A stretch of 43,677 bases of DNA. It comes from a virus. The notes under the pieces are model-generated. The model was given only the letters and a program-made list of their open reading frames with translations, had not been told where the DNA came from and did no database searches. The first letter of the stretch is position 1, and the number at the start of each line of letters is the position of its first letter. The stretch spans positions 1 through 43,677 of IMG/VR virus record IMGVR_UViG_3300049043_000116. One strand, written 5' to 3'. A program made the position numbers and the translations under genes. This document shows positions 1 through 43,677 of the stretch, one piece after another.

Positions 1-337
1 TTTTGGCAGGCCCCTATGATCCAGACCGCCCTCCGTTCCCCGCGTCTCCCGCAGCGTCTTGCGTGCGTGGCAAGCCGGGCACAGCGTCTGCCCGTTGGCC
101 AGGTCATACCTCTCGCCGCCTTGGGCAATCGGCCTGACGTGATCGGCGGTGGTTGGCCTGGTCGATGCGCCCGCAGTCCACACACGCGAAGGCGTCCCGA
201 GTCAGCACAGCTTGCCGCCACTTTCTGTGGGCCTTGTCGCAGTAGCCACGGGCTGCGGCGTTGGGCCGGCCTGTGTCATCTCGACGCGGTGCAGCTCGCA
301 GCCGTGGCGGCCTGTGGGCTGGTATGCGTGTGGGCAT
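1..337 (-). CDS. HNH endonuclease, partial and frameshifted
   Basis: The protein starts MPTRIPAHRPP and carries an HNH nuclease core: CVDCG, then DHVRPIAQGG after a one-base frameshift near position 150, then NGQTLCPACHARKT. The two Cys pairs hold the structural zinc and the DH pair is the expected metal-binding catalytic site. No stop is reached before position 1, so the C-terminus is missing. HNH genes often sit just upstream of phage terminase genes. If the phage is circularly permuted, this gene would lie next to the HNH-terminase block at the other end of the phage segment. Confidence 0.75.
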
Positions 338-341
338 GGCC

Positions 342-698
342 CTAGCTCTTGAACATCACGAACCCAATCGCGCCCGTGCTGTTGGTGGTCGCCGACACAA
401 TCTTCAGGTACTCGGTGCCGAACACTTCGTCGGGCAGGCTGTAGGCTCTGCCGTCCGTGCTCGAGGGGGCGAGCGTCAGGTCGGCCACACTGCCGTCGGC
501 CTTGTAAAGCCGGCGGAAAGATCCGCTCGGCGTTGCCCCTACCCACATCTGCAGCGTGCTGGCGTTTGTCGAGATCGTGCCAATGGAGAGCACGGCACCG
601 GCCACGTCTCGCATATCCAGCGTGGTGGCTAGGGCGGTGGCCGTGTGCAGCGTCACGTCAAAATCGCGGACTTTGCGGAACAGAATGGCGTCTGGCAT
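342..698 (-). CDS. Small beta-rich phage protein, function unknown
   Basis: An intact 118-residue gene starting MPDAILFRKVRDFDV, with a good ribosome site (AGGAGA) 6 bases before the ATG. It has no signal peptide or membrane segment and is rich in Thr, Ser, Val and Gly in alternating patterns, as in small virion or tail-decoration proteins. It lies in the accessory region beyond the tail-fibre-like genes and directly before the partial HNH gene. A structural role is an inference from composition and position; I recognise no catalytic motif. Confidence 0.6.
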   Translation of the reverse strand: MPDAILFRKVRDFDVTLHTATALATTLDMRDVAGAVLSIGTISTNASTLQMWVGATPSGSFRRLYKADGSVADLTLAPSSTDGRAYSLPDEVFGTEYLKIVSATTNSTGAIGFVMFKS

Positions 699-804
699 GC
701 GGGTTCTCCTGTGCTTCTAGGCTAGGCAGATGGGGGCGAATCCTTGCAGTGCTGCGTCACATCGCCGCTGTAGCGTCGTGACGCTAGGCTCCGTCAGTAA
801 CGCC

Positions 805-877
805 GTTCCCTGTCGGGAACAATTTGCATGCGGCCGCCGTGCGAATACCGCTCGGTACTTCCGCACAAGTACCGAGC
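805..877. repeat. Two inverted repeats in an intergenic gap
   Basis: The gap 699-877 has no convincing gene. It holds GTTCCC-tgtc-GGGAAC at 805-820 and a perfect 11-base-arm hairpin, GCTCGGTACTT-ccgcac-AAGTACCGAGC, at 850-877, which directly abuts the stop of the minus-strand gene 878-1096. The position suggests a transcript end, but no T run follows on the minus strand, so a protein-binding operator or RNA-stability hairpin is equally possible. Confidence 0.5.
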
Positions 878-1096
878 CTATGTCAACAGGCTCGTCAGTT
901 CGTAAGGAATAATGGCTCGTATTTCTTCCAGAATGCGGGCCGTCTCGGCTGACGGCTCGCCGTACTTCAGCTTGCCGCGAACCTCCTGCTCAATCCGCTC
1001 CAGGGCGATCAGCGCGTCACGCCCAGCGATGGCGTAGCGGTGCTCACGCTCGTCATCGGGGTCGCTCAGGTCAAATCGCAGGAGTGCGTGCGCCAT
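878..1096 (-). CDS. Small acidic phage protein, function unknown
   Basis: An intact 72-residue protein starting MAHALLRFDLSDPDDE. The predicted fold is mainly helical, with charged heptad-like stretches around residues 25-65. It has no Cys, membrane segment or known motif. The start is the first ATG of the frame; no strong ribosome site is visible. Codon use matches neighbouring phage genes, so I think it is real, but I assign no role. Confidence 0.55.
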   Translation of the reverse strand: MAHALLRFDLSDPDDEREHRYAIAGRDALIALERIEQEVRGKLKYGEPSAETARILEEIRAIIPYELTSLLT

Positions 1097-1225
1097 ACTG
1101 TCACTTTACGCCAGTTTGTGTGCAGTTCGTATTTGAGGTTCCGTGCGGATCGCATTAGCTTTCCTATGTCGATCCGCCCCGATCATCCACGAAAACCCAC
1201 GCGAATCGTCGTTTTGGTCATACGA

Positions 1226-1317
1226 TTTGGCCGGTTCGTGTGTCATGTGTTTTCGCAAAAACTAGGCTATCGCATCTTGCGATACTGGGGCGTGGCCGGT
1301 TGTTTGGCCGGTTCGTG
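1226..1317. repeat. 15-base direct repeat with a small palindrome between
   Basis: TTTGGCCGGTTCGTG occurs at 1226-1240 and again at 1303-1317, with a partial third copy starting near 1292. Between them, TATCGCA-tct-TGCGATA forms a hairpin at 1269-1285. The second copy lies inside the 3' end of the minus-strand gene 1262-1663, so its last codons may be affected by a reading error. The gap 1097-1261 otherwise shows no gene. The arrangement could be an operator or a recombination site. Confidence 0.45.
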
Positions 1318-1663
1318 CGAGCAGGCCGCGAATGGCGTCAGAGTAGTTTGTCTCGCTCATCGACAGAGCCTGCAACTCAATCGACGCCACGATCAGAGCC
1401 TCACGCTCAGCGTCGGTCAGCGTATTGTCAACGTCTACGATCATGTTGCCGCCGATGATTGAGAACGTGGCGTCCTGGTCCGCGAGCCGGGCAAGGGCAA
1501 GCCGCAGCCGTTCGATCTCTGCGGCAGCCTCATGGCAATCCCAGTAGTGCTGCTCGTCATCGGTGCCGAGCATATCGGCTCGGGTTTGCCTGAGTCGCCT
1601 GACGATACACTCGTTTTGCAATGTACCCTCGCCCGGTGCAGATGGCTGCTGCGGTGTACTCAC
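1262..1663 (-). CDS. Phage hypothetical protein with a coiled-coil segment
   Basis: A 133-residue protein starting at a GTG (translated MSTPQQPSAPGEG). Residues 40-65 (AAAEIERLRLALARLADQ region) form a likely short coiled coil. The C-terminal dozen residues overlap a repeat and may be misread. There is no signal peptide, metal site or known domain. The ribosome site is weak. The gap 1664-1820 upstream has no gene and probably holds its promoter. Function unknown. Confidence 0.5.
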   Translation of the reverse strand: MSTPQQPSAPGEGTLQNECIVRRLRQTRADMLGTDDEQHYWDCHEAAAEIERLRLALARLADQDATFSIIGGNMIVDVDNTLTDAEREALIVASIELQALSMSETNYSDAIRGLLARTGQTTGHAPVSQDAIA

Positions 1664-1820
1664 GCCCGTCTCTCACGCCTTCAATAGCGTCGTTCGCAGT
1701 TCCGCGTAATCCCGGCGTCCAGCGTTTTCGCCGCAGATGGACGCGATTTTGCGATGTGTTATCCAGCGAGGTCGTGATTATCTGGCGTTATACGGAACAG
1801 TAGAAACACTGGTTCTCTTG

Positions 1821-2144
1821 TCAGTCCCCAGCGCCAAGTGACCGCAGAATCCTAGCGGCCTTCAGTAAGTCCACGTTGACGGCCTTGCCGTTCTCGTCGC
1901 GAACCTGAAGCCTCGCGCCGCCATCTTTCTCGGCGATCATTGCCCACTGAAAGATGCCGTCACTGCTCCGGGCCGCGACAACTGCCGAACCATGCTCCAC
2001 CGACAGCATGACGTGCTGGCCGCTCTGGCCGAAGAAGACGTACTTGTTGTTTCCGCTGGCGTCGATGGCGAGCGGAGAGGGCCACGCGGCTGCGAGGCAC
2101 ACTGCGCAGCAGGCTGAAACAAAGCAAGCAAATGCAGTTCGCAT
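1821..2144 (-). CDS. Small secreted protein, probable phage accessory gene
   Basis: A 107-residue protein with a clear N-terminal signal peptide (a Cys- and Ala-rich hydrophobic stretch over residues 4-20, then a likely cleavage near AAAWP). The ATG follows an AGGAG site 8 bases upstream. The mature part is beta-rich and lacks catalytic motifs. It stands alone between non-coding gaps, with its own ribosome site, and a 12-base inverted repeat flanks it (1810-1821 and 2167-2178). This is typical of a lysogenic-conversion gene that acts outside the cytoplasm; that role is inferred. Confidence 0.6.
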   Translation of the reverse strand: MRTAFACFVSACCAVCLAAAWPSPLAIDASGNNKYVFFGQSGQHVMLSVEHGSAVVAARSSDGIFQWAMIAEKDGGARLQVRDENGKAVNVDLLKAARILRSLGAGD

Positions 2145-2173
2145 ATCTAATCTCCTAAAGTGAAAAACAAGAG

Positions 2174-2253
2174 AACCAAGCGATGCAGCGGACCCGCGAT
2201 GCCGCCTGCCGGTATGGTAAGTCAGCGGTCGCGGGCCGCTGATCGCTGGCGTT
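2174..2253. repeat. attC-like folded repeat A
   Basis: The strand folds into one long imperfect hairpin running from AAC at 2174 to GTT at 2251. Its left arm GCGATGCAGCGG pairs with CCGCTGATCGC on the right, except for one bulged G; a second paired block CCCGCGA/TCGCGGG follows further in. Terminal AAC/GTT pairing plus an extrahelical G in the left arm are hallmarks of integron attC sites. The stop codon of the minus-strand gene 2252-2614 overlaps the right end. I cannot show that it recombines. Confidence 0.55.
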
Positions 2254-2614
2254 AGCGAATCCCCAGCAACTTCCGTTCATGCGGCGTCAGTTTGGCAATC
2301 GCCGCTTTCTTGGCTTTGGCGTCCTTTGCCGCCGCCAGTTCCGATTTGATCCTCGCCTTGTCCGCAGCCTTGTGGTCACGCCACCAAATCTGCATCTCTA
2401 GGCTGTAGTCCTTTACGTCAACCGACTGGAGCCGCTCGCACAGTTTCGCCACCATCTTGTCGCCGTCCACCCGCTGGCTGTAGACGCTTGGGTGATAGCC
2501 TCGCCAATGGTGCTGGTCGATTTCCTTGCCATCCAATTCGTCAAGCAGGCAGGCCACCCGACTCAACCGAATCTCCAGCCAGTTGGCCTCCATGTAACTG
2601 CAATCGCATGGCAT
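2252..2614 (-). CDS. Conserved small protein inside an attC-bounded cassette
   Basis: The chosen start (MPCDCSYMEANWLEI) has AGGAGAA 7 bases upstream, which is better than an in-frame ATG nine codons earlier. The protein is 120 residues: an N-terminal Cys pair, a central LDELDGKEIDQHHWRGYH stretch, a WWRDHK motif near residue 80 and a Lys/Ala-rich helical tail. I recall similar short proteins from diverse phages and bacteria, without known function. The gene fills the interval between two attC-like repeats, so it may have arrived as a gene cassette, here in the antisense direction. Confidence 0.6.
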   Translation of the reverse strand: MPCDCSYMEANWLEIRLSRVACLLDELDGKEIDQHHWRGYHPSVYSQRVDGDKMVAKLCERLQSVDVKDYSLEMQIWWRDHKAADKARIKSELAAAKDAKAKKAAIAKLTPHERKLLGIR

Positions 2615-2646
2615 TGTCACGTTCTCCTGTGGCGCATCCAATCGCT

Positions 2647-2687
2647 AACCACGCGATGCAGCGGACGAGCCGCTGATCGCGGGCGTT
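2647..2687. repeat. attC-like folded repeat B
   Basis: A short copy of the same element as at 2174-2253: AAC-cacGCGATGCAGCGG-acgag-CCGCTGATCGC-gggcGTT. The arms pair except for the same bulged G in the left arm. Both copies have the same orientation, and their GTT core triplets lie 434 bases apart with one gene between. That is the size and layout of an integron gene cassette. Confidence 0.5.
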
Positions 2688-2923
2688 CTCGATGTTTTCT
2701 CAATAGCGCACCAGCGGCTCGCCGAGTTCACCAGTCCGCCGCCAGCTGCGCAAGGGTAGTCCTACGTCTCTCATGCGAGAGGGTCAGACCACAGTTCGTT
2801 ATGTTCCGCCTAGAGCGAACTACCGAACTTGTTCCGGTAGTTGCCGGGCACCATTGTACCGGCGTCCACCAGTCCGCGAAACCCTTTTCAGCGCGGCGCG
2901 ACGCTACATATCGGCTGTAACGA
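2688..2923. other. Non-coding gap with a small palindrome
   Basis: I see no convincing gene here on either strand; open frames on the plus strand lack ribosome sites and family features. A hairpin AACTACCG-aacttgttc-CGGTAGTT lies at 2818-2842. The gap sits between the attC-like repeat B and two very small minus-strand genes. Confidence 0.4.
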
Positions 2924-2995
2924 CTAACGCCGCAGGATCGCGAGCGTCAGGACCGCCACCAGCAGGATGCAGAGGATCGCGTGTTCAAAAGTCAC
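2924..2995 (-). CDS. Tiny single-span membrane peptide
   Basis: A 23-residue frame begins at a GTG that overlaps the TGA of the preceding small gene (GTGA). After VTFEHA comes an uninterrupted hydrophobic span of Ile, Leu, Val and Ala, ending in two Arg, which is a textbook single membrane helix with a basic end. Such peptides occur in phage lysis or superinfection functions, but nothing else supports a role. It is short enough to be chance. Confidence 0.3.
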   Translation of the reverse strand: MTFEHAILCILLVAVLTLAILRR

Positions 2996-3087
2996 TGCCC
3001 AGCCTCCTCAATCGCCGCGTCGATCTCACGCTGCCGCCCCCAGAACGCCGCGATTACAGCCTGCGCCTCCGCGAGCGCCAGTGGCAT
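2992..3087 (-). CDS. Tiny helical peptide coupled to a membrane peptide
   Basis: A 31-residue frame, MPLALAEAQAVIAAFWGR then a charged tail ending EEAGQ, whose TGA overlaps the GTG of the next small gene. GGGAGG lies almost directly before the ATG, closer than usual. It is predicted to be an amphipathic helix. The stop-start overlap is the main reason to list it. Function unknown. Confidence 0.3.
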   Translation of the reverse strand: MPLALAEAQAVIAAFWGRQREIDAAIEEAGQ

Positions 3088-3156
3088 CACCTCCCAGCAA
3101 CGCAGCACGCAGTAGCCGCCGATGGTCGCCGCAGATGAGAAGTTCTAGGGTGTGTC

Positions 3157-3925
3157 TCACGCTGTCGCCCATATGCGTAATTGGTTTACAGCGCCAAAAT
3201 CGGCCAAAACTCTAAATACATCGTTTTGCGATAATGCGAACGATATGGCCACGTTTGTTCCAAGGCCGCCTGATCCAAGGCTGGCCCCGCTATCACGCAA
3301 TATATTCAAACAGGGAGTTTCTCCTGCTTGAAACGAGTTGTACCTAATTTGCACAGTCCCGCTTCCAGAAATTTGGAAACGTGCAGCGCCCCCAAAACCG
3401 GCTAAGTATGAAGTCCCAGCAGCGAGAACAAACGGATCGGCTACTGTGCCGCTTCCCGTGAATGTTCCTGCTCCAGACAGTTTGACAAGAGACGGTGCCG
3501 CAACCGGCGTCCCCGTCGCCGTCAAACTGTAACTCCCAGCCCCCACACCATTGATGGCTGCCACGCTGACGGTATACGAGGTTCCGTTCGTCAACCCTGT
3601 CAGCGTGTAACTAGCGGTCGCGCTTCCGGTGTCCACCGTCGATGCACTGCCGCCGCTGGGCGTGTATTGCACACGGTATCCGGTGATGGCTGCCGCTGCC
3701 GTTGCTCGCAGGGGCAGTCCATGAGAGCGAAGAGTTGCGCGTTGCCCGCAGTTGCCGCAAGGCCTGGTCGGCTGCGCCGGGAACGGTCGGGGCGGTCGGC
3801 CACGTTCCTGCCGCCTTCAACTCCTGCGCCTCTCGGACAGTCCACATACCGACAGCCGCCGAACTGGCTGCCGACGCCGCCGGAACGCGATTGAACCCGA
3901 TATATCCGCCGTGTGGTCGTGACAT
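3157..3925 (-). CDS. Fibronectin type III tail or fibre protein, frameshifted
   Basis: The N-terminus MSRPHGGYIGFNRVP and the MWTVREAQELKAAGTWP segment resemble a protein type common in phage tail regions. A fibronectin type III domain follows (SLSWTAPASNG, then YTPSGG, SYTLTGLTNGTSYTV and VAAINGVGAGS). The C-terminal 100 residues are a Gly/Ser-rich beta domain. At least one frameshift near 3670-3760 separates the halves. Such proteins usually decorate the tail tip and bind host polysaccharide. The start is the first ATG before GGYIGF; no strong ribosome site is visible. Confidence 0.65.
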
Positions 3926-3954
3926 GAGCCGCGATACTGTTGTAATGGGGTGAA

Positions 3955-4417
3955 TCAGGACGCGGACAGCGCGGCACTGCGCCGCACCGTAGGACAGCAT
4001 CAACGCTTCGAACTCCGCAAACGTCAGAGTGTGCCGCTCGCCAGCCAAATCGGTCACGACCACCGGCTGACTGCACGCCGAGCTCGTTGGCACGGGCAGC
4101 GAAGACGTACAGCCCGGTGAGCAGGGCAACGTCATCGGCCTGCCAACCCAGCCGCCAGCCGTCTGCCGTCTCGTACGCCAGCCTCCAGCCAAGTCGGCTC
4201 GGGAGCAGGCGGGGGCGGCGGGAACAGACGGTCCAGATCGTCCTGCGCGAGCGTAGACTTCATGCCAACCGGTCGCGGCCAGCACGTCGGCGTCAGCGCT
4301 TCCACTGACTCGCGTCGGTCCGAGTCGAACCGTCAGGCAGCAGCGGATGCGGTGCGGCAGCGTCAGATACGCCACGCCGCTTGCGTCACGCCAGCAAGGA
4401 TCGTTTACGGCGGGCAT
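3955..4417 (-). CDS. Phage structural-region protein, frameshifted
   Basis: The ATG follows AGGAG and overlaps the stop of the upstream gene (TGATG). The first 50 residues (MPAVNDPCWRDASGV onward) and the segment HTLTFAEFEALMLSYGAAQ are clear, but the middle is scrambled by frameshifts around 4100-4250. The LTFAEFEALM segment resembles C-terminal regions of phage tail-fibre assembly or DUF4376-type proteins. It lies between two virion-type genes, so a tail role is likely but unproven. Confidence 0.45.
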
Positions 4418-4778
4418 CAGGTGATCTCCTCATACGAGCAGGTGAACACAATGTCATCGACCGCAGACGCGAGGCCCGAGATGGACCAGCCTTCCGGCAG
4501 ATGCACAGGGTTGTCTCGCGTCACGACCAGCAGCGAGGCGTCGGCAGGCACGGTCACGGTGCTGGCAATCGCCACGCTCGTCGTGCCGTCGCTGCTCGTC
4601 ACGGTGATGTCAGCGGCGTTCGTTCCGTCGATGTTCGCAGCGACGAGGCTAATAACACGCAGCGCGGCGTTGCTGCTTGCGGCCATTAGAGATGATCGTT
4701 TGCGACGCGGTGGTTGCGGCGAGACGAACGCTTTTGGCTTCGACTCGCGTGGGGCTGTTGAGATTACAGCGCGGTCAT
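4417..4778 (-). CDS. Small beta-sandwich virion protein, frameshifted
   Basis: Two readable halves join at a frameshift near 4685: NSPTRVEAKSVRLA then NAALRVISLVAANIDG, continuing to LLVVTRDNPVHLPEGWSI and FTCSYEEIT at the end. The alternating hydrophobic pattern and Thr/Val/Ser content suit an all-beta capsid or tail decoration protein. GGAG lies about 10 bases before the ATG. Its stop overlaps the next gene's start, so both are probably translated together. Confidence 0.5.
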
Positions 4779-4781
4779 GGG

Positions 4782-5484
4782 TCACATACTCCAATGATAC
4801 GAGGGCTGTAGGGTTTCAACTTTCCAGAGGCTTTGTGGCGATCCTTCGATTGCGATGACCGATGCAGACGCCAAACTTTGATACGGAAGGGCAAATAGCG
4901 CGTTGCGGGCGAGCCACAAAGAATGTGTACGTTCCGGCCGCCAGTCCAGAAATCGTGCCAGACAGCGAACTGGATACGTTGATCCATTCACCTGAATGAA
5001 CAATAGGTGGATTTCCAGTAACAGCAGCAATTGAATATCCGGTGATCGGCAGACCGCCGTCGGATAGTGGCGGCTGCCATGTTGCCGAGATTTTGCCCGG
5101 CCGCAGGCGACGATACTGCGATCGCTTGGGGATTACTAGGAAACGATGGCAAGACATACGAAATCGCGGTTGTTCCAAGCACGTTGCCAGAAGCCGACAG
5201 CGCGCGTAACTGTGAACTTGGACCGCTGGCCGTATAGCGGTGGAAAAGTAACTGCGTACGGAGTGTATGAGGTGGAATACCCGATGTTTTGGTAATTGGC
5301 CGGAACGGAACCAATGTTATCTAGCACTTCATACGATGCGGGCTGTGGCCCTGAAGCAGCGTGCTGCCAAGAGAATGTGCGCTACTAGTTGAATAAACGA
5401 CGTTCCAGCATATGACACGCCAAGCGCCGCAGGCGGATACCCGGATGTGGCTCGCGGTCGCAGCAGTCTCGGGTTCATGGGCAT
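4782..5484 (-). CDS. Second fibronectin-III-like tail protein, multiply frameshifted
   Basis: It starts MPMNPRLLRPRATSGYPP, an N-terminus I associate with phage tail or baseplate proteins. It continues through PASYEVLDNIGSVPANYQN and SSQLRALSASGNVLG to a fibronectin-like end (PLSDGGLPITGYSIAAV, SLSGTISGLAAGTYTF). At least three frameshifts lie between 4900 and 5400. It overlaps the end of the holin-like gene. With the other fibronectin gene at 3157-3925 it forms a likely tail-tip or fibre block. Confidence 0.55.
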
Positions 5485-5517
5485 TGGCGCGACTCTACAG
5501 TGGTGATGGAGTGACGG

Positions 5518-5780
5518 TCAGTTCTGCCCGTCGGTCTCGGGCATCCGGGCCGCAGCCGCTCTCGGTTGAACTGCGCATAGAGCAAGCGGGTTTGCTCTTG
5601 GATGGCACCTGAAATGTCCTTCTGCGTCTCGCCAAGCTGCTCGAGGAACTGCGTGTGGGCTTGTACCAGTGGCAGGAGAACGTCTTGCCGCAGCACCCAG
5701 CCGAAGGCGATCGCCACGAGCGTCGGGAAGCCCCACCGCTCAATGATCGAGAACATCGTGCCTTTTATTTCGTCGGTCAT
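5518..5780 (-). CDS. Holin-like small membrane protein
   Basis: It begins MTDEIKGTMFSIIERWGF and has one hydrophobic helix at about residues 15-32 (FPTLVAIAFGWVL). A charged, coiled-coil-like stretch rich in Gln and Glu follows (QLGETQKDISGAIQEQ). This layout fits small phage holin or holin-associated proteins. The ATG overlaps the upstream stop (ATATGA). A probable frameshift near 5530 decides whether it ends at 5518 or runs to about 5475. The neighbouring membrane protein, lipoprotein and peptidase support a lysis module, but no experiment is implied. Confidence 0.5.
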
Positions 5781-6119
5781 ATCGCCTGCTCCCGTTGCCA
5801 GCCTAATAGCAATGCCTTGTTACTGGCAGAATTGAGCCACCACTGAAACAACGCTTTGATGATTTCTGACAGCAGGGCCGAGCAAGATCAGCGTGAGCAC
5901 GAAGCCCATCTTGTAGTTGGCCCGCTCCTGGCGTTCGACGTTCTTCTGGATCTGCTCAAGAACGCGGTCGCGGCCCTCGTCGGTTGCGCCGACCATGATG
6001 CTGCCGGGGAACTGCCGGGCACACCGCCTGGTCAGCCTGGCAACGAGCTTGCGGCCGGCCAGGAACTTCATGGCGGGCATGTGGCTCCACACGTAGGAGT
6101 CAAGGTCTTCAACGCTCAT
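5777..6119 (-). CDS. Small membrane protein of the lysis-like block
   Basis: The start MSVEDLDSYVWSHMP is preceded by AGGAAAG. Residues 5-60 are basic and helical (AGRKLVARLTRRCARQ), a charged EQIQKNVERQERANYK helix follows, then a membrane span (MGFVLTLILLGPA). A frameshift near 5876 hides the true C-terminus, which in the next frame reads LLSEIIKALFQWWLN and ends QREQAI. That end overlaps the holin-like gene start. The basic N-domain with a C-terminal membrane anchor suggests a membrane-associated lysis or exclusion factor; the role is inferred. Confidence 0.5.
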
Positions 6120-6364
6120 GGTTTCTTTCCTGTGCCTTTGCACACTGGGCACGTCGTGACGATTCGGCCGTCACCGAGCTTGCCCGTGCCGTCGCAGTTG
6201 TCGCAGCGGTCGCTGGCCGGGGCCGGGGCCATCTGCTGCCCGAGCTGCACCGCCATGCGGGCCGTCTCGCACGCCAGATCGGCGACAATATCGGGATGCT
6301 CAAGGGCCGTGGCATTCACGCAGCCAGCAAGCAGGGCCAGGCCCAGGACGTAGGAGCGTCTCAC
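6116..6364 (-). CDS. Lipoprotein with DnaJ-type zinc-finger repeats
   Basis: It starts at GTG after a perfect AGGAGG and overlaps the stop of the cysteine peptidase gene (GTGA). The first 15 residues form a lipoprotein signal (VLGLALLAGC), with Cys15 as the lipidation site. The C-terminus carries two CxxCxGxG units (CDNCDGTG and CPVCKGTG) as in the DnaJ zinc domain. The 82-residue protein is intact. An envelope-attached zinc protein next to a peptidase and holin could be a spanin-like or chaperone-like lysis partner, which is a guess from position. Confidence 0.6.
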   Translation of the reverse strand: MRRSYVLGLALLAGCVNATALEHPDIVADLACETARMAVQLGQQMAPAPASDRCDNCDGTGKLGDGRIVTTCPVCKGTGKKP

Positions 6365-7271
6365 AGCACGCCTCCTGTCCAGTCGGGCAGCATGCGGGGC
6401 GGGAAGCCCTGGTAGCCGCTCAATGCAAATGAATCCTCGCCCGAGAGCATCGACGTGCACGTGGCGGCATCCACCCAGCCGGCTGACTTCTGGAACTGCG
6501 GCGGAAGGTTTGGATCGACGCTGCCCGAGTAGCAGTCGCCCCAGCTGTTGACGCAGAGCAGGGCCGGGCGTGGCTTCCAACGGACGCCGGCAAACATCAT
6601 GCAGTGTGCCCACTGGCCCATCGGAGTGAGGTAGCCATCTCGCAGCGTCATTGAGAACCCACGCATGGAGCACACGGCAACCGGGTAGCCGTTCTGAATC
6701 GCTCTGGCGGCATCCTCAAACGTCTTTGCAAGCCGCGACCGACGACACCTTCCGCTGTGCGGCGAACGGTTCAAGCACGTCGGGCACGCCGTCGCGGCCC
6801 CATTCGGTCTCGCGTCGGCCGCTGTTGTCGGTGAACTTCTGCCCGGCGTAGTCGATGCCGTAGTGCAGCGTGCCGAACCTAGTCACGGCCTTGGCAGCAG
6901 CGCCGCCGTATGAGCCATCGCCGCCAAGGTTGCGCTGGCCGCGAACCTCGACGCGAGAGAATGCGTAGACGCTGGCCTCCAGCGTGCGGCCGCCATAGCT
7001 CTCGGCCTCGCCTCGCAGCATGATGTCGCAGGCCGCCAGGATGTCGCACGACAAGGCCCAGCCCCAGCCGCAGCACGAGCCGATCTCTCGCCTTGCGCTT
7101 CCACGCTGGATCGCACGCGAGCAGATACTTCCCGAGGAACACGTCGCGGCTCTCGTCGAGCACGAGATCCGGCCCGGCTTGCGCCAGCGTCGGCCTGGCG
7201 AGCGTCGAGAGAAACGCATCGGTGCCGGCACGATCCGGCTGGTAGCCCATCAAGGGCAGGAAGTCGGCCAT
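6361..7271 (-). CDS. Papain-family cysteine peptidase, frameshifted
   Basis: The start MADFLPLMGYQPD follows GGGAGGGG and overlaps the upstream stop. Once frameshifts near 7095 and 6725 are bridged the product is about 300 residues and has the C1 papain triad in order: EIGSCCGWGWA (catalytic Cys around residue 66), GQWAHCMMFAG (His near 220) and NSWG (Asn near 245). Glu replaces the usual oxyanion-hole Gln before IGSC. It has no signal peptide. In a lysis-like block it could cleave cell-wall or envelope peptides, or mature virion proteins; substrate unknown. Confidence 0.7.
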
Positions 7272-7755
7272 CAGCCCCTCCCAATGCCAGCCCACGCAAT
7301 TGCTCGGCACACCTCGGCATACGCTTTCCGCAGCTCGGGCGTCACTGGCTTCACCTCGAGGCCCACAACGCCGCCCAGGGCCTGCTCGACGCCTTCACGC
7401 AGGCCGGGGAAGTCGCCCGGCTGACGGCCAGCCATGCGTCGCCATGCGATGTCGAGCGACAGGACCGTAAAGCCCCGCAGGCTGCGTGTGTCTGTGAAGA
7501 CAGCCTCTTTGCCCTCAGGTGCCGACACGACCACAGCGGCCTTTTCCCAAACGCTGGCCCAGATCATCCGCTCGGCCGGGCTCTGCGGCTCGCCAGGGCC
7601 GCCGCCACGCCTGCAACCTTCGCCTGCATCTCCACGCTCGGGGCCTCCACGCTCACGCTGACAACCGGAAACACTCGGCCACCGTAAACGGGGCAGCAAC
7701 CCGATCGAACGCCCCGCCGGCGGACGAGCAGCAGGGCAACAATCGCCAGACGCAT
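7271..7755 (-). CDS. Secreted or membrane-anchored protein paired with the peptidase
   Basis: The N-terminus MRLAIVALLLVRRRG is a short hydrophobic anchor or signal. A beta segment (VFPVVSVSVEAPSVEMQAKVAG) follows, and after a frameshift near 7590 a helical domain (RMIWASVWEKAAVVV, VFTDTRSLRGFTVLSLDIAWRR, VTPELRKAYAEVCRAIAW). I recall this protein type beside a papain-like peptidase in other planctomycete phage regions, so the pair may work together. The ATG overlaps the upstream TGA, and its own stop overlaps the peptidase start. No catalytic motif is visible. Confidence 0.5.
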
Positions 7756-8199
7756 CAGGAGCCCGGCTTGGCTCGTTGGCGAGCTCGACGAGCCGGCCCG
7801 CCGCGTCTTTGACGCTCGGCCAGTAAGGAGCCGCCCCAAGAACCACCGCCAGAGCGATGCACGCGCCACGAAAGAGCAGGTCTGCATCCACTTCGCGGCC
7901 TCGGGCTTGGAGCAGCAGGAACCGCACGAGGGCCTCGCCTTCCTTCGTCTTCAGGATGTCGGCGAGGAGCCGCACGAGCTTGTCGTCGAGCTGGGCGTCG
8001 GTTTTGCTTGCGATCCATTCGGCTGCGTCGCTGACAACCAGCGATTTCTTGTACGGGTCGATCTCCTGCACGAACCGCTGGCCATATCCCGATCAGCGGT
8101 GCCGCAAGCCTGCAGCAAGGCGAGCTGCTGCCAGATGTTGAGGCTAGGCCCAAACTTTGCGTACTCGTCGGCAGCGCCTTGGTAATTCGGCGTCGTCAT
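7755..8199 (-). CDS. Phage protein with C-terminal membrane segment, frameshifted
   Basis: The start MTTPNYQGAADEYAKFG follows AGGAGG. The first 110 residues are helical and charged (IWQQLALLQACGTADRD, then EIDPYKKSLVVSDAAEWIASK and DKLVRLLADILKTKEGEALV). One hydrophobic span follows (GACIALAVVLGAAPYW). Frameshifts lie near 8090 and near 7770, where the true end (PGS then TGA) overlaps the next start. The first gene of the lysis-like block, it may be a membrane-tethered scaffold or regulator. Function unknown. Confidence 0.5.
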
Positions 8200-8211
8200 G
8201 CGGCGGTCCTC

Positions 8212-8475
8212 CTACGTGGAGTCTGCCTCGCCTTCCGCCTCCTCTTGCAGTTTCGAATCGAATCTCCACGATGTCGTCGAGTGCCCACTGGTACACGAAA
8301 TCAAACACGTCCCGGCATTCCTGCCGGCGTCTTCGGTGTCCAGGCGAAACGGCCAACGGACGTGTTCAAAATCTTTGATCGTCCCGTCGCCTTCGCACAG
8401 GTAGATCCAGACGTACTTCCGAGAAAAGTCGATGACGACCTTGCCGACAATCGGATCGTTCAGCACGTCACTCAT
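8212..8475 (-). CDS. Small acidic phage protein, function unknown, frameshifted
   Basis: The start MSDVLNDPIVGKVVIDFSR is chosen because CGAGG lies just upstream; another ATG two codons earlier is less well placed. Readable parts are RKYVWIYLCEGDGTIKDF, PFRLDTEDAG, then VFDFVYQWALDDIVEIRF in another frame and an acidic tail EEAEGEADST. At least two frameshifts lie between 8240 and 8330. The beta-alpha pattern is that of a small globular domain. I do not recognise the family. Confidence 0.45.
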   Translation of the reverse strand: MSDVLNDPIVGKVVIDFSRKYVWIYLCEGDGTIKDFEHVRWPFRLDTEDAGRNAGTCLISCTSGHSTTSWRFDSKLQEEAEGEADST

Positions 8476-8827
8476 CGGCATCCTCGAGCATGTGCTCGCA
8501 CCCGTCTGGCACGGAGAAAAACCGCAGCGTCACGTTCTGCGTTTTGATGACGGCCCGCTCCTCTCGCGTGCGGCGTCCCACCTGGCTCGGCAATCTCCTT
8601 GCACGCCTGGCGTATCTCTGCGCGGAGTCGGATCGCGGTACTCGGAGCGTTTCGGCTTGAAGCGGAATCGGCGGTCGTGCCGGGGCGGCAACTCGGCCAC
8701 GGACTTGAGACGCAATCAGCTGATCCTTCGTGATCGTCCAATGGGTGCAGATGGCAGCCATCGAGGAATGGCTATCCCACTGGATTCGCAGCGTGGCGAA
8801 ATCAATCGTGGCTGTCGTGCCTGCCAT
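8468..8827 (-). CDS. GcrA-like helix-turn-helix DNA-binding protein, frameshifted
   Basis: The start MAGTTATIDFATLRIQWDS follows GGAG. The segment LRIQWDSHSSMAAICTHWTITKDQLI matches the Trp-containing helix-turn-helix pattern of GcrA-type and phage HTH proteins. A basic part (RHDRRFRFKPKRSEYRDP) and a helical part (IRLRAEIRQACKEIAE) follow in other frames, ending SVPDGCEHMLEDADE. Several frameshifts lie between 8540 and 8720. Likely a transcription regulator of the late or lysis genes downstream; the target is unknown. Confidence 0.5.
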   Translation of the reverse strand: MAGTTATIDFATLRIQWDSHSSMAAICTHWTITKDQLIASQVRGRVAAPARPPIPLQAETLRVPRSDSAQRYARRARRLPSQVGRRTREERAVIKTQNVTLRFFSVPDGCEHMLEDADE

Positions 8828-9669
8828 CGCTTGGCTCCATCCAACGCATGATCGTTCGCATGCCGGGGCACAGGTACAGGCTCTGGCCGGTCGCCTCTGC
8901 GATGCTCGCATGGAAAGGCACGTGCTCGCAGTCGGTCGCCCCGTCGTACACGCCAGCCAGGTAGACGTCTGTGCGGTAGATGACGAAGCCACCAAAGGCG
9001 GAGCACACTCGAACGGGCGGCGATCCGACCTGGCGGAAGCCATTGGTGTTTCCATCCGCCTTGGCCGTTCGTGTAATCGTCCCATGTCGAATTCAGCCGC
9101 AGCGCCAGGCGTTCGTACTGTGCCCATCCACGGCCTATGGCCGGCTTGTGGTCGGCGTCCATTCCCATCTGTGGCGGTCTCGAGTAGCGACACGCTCGCC
9201 ATGCCGTAGGCACCCTGCAGTTCGACAAGCCACCCGAGGCCGTTGAGCACGCCTTCATGGTGCCAGCCGCCCAGGCGTCCCAGTCAATTGCCACCACGTA
9301 GTCGCATTTGGCAGCGTTCTCTCGCACCCACCGCTGGGCAGGCCGTGCGGTACTCGGCCAGGGCGATCGTGCGAGGCCCGGCAAATCTGTCCGAGAACTG
9401 CTGCCGGCCGAGCCGCTGGCTGGTGAACGTCGCCTGCCGGTAATCGCGGCAGAAGTCCGCGAGCACCTGTCGGTGCTGTCCTGTTGTCGTTCGTCTCGAT
9501 GTGCAGCCGCCACGATCGGCAGCCTTCGGCAAGCCGCAGGAGCCTGCCGAGGTTATGAGCCAGCGGCAGGTCGCAGTTTCTGGCAAGCCCCACGAAGCAC
9601 ACGTCTGCGTTTGCTAGCCGGGCGCACCTCGGCCACCTTCGCCGCATACGCTTCCGCGAAAAGCGGCAT
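8802..9669 (-). CDS. Glycosyltransferase-like protein, multiply frameshifted
   Basis: Readable pieces in order: MPLFAEAYAAKVAEVR, NADVCFVGLARNCDLPLAHN, RSWRLHIETNDN, GPRTIALAEYRTAC, CDYVVAIDWDAWGGW, LNSTWDDYTNGQGGWKHQW, VCSAFGGFVIYRTDVYLAG and PFHASIAEATGQSLYLCPGMR. The DWD motif after CDYVVAI is the DxD nucleotide-sugar metal site of GT-A enzymes, and the opening resembles capsule mannosyltransferase-type (CAP59-like) proteins. It adds a sugar to an unknown acceptor, probably in the cytoplasm. It sits in tandem with another glycosyltransferase and a methyltransferase. Confidence 0.55.
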
Positions 9670-9685
9670 CGGCAGCAGCAGATGC

Positions 9686-10299
9686 TCAGGAAGACGTAGA
9701 TAGTGCTCTGACGGTGGCGAGTCGGTCGGCATATTGCGTCACGTGTCGGAAGCGTGGCGACTCGACGCGCCGCCGGTCGGCCGGTGATCGTTCCACGTCG
9801 CACCATGAACGTGGTGAGCCGATGCAGTGTGGTCGGTGTGTCAAGCGTGGAGCGGACGCCTTCAACGCGGTAGCCCATCTGCTCGAGCAGGGCAGCCTGC
9901 TCCACCACGGGTGATGACATGCCGCTCGGAGTTCCACACGTCCACGAGCACAGGCAGCATCGGCTGCGTGAGCGCCCACACGCCGCAGTTCAGAAACGGC
10001 CGCACTCGGTCTACGTGCTCGACGATCGCCTGCCAGTTGCTTCCTCGTTCGTCGAAGATGCTGGCCGAGCCGTCCACGATCACCACGTCGGCGTCGATCC
10101 ACGCAACGCGGTCGTGCGATTGCAGGGCCTGCATGATGGCCTTCACCTTCATCCACGAGGCAGGCCGCTCGCCTGCGAGGTTTGCGCACGCACAGGCCGC
10201 ACCGTGCCGGGCCGCGTATGCCACGATTCGTGGCAACGTGTGCGCTGCGATCTGAGCGAACTCAAGGCCTGTCCAGCCTGTCAACACAAGGTCAGCCAT
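9686..10299 (-). CDS. GT34-like (MNN10-type) glycosyltransferase, frameshifted
   Basis: The start MADLVLTGWTGLEFAQI leads into the conserved GT34 pattern: KVKAIMQALQSHDRVAWIDADVVIVD (DAD metal site), NCGVWALTQPMLPVLVDVWN, then WWEQAALLEQMGYRVEG in another frame and FRHVTQYADRL at the end. Frameshifts lie near 10010 and 9900-9780. The family moves galactose or mannose from a nucleotide sugar. Its start overlaps the methyltransferase stop, and its stop lies just before the next glycosyltransferase, so the three look like one operon for a modified glycan. Confidence 0.65.
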
Positions 10300-10817
10300 G
10301 GCCGACGAACATTGCCCGCCCCCGCGTGTCCCACGTCTCTGACCATGTCGAGAACCGCGAAAGCACAGCCTCGCGGCTGGCGTCGCTCGGTTGGTCCCAG
10401 TCGTGGATAGCGAGCCTGTCGGCAATCCCGGCAGCCGTCGAGGTACTCGGGCAGTACGGCGTCGCCGTGTGCCGCGTCGTGAAAAACGAAGTCCCACTGC
10501 TCGAGGTGCAGTTGGCAATCACGCAGGAACCGGCCTGCGTCGCCCTGTATCGGCTGGATGTTATCCACCGCCGAGCAGCTGCCAGTAGGCGAGCCGGTCG
10601 TCCTCGCAGACGGTGTCGCAGAGATCGACGCTGACCACCGTGGACTCTGGGGCAGCGATTGCCAAGGCGGCAGTTGAGATCCCGGCATGCGAGCCGAGCT
10701 CAAGGATGTCCGCCACTCCTTCCCGGCCACGATGCTGCACAGTTGGGCAATGTGTTCTTTCGCCGTGGTCATCTGGTGCGAATCGTCAACGCTCGCAAGG
10801 TACGTTTCCCACGTCAT
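10292..10817 (-). CDS. SAM-dependent methyltransferase, class I, frameshifted
   Basis: The start MTWETYLASVDDSHQM overlaps the rusA stop (ATGA). Motif I reads LELGSHAGISTAALAIA in a shifted frame, and motif II is VVSVDLCD. The DGDRF-like segment VDNIQPIQGDAGRFL and the acidic motif WDFVFHDAAHGDAV follow, then LAIHDWDQPS and a tail ending AMFVGHG. The order fits Methyltransf_24 enzymes, which often act on sugars. Frameshifts lie near 10690 and 10410. Coupling to two glycosyltransferases suggests methylation of the same glycan. Confidence 0.65.
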
Positions 10818-11218
10818 GTGATTCGCACCGTCGTGCGGGCCTCCGTGCCGTATGACTTCTCCACGACACACCGCGGCCGATTTGGCTGTCGTCGATCCAG
10901 GCCACACCGTTCAGCCATCCTCCAGGCCCTTGAGCACATTTGAGCAGTCGGGCCTTGGCAGCTTCGGAGCGTCTGGCTTCAGGCCGCTCTTGCGGTAGTG
11001 GCTCTTCGGGCGGGCGAACACAAGATCGACGATAAGCGTGATTGGTGCGGCGTCTGTCGGCGTGGCCCCAGCCTCAATCGCAGCTGCCGCAATCGCAGAC
11101 CGATAGGCGTGGATCGGGTGGGAGCTAGGCGTGTAGGCGTGCCGTGCTTGCCTCGCACCGTGATGCGTGCACGCGGCTGCGGGACGGGATCGCCTGGCAC
11201 CTCGAATGTCAGCGCCAT
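10814..11218 (-). CDS. rusA: RusA-like Holliday junction resolvase, frameshifted
   Basis: The start MALTFEVPGDPVPQPRARIT follows GAGGG. After a frameshift near 11130 the protein continues YTPSSHPIHAYRSAIAAAA, then VDLVFARPKSHYRKSG, RPDCSNVLKGLEDGLNGV and AWIDDSQIGR. The PD-N-K-D spacing and the WIDDSQI box supply the catalytic acidic residues of RusA enzymes. It ends VEKSYGTEARTTVRIT, where a second shift near 10890 is bridged. It cuts four-way DNA junctions during phage recombination or packaging and lies in the same module as RecT and the sliding clamp. Confidence 0.8.
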
Positions 11219-11367
11219 CAGCCGGCCCTCGCAGCGAGGTACAAGCCGACGTTTGCAAACGCATACCCTAGGTAGGCGAGGCCCAACCCGACCTTGCCAT
11301 GCAGGGCCAAGTCTGCCGCCACCACGAGGTAGATGCCGCCGGTCAGTGCTATGAGCCACGGTGCCAT
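11218..11367 (-). CDS. Small two-span membrane protein
   Basis: A 49-residue frame starting MAPWLIALTGGIYLVVAADL, with a second hydrophobic stretch VGLGLAYLGYAFANVGLYL and a short basic end. It is intact, and its TGA overlaps the rusA ATG. Two short membrane helices with a Lys between them suit an inner-membrane peptide. I recall very similar peptides beside rusA-type genes in phages from memory only. Function unknown. Confidence 0.5.
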   Translation of the reverse strand: MAPWLIALTGGIYLVVAADLALHGKVGLGLAYLGYAFANVGLYLAARAG

Positions 11368-11388
11368 GCACGCAGCATGGCGAACGTG

Positions 11389-11713
11389 TCAAACGATCAG
11401 CGCGGCTGGCAAATGCCACGCCGCCACTTGGAGACCTTGGAGAACGTGTCTTCCGGTGGCTCTGCACGCCGCATGGCGATAGTGCCGCTCTCGGCACTCT
11501 CTGGCACGCTCGGCGATTTCCTCTGGCGTCGGGTTGACCTCTTTCGGCGACGGCCGCTGCCGCTCGCGGCGGCGGCAGCCCGTAGGTCGCCACCGCGCGA
11601 GCCAGGCCGGCGTGCGAAAGCCCGAGCCGCTGGGCGATCTCCGCCCGTCTGATGCTGTTGTCAGCCCACAGCTTGAACAGCAGCGGGACGTCTACAGGCT
11701 TTGCATAACCCAT
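11389..11713 (-). CDS. Helix-turn-helix DNA-binding protein, frameshifted
   Basis: The start MGYAKPVDVPLLFKLWADN overlaps the sliding clamp stop and follows a GGGGGA site. Residues 14-45 form a helix-turn-helix (LWADNSIRRAEIAQRLGLSHAGLARAV), as in GcrA or homeodomain-like regulators. After a frameshift near 11560 a basic part follows (PSPKEVNPTPEEIAERAREC), ending AAWHLPAALIV. Probably an early-gene regulator. Confidence 0.55.
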
Positions 11714-12826
11714 CAGGCGTCCCCCGCCAACGGCATGATGATTCCCTTCACGTCGCCGCATCGCAGCTGCACGGCGTCGCCGGGGCCGCCAGCCTCGATC
11801 TCCACAAACGGCTCGTCGTCCGCGTCGAGGCCGGCCACGAAGTCGAGGACGAATCGGGGGTCGAGCTTGACGATGGTGGCGTAGCCGCACGTCGGCAGGT
11901 CGCACGTCACGGTCGCCTCGCCGGCCTCGCTCGACTTACTCGTCAGCTTGAGCACGCTGCCGAACGTGTAATCCACCGCCCTTGCTCTGCTCGCTCGTGC
12001 AGACTGCAGCCGCGCGGGTCGCAGCCTCCAGAGCACGCACAGGCAAGACGCTCGCCTGAATGTCGCGAGACGGGAACACGTCACGCCACCTCGGGAACCG
12101 GCCATCGACGAGCCGGGCCGTGATCGTTGCCGCCGTCCGTGGTACACACAACTTCCGACTTCGTCGCCTCGAGCTGCACGCTGCCTTCGGTGCCGGTCGC
12201 CAGCGTGGCCATGAGCCGGATCGCACGGGCCGGGATCAGCGTCGTGCTGTCATCAACCGCCTGGTCGGTCTCGACCTCCACGCACGACAGCCGCCGGCCG
12301 TCAGTGGCCACGAGCGTGGCGTTGCCATCCGCCACCTCGACGAGCACGGCCCCGATGGCGAACCGGCTGGACTCCTGATCCGTGGCGTAGGCCACGGCCT
12401 TGATCGCACGCACGAACTGGTCAGCAGGCATGCGGCAGACGGGCTTCGCCTCGGTCGGCTCCCAACTCGGAAACTCCACCGCAGACTCAGTGGGAATTTC
12501 CCACTTCCGCCACCGGCCTTGATCGTGCAGCGCGCGTCGCATCTGGCACGACGTGCACCTCGGCGTCACGCGCACGCTGCGGAGGATCTGAAGCAGCCGG
12601 GCCGCCGGCACAAGGAACGGCTCGCAGTGCTGGCCGATCTCACGGTCGATCCGCACCTCGAGGTCGGTGCCAGAGATCAGCCCGTCACCGATCCGCACGT
12701 TCTGCAGGATCGGCTTTGGCGTGTGCCCCGGCACTGCCCTCATCACCGCCGCCAGGGCGTCGAGGAGTTCGCCAGCCGTAGATGAAATCCGCCAATCTTC
12801 GCCTTCGTCTTCGTTGCTGTCGCCAT
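11713..12826 (-). CDS. dnaN: DNA polymerase III sliding clamp (beta subunit) homologue
   Basis: The start MATATKTKAKIGGF follows AAAGGA. Bridging several frameshifts gives about 370 residues, the usual clamp length. Domain I shows PKPILQNVRIGDGLISGTDLEV and FLVPAARLLQIL. Domain II shows CRMPADQFVRAIKAVAYATDQ, RFAIGAVLVEV and LVATDGRRLSCVEVE. Domain III shows LVDGRFPRWRDVFP and the final VKGIIMPLAGDA, matching the C-terminal MPMRL-type strand of bacterial clamps. The ring tethers polymerase to DNA. A phage-borne clamp suggests the phage redirects host polymerase. Frameshifts lie near 12790, 12520, 12110 and 11975. Confidence 0.75.
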
Positions 12827-12935
12827 GTCGAGAGTCCTTTCTCGTGAGTGAAATACCTACCATGATCCCGAGGCCGAACGTCAGCATCAGGATGATTTCG
12901 CCAAGTGACACGAGCACCAGATCACGCACGCTCAT
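12784..12935 (-). CDS. Small membrane protein overlapping the clamp gene
   Basis: It starts MSVRDLVLVSLGEIILML after a perfect GGAGG site 6 bases upstream and has one strong membrane helix (about residues 8-28, ending GLGIMVGISL), then a charged tail (RKDSRHGDSNEDEGEDW). Its frame runs into the clamp gene because of a frameshift near 12790, so the true stop cannot be placed. The ATG overlaps the stop of the upstream small gene. Function unknown. Confidence 0.45.
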
Positions 12936-13126
12936 GGATCGCCTCCAGCTTTTCGACGCCGCTGCGACAGGCGGATGCACCGCACCATCAGCTGCTCGAT
13001 CGTGTCGGCCGACCGCTCGTGAAACTTCCTTGCGTCATCGTCGAGGTCGTCTTTCCACATCTGCATACGCAGCATCTGCATCAGCATGCGAGGGGCCGGG
13101 AGTGGGTGCGGGTTGTCAGTCGGCAT
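12932..13126 (-). CDS. Small Met-rich helical protein
   Basis: The chosen start MPTDNPHPLPAPRMLMQML follows GGAGG with ideal spacing; an upstream in-frame ATG would overlap the LexA-like gene too far. The 64-residue protein has a Met-rich helix, an acidic patch KDDLDDDARKF and a basic end. Its stop overlaps the next start. I do not recognise it; length and position suit an early-region regulator or host-takeover protein. Confidence 0.5.
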   Translation of the reverse strand: MPTDNPHPLPAPRMLMQMLRMQMWKDDLDDDARKFHERSADTIEQLMVRCIRLSQRRRKAGGDP

Positions 13127-13364
13127 TCGGAACCTCCACCACGCGAAGCGTGCGGCTTTTGTTTTCCTCCCACGTGACCAGGCCCTTGCAGGCGCAGCGG
13201 CCACAGGTGCGACATCACGGCGTTTGTGTTGCTGAAACCAAAGTGCTCACACACGTCGCGCACCGTAGGCGCAGTAACCGCGCGCGTTGCGGTAGTCGCG
13301 GACGTAGGCGAGCACCTCGAGCTGGCGGGCGGTAGGCGGGCGTTTGGATATCATCGTGGTCATT
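13116..13364 (-). CDS. LexA-like winged-helix DNA-binding protein
   Basis: The start MTTMISKRPPTARQLEV follows AAAGGAG. It matches only the LexA DNA-binding domain: RPPTARQLEVLAYVRDY, then a short frameshifted stretch, RDVCEHFGFSNTNAVMSHLWPLRLQG (recognition helix), and SRTLRVVEVP as the wing. At about 80 residues there is no autoproteolysis domain, so it cannot self-cleave like LexA. It may act as a phage repressor or regulator of early genes. Frameshifts lie near 13275 and 13180. Confidence 0.65.
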
Positions 13365-13380
13365 GCGAACTCCTTTCGCG

Positions 13381-14249
13381 TTAAGTTGTCGCCTTCTGTG
13401 CAAGCGCGGCCTGCTTCCTACGCCACGCCACGTACTGCTCGTCGGTCATGTTCTGGCAAGCGTCATCCCGCCACATGCGGGTAGAGACGACGGGAGCCCT
13501 TGGTGTGTCGTCCGGCCTCCGGCTCTGGATGGTTCCGCCCTTTTCCTGAGAGCGAGCTAGCCACCTAACAGCAAACGCACGCCAGTTCTTCCTGTGGGCC
13601 TTGGCTTGGTTTGCAAGCAGCCACTGGTGCATCCGTGCCAGTTCTGCCTTTCAGGTCGCACGCTGGGTACGCCACAGCCCATTGGCTGCGGTCTGAGTCA
13701 GTGACTCCCTGCCAGCCTGATTCCAAGTCCCACACCAACGCATCTTTTTTCCGAGGACGCTTCCGCTCCTGCGGAACGTCCGTCGGAACAACAGGCGGCA
13801 GCCTGTTGTTTTTCTTGGTCTTGGGTATGGGGAAGGGGAAGGGGAAGGGTGGCATGCGAATCGCAATGCGATCGCAATGCGTCTCGCATGCCGGACGCAT
13901 CGTCCCACCTAGCCTCAGCTGCTTTTTTTGCTGCTTCTTTCCGCTTTTCCGACTGCTCTATGGCGTACTTTCTTTCCCTCTCAAGCCTTGGATGCGACAG
14001 CCTTTCGTCTGGCGTTCCCTGCTCAAGCACCACCAGGCGGCGTCTGACGGCCTGCCAGTCGGACTGATCCATGCCGCCACCAATTCGGCAGCACGTTTCG
14101 ACATCGTTTGGAAGCCCGCCGTGCTCCCATGCGTAGTACAGAAGCCTGTGATATGCACCAAACTGTGCGTTCGTCATGTCCACGCATGACGAAACGATGT
14201 CGGCTACGAACACGCCGAGTACCGGGATGCGTTGACGCTGCGGCCTCAT
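13381..14249 (-). CDS. DUF1376-type phage replication protein, frameshifted
   Basis: The start MRPQRQRIPVLGVFVAD follows GGAG. The N-terminal domain matches DUF1376/YdaU: DMTNAQFGAYHRLLYYAWEHG, LPNDVETCCRIGG, DWQAVRRRLV and the basic RLERERKYAIEQSEKRKEAAKKAAEARW helix, which is common in phage replication initiators. A variable linker rich in Leu-Pro follows, and then a C-terminal helical part (KNWRAFAVRWLARS, DEQYVAWRRKQAAL). Frameshifts lie near 13800-13640. The linker DNA contains tandem and inverted repeats, as in lambda gene O. Confidence 0.65.
13829..13892. other. Candidate replication origin: repeat cluster inside the replication gene
   Basis: A purine run of about 3.5 GGGGAA units (13829-13849) is followed by an inverted repeat GGCATGCGA (13851-13859) and TCGCATGCC (13884-13892). 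Between its arms, two near-identical tandem units TCGCAATGCGA lie at 13861-13871 and 13872-13881. Iterons inside the linker of a replication-initiator gene are how lambda-type origins are built. Here it sits in a DUF1376-type gene. The role is inferred from layout only. Confidence 0.45.
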
Positions 14250-14605
14250 TGAATGCTCCACGACATTTCGGAAAGATTGCCTTCACTGTCAACACTGGAC
14301 AGGCCAGGCATGCCGTTGCTGTCCTTGTGAAACAACTTCCGCAGAAGCCTGTGGGCGTGAGCGTTGCCAAGGCGATTGGCCGTCATGGCGTCGAGCACCC
14401 GCTGGTGCAGCTCCTGCTGCTGCTCAGGCGTCAAGTCTTCGATCAAAACCAGAAAGTCGCTCCAATGCGGGCGGCCTTTGTTTCATCCAAATCTTTTTCA
14501 ACCTTGACGCTGCCGCTGATCGGCGGCACTCGGCCTGCCTGAGTTGTGTGGCTTCGGGCTTCGCCCAATCTCTTGAAGCCACTGCGGTAGTTCTTGGTTG
14601 CTCAC
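14246..14605 (-). CDS. Early-region helical protein, frameshifted
   Basis: It starts at GTG (reads SNQELPQWLQEIGRSP) after GGAGG and overlaps the previous stop (GTGA). Readable parts are SVKVEKDLDETKAARIG, SDFLVLIEDLTPEQQQELHQ and RVLDAMTANRLGNAHAHRLL, ending LSEMSWSIQ. Its own stop overlaps the start of the replication protein. Frameshifts lie near 14540 and 14470. The layout, directly before a replication initiator, suits an accessory replication or helicase-loading factor, which is a guess. Confidence 0.45.
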
Positions 14606-15397
14606 GACGCACCCTCCTTCGCGTAGACATCTGCGCTTGCCTTCGCATTGCTACTAATTCATCAAGCAAATCTGCTTCTGCATCAGCACTGAGACTGCGA
14701 CTTTTCAAAACTGACACGAGTTGCTCCGCTTTTTTGTAAGCCGCAAGACGCTCAATCGCGGTACGAAACTCGGCGAGCCGAGTGTCACAACAAACTCGCG
14801 CACCGCAAGAAAAACGTTGCCGCACAGATACAGACATCAAAAAAACGTGCGGGTCTTGTTGTCCACAAATCGTCAACAGAAATCCGTCCACATCAGAAGT
14901 GCCAGGATGTTCAAGTTCATAAACGGAAGCCTTGTCAAGAACGGTTGCGACAACATCGCTTTCTGGATTAAGACGGCCGAATAAATGCTGTCTCGCGGCC
15001 TCAGAAAATCCGCCTTCAACGCAAAGTAACGTTTCAAGGATCGCTCGATCCCATGGACAAAGGCGACTCCAATCTGGTTCGTCGTCTGGCACACGCTCTG
15101 CAGCATCGCTAGCGTCTAACTCAAACGATTGCCTTACAGATTGGTGTAATCCAGCAGGAAGCGTCCTCAGTACCTTGTCTGACTTCCCTACGTTGCAATC
15201 GGAGCAGCACGTCGCGTAGTTGCTTGGGTGGTTGCGCCGCCAAGACTGACTGGATAAACGTGGTCAATCTGAAATGAGACAGAAAGCGAGACTCCATCTA
15301 CAGCGCATTTGCCGCAGTAAACACAGCGAAAATCGTCTCTCTCAAAAATTTCAAACCTCAGCTTGGCGGATATCAGCTGTCGGCGGTTGTCGCTCAC
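14602..15397 (-). CDS. HNH endonuclease with a long helical extension, frameshifted
   Basis: It starts at GTG (SDNRRQLISAKLRFEIFE) after GGAGGGTGG. The HNH core follows: RDDFRCVYCGKCA, FQIDHVYPVSLGGAT, then in the next frame CCSDCNVGKSDKVLR. These give the CxxC zinc pairs and the DH catalytic pair. The extension of about 170 residues includes WSRLCPWDRAILETLLCVEGG and LSADAEADLLDELVAMRRQ. One frameshift near 15210 splits the HNH domain and another near 14640 hides the true end, ADVYAKEGAS. It could be a homing-type nuclease or aid recombination. Confidence 0.65.
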
Positions 15398-15696
15398 GCC
15401 ACCCTCCATTCCCGTTCCCCGCGTCCACTGGCGCTGGTGACGATCCGCCCCGTGGCGACGATCTGCCCGCACTTCGCAAGCTCGTGAATCCGCTTGTTCA
15501 CTTGGTGGGCGAGCAGCCCGCATCGAGCCGCGATACCACTGGCCCCAGCCGGGCCGTGGCTCAACGCCTCGAGGATCGCCGCGTGGTGCTCGCCTCGGAA
15601 CGTCTTCGCGTCAGCAGCTGCGGCCTTGCTCGTCACCGGATCGGTGCGGCGGAAGAGCGGCAGCGTGTCCAGCGTTTCGGCGTAGTAGTCGCTCAT
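15394..15696 (-). CDS. Winged-helix phage protein
   Basis: The start MSDYYAETLDTLPLFRRTD follows AAAGGA, better than an ATG 17 codons earlier. The TDPVTSKAAA motif is frequent in small phage winged-helix proteins. The wHTH spans residues 40-85 (HHAAILEALSHGPAGASGIAARCG, HQVNKRIHELAKCGQIV), and a basic wing follows. The product is intact at 100 residues, and its stop overlaps the HNH gene start. It probably binds DNA in early regulation. The 70-base gap 15697-15765 shows no gene. Confidence 0.6.
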   Translation of the reverse strand: MSDYYAETLDTLPLFRRTDPVTSKAAAADAKTFRGEHHAAILEALSHGPAGASGIAARCGLLAHQVNKRIHELAKCGQIVATGRIVTSASGRGEREWRVA

Positions 15697-15765
15697 GGAA
15701 TCCTTTCCGTGTATTAGCCCACGGCGCCTTGGGCAGCGCTTCGGCAAGGGCTGTGCCGGAGGTGT

Positions 15766-16020
15766 TCACCATTCCCCGCCGTAGCGGGCTTTCATGCGGT
15801 TGCTGTATTCGTCTTCCATGCCAACCTCCCACGCCCGCAGTGCGTGCTGGTTGCCAGGCTTAATGACGATCTTGGGTGTGGCGTCGAGCACCTTGCCGAG
15901 ATCCGTTTCCATGGTCGCCCGCTCTGCCGCAATCTCGGCAGCCAGGTCGTCCATCCTTTTGGCCCAGCGTCGCTGTGCCTCCATGCGGTCTTCGTCAGGC
16001 TCAATGTCGTCGTGGCTCAT
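15766..16020 (-). CDS. Small charged helical protein next to RecT
   Basis: An intact 84-residue protein starting MSHDDIEPDEDRMEAQRRW, preceded by GGAGG. The first half is a charged helix, likely coiled coil (RWAKRMDDLAAEIAAERATME); the second includes PKIVIKPGNQHALRAWEVG. Its ATG overlaps the recT stop, so the two are probably co-translated. It may be a partner of the annealing protein, but no motif proves this. Confidence 0.5.
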   Translation of the reverse strand: MSHDDIEPDEDRMEAQRRWAKRMDDLAAEIAAERATMETDLGKVLDATPKIVIKPGNQHALRAWEVGMEDEYSNRMKARYGGEW

Positions 16021-16683
16021 GCGCGAGCCTCCGCTTCAATCTCGGAAGCGTCGAAGTGCTCCACGTCGCTGTCCTCGGGCTCGACGTGCGTGATGCGTGC
16101 CACCTGCTGGCGGGCCTGCTGCACGTTCACAGCCACGTTCAGACTTGGCCGCATGCGGTCAGCCTCGTCAGGGTCCACAATGCCGCTGAAGCCGAAGGCG
16201 TAGCGAATCGCCTGAATCGCCGCCTTGTGCCGCAGCATGCGGGCCGGCCACTTCTTCCACGGGTCCGTGCCCTGCTTGCACTCGGCCAGGTACTCGGTCA
16301 CCTCGATCGGGGCTCGCCCGATCCTTGCGGTGCACTTGGGCCGTGATCGCCAGCAGCTGCCCGTCATCGCCCAGCCGGTCCACGAACGTGATGCCGTCGT
16401 AGGCGGCGTGGTTGTTTGCCATGGTCATCCACCCGTCGATGCCGACGATGGGCTGGATGCCGCCGCCCCGAGTCGGGAAAGCGTAGATTTCACGGGTAAT
16501 CGGATTCAGCCCGTACTCGTTGGCAACCAGGAGAAAGGCAGCGAACTGCTCCTTGGTGGCCTTGTCGCAGCCGCACGCGGCACGCACGGTCTGCTCAAAC
16601 GCCGCCGGCTCCATGCCGAATTTGCCGGCCATCGACAGCAGGATGCTCTTTCGGTCCTGCGTGTTTGAAATCGTCGTTGTCAT
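16017..16683 (-). CDS. recT: RecT/Bet single-strand annealing recombinase, frameshifted
   Basis: The start MTTTISNTQDRKSILLSMAG follows AAGGGA. It matches the Bet branch of RecT: KATKEQFAAFLLVANEYGLNP, TREIYAFPTRGGGIQPIVG and DGWMTMANNHAAYDGITF. After a frameshift near 16340 it continues PIEVTEYLAECKQGTDPWK, WPARMLRHKAAIQAIRYAFG and SGIVDPDEADRM, with an acidic tail. About 222 residues in total. It anneals single strands during phage recombination or repair. No partner 5'-3' exonuclease gene was recognised nearby. Confidence 0.8.
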
Positions 16684-16757
16684 CGCGTCCCTTTCGTTGC
16701 GTTGAAGATCCCGGCTCCGCGTCCTGCCTTGCCGGGCTGGTCCCTTCCCGTGGTCAT

Positions 16758-16772
16758 CCCGGCTCCGCCGGG
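16758..16772. repeat. Short hairpin between recT and its upstream gene
   Basis: CCCGGC-tcc-GCCGGG forms a tight six-base-pair stem in the 98-base gap 16684-16781. No T run follows on the minus strand, so it is not a clear terminator; it could slow transcription or protect the transcript before recT. Nothing else coding is seen in this gap. Confidence 0.35.
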
Positions 16773-16781
16773 CTCCTGTGT

Positions 16782-17009
16782 TCAGTGCGTCACGTCTGCG
16801 ACTGGCACGCGGACCCAGCCGCCGCCAACGTCGATCGTGAGCATGCGGCCCTCCTGCCACTCGACGCGGCCCTGCCAGCGGCGGCCGGCGGTCGTGCCCG
16901 ACACGAAGTCGCCGACGGCGAACGTGGGCAGGACTTCGGGAGGTGGCGTCTGCTCGCAGAGTGCGGCAGCAGCGGCGAGGTATTCGTTGTGGTGGGGGTC
17001 AGTGGTCAC
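16782..17009 (-). CDS. Small SH3/KOW-like barrel protein
   Basis: I choose the GTG at 17009 (TTDPHHNEYLAAAAALC) because AAAGGA lies 8 bases upstream; an ATG 23 codons earlier has no ribosome site. The 75-residue product is intact. Its C-terminal half (FAVGDFVSGTTAGRRW, GRVEWQEGRMLTIDVGGGWVRVP) has the GDFV and Gly-turn pattern of small barrel domains that bind nucleic acid or protein. Early operon member; role unknown. Confidence 0.5.
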   Translation of the reverse strand: MTTDPHHNEYLAAAAALCEQTPPPEVLPTFAVGDFVSGTTAGRRWQGRVEWQEGRMLTIDVGGGWVRVPVADVTH

Positions 17010-17093
17010 TGTGGGTGTCCTTTCACTTAGGTGAGGGTGCGAAGTGTACGGGCGTATAGCCGTGAGTCGATCAACCAAACCAAGATTTTTTCG

Positions 17094-17255
17094 TCACACT
17101 AGCGTTACTTGCGTCAACCAAGAAAACCCGGTCAAACGCACAGCAAAGTCGATCGTGTGAGCAATGCTTTGAGCCAGCTCCGAGTCGGTGCCAAGCTCCT
17201 GGCCGAGACGGACAAGAGCAAGGCTGCGAAGGGCATCGTTCCAAGTGACGCTCAT
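17094..17255 (-). CDS. Small early protein of 53 residues
   Basis: An intact short gene reading MSVTWNDALRSLALVRLG onward, with a perfect AAGGAGG six bases before the ATG. It is helical and hydrophobic-amphipathic, ending TGFSWLTQVTLV. The strong ribosome site is the main support. The product could be a host-takeover peptide or an antirepressor. It lies at the head of the leftward early operon, just downstream of a candidate promoter. Confidence 0.55.
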   Translation of the reverse strand: MSVTWNDALRSLALVRLGQELGTDSELAQSIAHTIDFAVRLTGFSWLTQVTLV

Positions 17256-17282
17256 GAAGTTCCTCCTTGAAGCGTGTGGGCA

Positions 17283-17311
17283 AGGTAAGGAACAGTATCG
17301 TTACTTGTCAA
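17283..17311 (-). promoter_or_regulatory. Candidate early leftward promoter
   Basis: On the minus strand TTGACA (17306-17311) is a perfect -35 hexamer, and TTACCT (17283-17288) lies exactly 17 bases downstream. The -10 match is poor, so I am unsure. The motif CGTTACTTG followed by TCAA overlaps it (17299-17307) and occurs again at 17103-17111, possibly an operator pair. Confidence 0.3.
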
Positions 17312-17349
17312 CTGCAGTCTAGAAAAAAATTTCAGACTGTCCGCAAGGT

Positions 17350-17598
17350 CTACGCAGATCGACCTTTGCGCTTGAGCTTCTGCTGCTCGCGTCGGCCAAC
17401 GCTTCTGGTGGTCAATTCTTCACGCAGCCGAATCACGTCGCTGCGTCGGATTAACCAGGCTCGAGCTCCGGCCTTCCAGCCGGTGAGCCTTTCGTCTTCA
17501 GCAATCAAAAGCCGTCGCAGATAGCCGCCCGTGCAGCCAGCCAGTTGCGTGGCCTCGGCAATCGTTACCCATTCTTCGTCCGGCGATGCCACAACCAT
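17350..17598 (-). CDS. Excisionase-like helix-turn-helix protein
   Basis: Residues 10-60 form an excisionase/MerR-type HTH: EWVTIAEATQLAGCTGGYLRRLL, GWKAGARAWLIRRSDVIRLRE, ending in a basic tail REQQKLKRKGRSA. The start given is MVVASPDEEW; the frame remains open upstream and includes CPGCRGRYIRG, so the real gene may begin about 30 codons earlier and carry a CxxC pair. It lies divergent to and 169 bases from the integrase, the usual place for a directionality factor. It may instead be a regulator of the early operon. Confidence 0.6.
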   Translation of the reverse strand: MVVASPDEEWVTIAEATQLAGCTGGYLRRLLIAEDERLTGWKAGARAWLIRRSDVIRLREELTTRSVGRREQQKLKRKGRSA

Positions 17599-17767
17599 GC
17601 CCCGAATGTACCGGCCTCGGCAACCGGGGCAAGCGGCCGGTCGGCCAAACTTGCCCAGACCGCCCGGCCCTCCGTAGCCTTCAGCGTCCGAATTCAAATG
17701 GAGGATAGGGTTCAAAAGTTCACGTACACGAACAGACGTACAGTATGCTAGCCAAATGGAGACAACA
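17599..17767. promoter_or_regulatory. Divergent control region between excisionase-like gene and integrase
   Basis: This 169-base gap must hold the promoters of both divergent genes, unless the excisionase-like gene starts further upstream within it. It contains the near-palindromic stretch CGTACACGAACAGACGTAC around 17732. A phage attachment site near the integrase would be expected here or just past 18656, but I cannot see a repeated core in this window. Confidence 0.35.
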
Positions 17768-18655
17768 ATGACGATACGAAAACTGCTTGAAACAGAGTAC
17801 GCCCCGCTGCGGGCTTTGCGGCCTACGGCCATGTACCAGTTCAACCTTACGATCGACCGATTCGGCGAGCACCTGGGCCACATCGCCACGCTCGACGATC
17901 TCAAGCCGCTGCCCGTGCAGGCGTTTCTCGCCCACCGTCGCACCCAAGTGTCCGCCGCCACGGCCAGGAAGGACCGGACTCATTTGGTCGCCTTGTGGGG
18001 GTACGCCGCCAAACGCCGGCTGGTGGAGGAGTTTCCCACGATCCCGCCCCTGAAGGCCCCACAGAGGCTCCCACGGGCCTACAAGATCGACGAGGTGTCC
18101 AAGCTGATCCGTATGGCACTTTGCCACCCAGGCACCGTCTGCGGGCTTCCTGCGGGCATCTACTACGGCTCAATGCTGCGGCTGGCGTTTGAGACCGCAG
18201 AGCGCATTGGGGCCATCCGCCTGCTCCGGTGGCGCGACGTGGATCTCGACGAGCGGGCCGTGGTCTACATGGCCGAAAACCGGAAGGGCGCGACGCGAGA
18301 CATTCGCCGGGCCATATCGCCCGAGCTGGCCGGCTGGTTGGCCCAGATCCGCCAGCGCGATTGCGATCTGGTGTTCCCGTGGGATCGTCACCCGACGAGC
18401 CTTTGGTACGAACTCAAGAAATTGGCGTCGATCGCGGGCGTGACGGCCCGAGGGTTCCACGGCCTGCGAAAGTCCGCCGCCTCGTACGTCACGGCTGCCG
18501 GTGGAGACGCCACCCGGCTGCTCGATCACAGTAACCCGACGATCACCAGGGACCACTACGTTGACGAGTCGATTGCCAGGCCGAAGCAGACTGCCCTCGA
18601 CTTCCTGCCGCCGCTCAACCTGGAGGACGATCCGCCGGAATCGCCGGCCGCGTGA
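17768..18655 (+). CDS. int: Tyrosine-family phage integrase
   Basis: The second ATG (MTIRKLLETEYAPLRALR) is chosen because GGAG lies six bases before it. The gene is intact with 295 residues. An N-terminal SAM-like core-binding domain covers residues 5-95. The catalytic domain shows Arg146 (FETAERIGAI), Lys173 (ENRKGATR), His231-x-x-Arg234 (GFHGLRKSA), His254 (LLDHSN, where LGH is usual) and Tyr264 (RDHYVDES). It catalyses site-specific integration and excision of the phage. It is the only clear plus-strand gene here and ends one base from the convergent gene's stop. Confidence 0.85.
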   Translation: MTIRKLLETEYAPLRALRPTAMYQFNLTIDRFGEHLGHIATLDDLKPLPVQAFLAHRRTQVSAATARKDRTHLVALWGYAAKRRLVEEFPTIPPLKAPQRLPRAYKIDEVSKLIRMALCHPGTVCGLPAGIYYGSMLRLAFETAERIGAIRLLRWRDVDLDERAVVYMAENRKGATRDIRRAISPELAGWLAQIRQRDCDLVFPWDRHPTSLWYELKKLASIAGVTARGFHGLRKSAASYVTAAGGDATRLLDHSNPTITRDHYVDESIARPKQTALDFLPPLNLEDDPPESPAA

Positions 18656-18656
18656 T

Positions 18657-19220
18657 TCAGTTGCGAATGTCGCGGACGTTGACGCCGCCCGGCCTTGGCG
18701 TGCTCAGGGCGGGATTCTCAGCCCGCCCAACATCGCGCTGGTCAGGTTGAGCAGGCTGCAGAACAAAAACCGTGGCACCGTTGGAGATGTCTTCGGTTCC
18801 GACAACCTGCAATCGCTGGGCAAGCCTTACCCATTTACCTGTTGCAATGCTGGCAGCGTCAACGCCTTGAATGACAACGGCAGATGATTTTGTCGAGCCT
18901 ATGAATCTGTCGCCGTCTGCTGATTCCACTTTGAGCGTCGCCTGCAAGAATCCGTTTTGACCAACTTCGAGTTGCGACAAGGACAAGAGTTCGCCAGATG
19001 CTTCTCTTTCAAATGGCTGATTCGATCCGATCGTGACAGACGCAACAGTGGCTGCTTTGATTTCCTGCGGCTGGCCTTCGATCAAAACAAGAAACTTTGA
19101 CTTCTCATATCCTGTCACGACGCAGCGGATAACCGAGCCATTCTTGAGCTTTATGGAGTCGGCGAAGCAACACGAACAACAAGCCAAGGCAAAAGCGCAG
19201 AACAGATATTGGCGAAACAT
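18657..19220 (-). CDS. Secreted accessory protein, probable lysogenic-conversion gene
   Basis: The start MFRQYLFCAFALACC follows a perfect AGGAGG. A signal peptide covers residues 1-21 (cleavage near CFADS). The mature part is beta-rich (IKLKNGSVIRCVVTGYEKSKF, VLIEGQPQEIKAATVASVTIG), reminiscent of planctomycete secreted proteins, then VVGTEDISNGATVFVLQPAQ and a Pro-rich tail. It is intact with 187 residues. It lies between the integrase (convergent) and a strong terminator, apart from phage operons, as expected for a moron expressed in the lysogen. Function unknown. Confidence 0.6.
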   Translation of the reverse strand: MFRQYLFCAFALACCSCCFADSIKLKNGSVIRCVVTGYEKSKFLVLIEGQPQEIKAATVASVTIGSNQPFEREASGELLSLSQLEVGQNGFLQATLKVESADGDRFIGSTKSSAVVIQGVDAASIATGKWVRLAQRLQVVGTEDISNGATVFVLQPAQPDQRDVGRAENPALSTPRPGGVNVRDIRN

Positions 19221-19245
19221 CGATGCCTCCTTTTGTGACGGGGGA

Positions 19246-19276
19246 AGCATACTCCCGCGAGGGGTCCAAAAATCAA
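19246..19276 (-). promoter_or_regulatory. Candidate promoter of the secreted accessory gene
   Basis: On the minus strand TTGATT (19271-19276) and TATGCT (19246-19251) are spaced by 19 bases, about 25 bases upstream of the ribosome site of gene 18657-19220. They lie directly past the terminator hairpin of the upstream operon, so an independent promoter is needed there. The hexamers are imperfect. Confidence 0.35.
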
Positions 19277-19284
19277 TAGGCAAA

Positions 19285-19350
19285 ATCCGGGCACTGGGCG
19301 AGTCGCCTAGGCGAAAGGATAAACCTAGCGACTCAAGCCCAGGCCCGGAT
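19285..19350 (-). terminator. Long hairpin terminator of the leftward operon
   Basis: A long imperfect inverted repeat of roughly 27-base arms: the left arm starts ATCCGGGC and ends GAGTCGCCTAGG, and the right arm starts CCTAGCGACTC and ends GCCCGGAT, with a 12-base loop. The minus-strand gene 19325-19540 has its stop inside the right arm. On the minus strand the stem is followed by TTTTGCC and TTTTTGG. It separates the late and middle genes from the secreted gene. Confidence 0.6.
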
Positions 19351-19540
19351 CTGGATGCGTAATGTTTTCGCGTGCCGCGATGATAGCCATCAGCCGCTCA
19401 CGCTCCTCGAGCAGCCGGCCGATCATCCGTGCCGCCGTGCCGTTGGTCGCCGTCCAGCTGTTGCTCGGGCCGTAGCGTCCGACGAACAGCCACGCCTCTT
19501 GGGCCTCGGCCTCGCTGTAGGGCACACGCTGGTCAACCAC
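19325..19540 (-). CDS. Small helical phage protein ending in the terminator
   Basis: Starts at GTG (translated MVDQRVPYSEAEAQEAW) five bases after GGAGG. An intact 71-residue protein with helical stretches AEAQEAWLFVGRYG and ARMIGRLLEERERLMAIIAA. The upstream MazG-like gene ends inside its ribosome region, so translation is coupled. I recognise no family. Confidence 0.5.
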   Translation of the reverse strand: MVDQRVPYSEAEAQEAWLFVGRYGPSNSWTATNGTAARMIGRLLEERERLMAIIAARENITHPDPGLGLSR

Positions 19541-19843
19541 GTTCCCTCCGCAGCATGACGAGAGCGATCATGGCCCACATGGCGGCGTCCTTCAAAGCGT
19601 TCTCGTAGTCAACTGGCTGGCCGTTGGCGAAGCGTTGCATGCGCACGACGCAGTCAGAGAATCGCACAGGCACCGTCGCCACGGCTCAACGCCGCAGAGT
19701 GCCGACGCTTCCACGTTGGCGAATGCCGAGTCCTTCGCGCCGTACTGGCTGGTCTTCTCTACGTGCAGATCGAATAGCTCATCGTGCAGCTCTCGCCACT
19801 CAGCCGCGCCTCGTGGCAGTTCCTTTTCGGTTGTCAGTGTCAC
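19533..19843 (-). CDS. MazG-like nucleotide pyrophosphohydrolase family protein, frameshifted
   Basis: The GTG at 19843 (TLTTEKELPRGAAEWRE) follows AAAGGA. The segments LHVEKTSQYGAKDSAFANVEAS, GVEPWRRCLVRFSDCVVRMQ, and after a frameshift near 19670 VDYENALKDAAMWAMIALVM resemble phage DUF1599/MazG-like all-helical hydrolases that clear nucleotides. The final D-x-A-x-W-x-x-IAL helix is the usual last helix of that fold. The metal-binding acidic set is only partly visible, so the enzyme activity is uncertain. Confidence 0.5.
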
Positions 19844-20915
19844 TTGTTTCCTTTCGCAAATCTCGGTCGCAGAACAGCGGGTACGCCTTCGTGACTTCCT
19901 TTCGCCCGTGGTCAATCACGATGGCGGCCTGGCACGGCGGCTCGTACGTCGCCTTGATTCGGACAGCGTATGCCGAGTGTCCAATCACGCTGCCGTTGCT
20001 GACGTATCGCCCGCCCCGGCCCCACGAGAATTGATGCCAGTGCCCGAGGCACGTTAGGTCGGCGGGCGTCGTGGTGTTCCAAGCAGCAATGGCCTTGGCC
20101 AGCGGCACATGAATGCCGCCGATGCCGCCCTGATAGCGGATTGCATGGCCGTGGCAAAACCGCACGACGAACCCGTCAAGGTCGAGGTAGTTCAAGTGCC
20201 CTTCGCCGATATGCCAGCGGACGTTGGCTCGCTGCTCGGCGGCCCGCATTGTGAGATACAGGTGGTGCTCGTAGCTCGTGTCCGCCTCATTGGTCCGTAG
20301 CTTCTCGGTGGTGCGGCCGTGGTTGCCGCAGCTCGTCGCCACGATCACCTCGCGGGCGTTGTCTGCCACAGCGTCGAGGAACTGTCGCAGGCGTTCCCCG
20401 ATCCAGCGGGTGGCCGCCAGTGGGTGCAGGGCGTTTTCCTCGGCAAGCTCGGGATGGATCATGCCGCTGATGAGATCCCCGCCCATCCACACGACAACGC
20501 GGTCGATGTCGGCCAGCGTTCGCTCGTGGGCCAGCATGGTGAAGAACCGCTCTTGAAGCTCGGCCAGCCGGGCCTCGCATACGTCGAGATCAAAGGCGTT
20601 CAGCCCGTTCACCGTCTCCGGTCGCACTGTCTCTTCGCAGTGGATGTCAGAGAGCAGCACGACCATCGTGGCCGCGTGACGCTTGGCCTTGGCGGGCTTG
20701 CCTGCAGCTCGCTTTGCGGGCTTCAGCCCTTGGAGCGAAACAAGGGCGTCGGCCCGCTCGCGCTCGCGGTCGATCTGGCCGAGCGCCGCCTTATACCTAT
20801 TTCGGTATGACGCCAGTTCTGCCCGCAGGCGTGCGAGCTCGGCATCGGCCTCAAGCTGTGCCGCGTCGGCCATGCGGCCTTCGATCGACTCGGTTAGGCC
20901 CGTCTGTTTAGCCAT
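19800..20915 (-). CDS. Calcineurin-like metallophosphoesterase
   Basis: An intact 371-residue protein starting MAKQTGLTESIEGRMADA. After a coiled-coil part (residues 15-60) it has all metallophosphoesterase motifs: VVLLSDIHCEE (DxH), VVVWMGGDLISGM (GDxxxG), TSCGNHGRTTEK (GNHGR), FCHGHAIRY and LGHWHQFSWG (GHxH). These bind two metals and cleave phosphodiesters; in phages such enzymes may process DNA ends or act like SbcD. The 3' end overlaps the MazG-like gene. It is among the few long genes here without a frameshift. Confidence 0.8.
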   Translation of the reverse strand: MAKQTGLTESIEGRMADAAQLEADAELARLRAELASYRNRYKAALGQIDRERERADALVSLQGLKPAKRAAGKPAKAKRHAATMVVLLSDIHCEETVRPETVNGLNAFDLDVCEARLAELQERFFTMLAHERTLADIDRVVVWMGGDLISGMIHPELAEENALHPLAATRWIGERLRQFLDAVADNAREVIVATSCGNHGRTTEKLRTNEADTSYEHHLYLTMRAAEQRANVRWHIGEGHLNYLDLDGFVVRFCHGHAIRYQGGIGGIHVPLAKAIAAWNTTTPADLTCLGHWHQFSWGRGGRYVSNGSVIGHSAYAVRIKATYEPPCQAAIVIDHGRKEVTKAYPLFCDRDLRKETSDTDNRKGTATRRG

Positions 20916-21157
20916 GCAATCACCGCCTGCTCGCCGGGTTTCGGGTGCCCACGGTCCGCGACCGCTTCGGCAATCGCCACAGCCAGTGCGCGCTTTTGGC
21001 TGGCAACGTCGCCGGCCTGAAACCGCTCACGGATTGAACGGAGCTCTGCGAGCAGATCGCTCGGCAGCTTGTCGTACCAGGGCAGAAACCCTGGCCGCGT
21101 AGGCTTTACCCTCGCGAGCACGTCATCGAGCAGGCTTTGTGCTTTTGCCTTTGCCAC
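20894..21157 (-). CDS. Small helical phage protein with terminal HTH-like segment
   Basis: It starts at GTG (AKAKAQSLLDDVLARV) after AAAGGAG. An intact 87 residues: GFLPWYDKLPSDLLAELRSI, then ERFQAGD and a C-terminal part VAIAEAVADRGHPKPGEQAVIAWLNRR. The last part looks like a helix-turn-helix. I have seen this pattern in phage proteins of unknown function near late gene switches. It overlaps the start of the metallophosphoesterase gene. A DNA-binding role is inferred. Confidence 0.5.
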   Translation of the reverse strand: MAKAKAQSLLDDVLARVKPTRPGFLPWYDKLPSDLLAELRSIRERFQAGDVASQKRALAVAIAEAVADRGHPKPGEQAVIAWLNRRA

Positions 21158-21778
21158 GGCGGACTCCTTTCGTTGGTGGCTTTGCCGTTCGCCGCAGCAC
21201 CATGTTGCCGTCGTCGTCGAGGATGCCGAGGCCCTGCGACTCGTCCTCGTCGTCGAGCGGCGAAGCGTCGAACTGCGGCAGGGCCTTCGCCTTCTGCTTC
21301 GGCTGCTTCTTTGGCACGGCGGGCCTCCGCTTTGCGGGCGTCGCTGATCGCACGCTTCACGAGGAGCCTAGCGGCGATGTCAACGAACGGCAGGCCACAC
21401 TCTTCGGCGGCTTCGCGAAGGAAGCCGAGAATCTCCGGCCATGCCTTCTTCGCTCTCGCACCAATCGCAGCCCTTGGCGTCCATGTTCCGAGCGCGGGCG
21501 TTGCACTTACAGTCGGGCGACGAGACGATGTAGAAGGGCCAGCCTGCGAGGAGAGCTTTTAGCTCGGTGCCAGGGCCGAAGGTTGGCGTAGGAGGGGGTG
21601 TGGGTGCTGAAGCCATCGGTTCAAAGCCCGGCTTCGGTGTTCGCGGATACGCCGGATGGTCAACGTCGATTGTCCATGTGTCGCCGTCCTGCGCGACGAC
21701 GCATGGCATCGCATCGTCGATCGCGTAGCCACGCTCGCGGCAGCGGGATTCGAGGTGTGAGCGGTGGCAGGAGATCAT
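21123..21778 (-). CDS. Conserved phage protein with Cys motif, frameshifted
   Basis: It starts MISCHRSHLESRCRERGY, its ATG overlapping the upstream stop. It continues DAMPCVVAQDGDTWTIDVDHP, a Pro-rich linker, FGPGTELKALLAG, SPDCKCNARARNMDAKGCDWCE and, in other frames, EILGFLREAAEECGLPFVDIAARLL, VKRAISDARKAEAR and a basic tail. The C-x-C and C-x-x-C set probably binds zinc. I recall this architecture as a recurrent phage protein, often near distal tail genes. Frameshifts lie near 21420 and 21310. Function unknown. Confidence 0.55.
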
Positions 21779-22536
21779 GGGAGTGGGTTGAAAGATAGCG
21801 TGATTGATCCACCTCTCGCCGCAAAGGCATAATTTCCGCCTCCGCTAATTGAAATCGGAGGTGTTGAAGACAAGTCAACACTTCAGTCCGCCGTTTTGCT
21901 GAACAGTACCAATCGACCCGCTGCACGCCTGATATCGCACACTGCACCTCCTGTCCATCCGATATTCCCAGGCTGCAATCCAGTTCTGTCGCACGCCTGA
22001 TACGCTGCTGTTCCGGTAGTTCTAACGTCAATCCTCGCTGAAAAACGTGCGTTTGCACCGTCCGCAAAAAAAACAACCGTAGCTGTTACGGTAGCGCCGC
22101 CTGCCGCTGTGTATGTTCCAGAAAAGGCACACTTTGCCGACCCACTGCTGACGCTGCACGCCAGCGAGCCGAGGTATCCGTCGTTTCGAGCAAGCGTTCC
22201 GCCACCGGAAACCGACGACGAATATGCCGCACTGGGGCACTCAAATGACTGGACTGCAGACTGATAGAAACCCGACGCCGTTCCCTGCGTGCCAATTGAA
22301 ATTGACGTTAAATCACACAAGTTGCACGGATTCGGCCCACACGTCGTCCCCACGCCCTTAAACACCTTCCCCGTCCCCTGGCACTGACACTGCGGCTTGA
22401 TGCTGCACGTCGTGCCTTCGCAGCATGCGCCCTCTTTGCACGCTTGGAGGCAGTCGGCTTCGGTGACGTAGCCGCCACTTGTTGTGCGTTTGTGCAGCCC
22501 AAGGTATTTGTCTGCACTTTGCTGAAAACACGGCAT
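21775..22536 (-). CDS. Cysteine-rich distal virion protein, frameshifted at the end
   Basis: It starts MPCFQQSADKYLGLHKRT. Residues 25-75 are very Cys-rich (DCLQACKEGACCEGTTC, KPQCQCQGTGKVFKG, CGPNPCNLCDL), with about 14 Cys, which suggests a disulphide- or zinc-stabilised module. The rest is an all-beta domain (GGTLARNDGYLGSLACSV, ATVTATVVFFADGANARF). A frameshift near 21900 hides the true end, SISGGGNYAFAARGG to FNPLP. The start overlaps the upstream stop (TAATG). Likely an adhesion or tail-tip protein. Confidence 0.55.
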
Positions 22537-23354
22537 TACTCGTAAATCCGCACAGTTAAAGCCCTTGGAAGCCTTTGAATTGCCGGAGATGGCCCGCTGC
22601 AGTCAGTGTAAATCAAATCAAAACTATATGTGCAATCTATAACGTCGTATGGAAGCTGATTGCATGAAGGCACGTCTACGCTTGAGGATTTTGTGCCTAT
22701 CAACATCAATCGATACGGGTACTCAACGCCGCCAATAGCTCTTTTTAAAGCTGGCAAGTCATTCGCCAGCGGCTGTGCTGCGCCATAAACACTAGATGCC
22801 AAATACGAATTAGACGCCGCATCCGACCACCCGGTTGAATCGGCAAAAAATTTTGGCTTGTTGATGTCTGGAATTTGTCCGTTGAACCTCAAACTTAACT
22901 CTCTAAAAATTGGCCGTCTTGCCAATCACCGCAAATGCCTCCGTCCCAAGCTATGCCTTCGAAGAGATTTCCGTTGCCGTCTAATTTTGTCACTACGGAG
23001 TGCCTAAGAACGTCTGGTCTGCTTATACCAGAGTAGCTGCAAGGAAATTCATTACTGCTTATCAAATACGACAGCGACGCAGACGAGAAATCGGCAGATT
23101 CAATTCGTACCGGCCAATACTTTAAGGGGCCGCCAAACGCATTGCCTCCAAGCTCTGCTGCATAAATCGTGGTTGAGATACTCAAAGAAATTGACACGTT
23201 GAGTGTTCCCGGCATGTTCTTTGAGATATCCGCACGGGCCGCAAACATTAGAATCGCAATCTTGATAGCAATTCCACCCACCGCAGCATCCACAATCCGC
23301 CGCCACACTGCCGTCCTTGACGATGATCTGATTGTTCTTTGTGGCGATGGGCAT
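22536..23354 (-). CDS. Cysteine-rich distal tail protein, frameshifted
   Basis: It starts MPIATKNNQIIVKDGSV. An N-terminal Cys cluster (ADCGCCGGWNCYQDCDSNVC) precedes a beta-rich body: NVSISLSISTTIYAAELGG, LKYWPVRIESADFSSASL, KLDGNGNLFEGIAWDGGICG, and after a second frameshift near 22915 PIFRELSLRFNGQIPDI through IQRLPRALTVRIYE. The first shift is near 23240. It directly follows an intact structural gene and precedes another Cys-rich gene, so the two probably form neighbouring parts of the tail tip. Confidence 0.5.
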
Positions 23355-23357
23355 GGC

Positions 23358-23807
23358 TTATGAGCACGCGGTTGTGCCGATCGACTTCAGGCTTCCATTC
23401 ACTACCGTCAGCACTTGCGTGCCGCTTGCAGAGTACCCAGGCTGCTGCGTCAAGTTGGGCTGCACGAGATACCACGCGGTGCCATCCTTCGCGATTGACA
23501 CATCGCACGCCACGGCCCCAGGGTTGAGGCCGCAGAACAGATTCATGACCGAAACGGTATTGGGCGTGGCGGTCTGATACTTAAACGCGACCGTGCGGCT
23601 GTCGCCAATCGACCACGCGCCGGTGAATGTGCAGACGCGGAAGAGCTTGCTGGAGACTCCGCCAGCACGGTTGCCGAACGTCAGCGGCCCGCAGTCGCGG
23701 TCGCCACGCTCAACCTCCAGCACCGCGTCTTTGATGCGTTCTGCGGAGGATCGAGTGAACGCGACGCGCTCAACGCCAGCCGCTTTCCCGTCGGGCTTCT
23801 TGGCCAT
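23358..23807 (-). CDS. Tail-region structural protein
   Basis: An intact 149-residue protein starting MAKKPDGKAAGVERVAF. After a helical start (RSSAERIKDAVLEVE) it is beta-rich (SKLFRVCTFTGAWSIGDSRTV, TATPNTVSVMNLFCG, DVSIAKDGTAWYLV). I recall the VERVAFTR and CTFTGAWSI motifs from planctomycete phage virion proteins. It lies in a run of distal tail genes downstream of the tape measure, so a tail-tip or baseplate role is likely. Confidence 0.55.
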   Translation of the reverse strand: MAKKPDGKAAGVERVAFTRSSAERIKDAVLEVERGDRDCGPLTFGNRAGGVSSKLFRVCTFTGAWSIGDSRTVAFKYQTATPNTVSVMNLFCGLNPGAVACDVSIAKDGTAWYLVQPNLTQQPGYSASGTQVLTVVNGSLKSIGTTACS

Positions 23808-23810
23808 GCG

Positions 23811-24710
23811 TCACCCGTAGAACGGCGGCGTGCCGAAGTACGTGCTGAAATTGATCTCTTTGTAGATGCGACGATTGAGGATCGTCGGGCGGCCAGACGT
23901 GGCGAGGTCATTGGCCAGACGCATGCCGCCGCTGTCAGTCAAGGCAATGGGGTTGCTCGACGGGATCTTCTCGCCTTCGTGAATGACGAAACACCGCTTG
24001 CGGCTCGCTGCTCTCCACAAAGTTGTATCCCACGTTTGGGATGTAGAGATTCCAGCCGCTTTGGCGGTACACGAGCTCGGCCGTGACAGACCAGTATTTC
24101 ACTTGCTCGCACCCACAACCTCGATCTGCTGCTGGCCTGCGATGCCGGAGCACTTCCATTGGTGGGCGGCACCGCCAAGATACGAGCCGTTGTTTACGCA
24201 GTTCGTGACGGCGACGGCATCGGCGAGCGGAAACGATGCACGATTGCCGGAGATCGTCGCCCGCACTTCCGCCTCTTCGCTCTGCAGACCCTCAAAGAAA
24301 TCCCCGGCCGAGTTCACCAGCGCCGCACTTCGCCGTTGCCACTGCCGGCGGTGCCAGGGTGATAGTAGCCAAGAGCCGGGACGGCCGCCCCGCCGGTTGA
24401 GAACGACCAAACGTCTGGCCGCGAGAGCGGATTGACGTTGGCCTCGGCCGTTCCAGAAGCAGGCGTTCCGTAGCGATACGTGATCTCGGCGTGAAACCGA
24501 TCCGTCTCCGTGATACTGCCCTCGAGGCAGAGCAGATACGCGAACTCAGGGTGTGCTGTGCCGTGGTAGATGCCGACGGCGTCTAGCAGCGTTTGATGCG
24601 ATTCGGCCCCGTCTGTCGTGACGACGAACTTACGCTCGGCCGACGGTGACTCGCCGAACCTGTGCGGCAAAGGTTCGCGGCAGAACTTCGCGATATGAAA
24701 GAACGGCCAT
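23811..24710 (-). CDS. Distal tail protein, multiply frameshifted
   Basis: It starts MAVLSYREVLPRTFAHRFG four bases after the tape-measure stop. Ordered pieces: ERKFVVTTDGAESHQTLLDAV, HPEFAYLLCLEGSITETDRF, HAEITYRYGTP, PLSRPDVWSFSTGGAAVPAL, LVNSAGDFFEGLQSEEAEVR, NCVNNGSYLGGAAHQWKC, VKYWSVTAELVYRQSGWNLY and RRIYKEINFSTYFGTPPF. Frameshifts lie near 24660, 24330, 24110 and 23990. The place right after the tape measure is that of the distal tail protein in siphoviruses; the family itself I only know from similar phages. Confidence 0.55.
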
Positions 24711-24713
24711 TGT

Positions 24714-26900
24714 TTACCCCAGAATCTCGACGGGCTGGGCACCGATGGCGATCAGAGCGCGGCGAATCTCTTCGAGCTTCAGCAGCTGCTCGCGACGATC
24801 GGCAATCGCAGGGTCTTCGCGGGTTGCACCCAAGAACGACGAGATTCCCTCGCTCGTGCGAATGTCGTTCACCTGCAGGGCTTTTTGCGATGGGCGGCTC
24901 AGCTCGGCCAGAATGTCTTGGCGGATCTGGATGCCTTCTGCGGCGAGATTGCGGAGAGCCTGGCGGGCCTCGTCGCCGTTGATCTCGCGAGCGTTGAATG
25001 CTGACCGCACTTCCTTGAAGTCGTCAAGGATTGACCGCGACGGCTTCAACAAGTTGGCATCGAGCCCACGGGCCTCGAAGCGTCGCAGGCGGTCTTGGGC
25101 TTGGGCTTCGGAGGCGGCCCCCTTGGCGAGCCGCAGCCGCTCCTCGGCGGCAAAGATGCCAGCCGCGTCGCTCTTGGCTCTGGCCTGAAACAAAGCCTCC
25201 TCGGCGTTGCGCTGCTCAAGCGCGCGATTGCGGCCATGTCTTTCATCAGCTGCAGGCGAGACTGCTCGGAGGCGGGCAGCGATTGGGTGGCCAGCTCGCC
25301 AACGCGAGAGCGGGCGTCTTCGGCCGCTTTGCGGGCCGCGTCGCTGGCGGCCTTGGCAGCGTCGGCGTCTCGCTTGCGGGCGTCGGCCAGGCTCGTCAGC
25401 CGGGCGGTGAATGCCTTGGCTGCGGCGTCCACCTGCTCGAAGGCAAACTTCTGGTAGATCGTTTCGTTGTTCGGCTGCCTTTGCCTGCTCTGTCAGGTCG
25501 AAGAACAGGTTGCTGATTTCCTGCGGCACGCGGCCTAGACCGCCCACCTGATCGACAAGCTGCTTCAGGGCAGACTCGGCCTGGCTCAAAGAGTTTTGCG
25601 CGAAGTCCACCTGGGTGATCTCGGGCACCTTCACGCTTCGCGGGCACGCTGGCCAAATGCGGACGCAGCGTTGCCGGCCTCTTGAAATGCGGCAATGTTC
25701 TTGCGCACCGAGACAGACACATCGTCCATCTTGGCGGCTACGTTTTCGCTTGCACTCTCACCACTTAGGCCGTACTCGACCAGCTTCTCGGCGAGAATGC
25801 CAACGCCAACACCGATTGCCCCTACGACTGTTGCGCTAAGCAAACCTCGCACTGCAGTTTTCAAAATGCCAGTGGCACCGGCCGCAATTCCTGCGGCAGT
25901 CGCATATCCTCCAGCGGCGAGCGCAGCCTTCGTAAATGAGTCCGCCAATCCACGAAGACCGACCTTTAATGCCTCACGATTTGCGATAGCCAAGCCTGCA
26001 CCAATGGCGGGCAGGATGTTGTTTGCCAGCGGCAGGGCGGCCTCCGACAGCAGAGCGAACGCCTGGCCGAGCGTGCTGATCGCCTTGCTTGTGGCGTTTG
26101 CAATCTCTCGCACGTCGATCTTTGCCAGAAACTCGACGGCAGCCTGGGCAGCCTGCGTCAGGCTAGGGGCAAGCTCTGCGACCAGCCGAGCAGAAAATCC
26201 ACGAATGGCATCGGCAGCCAGCGACAACGCATCGTCGAGCTGGGCAATGTCGCCAATCTGCTCTGGCCGCAGCACAAGCCCAAGCCGCTGCGCCTCCTTG
26301 GTCATCCGCTCAAGGTAGCCGGCTCCCTCCTGAAAGATCGGCACGAGCTCTACGCCGCTCTTGCCGAACAATCCGACTGCGGCAGCAGCCTGTTGCGCCG
26401 GGCCTGGCAGCTGCGTCAAGGCAGATGCCACGGCGTTGAACGCTTCGCCGGGCGAGAGCCGCGACAAGTCGCTGACCGACAGGCCGAGATCGCCGAACGA
26501 CTTGATTGCAGCTTTGTTGCCGGTCTGGGCTTCGCCGAGGTTTACGGTGAGCTTTTGGATCGCACGCCCGAACGTCTCTCAGCGAAACGCCAGACTGCCC
26601 GGCCGCCAGCTGGTAGCCCTGGATCACGTTGGCCGCGATGCCCGTCCGCTTGGAAAGGTCGTCCACCTGGGCCACGGCACCGGCAGTGCCAGTGATGAAC
26701 GACGAGAAGGCCGACCCGGCTGCACGGATCGAGCCGATGAACACCCGCGACAGCTCAATCGTTTTCAGAGTCGAGACATCGGCCGCCGTCTTCTTGGCGG
26801 CATACCCGAGCTTCTGCAGCTCGACGACGCCCGCGTTGATGCCTTGGGACATGCCCACGGCAGAGGCCGACAGATTGAATCCGAGACTGACTTGCGCCAT
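24714..26900 (-). CDS. Tail tape measure protein, frameshifted
   Basis: It starts MAQVSLGFNLSASAVGMSQ. It is about 730 residues and is the longest gene. The N-terminus is the usual tape-measure helical start (GINAGVVELQKLGYAAKKTA). A domain follows with VDDLSKRTGIAANVIQGYQ, LTQLPGPAQQAAAAVGLFGK and GAGYLERMTKEAQRLGL, then a hydrophobic, Ala/Gly-rich stretch (GILKTAVRGLLSATVVGAI), and a long coiled-coil end. It sets tail length and is ejected with the DNA. Frameshifts lie near 26580, 25635, 25480 and 25230. Confidence 0.8.
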
Positions 26901-26905
26901 GGCTA

Positions 26906-27211
26906 TTACTTGCCGAGATCGGCCGCCATCCGGCGAAGCGTCTCGGCGATCTGTGTGGGGTGTTGTGGTGCCCTGTCTTCGATGGGCACAAAATCTTCAG
27001 CGGTGGGAATCTGGCCTTTCGTGTATGGGGCGACCAATGCGCTCATCACCATGCCTGTCTGCAGCCACGGGTGATCGAGGGGGCAAAACCATCGGCTGAA
27101 CGCAATCCAGCTGGAGAACTCTCGGGAATCCATCTGATCGATTTCGGCGACGGTTTTTTTGAGGTGGCTCGCCAGGCGGTACTTGAATTGCACCGTCGGA
27201 CGAGCATTCAT
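26906..27211 (-). CDS. Tail assembly chaperone, second frame (GpT/DUF4035-like)
   Basis: An intact 101-residue protein, MNARPTVQFKYRLASHL. The segment KTVAEIDQMDSREFSSWIAF matches the short helical DUF4035 pattern found just before tape-measure genes. Its ATG overlaps the TGA of gene 27208-27561 and is in the -1 frame of it. In lambda-like phages the two chaperones are made as a short form and a frameshifted fusion; that is plausible here. Confidence 0.6.
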   Translation of the reverse strand: MNARPTVQFKYRLASHLKKTVAEIDQMDSREFSSWIAFSRWFCPLDHPWLQTGMVMSALVAPYTKGQIPTAEDFVPIEDRAPQHPTQIAETLRRMAADLGK

Positions 27212-27561
27212 TCCCCCGCGATTTTCTTAATCTCCTCCTCTGTCAGAGCGTTGTGCGTGAGGGCCGCTTGCCACAGTTTGTGCATGACATCGCTCGACCG
27301 CTTCTTGAGCGCCGCCACGCCTTCGTCGCCTGCGAAGAGCAGCTGCCCTTTGTCGTCGCAGAGCGTGCGGCTCAACAGCTCGGAGCGAAAGTCTGGAATT
27401 GCCTTGCCATCTCCTTGAATGAGTTTCAGCTCGTAGGAGTCGCGGTCGCCTACGCTCATCAGTCGCAGGCACACTTTGCCGTCGCCGCCGAGCTCGGGGC
27501 AACTGACCGTGATGATCTTGGCGTCGGGGGCGTTGTCGATTTGTTCGCGTGTCAGCGGCAT
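27208..27561 (-). CDS. Tail assembly chaperone, first frame (GpG-like)
   Basis: An intact 117-residue protein, MPLTREQIDNAPDAKIITV. Segments KVCLRLMSVGDRDSYELKLI and LLSRTLCDDKGQLLFAG, then LTEEEIKKIAGE, match the phage TAC family. It ends in a run of five G followed by AATGA, where a -1 slip would fuse it to the next gene. It guides tape measure folding before tail assembly. Confidence 0.65.
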   Translation of the reverse strand: MPLTREQIDNAPDAKIITVSCPELGGDGKVCLRLMSVGDRDSYELKLIQGDGKAIPDFRSELLSRTLCDDKGQLLFAGDEGVAALKKRSSDVMHKLWQAALTHNALTEEEIKKIAGE

Positions 27562-27562
27562 T

Positions 27563-27880
27563 TCATTGATCCAGGAGGGTGAACGTGACGGTGTAACGGG
27601 TGACGCCGTTCAACTCCGACACGACTTGCATGGATTCCCATACTGCCGTGTTTGTCAAACTTTGGCCGCCGCCGGACACAGTCAGCGAACCACGCTGGCC
27701 ATACTCCCCGATGCCGACATTCGCGGCCCCAAGGCACGTGACTGCGAGCGTGCCGGCCTGATCGGTCCAGCGAACCGTGCGACCCTTGACTGGCCCGCCG
27801 TAGCTCCAGCTCAGGCCAGTCACCTCAAGGAAATTGGAGCCGCGCCAGTTGACGGTGATGCCGGTTGAGTACGAAGCCAC
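27563..27880 (-). CDS. Small tail protein between tube and chaperone genes
   Basis: It starts at GTG (ASYSTGITVNWRGSNF) after GGAGG. The 105 residues are intact and all-beta: FLEVTGLSWSYGGPVKG, LAVTCLGAANVGIGEYG, VTRYTVTFTLLDQ. The position between the tail tube protein and the chaperones suggests a tail decoration or tube-terminating role. I recall the same pattern in related phages but have no functional label. Confidence 0.5.
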   Translation of the reverse strand: MASYSTGITVNWRGSNFLEVTGLSWSYGGPVKGRTVRWTDQAGTLAVTCLGAANVGIGEYGQRGSLTVSGGGQSLTNTAVWESMQVVSELNGVTRYTVTFTLLDQ

Positions 27881-27899
27881 GGGAAACCTCCGTGGCGGC

Positions 27900-28275
27900 T
27901 CAAGCCAGCTGGAACTCTGCCGAGCCCCGGATCACGTCGTTTACGGTGAGCGAGACGCTCGACGAGTTGCACGTGGCTGCCACACTCAGGGAGATGCCGC
28001 CCGTGATCGCCAGCGTGCCGGTGGCATTCTGCGGCGATCATGTTGGTGCCGATGTATTCGATGCTGACCGTCTTGCCGGTGTCGCCTCCCTGCGTGCCGA
28101 CGAGCGGCCGAGAAATCGAAAGGACCGACTGCCCAGCCGTCTGGCCGAGGTGCGACACGTCGATGTTATCGGTGCCGCCGCCAGTGTTGCCGATCGTGTA
28201 GGTGATGCTCGTCACCGTGAAGTTCGTGCCGCCAAACGAGAAGGTCGTGCCCGCACCGGCATGGGGAGTGGACAT
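27900..28275 (-). CDS. Probable major tail (tube) protein, frameshifted
   Basis: It starts MSTPHAGAGTTFSFGGTNF after AAGGAG. The first 80 residues (VTSITYTIGNTGGGTDNIDV, SHLGQTAGQSVLSISRPLVG) and, after a frameshift near 28035, LAITGGISLSVAATCNSSSVSL and a final SAEFQLA make about 124 residues of beta structure. The DNIDVSHLG segment with nearby Thr/Gly loops is typical of tail tube proteins. It lies between the tail completion gene and the chaperones, the usual place. Confidence 0.6.
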
Positions 28276-28278
28276 CTA

Positions 28279-28708
28279 CTAGCTCTCCTTCCACATCACG
28301 TCGTAGGTCTGTGTGATCTGATACGCCGGCGGCAACTCGGCGCCGGCGAGCGAAACAAAGTCGTCAACCTCGTTTTCGAGTGACGTTTGTTCCACGCTTA
28401 TATTGTCCAACGTGCCGCCGTACCCATCCAGAACGACACGCATGGCGTCGGCCACGTCGCGGGCCTGGTCGTAGGTCGCGCCGTAGATTGCAAAATCGAG
28501 CGTGACGCGGGGCATGCCCATCGGGTTTTTCAGCGTCTGCTCTCGGCGGATGCCCGCACGGCGATACGTCACAAACGGCAGGCCGACGGTTGCGCCGGTG
28601 TGATCCTTCCACAGGGGCCTGCACCGGAAAGACCTTTGAGCCGATCAGCGTGGACACGGCAGTGGTCGTGACAAGGGCAGACCGCAGCACGGCTTCAGGG
28701 CTTTTCAT
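28279..28708 (-). CDS. DUF3168-type tail completion protein, frameshifted
   Basis: It starts MKSPEAVLRSALVTTTAVSTL, its ATG overlapping the upstream stop, with GGGGA before it. After a frameshift near 28620 it continues VTYRRAGIRREQTLKNPMG, MPRVTLDFAIYGATYDQARDV and ADAMRVVLDGYGG, ending QTYDVMWKES. This is the DUF3168 pattern (FP.A..G...PFV-Y, then D...VQ/DFAIYG...A). The protein caps the tail tube at the head side. Confidence 0.65.
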
Positions 28709-29496
28709 CCGAGATCCCCGTATTTCTTCTGGTACTCTGCGCATGGCCAGCGTGAGGGCTCGACGCATCTCCGTGTCGAGGATGCTCTGCATCTGGCCCT
28801 TTGACTGGTTGAACGCCTTCTGGAGCGGTCTGCGTAGGCGTGGCACCGCGAACCTGCCCAGTAGCGATGAAGTCTGTTGGACACTCGCCACGGCCTCCGC
28901 TGTATTGCGAGCCCGTGTACGAAAACGGCCCGCGAGTCTTCAGCGATGACAGGATGCCACGGCCTGCCACAGGGGCCTTCTCACGCTGAATGATCGTGCG
29001 AATCCTTCCGCCCATGATTACACGCTTGCGGCTGTTTTGTTTGCTCTTTCCTGCCGTGCGTGGCCGAGTTCCAAACTCGACAAGGTGCGAGTGGTACGCC
29101 CGATTGGGGCCTTTCAGCACGCTGCCGCCGGAGAACGCCGGCGTTGCCATCTTCTGGCTCTTGGTGTTTGTCGGCCTGCGGAAGCCGATCACGACAACGC
29201 CCACGGGCAGCTTCGCCCGGTTGTTGGTGTATTTCCGCTCCACCTTCGTGACGCTTGCCAGAAGGTTGCCCGTTACTTCTCGAAATGTTCGACACCTGCC
29301 TGCGGAGTGCGTCCTGCCCAGGCTTGGCGGCCTTTCGCAGGGCACGCAGCTGGTACTCGAGGCTGACGTCTTTGGGCAGCGACTTGAGGGCATCAGCCAC
29401 TTCGTTGAGAGCCGTCAGCCCATACTGCTGCTTGGCAAACTTGCCTTTACCAATCGCGAGCTTCAGGAGGGACGGGCCTTCGGCGAACACGCTCAT
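28705..29496 (-). CDS. HK97 gp10-like head-tail protein, frameshifted
   Basis: It starts MSVFAEGPSLLKLAIGKGK after AGGAG. Ordered pieces: LNEVADALKSLPKDVSLEYQ, ALRKAAKPGQDALRRQV, REVTGNLLASVTKVERKY, SHLVEFGTRPRT, KAFNQSKGQMQSILDTEM, ending EYQKKYGDLG overlapping the next start. The HK97 gp10 family shows the same ALRKAAKP, SxxVEFGT order. The VEFGTxPR motif is a good marker. Frameshifts lie near 29290, 28890 and 28740. It joins head and tail. Confidence 0.65.
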
Positions 29497-29813
29497 GGCA
29501 CGGTCTCCTGGCAGATCAGCTCGTGCTCGCTGCGGTTGCCGTGCTCGAGCAGGCTCACGATGTCGAGCGTCCGAGACCGCCACGAGAGCCGCATGTTCTG
29601 GTTGAGGCCGGGCAGGTAACGCATCTTCACGCGGTGCGTGATCGCGATTTCAAGCTGGCCAGCCCCAAGAGATTCACGGGCCGACACGCCTTCGACGCTC
29701 GCCCACACGGCGGACGAATCGCTCCAGGCCAGCACCGTCTCGCCGAGGGCATTGGTCGTGCCGCTGGCAATCTGAACCGTGACGCGCTCCCGAAGCTCGC
29801 CTGGGCGGATCAT
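29493..29813 (-). CDS. Phage head-tail adaptor (head closure) protein
   Basis: The start MIRPGELRERVTVQIASGTT is chosen because it matches the family N-terminus and overlaps the upstream stop (TGATG). The 106-residue product is intact: WSDSSAVWASVEGVSARESL, EIAITHRVKMRYLPGLNQ, RSRTLDIVSLLEHGNRSEHE and LICQETV. It is a standard SPP1 gp16-like/Phage_H_T_join protein. It closes the portal channel after packaging and connects the tail. Confidence 0.75.
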   Translation of the reverse strand: MIRPGELRERVTVQIASGTTNALGETVLAWSDSSAVWASVEGVSARESLGAGQLEIAITHRVKMRYLPGLNQNMRLSWRSRTLDIVSLLEHGNRSEHELICQETVP

Positions 29814-30422
29814 CGGTAGGAGCCCCAGCGTTGCGAGTCGAGCGGAGATTGCACCCCGAACTGGAATCTCCCCAGCTGACACGTTGTCTGCGGCCATGCG
29901 TCGCTCGTACCACAGGGCCACCAGCATCAACATGGCGTGCCGGATCGCCGCCGGAACGCTCGCGGCCGCTCGGGCCGTAGCCTGCCCACCACGTCACGGC
30001 GTGTGCCCCTTGGTCGATTCGGTGCGGCGGCCAGGTGCCAGCGTAGATCGGCAGCACCGTGCCGGGCGTCGCCTGGCGATCGACGCGGAATTGATCCACG
30101 GCGTAGGTGCCAGTCGAGCCGCCGTCCGACGTAAACGTCAGGCTGACGGCCGTGGCCGTGCCGCTCCGCCACCATCGGCGGGCGTGGCAGGTCGATGGGA
30201 TTGATGCCGCTCGTCGGGAAGCGGTCGAACCGCATGACCCACTGCGTGTGCACGAGCGTGCGGTCAAGGTACTGCTCGCACCACTCGCGAGCTGCCGTGA
30301 TGAGCGTGGAGATGTAGGCGTCGTCGGTGGACGTATCGACGCGGCAGCTGCGCCTTCGCCTCGGCCACCGTCACCGGCTCAACGGCTGGCGGAGTCTGGC
30401 GGGTCAGGCTTGTGTATTGCAC
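29810..30422 (-). CDS. gp6-like head-tail connector protein, frameshifted
   Basis: It starts at GTG (QYTSLTRQTPPAVEP) after GAGGAG. Pieces: VTVAEAKAQL, DAYISTLITAAREWCEQYLD, TLVHTQWVMRFDRFP, FTSDGGSTGTYAVDQFRVD, VTWWAGYGPSA, IRHAMLMLVALWYERR and a last segment ending RWGSYR. This matches the phage gp6/phiE125 gp8 connector family (vtLaeaK..LRvd...D..i..li.aAre..E...). Frameshifts lie near 30340, 30170, 29970 and 29830. It forms a ring under the portal. Confidence 0.65.
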
Positions 30423-30615
30423 GCTTGGCTCTCCTCTTTGGCGTAGCGTCCGCCGTTTCGACCACGGGCTCGAGGGCCGCCGTCTCGATCAGCTCTGGCT
30501 GTGTGTCACGCACCGCTGCCCGCTGGGCCACGAGCTGCGAGGCCAGCCCGTGCGGGATGTCCACCGACTGGCCCTTGCGGTATGCCCGCCACGCTCTGAC
30601 GAATTTGATTTTCAC
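30379..30615 (-). CDS. Small head-region protein
   Basis: It starts at GTG (KIKFVRAWRAYRKGQSVD), which overlaps the upstream stop (GTGA). The 78-residue product is intact: a short beta N-terminus with KGQSVDIPHGLASQLVAQRAAV, then an acidic and finally basic tail (PKRRAKRAIHKP). Small proteins of this kind commonly lie between capsid and connector genes. The function is unknown. Confidence 0.5.
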   Translation of the reverse strand: MKIKFVRAWRAYRKGQSVDIPHGLASQLVAQRAAVRDTQPELIETAALEPVVETADATPKRRAKRAIHKPDPPDSASR

Positions 30616-31349
30616 GGTCGAGGCACGCTCCATGCAGTTTCGGGACGCTTTCCGCCGTTGGTGAATTCCGTTGTCCACTGGAAAACCGGCTTGCCGAGAT
30701 CCTTGCCGGGCCACGTCACGACATACTCGCCGTGGCCGAGCACGACACGCGGCGACACAAAAACCCGGTTGCCGCTCTCCGCGCAAGTTCTTCCACCAGT
30801 AGATGTCTGGATCGACGCGGCCTTCGTTCCATGAGCCGTCTGGCCCTGGCGTGCTCCAGAACCACGGCTTTCGGTTTCGCTTCAGGGCGGCCGTGCTGAT
30901 GACCGTGAGGCCGAAGTGGGCCGAGTCCACCTCCTGCACTGGTTCCGAGAACCAGCTCGTCGGCACGCTTGTGCTGCCGCCCTCTGGCGGATTGTCCAAC
31001 GTGCCCTTCAGCGAGAGCATCGGCCGGCCGTCTTCCCGTTTGGTCTGCAGGCCCGTGATCGCGTCGCACTGAAACGTCATCGCCAACGCAAACAAGTGCT
31101 CCACGTCTTCCTTGGTGAAAAACGTGTCGTAGTCGATCGTCAGCAGATATTCCGCCTTGTCGATAAATTGCTCCATGACGCGGGTGTTGACCTGATCCCG
31201 AAACGCACCAGTGCCCATCGTGGGGCGAATCCCGAGCGGCATGAGGGCCTGCGCCACGCAAAGTGGTTGGCCGTAAACGACAGCCTCGGCATCGACAGGA
31301 TGGCTTCGACGCGAATATCGGCCTCGGTGCCACCTACCTTAACGATCAT
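30612..31349 (-). CDS. GT-A glycosyltransferase-like protein in the head module, frameshifted
   Basis: It starts MIVKVGGTEADIRVEAILS after GGAG. Pieces: PRLSFTANHFA, RVMEQFIDKAEYLLTIDYDTFF, TKEDVEHLFALAMTFQCDAIT, HFGLTVISTAALK, DPDIYWWKNLRE and, in another frame, SPRVVLGHGEYVVTWPG, ending TAWSVPRP. The DYD after LLTI is a DxD metal site of nucleotide-sugar enzymes. Its place directly after the capsid gene suggests it might glycosylate the virion, or it may be a cargo gene. Frameshifts lie near 31260 and 30780. Confidence 0.55.
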
Positions 31350-31368
31350 GCGTGACTCCAAAACGAGA

Positions 31369-31396
31369 GCGGGCCGCCCCTAGTGGAGCGGCCCGC
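31369..31396 (-). terminator. Hairpin after the major capsid gene
   Basis: A perfect nine-base-pair GC-rich stem, GCGGGCCGC and GCGGCCCGC, encloses a ten-base loop in the 78-base gap between the capsid stop and the next start. On the minus strand it is followed by CTCTCGTTTTGG, a weak T run. Such partial terminators after capsid genes lower expression of genes further along. No gene lies in the gap. Confidence 0.55.
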
Positions 31397-31427
31397 CCAG
31401 TTTGCACGCTGCGTCAAGCCGTTAGGC

Positions 31428-32759
31428 TCACGCACCCACAAGGCCGATGACCGAACCGGCCACGCTCGAGGTGCCGAGCGAGTGGTGAGCGATCGCCACG
31501 CGGGCCGAAGCTTTGACGACGGTCTGCTCGCTGAGGAAGTTCACCTGATCGCTGGACGCGATTTCGATGCCCTGACGGATACCGAAATAGGAGCTGTTCG
31601 CCAGGTTGGCGTACAGCGCCATGATGACGCCCGTGCTGTCCGAGCCGGCCGGGAGCCGATCGGTCAGCGCGACTTCCGAGCCGAGGAACGTCAGGCCCAT
31701 GCCCTGCGTGAGGCCCACCGACCCGCCCTGTGAGAGGTCGAGGTTCTGCATGCAGGTGGCGAAGAAGAACGGCGAGACGTACCACTTGGCACCCTGCCGC
31801 GAATGCTGCGGCATGGCCGCCATCATCGCGAGCAGGTCGGCCCGAGTCACCTCGTCGGGGGTGTCACCGGCAGCCGTCACGAGGGACGCCGCGTAGGTGG
31901 CACCAGACGAGGCCAGGAGCCCGCCCGTGTGGGTCGTGACAAGGCCGGCCACGCTCGGGGCGTTCGCCGGGTTGCCGCTCCACGCCGCAGCCTCGATCGC
32001 GTTCGCGAGCGACAGGCCGAGCTCGGCCGCCACCCAGTCTGCAATCGAGATGACCGAGTCCTGCAGGAGCTCGTTCGCGATGATCGTCGCGGCCCGTGAC
32101 CTTGCGAGCGGTCAGCGTCACGTTGCTGATCGTCGGGCCTCGCTGGCGGTGATCGCCACGTTCTCATCTTGCCACTGGGCCGTCACGCCGCCCGTCCGAC
32201 GCGGAAACACGAGCACGTCGCTCGGCATCTGCACGTTGGTGGCGTTCTGGGCGAAGGCCGAATACCTGGTCAACCAGGCGGATCACAGTGCTCGACAGGA
32301 TGTCGGGGACGGTCGTCGAGCCGGTCGTGGCACCAGTCGAGCCGAGAGCACGGGCCTCGACGCCGTGATCCTGGCACCACCGCTTGGCGTCGGCGTCGCC
32401 GCCCTTCGCCTTGAACCACATGCCGACCTGGTAGGCGTCTTCGGCCCTCTGGAACGCACGGAGTCGGCCCGAGAACGGGACAGCCTCGATGCGGACCTTG
32501 TCGGCCGAACGCTCCTCGGCGACCTCTGGGGCCGGGGTGCAGCGGTCAACCACGGCCCGCAGGCTCTTGGCCGACTCAACCACGCTGGCTCGAATTCGAT
32601 CTTCTTGCCGAGCTTGGCCGCGTCGGCGGTCAGCGTCTCGAGTTCCAGATCGCGCTCGGCGATCTCCTCGTCGGCGTCGGTCGATTCGATCGCACGCACG
32701 GCGTCGATACGGTTGGCGAGGGCAGCCGCCTCGTCCTGAAGCTTCTTGAGGTTGTCCAC
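31428..32759 (-). CDS. HK97-type major capsid protein, frameshifted
   Basis: It starts at GTG (DNLKKLQDEAAALANRID). Residues 1-60 are the coiled-coil delta (scaffold) domain. After frameshifts the HK97 fold follows: VPDILSSTVIRLVDQVFG, VLVFPRRTGGVTAQWQDENV, ARTIIANELLQDSVISIADW, AAELGLSLANAIEAAAWSGN, GLTFLGSEVALTDRLPAG and a last GSVIGLVGA. About 440 residues, normal for an uncleaved HK97 capsid. Frameshifts lie near 32590, 32270 and 32110. It forms the icosahedral shell. Confidence 0.8.
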
Positions 32760-32854
32760 GTGTTGAATCTCCGCCGGCGGTATTGCCGATGGAGTCCAAC
32801 CTGCCACTAGGCGTGGCCCCTCTTCGGAGCAGCGCACTTCGGAAAGTGTTGTTT

Positions 32855-32977
32855 TTACAAACGCCAGCAGCGAACGCCGCACCGTGGGCAACGCAAATAC
32901 CGCTGCCGCTCCTCACCGCATGGGCGGCTGGATCGCGTCCGCAGTCGTTCGCCACAGGTGCAGCGTGGTTCAGCCAC
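32855..32977 (-). CDS. Small zinc-ribbon protein between protease and capsid
   Basis: A 40-residue frame starting at GTG (AEPRCTCGERLRTRS) after GAGG. It has two Cys pairs, CTCG and CPRCG, and further Cys near the end (GVRCWRL), the pattern of an Ogr/Delta-like zinc ribbon. It overlaps the last codons of the protease gene by 8 bases. It may be a late-gene activator or an assembly factor. The gap 32760-32854 shows a hairpin CACTT-tccg-AAGTG but no other gene. Confidence 0.5.
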   Translation of the reverse strand: MAEPRCTCGERLRTRSSRPCGEERQRYLRCPRCGVRCWRL

Positions 32978-33642
32978 GGCGAAGCCTCAAAGCAGCGGCG
33001 GCTGCCGCATCACGGGCGAGAGAACGCACGGCACGCTTGATGTCAGCCGGCGTCTTGTCGTCGTGCTCGATCTCTGCGGCCTGCGATGCCAGCCACGCCT
33101 CGTAGGAACGCTGAGCAACGACGGCCGACGTGGCACTGCCGTAGGCCGGCACATTGACTGGCCCAACTTCGTAGAGGCCAGACGCCTCCACAATCTCACG
33201 AATCGCCTTGCCACCATCATCAGTCGTGAACCGCTCGCCCTTCTGCGACACCGTGAAGGCAAAGCTGCTGCCACGCAGGTTCCCGAGAACGCACCAGGGC
33301 AAGAACGTCACGGCCAGCCGATGTGTCTGGCGGCTCGACAACGTACGAAATACCACGGTCATCGGCGATGATCTCAAGCGTGCCGGCAGACTCTCGGCCC
33401 AGCAGCATGTCGGGATTGTGGTTGTAGTAGCTTAAGATCTCGCCTTTGCCACGCTGGCGGCTCAGCACCTTGTCAAAGGCCCCTGGCAGGATTCGCTCAC
33501 GAAAGCCGCCCAGATCAAGCGAGAGCCGGTTATACGGCACCGCCAGGCCACGCACGGCTTCTCGCCCGCTGGCCCTCGTCTCAATGACGAGCTCGCATTC
33601 CGGGGCCTCGTCAACCGTGAGGCATCGTCGCTCAAGTTCCAT
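32970..33642 (-). CDS. HK97-type prohead protease, frameshifted
   Basis: It starts MELERRCLTVDEAPECEL after AGGAGG. The family signature is clear: AVPYNRLSLDLGGFRERILPG, FDKVLSRQRG, LSYYNHNPDMLLGRESAGTL (catalytic His), DRGISYVVEPPD, then in another frame NLRGSSFAFTVSQKGE (catalytic Ser) and EVGPVNVPAYGSATS. About 223 residues, typical of peptidase family U35. It removes the scaffold part of the capsid during maturation. The frameshift lies near 33290. Confidence 0.8.
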
Positions 33643-34922
33643 CGGTGGTGTCCTCCTGCTCGGCCTGGTCTTCGGCGTCGTCCTCTGGGCTGTCTTCAAC
33701 TTCTATCACGGGCGGCGCTGCGGCCGGTGCCTGCTGTTGCTGGCCAGCCTTGTCGAGCGTCGTCATGTTCAGCTGGATGAAGTGCCGGTCGCCTTCTGGC
33801 CCGATAGGGTTCAGGTTCTCCAGCTCGCGGATCTCGTTAATGCTCATCCAGCCGTTCTGCAGGGCCGACACGTAGTAGGCCGACCGGCTCGCGTGATCGC
33901 CGCGAAGCAGGCCGCTCACGCTGTGCTCGGCAAAGTACGTCTCGTCGTCCACGATGAGATCGCGGGCGATCGCCGACTCCCACCGCTTCAGGTGCGGCAG
34001 CAGGCAGTGTTGCACGAACTCGGTGCCCTGCACCTCGATGTTGCTGTACGTGCTGCGTGTCAGGTCTTGGATCATGTGAGGCGGCACGCGGAACGCCCGG
34101 CAAATCTCAATCACCTGATACTGCCGCGTCTCAAGGAACTGGGCCGCCTCGTTTGAGCCGCTGAGTTCGTGGGCCTTCACGCCGTTGGGAAGTACCGCCG
34201 TGCGGAAGGCACGGTCGGCACCTCGGTGCATCCGCTCCCACTGCTCGCGAAGCCGCTCGGCCGCCTCGGCCGGGATCGGGTTGTCACTCTCAAGCACAAT
34301 GCCAGGCCGGGCACCGTTGCCGAAGTAGGTGCTGCCGTGGGCCTCAAGGGCCTGGGCCAGGCCGATCGCGTTCTGGAAAATCTTGTACGTCGGGATGGCA
34401 CGCACGCCGTCTTCGGTTGTGAACCGCAGGGCGAAAATTTGGTCCTGCGAATAGACGGTCTGCCGGCCGTTTGGCTCGCGATAGACATACCGCAGACGCC
34501 CGTCCTCCAGGCGTTCAACCTCCATGCGGCTGGAATGCAACGGCCACAGCTCGGAGATCGCACCTCGAGCACCTGGCCGGATCTCGGCGTAGCTGGCACC
34601 GTAGTGCAGATACATGCCGGTCATCCAATCGCGGAACTCCTGCGGCCGTCTGCCACGGATTCGGCTGGGTGTGCAGGAGCCGATACACGGGATGCGTCGG
34701 GGCCTTCGCCTTGCCACCGCTCGCCAGCCGCTCGTAGACGTGCAGCGGGAGGGACGATACCGCATCCGAGATGACGCGGATGCAGGCCGTGTAGGCCGAG
34801 CACGCCATCGAGTTGTCGGCCGTGACGCGAACGCCTGACGGTGTGCGACTTGACGAAACCTCTGGCCAGTCGATGCCGCGAAGATCAAACATCTTGTAGT
34901 CGGCCAGGGCGTTTTCGCTCAT
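33632..34922 (-). CDS. HK97-family phage portal protein, frameshifted
   Basis: It starts MSENALADYKMFDLRGID, overlapping the terminase stop (ATGA). Pieces: ACIRVISDAVSSLPLHVYER, PVYRLLHTQPNPWQTA, YLHYGASYAEIRPGARG, LHSSRMEVERLEDG, DGVRAIPTYKIFQNAIG, EICRAFRVPPHMIQDLTRS, TYSNIEVQGTEFVQHCLLPH and ENLNPIGPEGD with a Gln/Ala/Pro-rich end. The order is that of phage_portal (lambda/HK97 type), about 430 residues. One frameshift lies near 34640. It forms the DNA entry channel. Confidence 0.85.
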
Positions 34923-36538
34923 AGCGTGATGATGTCCCAGGATTGCTCGGCAGCCTTACTCACGCTGTTTACCTCCCACCCTCCAAGGGCGAAGATCAGC
35001 GCCACAATTCCGTCGATGCGACAAGTGCTTTTCTTTTTGACTGGCCGAATGTCCTCAAATGCTCCCGTCTCTACGGTCACGCCAGCCGCCATCCACGACA
35101 GCACTGGGTTTCCTGCGTGGCGTATTCGTTGCTGGAGCACGAGGCTTTCCAGTAACTTTGTGGGGCTGCTCATTGAGCGGAAGCCCTGCCCAAATGATTC
35201 CACTTTGAGCCCTGCTCCTTGCAGTTCAACGCCGAGCTGTACGGCACCGCTCATGTCCATGAGCACCCGTTCAACCTTGTGGTTCTGTGCGTACTTGAGC
35301 ACGCACTCGCGGATGACTCCGTGGTCGATCACGTTGCCGCTTGTGGCCGTGATATAGCCAGAATCGACCCAATGCTGGAACGGCTGGCGGTCTGTCCGCT
35401 CTCGCTCCATGATCAGATCGCGCGGGCTGAACAGCATCGCGTCAACGTCGAAAGTCCCATCTTCCGACGGAAACAACGCCACGACGGCCGACAAGTCCGT
35501 GGACTTGCTCATGTCCATCCCGAGAATGCACGGCCTGCCTGCCAGCGGAACAGTTGGCGGCAACGCGCACGCTGCCCACTTGTCTGGGTCAAGGAAACGA
35601 TTGCTTGTCTCTGTCCAGATTCCTAATGAATAACGCAGCCAGCCGTTGAGCTTTGTTGCCTTGTTCCTGGCCTCCATTGCGTCGGCCGCGAATGACTCCT
35701 CTGTCATGGTGACGCCCATGCCTGCAGTTACACCTGCGCCAGACTTCCGGCGAGAAATAATCGTCCACGTCTTTTTGTGCCGCCCATATGCGACCGTAAA
35801 AACGCGGGTCATAAGCAGGATCGGCAATCACCTGCTCGGCATATTCGTGCTGCTCCCAGCAAATTGACTGCCTATCGCTGCCTGCCGTTGTGATTGTGCA
35901 TATGAGCGGCTGCCGCCTGGAGCGGCCAGAGTACCGCAGGGCCTCCCACAGCTTTCTGTCTGGCTGGGCGTGCAGTTCATCAAAGAACACAAACGAATAC
36001 GAAGGGCCTTCTGCTGATCCTGCATCGCGTGAGATGACACGCAGGCTGCTGTTATTGCTGCGGTTCACAATCGTCTTGCGGCTGTCGATCACCTCAAGCA
36101 GGCCACGCAGCTCTGGCGAGCCAAGGATCATCTTTGCGGTTTCGTCGTAGATGATTCCGGCCTGTTGCGATCCTTTGCTGCAATGCAACCGAGTTCACCA
36201 ACGCCCTCCATCACCAGATGCCAAATCGCAAGGCACGATAGAAGCGTGCTTTTGGCGTTTTTCTTTGGAACCTCAAAGTATGCGATCCTGTAGCGGCGGT
36301 TTTTGTCTTTGTCCTTCCACCCGTACAGCGGCCGAATGACTTCGTCCTTGTGCCAGTCAAGCAGCTTGATCGGGTCGCCAGCCTTGGCCGTTGCGCCGTC
36401 TTTTGTATGGACGCAGACGCCCTCCAGGAACTCGATCACCAGCTCTGGGTCTGTTGGGTCGTAAGTAAACCCATCGACCAGCTCACGCCTTCTGGCGACG
36501 GGCAAGGAACTTGGAGAGAGTGCTTTCTTCCTTGGCAT
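34919..36538 (-). CDS. terL: Terminase large subunit, frameshifted
   Basis: It starts MPRKKALSPSSLPVARRR after GGAG. About 540 residues. The ATPase domain shows Walker A FEVPKKNAKSTLLS, Walker B YSFVFFDELHAQ and the coupling motif LICTITTAGSDRQS. The nuclease domain shows ILGMDMSKSTDLSA, RVLMDMSGAVQLG and a late acidic residue in RIDGIVALIFALGG. It packs DNA into the prohead and cuts concatemers. Frameshifts lie near 36170 and 35715. Gene order small-large-portal is canonical. Confidence 0.85.
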
Positions 36539-36977
36539 CTGGCTCCACCTTTAGGCTGGCTCTGGCGGCAGGCGACAAGCCAAAATCGCTCTCTAACTGC
36601 CGAAGCTGGGCCGCTAATTTGTTGGCTATCGAGACTTCAGGGCGTTGTGCGATGTACTTCACCTCGCCCTTGTCGTTTAGGATCGGGTAGGTGTCGCCCT
36701 CTTTCTTGAGTTTGGCTCGCGGCGGCAAGCCACCATTCGTGCGTGTCGCAATAGCGAGCCACGCGCCTCAATGTCGGCCCGCGTCATTACCTTCACTGCT
36801 TGGAGCAGCGGAAGCAGCTCGGCCCATTTTGCCGCCGCCACTTCGCCAAGGTGTGAAGGCATCACAACGCCATCGGTTGGCGGCTGTGGTTCGTCTTGGT
36901 TGATTGGCCTGCAGCCTGGGTTTCCAGCGCATGATCTTGAGTTGCGTTGGCTGCGGACGCGGACCCCTTTTCCCCAT
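36483..36977 (-). CDS. terS: P27-family terminase small subunit, frameshifted
   Basis: It starts MGKRGPRPQPTQLKIMRG after GAGGAGG. The N-terminus KRGPxPxPTxLK and GNPGCRPINQDEPQPP are hallmarks of the P27 small terminase. It continues AAAKWAELLPLLQAVKVMTR, then in other frames ADIEALARYCDTHEWW and LKKEGDTYPILNDKGE, VSIANKLAAQLRQLESDFGL, ending SKFLARRQKA. It recognises packaging DNA. Frameshifts lie near 36930 and 36740. Its end overlaps the large subunit start. Confidence 0.8.
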
Positions 36978-37986
36978 GCTTCCTCCTCAAGGCACAGGCG
37001 AAGCTGGCCTTCTGCCGTGTCGCCCTTTGCCATGTTGCACCCACGGCAAAGGCACTGCGAATTTTCAAATACGTTTCCAGGGCTGCCCTCTACGGACAAC
37101 GGCACAATGTGATCGTGTTCCGCGTTCCGTAGGTCGGGAGTAAATGTATGCGGATGCAAGACGTATTCTTTATTACACACAATGCGGCACTTCTGGCATC
37201 GCAAGTTGTCTCGGCGCAGCACTGCTTCGCGTGTGCATGCTGGGTCGAAAGTGACTCCAAAGACCTTGCATCGTTTTCGTAATGATCGCGCAAGGGCGTG
37301 CTCTGACGCGGACCTTCTTGCCGCCCTGCTACGCCTAATCCGTGGCCTATCACTTCCCCAGCGATGATCTCGATAGCACTCTGGACAACAATATTTTCCT
37401 TTGTTCTTCCACAAGTTGTTTGTGCGATGTTTCATGCGGAACTCGCGACCGCATGCTGGATTTTGACAAATAAGCTTTGCCGGATACTGAACGGCCTGCC
37501 TGCACGCAGGAGAACAATACTTAGTTCCACGTTTGCGAGTTTTTGAGCAATTCGGATTTTCGCAAGGCTCAGGAGATGCCGCATGATGCTTGCGCGCCGT
37601 TCCATCTTTGCCCATTCTTTACGGCACTCCGGCGAGCACGCGTGTTGCTTCTCGCGTCCATTAGTGAATGTGGCGGAACATATCTTGCAGACGTGCGAAT
37701 ACCTTGGCCTTCCATTGACGCCACGTGATCGTTCATGGCACGGCTTGCATCGCTTTGCAAGAGGACCGCGACTGCCCGCACGGGCGATATCGCAGAAGCA
37801 ATCCACGCACTTGGAATGTCGTGGTCCTTTATTCCTCCGCGCGATCTTTTCTGGATTTTGTGCCGCCCATTCCCTAGCCTTTCTGCAAGCGTGCTTTTTC
37901 TTGCAGCCGCTGCAGCGCTTTGTTGGCGGACCCCTGCGAGAGGTTTTCTGAATGGACGTTCCGCAATCGACGCATGCACTGGACAT
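36960..37986 (-). CDS. HNH endonuclease with many zinc knuckles, frameshifted
   Basis: It starts MSSACVDCGTSIQKTSRRG. The N-terminal 190 residues repeat Cys-pair zinc knuckles: CVDCG, CSGCKKKHAC, CVDCFC, CKPCHE, CKICSATF and CSPECRKEWA, then after a frameshift near 37560 CENPNCSKT, CSPACRQ, CQNPACGREF and CCPECYRD. An HNH nuclease core follows: RRDNLRCQKCRI, AEHDHIVPLSVEGSPGN and CLCRGCNMAKGD. It lies directly upstream of the terminase genes, where HNH proteins of some phages help terminase cut DNA. The precise stop near 36960 is unsure. Confidence 0.7.
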
Positions 37987-38061
37987 GCGTTCAATCTGCG
38001 GATGCCGTCAAGCGACGGCAGACCTACCCCCTCACCGTTAGGTGCAGGCACAGTTTCCCGA

Positions 38062-38111
38062 GAGCAATACGTAACTGAACCAGTGTTAAACCATTTGGGT
38101 TACGTATTGCT
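38062..38111. other. Nanopore adapter junction 1 (end of phage sequence)
   Basis: GCAATACGTAACTGAAC starts at 38064 and its reverse complement GTTACGTATTGC closes near 38110, with GTGTTAAACC-type leader sequence between. This is the published Oxford Nanopore ligation adapter read through from one molecule into the next. The phage sequence stops here and an unrelated AT-rich piece begins. Confidence 0.92.
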
Positions 38112-38449
38112 AGTTAATGATTTAAATAAAAAATATAATTCTGTTAAATTTATATATAGGAAATAAAATGTTATACTATATTATCGACGCCATTATTAAT
38201 TATTGCTGTTTTGGAAAGCCTAAAAAGAAATTAAACTCATACATAGAATAAAAGAAGATGTTCTAGAACTTAGTAGAAGCAGAACTAGATCACCTTAGAA
38301 AACATTTAGGTAATGGATGCTGTTAGATATATCTAAAAGCTAAATATGTTCTCATTTCATCAATTTGCTGTTTAATCTTACATTGCTTTTCTCTTTCCTC
38401 TATTCTTTTAGAAATTGATAATACAGGATCAAGTCTAGTAACATTACCT
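38112..38449. other. Foreign insert A: AT-rich fragment
   Basis: A 338-base piece far more AT-rich than the phage. On the minus strand 38323-38449 encodes a charged helical protein end (RIEEREKQCKIKQQIDEMR, stop at 38323). The plus half has no clear gene. Origin unknown; low-GC bacterium, organelle or eukaryote. It is not part of the phage. Confidence 0.7.
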
Positions 38450-38528
38450 GCAATACGTAACTGAACGAAGTAGATGACATAAGTTCTCGCCCCGCCGCCG
38501 CCGCCGCCGCCGTGAGTTACGTATTGCT
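38450..38528. other. Nanopore adapter junction 2 with GCC repeat
   Basis: The full bottom adapter (38450-38471) and the end of the top adapter (38517-38528) flank a 45-base scrap with seven GCC/CCG units (38490-38512), a typical basecalling artefact or tiny fragment. No biological feature should be read from it. Confidence 0.9.
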
Positions 38529-38995
38529 GGGTCTCCGGAATCGGGGTTTTGACCACCAAAATCCCGAATTTTGGCCAAAAATCACGAAAAATCACGAAAA
38601 ATGGCACCAGCTGGTGGGTTTTTTGGGGTTTTTGGACCCCCCCCCAAAATCGGGAATTTCGACCCCTCGGACCCCAAAAATACGGCCTACAGTGACTTCC
38701 CGGGATCCCTCATAATAGGTAGAGGCCATTTTTCGGGTTTTTGGCACTTTGAGCTGGTGGGCCCCTAGTCCAAAATTTTTTCATTTTGGGGGGCGTATTC
38801 CACATTGCAAAAAATCGACCAAACTCACTTAATCCAAGGGGGCGACTGGTCTGTACGTGTTTTTTTTTCCAATTTTTTCTGGCAGCTAAGGGGTCAAAAA
38901 AGGACCGAAAAGTTCACGACGACGTGTTTATATAGAGGCAAAATCGGGATTTTTGGGGTTTTTGGCCAAAAATCGGGTTTTTGGGGGGTCTCCCA
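38529..38995. other. Foreign insert B: homopolymer-rich non-coding fragment
   Basis: A 467-base piece full of repeated GGGGTTTTTGG, CCCAAAA and AAAATCGGG runs on both strands. No credible coding frame is present. The texture suggests eukaryotic intergenic or satellite-like DNA. It differs sharply from its neighbours and is bounded by adapters on both sides. Confidence 0.65.
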
Positions 38996-39045
38996 GCAAT
39001 ACGTAACTGAACGAAGTACATCCACAAAACATCTGACGTATTGCT
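38996..39045. other. Nanopore adapter junction 3
   Basis: The adapter core at 38996-39017 is followed by a short leader remnant and by GACGTATTGCT at 39035-39045, the end of the opposite adapter. It marks another molecule boundary. Confidence 0.92.
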
Positions 39046-39270
39046 CTGAGACTTCCAAAGAAGAGCCTTCCAAAGAAGATGAAAAGTTTTTTCAAAACGA
39101 ACAACACCCTCTGATATGCAGGAATGACAAAACGCCCATCCCCCCAACATCGAGAATGCCAAATTGTTCGATTGCGTGAACGATAAGGGGGTGCATAATG
39201 CAACGCCAATTGTGATAACGCGTATCCCCTGATGTTCCCCAGTCTGCTGATATTTTCTGTTAGGCGTGTA
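39046..39270. other. Foreign insert C: short unassigned fragment
   Basis: A 225-base piece with a tandem CTTCCAAAGAAG pair near its start and no clear gene. It ends at a degraded adapter. Origin unknown. Confidence 0.6.
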
Positions 39271-39315
39271 GCAATATGTACTGAAACCAAGAATATTGAT
39301 TTAGTTATGATTGCT
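39271..39315. other. Nanopore adapter junction 4, error-rich copy
   Basis: GCAATATGTACTGAAA at 39271 and TTAGTTATGATTGCT ending at 39315 match the two adapter arms with several errors. Spacing and orientation are as in the clean junctions, so I treat it as a poorly called adapter. Confidence 0.75.
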
Positions 39316-39971
39316 CTGAGGGTCTGAAAACGCGGAATGAAGAGAACCTGCTGGCGAAGCGGGGGAAGCGCCTAATTGATGTGAAAAGCGCACGGAGCCC
39401 TCCCCAGCCGCTTACGAGTACGACCTGGACATGCTCTGCCATACTTCGAGGAGAAGCGGCGGGTGATGATCCTGGAAGAGTTCTCCGGCTGCGGGAAGAA
39501 AAGCCACGCCTGCAGACACATGGAGACGCGGGGGCATAAGGTGCTCTACGTGTGCCCCGCGAACAAGCTTGCCTCGAATTGTGCTAGACGGCCTGCCTGC
39601 CATAAAGAGTTCTTTGAGCGTCTGGGCACGATGGAGCAGACCCAGATGGCGGTCTGGCGATGGACCCTACGACACGCTAGCGTTCGACAAGATCTTCAGC
39701 AGCATTTTGGAAGCTGGCGAAGAAATCAGGACAGGACTGTGATGCAGCGCCCTGACAGGACAGTCATAGCTGCTGGTGCACACTCTACAGCTGGGAAGCA
39801 TAAACTGGTACATCACGAACTAGCACAGCTACTACAACTAAGACTACAAGGGGCGCATTGACCTGATCTTCCCGCTACACATGAATATTCAAAGAGAACA
39901 AGAGACTGAAGAATGCAGAGGACAAGGAACCCTGAGGGAACTCAAACTGGGAAGATCTTAGAAACATGGAA
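39316..39971 (+). pseudogene. Foreign insert D: fragment of a P-loop NTPase gene, frameshifted
   Basis: In the plus frame from 39463, MILEEFSGCGKKSHACRHME contains a Walker A loop (FSGCGKKS; one Lys probably a reading error), followed by RGHKVLYVCPANKLASN. A later frame reads YDTLAFDKIFSSILEAGEE, a Walker B-like strand. The order fits helicase-type ATPases of eukaryotic transposons or DNA viruses. The piece has no start or stop and lies between adapters, so it says nothing about the phage. Confidence 0.5.
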
Positions 39972-40022
39972 GCAATACTAACTGTTAGTAACATCCAAAA
40001 GCCTTTGGGTCTTACGTATTGC
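39972..40022. other. Nanopore adapter junction 5
   Basis: GCAATACTAACTG (one base lost) at 39972 and CTTACGTATTGCT at 40011-40023 bracket a leader remnant with GTAACATCC. Same construction as the other junctions. Confidence 0.88.
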
Positions 40023-40480
40023 TGAGTCCCTCAGGAGTCAGCATGTCGAGCTCCTGGTATTTTTAGGCACGATGCGTGAGATGGCCAACGCCTGGTGCCG
40101 GGAAGGAGCTGTCATTGATACATTGGTCGCTTCGACCCAGAATTGGCGGTTGACGCGGTGTGCGGCTCCACTCCTGGAAGGTATCCTCGCACGATGGCGA
40201 GTCCCAGGCGTTGCCCTGCACATAGCAGCAGGCTTGCTTGCCCTCGTGCGTCACCATGACCCGCTCCTCGGAGCGGGGCTTATCGATGACGGTGACACGC
40301 ATCATGTTGAGATGGTAGGGTCTTTTCTTGTGTGGTGGGCAAAAAGACGCCCGACCCGCCATCTGAATCTGCGGGAGAAAAAACCCTCCCGGCCCTAGGG
40401 CCGAGAGGGCTCCGGTCGCACCTGGACGGACCCCGAAGGATCCATCCGTGCTGTGGCCGCTGCTGCAAACATCGTGGTCA
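40023..40480 (-). other. Foreign insert E: phage-like fragment with gene ends and a terminator
   Basis: On the minus strand a reading frame ends just past 40410 (AAAATARMDPSGSVQVRPEP then stop), a terminator follows at 40378-40409, and a new frame begins near 40296 (MMRVTVIDKPRSEERVMVTH) running to the adapter side. A gene end, terminator and next gene start in 450 bases fits a bacterial or phage genome, but not one I can name. Confidence 0.5.
40378..40409 (-). terminator. Rho-independent terminator in foreign insert E
   Basis: On the minus strand CCCTCTCGGCCC pairs with GGGCCGGGAGGG (one G-T wobble) around a minimal TA centre and is followed by TTTTTT. This is a textbook intrinsic terminator. 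It belongs to an unrelated DNA piece, not to the phage. Confidence 0.8.
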
Positions 40481-40529
40481 GCAATACGTAACTGAACGAA
40501 GAACACCGCAAAAACCATTACGTATTGCT
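40481..40529. other. Nanopore adapter junction 6
   Basis: The clean core GCAATACGTAACTGAACG starts at 40481, and TTACGTATTGCT closes at 40529, with CACCGCAAAAACC between them. Confidence 0.92.
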
Positions 40530-40800
40530 CCGTGCTGCAGCGGTTGCTCCTCGACGCCGATGTATCCTTGTAGCGCGCGACGTGGCGACGTTGGCGGCCA
40601 GCTCCTCGGCAAACCGCGACCGTACGCCATATTCGTGCTCCCTGGTGATCGCCGTTCGGTTGCTCCTCCGCATCGAGGAAGCGCAGGCCCGGCCTGTCGC
40701 GCCACCGACGCCGAACGTAGTCGAAGCGCTGTTGATGGCATCGGCGAGCAAGCGCGTGTCGCCGTCTTCGGCAAAGGCCTCGCTGATGGCAAGCACGACT
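40530..40800. other. Foreign insert F: GC-rich coding fragment
   Basis: A 271-base GC-rich piece. A minus-strand frame from 40796 (MLAISEAFAEDGDTRLLADA, then NSASTTFGVGGATGRACASS) looks bacterial and coding, but it is too short to name. At about 40800 the base composition changes abruptly without an adapter. Confidence 0.45.
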
Positions 40801-41567
40801 AACCAAGAATATCAAAAAGATGATATGATCATGGCATTGATGACAAATTCTACTAGTAGAGATTTTCTTTTTGAGAATAATATTTCATTTCTTGTAGCGG
40901 TATATAGCCAAGATGCAACATTTGTAAGATGGATGCCAGGATTGGTTGATATTCCCCTCACAACACTTGAACAACCTAATGTAAATGGTCCTCGTTCCAC
41001 GTTTGATGCACGGACTGGTATGAAGTCATGGTTACAATCTGATCTCTCGCCACTACAAAGATTCATTAACAACCCCTTTGATATCACACACACGCTCAGT
41101 GGTGGTGGGCTCGTAACACATAGCACCATCAATACATTCGCATTCATCAGATGGACTGAACGTTTTCCAATAATGATATCACATATTCCATTATCTATTC
41201 GGCGAACTGGATCTATTTCTATTGAAATGCCTACAGTGGGAACTCGTATTAGAGTGATCAATAGAGATGGAACTATGGGATCAAGCGAAGTTCGCGATCT
41301 GGGTATTGAAATGGCAACGAATGAAAAAGCTTTATTTTCATTTTGCCCAATGATATTAATTCCGATTCAACGCCTGATAGCGGATTAGTTCTGGTAGATA
41401 ATGGAGCACCGTTAGCAAGCTATAATCCTAATCCGTTGTGGATATTAATCTGTAGCGTATCACCTCAAGATAGATCTATTTTATGGAATCCTGGAAGGGT
41501 CAATATCCCTAGACCTTTCCAACCTGGTGAATTAAGATCATATTCTTTCAATAGCTTTGAATGGTAA
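40801..41567 (+). pseudogene. Foreign insert G: AT-rich gene fragment of unknown family, frameshifted
   Basis: An open frame without its start reads NQEYQKDDMIMALMTNSTS, then FVRWMPGLVDIPLTTLEQP, TFAFIRWTERFPIMISHI and GTRIRVINRDGTMGSSEV. After a frameshift near 41345 it goes on DINSDSTPDSGLVLVDNGAP and LWILICSVSPQDRSILWNPG, ending FNSFEW and TAA at 41565. The beta-rich pattern suggests a capsid-like or secreted protein; I do not recognise it. Low GC separates it from insert F and the phage. Confidence 0.45.
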
Positions 41568-41698
41568 CATGTCATGGATTCCATTAGCAAATAGGAGGCA
41601 AGCCAATCGCAGATTCTTCGGTAACCCATTGCCCCTTTCGCTCGCTTTCCGAAGCAGGCCTCGGGAAGACTGCTGATGTAACCGATAATCCATTAACT
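41568..41698. other. End of foreign insert G, no gene seen
   Basis: The 131 bases after the stop hold an AGGAGG-like site at about 41592 but no following gene before the adapter, and a small hairpin-prone stretch TTCGCTCGCTTTCCGAAG. Nothing further can be assigned. Confidence 0.35.
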
Positions 41699-41746
41699 AG
41701 CAATACGTAACTGAACGAGTAACACCCACAAAAACCATTCGCCATT
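41699..41746. other. Nanopore adapter junction 7
   Basis: AGCAATACGTAACTGAACGA begins at 41699, followed by leader-like GTAACACCCACAAAAACC and a poorly called GCCATTGC standing for the other arm. Confidence 0.85.
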
Positions 41747-41749
41747 GCG

Positions 41750-42091
41750 CATTTTACATTCCATAAAGGTCAGAATGCACGGATGAATGCCATTGATGAT
41801 TTCAAAAGTGGCGAAGTGCGTATCTCATCAGCACAGATGTAAGTGCACGCGGCATTGATGTATTCAAAGTATCACATGTGGTCAACTTCAATATTCCTTC
41901 GCACTATGAAGACTATGTTCATCGTATCGGAAGAACAGGCAGAGCTTTCAAAACAGGTGTAGCCATCAGTTTCATGGATGTATCGGAAAAATATCATGTC
42001 AAAAAAATCGAACAACTGATCAAACAAACCATTGAAAGAAAACCACTACCGGAAAATGTAGAAATTTTCGAAACACCGAAGCCCGAATTTC
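41750..42091 (+). pseudogene. Foreign insert H: C-terminal part of a DEAD-box RNA helicase
   Basis: Reading [20 protein letters not shown], then after a one-base shift near 41828 [20 protein letters not shown] (motif V) and [20 protein letters not shown] (motif VI), then [20 protein letters not shown]. These are unmistakable DEAD-box helicase motifs, of the RhlE type common in Bacteroidetes. The fragment lacks both ends and sits between adapters, so it derives from another organism in the sample. Confidence 0.85.
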
Positions 42092-42136
42092 AGCAATACG
42101 TAACTGAACGAAGTAGATTCAGTTATGACGATTGCT
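42092..42136. other. Nanopore adapter junction 8
   Basis: The core GCAATACGTAACTGAACG starts at 42093 and TCAGTTATGACGATTGCT, the opposite arm with errors, ends at 42136. An open frame that reads from the helicase fragment through this adapter into the GC-rich repeat is an artefact. Confidence 0.92.
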
Positions 42137-43110
42137 GCCGTGAGGGCCGCTGCAGGGGGAGTCGGGTGGAGTGCCGCTACCGGCCTGCCCGGCAGCTGGG
42201 CCGGGCGCGGCCGGCGCGGCCCGTGGCGCTGCCCGGCGTGACGGCGCCGTCCCCACGCTGGGCGGGGGGGCCCTGGTGGAGGGCGCTGCACCCCGCGCTC
42301 GTTCCCCTGGGATGCGCTCCGAGGGTGCCTCCCGGGCGGGTGACGGGCTGCTGGTGCGCGGCCGGCCTGCCGGTGCGGGGCCGCCCGGGGCGGGCTGGCC
42401 GCAGGGTGACGGCGCCGGCCGCTGGTTGGGCGGGGGAGCGGTGCGGAGGGCGCTGCCTCCTGCGCCCGTTCGCGGACGCGCTGAGGGCGCCGCCCGGGCG
42501 GGCAGCGGGCTGCTGGCGCGCGGGCTGGCTGTGGCCCGGCGCAGGGCCGCCCGGTGGCTGGCCGCCGCAGGTGGACGGGGTGAGCCTTGCCGGCTGCCCG
42601 GCGGCTGGGCCGGGGGCGCGGCCGGTGCGGCCCGCGGGGGGCTCGCCCGGCGTGACGGTGCCGGCCGCTGGTTGCGGGGGGCGCGGCGGAGGGCGCTGCC
42701 GCCTTGCGCCCGTCCGTGGACCCGCTCCAGCACTGCCCGGCGGGCAGCGGGCTGCTGGCGCGCGGGGCGGGCTGCGGCACGGTGCGGGGCCGCCCGGGGC
42801 GTGCTGGCCGCTGCAGGGGAGTCAGGTGGGAGCGCCGCCTGCCGGCTGCCCGGCGGCTGGGCCGGGGCCCGCGGCCGGCGCGCCCGCGGGCGCTCGCTCG
42901 GCGTGACGGCGCCGTCCCACGCTGGGCGGGGGGGGGCGTGGCGGAGGGCGCTGCCCCCGCCGTCCGGCGGAGGCGCTCCCAGGGCACTGCCCGGGCGCAT
43001 GACTGGCTGCTGGCGCACGGGCGGCTGTGGGGGCGCTGCGGGGCCGCCCTGGTGGGCTGCGCTGCAGGGGGAGTCGGGTGGAGCGCTGCCTACCGGCTGC
43101 CCGGCGGCTG
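42137..43110. repeat. Foreign insert I: GC-rich tandem repeat of about 250 bases
   Basis: An extremely GC-rich block with near-repeats of about 250 bases. GGGCGCTGC recurs at about 42281, 42448, 42691 and 42945, and GCCCGGCGGCTGG at about 42596, 42848 and 43099 (spacing 252 and 251). The first unit is shortened. Long open frames on both strands result only from the lack of A and T. It looks like a eukaryotic minisatellite or subtelomeric repeat. Confidence 0.7.
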
Positions 43111-43230
43111 AGCAAGACGTAACTGAACGAGTGTCACAAACGCCGCCGCCGTGGTGGTGAACCAGGATGGCCAGTGTTTAGTAATATGCTGAATGAGTAA
43201 CATCCCAAATTTAACATCTTACGTATTGCT
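43111..43230. other. Nanopore adapter junction 9, double adapter with a scrap between
   Basis: AGCAAGACGTAACTGAACGA (one error) starts at 43111. A scrap of about 45 bases with CGCCGCCGCC follows. Then comes a second, error-rich adapter (GTAATATGCTGAATGAGT near 43180) and finally CTTACGTATTGCT ending at 43230. Two ligation events seem to lie side by side. Confidence 0.85.
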
Positions 43231-43644
43231 AGCAACATGCGACTATATAATAGCGAAAACCCAGGTAAGCACACGATCCGGGCTCCAACACAAGAAGATA
43301 CTACGACGAAATACCCTACTACGACAAATTTCAGTACTACGGCACATTGCCATACGACGATTTACCCTACGACGATACACACTACGACGGAGCACCCTAC
43401 AACGATTTACTCTACAACAGTGGACACTACGACAAGACACACTACGACACAATACCGTGACGACGATATACACTACGACGAGACACACTACGACACAACA
43501 CCTTACGACGGTATACACTGACGACATTATACTCCACTGACAGTACAAGAACACACCAAGTACTGCACAGACCATGACAGATCTTCACTTGCCATCCCCT
43601 GCACCCTGGACCAGTTCCAAGAGCGATCCAGTCTGTGATGAAGT
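43231..43644. repeat. Foreign insert J: 15-base minisatellite
   Basis: Between about 43300 and 43530 a degenerate 15-base unit of the kind ACACACTACGACNNN is repeated about 15 times; one plus frame gives a Thr-rich five-residue repeat (IYPTT, IHTTT, EHPTT, IYSTT). The flanks are ordinary sequence. It looks like a eukaryotic or low-complexity tandem repeat, and no start or function can be assigned. Confidence 0.65.
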
Positions 43645-43677
43645 AGCAATACGTAACTGAACGAGTAAATATCCAAA
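43645..43677. other. Nanopore adapter at the window end
   Basis: AGCAATACGTAACTGAACGA starts at 43645 and the window ends 12 bases past it in leader-like GTAAATATCCAAA. The chimera therefore continues or ends at an adapter. Confidence 0.9.

Follow-up and report, generated by a model that had tools for sequence, protein, structure and literature searches.

Can a phage carry gene cassettes of the integron type, and which enzyme would move them if the phage has no integron integrase (IntI)? This question is raised by two folded repeats in the IMG/VR virus record IMGVR_UViG_3300049043_000116, the complete 43.7 kb (43,677 nucleotides) of which are referred to here as the window. The record contains portal, terminase and capsid genes and thus represents a phage, as the initial annotation had assumed. 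That annotation described a single cassette framed by two attC-like sites. The sites proved to be of the attC type, but the cassette is not single, as an attI-like site is followed by two cassettes (Table 1). We consider it likely that the region 1770-2691 is a phage-borne integron platform without an integrase, made up of an attI-like site and two cassettes and mobilised in trans by the IntI of a host.

Layout of the array

The upstream repeat reaches from AAC at 2174-2176 to GTT at 2251-2253 (80 nt) and the downstream repeat from AAC at 2647-2649 to GTT at 2685-2687 (41 nt). Both have the same orientation, with 434 bases from GTT to GTT, and both follow the scheme AAC-N8-G-CAGCGG...CCGCTG-N9-GTT, an imperfect hairpin with an unpaired G in the left arm (L'') 8 nt past AAC. 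Positions and geometry are just as originally described, and a structural scan of both strands gave the two repeats as the best plus-strand sites in their neighbourhood. Nothing in the window matched Rfam at gathering thresholds and no tRNA genes were found in it. With two attC sites and no IntI the array is a CALIN, and the attI-like site exceeds that definition.

Table 1. Features of the cassette array and relevant phage genes in the window.
Feature	Position	Strand	Evidence
attI-like primary site	1770-1814	+	GTTAT repeats, then GGAACAGTAGAAACACTGGTT (1794-1814)
Cassette 1	1813-2251	+	TT of attI-like site to G of attC1
Cassette 1 gene, 107 aa	1821-2144	-	ORF; antisense to attC orientation
attC1, long form, 80 nt AAC to GTT	2170-2257	+	R1 57.9 bits; R2 38.1 bits, E 3e-7
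Cassette 2, 434 bp	2252-2685	+	R' GTTAGCGA at 2251 pairs with attC2 R''
Cassette 2 gene, 120 aa	2252-2614	-	phrog_11759, E 9e-25
attC2, short form, 41 nt AAC to GTT	2643-2691	+	R1 69.2 bits; R2 35.4 bits, E 1.3e-6
Phage tyrosine recombinase, PHROG 1 integrase, not IntI	17756-18655	+	PF00589, E 1.4e-10; no TIGR02249 match
Phage portal and terminase genes, terminase split over frames	33632-36538	-	PF04860, E 7e-84; PF20441, E 4e-31; PHROG terminase matches

The two ends of each cassette pair with each other. In cassette 1, the 10 nt of R' GTTCTCTTGT (1812-1821), once reverse-complemented, are identical to R'' ACAAGAGAAC (2167-2176), and in cassette 2 the match between R' and the R'' of attC2 is 8 nt long. 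The gene of cassette 1 ends with a TGA close to the cassette boundary and found no match in Pfam or PHROG; judged by eye, the N-terminus of its product resembles a signal peptide. The gene of cassette 2 has its TAA stop within the R' box of attC1, and its ribosome binding site (RBS) AGGAG and ATG lie just inside attC2. That this small gene is real, as proposed initially, is borne out by its membership in phrog_11759, a family to which no function is assigned in PHROG, and by an 85%-identical homologue on viral contig L024. Its product shares 52% identity with a protein of Synechococcus phage S-CRM01, for the corresponding region of which an attC model search (R1, see below) listed no site, and no homologue was present in Cyanobiaceae genomes at E<=1e-4.

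In the element GGAACAGTAGAAACACTGGTT, an L-box-like GGAAC is followed by a spacer and the R-box GTT, and the predicted cut would fall between G1812 and T1813. This motif has a single match within the window. About 18 viral contigs have it conserved immediately ahead of their first cassette, and apart from one spurious exception an attC never occurs upstream of it. A host attI, situated about 170 nt past IntI in Cyanobiaceae, reads GGAACC-N12-GTT in one class and GGAACC-N11-GTT in another; the N12 spacing is that of the phage site, and outside the common GGAACC-spacer-GTT the phage and host sequences are unlike. Conservation, pairing of R' with the first attC and host-like spacing make 1770-1814 a candidate attI, for which we use the term attI-like. 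We also considered that the region could be the tail of a conserved gene; this was ruled out, as the frame is not conserved. The gene to its left (1262-1663) belongs to a family with an RGLLARxG-like C-terminus, relatives of which occur near or inside attC cassettes on other viral contigs and in Cyanobium sp. FGCU52 (L141, 13826-14196).

Identification of the repeats as attC-type sites

In class 1 attC sites, e.g. attC-aadA7, 8 nt separate AAC and the extra base of L'', which is the geometry seen here, and nearly all host attC sites listed likewise have an extra base 8 nt after AAC. Canonical class 1 sites carry the complementary base as extra base; among host attC sites its identity varies. 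Two covariance models were built. R1 derives from 30 phage-type sites, that is, from other phage sites plus attC2, and is thus not fully independent for the window. R2 was constructed exclusively from 25 Cyanobiaceae attC sites residing beside IntI, with 12 of the 15 pairs of the stem covarying. The initial annotation had suggested a covariance model search, and the host-only model R2, run on both strands of the 43.7 kb, returned exactly attC1 (E 3e-7) and attC2 (E 1.3e-6) and nothing else. R2 also matches many sites on further viral contigs. On the basis of geometry, end pairing, mobility pattern (see below) and the host-only model, the repeats are confirmed as genuine attC-type sites at the level of sequence.

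We rejected a reading of the attC sites on the minus strand, by which the genes would run in the canonical direction. The extra base resides in the left arm of the plus strand, shared cassettes start at the left GTT and the single conserved neighbouring attC, where present, is the right-hand one.

A family of viral arrays with exchanged cassettes

The same hairpin was found in 107 viral-contig stretches. These were retrieved with an exact attC core pattern, a selection that partly accounts for the uniformity of the core and of its extra G. According to R1, arrays comprise up to about a dozen sites, and the sites within one contig share their strand bar one palindromic double match. A simple structural finder applied to the 107 viral loci and the window placed 225 sites on the array strand versus 5 on the opposite one. 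R' and R'' match over at least 6 nt in 103 of 115 distinct cassettes, compared with 34.5 expected for random pairing. Phage-type cassettes have a median length of 362 bp. Among cultured phages, a search for the same attC yielded chance-level blastn matches only.

Homologous cassettes sit in otherwise unrelated contexts, and 19 pairs of shared cassettes were detected. The identity starts exactly at GTT although the arms of the preceding attC differ, as is the case for L018/L066 and for L024 and the window. In the window, L024 and L019 cassette 2 has a different attC to its left each time, and the breaks are at GTT; being comparative, such breakpoints have a resolution of a base or two. They fit a recombination point that separates the G of R' from its TT. 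The attC belonging to the shared cassette itself also differs in several of the 19 pairs. Contigs L029, L074 and L100 have near-identical phage backbones (94-97%) and differ in cassette content. Breakpoints and swapped cassettes together are, as far as comparison of contigs can tell, the pattern of site-specific cassette movement.

The repeats might instead be dispersed palindromes, terminators or the like, that have been spread by homologous recombination and do not serve as recombination sites. The stem is indeed GC-rich and strongly conserved, and homologous exchange within the arms could shuffle some neighbours. Such exchange is at odds with shared-cassette homology that ends exactly at GTT despite unlike arms (L018/L066, L024/window), with R' and R'' boxes that pair inside one and the same cassette and with the single strand used by all sites of a contig. 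Nor do terminators feature one extra base at a constant distance, and we regard this alternative as the least probable of all those considered.

It is also very improbable that the array is bacterial DNA and no part of the phage, whether left from a host integron at the edge of a prophage contig or joined to it by mis-assembly. Such an origin would agree with the position of the array close to the contig start and with the far contig end (about 37.6-43.7 kb), which does appear foreign. However, the flanks on both sides of the array (46-751 and 5575-13000) match phage contigs L107, L041, L004 and others, and the arrays of L029, L074 and L100 are embedded in their common backbones. Furthermore, a strict site pattern had no match in 84,980 prokaryote genomes, each representing a species, versus 107 viral stretches, the two patterns being slightly different.

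As for the far end itself, the GC content of window positions 37600-43677 drops to about 41% and is followed by a tandem array of 78% GC (period 251) and by TACGACGA-type repeats. In L041, the match to window position 37 kb closely precedes the match to window positions 55-339. On these grounds, the segment 37600-43677 looks chimeric or foreign. The terminase gene (34919-36538) occupies two frames in the window versus one ORF of 554 aa in L041; their DNA is 83% identical here, 3 kb of alignment containing 10 gap openings, and the window may hold frameshift errors here and elsewhere.

Inverted genes, attC-encoded starts and cargo

In 90 of 103 phage-type cassettes the longest ORF runs against the direction of attC, and the stop codon is usually found in or beside the R' box. 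At the other end, RBS and ATG lie within attC in 33 of 53 cassettes with a long attC, such that the reading frame crosses the attC arm and leaders such as MSDETTPQDSAAMSPASVGS are predicted to be attC-encoded; in 33 of 50 cassettes with a short attC they lie just past it. Part of many long attC sites is thus, by prediction, translated, since start codon and RBS lie within them.

The gene direction argues against a Pc promoter that drives cassettes away from attI. Among the longest genes of the phages, 382 reside on the strand of the cassette genes versus 193 on the other, and transcription by a phage operon towards attI would be the simplest reason for the inversion. The inverted cassette genes would then be transcribed via this operon and not from an integron promoter. 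This would be the reason why each cassette brings its own RBS and start codon, beside or inside attC, and its own stop in or next to the R' box. HNH proteins are part of the cargo, as are Mom (E 1e-14) and Dam (E 1e-32), the latter two being candidates for counter-defence.

Cyanobacterial integrons and the probable host

The strict pattern mentioned above differs slightly from the one used for viral contigs. A looser pattern gave 26 matches in prokaryote genomes, with one clear family member, Cyanobium sp. FGCU52 (L126). A further match, L131, is by appearance an attC of similar shape, and the remaining ones were judged from their flanks to be due to chance. The FGCU52 contig encodes an integron integrase (TIGR02249, E 3e-137), downstream of which an attI and one host cassette are followed by three cassettes of the phage type and two of the host type, the latter presumably MazF-like as named by eye from sequence. 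The MazF-like toxin cassette is present in two near-identical tandem copies at the end of the array (L141, 14200-15720). Viral contigs L018 and L066 have cassettes that, from GTT on, are 93% identical to a separate FGCU52 cassette. The initial annotation was prepared to give up the idea if the repeats had no link to an integron integrase; such a link exists in FGCU52, even though the phages themselves lack IntI.

An IntI over the family cut-off was detected in 44 of 201 Cyanobiaceae genomes. Their attC sites follow the order AAC-N8-extra base-stem, and one type has the core CAGCGGAC/CCGCTGATC in common with the phage sites. The cassettes mostly span about 600-2000 bp, and the longest ORF runs along attC in 23 of the 29 that were scored, the exceptions including phage-type cassettes. 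In the loci read (L160-L179), intI faces attI and the array, an orientation also found in Treponema.

The host of the phage is probably a freshwater picocyanobacterium. The cassettes in common with Cyanobium and the cassette 2 homologue in Synechococcus phage S-CRM01 count for such a host, the nearest relatives of a phosphoesterase-like protein occur in Synechococcus phages, and tetranucleotide similarity, a soft, small-sample measure, is 0.46 to picocyanobacteria versus 0.29 to Planctomycetota. The host is not proven, because a terminase relative at E<=1e-10 was absent from the 201 Cyanobiaceae genomes while distant ones (about 24-41% identity) appeared in 11 of 294 Planctomycetota genomes. 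Photosystem genes, looked for as a host marker, were absent from 48 virus records.

The initial annotation had pointed at planctomycetes. This holds insofar as attC sites weakly similar to those of the phages occur in 14 of 294 Planctomycetota genomes (<=36.8 bits), but the best match is the Cyanobiaceae genome with IntI. A planctomycete origin was discarded, as that similarity is weaker than the near-identical sites and common cassettes in Cyanobium. One attC type, AACAACAGCATGCAGCGGACG..CCGCTGATGCTGxGCGTT, is near-identical between Planctomycetota and Cyanobiaceae genomes (L194, 1501-1560; L163; L164), a resemblance that suggests cassette traffic between the phyla.

Which recombinase moves the cassettes?

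IntI, defined by TIGR02249 over the cut-off, is absent from all 48 virus records, the window's included. Integrases of phages share the chemistry of integron integrases, and the main rival to a host IntI is the phage's own tyrosine recombinase (17756-18655 in the window, and its counterparts elsewhere), in which case the likeness to attC would be due to common ancestry or convergence and a host IntI would not be required. A PF00589 match is present in 32 of the 48 records, 26 of them over the cut-off, and some of the 16 records without a match are fragments. None of these enzymes reaches the IntI family cut-off, however; they are diverse, not detected in every record and located some 12-17 kb from the array where this was compared. 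In addition, the sites of the window fit a model of IntI-linked attC, and such cassettes follow IntI in Cyanobium. Movement by the phage's own recombinase is therefore unlikely in our judgement.

Since IntI was absent from these records and the other recombinases, where compared, lie away from the array, we infer a host IntI acting in trans; the evidence for cassette movement as such is comparative throughout. A resident host IntI would fold the bottom strand of attC and would insert or exchange cassettes in trans at the attI or attC of the phage.

IMG/VR does contain contigs that encode a relative of IntI; 46 were found (L210-L255), and phage-type attC sites were absent from the stretches of them examined. 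Most of their IntI relatives share 50-59% identity with the IntI of Cyanobium FGCU52, and some of the contigs have canonical attC. These contigs could represent genuine integrons of phages, or else integron contigs wrongly classed as viral.

Relation to known systems and significance

CALINs and attC sites without intI have been published for phages (Qi et al., 2023, PMC9892861), the 17 CALINs of that study being located in single phages. In the same study, IntI1 inserted five of six tested attC sites, originating from virulent phages, into attI1, and DNA methyltransferases were among the CALIN cassettes. Our arrays resemble these in bearing attC cassettes without intI in phage genomes. Unlike them, they form a family spread over more than 100 contigs, have a conserved attI-like site and inverted genes, place start codons in attC and have cassettes in common with a cyanobacterial genome. 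The sedentary chromosomal integrons of Cyanobiaceae share attC geometry, one core type, R'/R'' pairing and, in one attI class, the GGAACC-N12-GTT spacing with the phage arrays and differ from them by the presence of IntI, by genes mostly running along attC and by longer cassettes. In Treponema-type integrons, intI is transcribed towards attI and the cassette genes run with intI (PMC3607928). The arrangement of intI and array is that of the Cyanobiaceae integrons seen here, whereas phage-type cassette genes run against the direction of the array.

Near-identical cryoconite phages are described as differing in small flexible gene islands (hypervariable islands), five genes of which are annotated as 'integron gene cassette' (PMC7468147). 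The likeness to our phages lies in small, dissimilar islands within near-identical genomes; the portion of that text that was searched mentions neither attC nor site-specific recombination. In the literature searched, which included few subscription papers or preprints, no paper dealt with inverted cassettes, a translated attC or an attI platform conserved among phages.

Integrons have their established place as devices with which bacteria capture genes, and prior accounts of attC sites in phages are scattered reports. We lean, by a little, towards the view that a lineage of phages possesses a special type of integron, an integrase-less attI platform that borrows the IntI of the host, with cassette genes directed towards attI, with attC supplying RBS, start codon and N-terminal leader peptide, and with cassettes exchanged with cyanobacterial integrons. 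If true, a conserved and widespread phage platform with an attI of its own and inverted cassettes that provide for their own translation would place phages among the regular users of integrons, would help to account for the swapping of small phage gene islands and would open a direct cassette route between phages and bacteria. The phages would gain a swappable gene set that includes the Mom and Dam counter-defence candidates. The use of host IntI in trans by phages and the role of attC as protein-coding sequence become testable questions, and integrons appear to be a gene-swapping system common to phages and their hosts.
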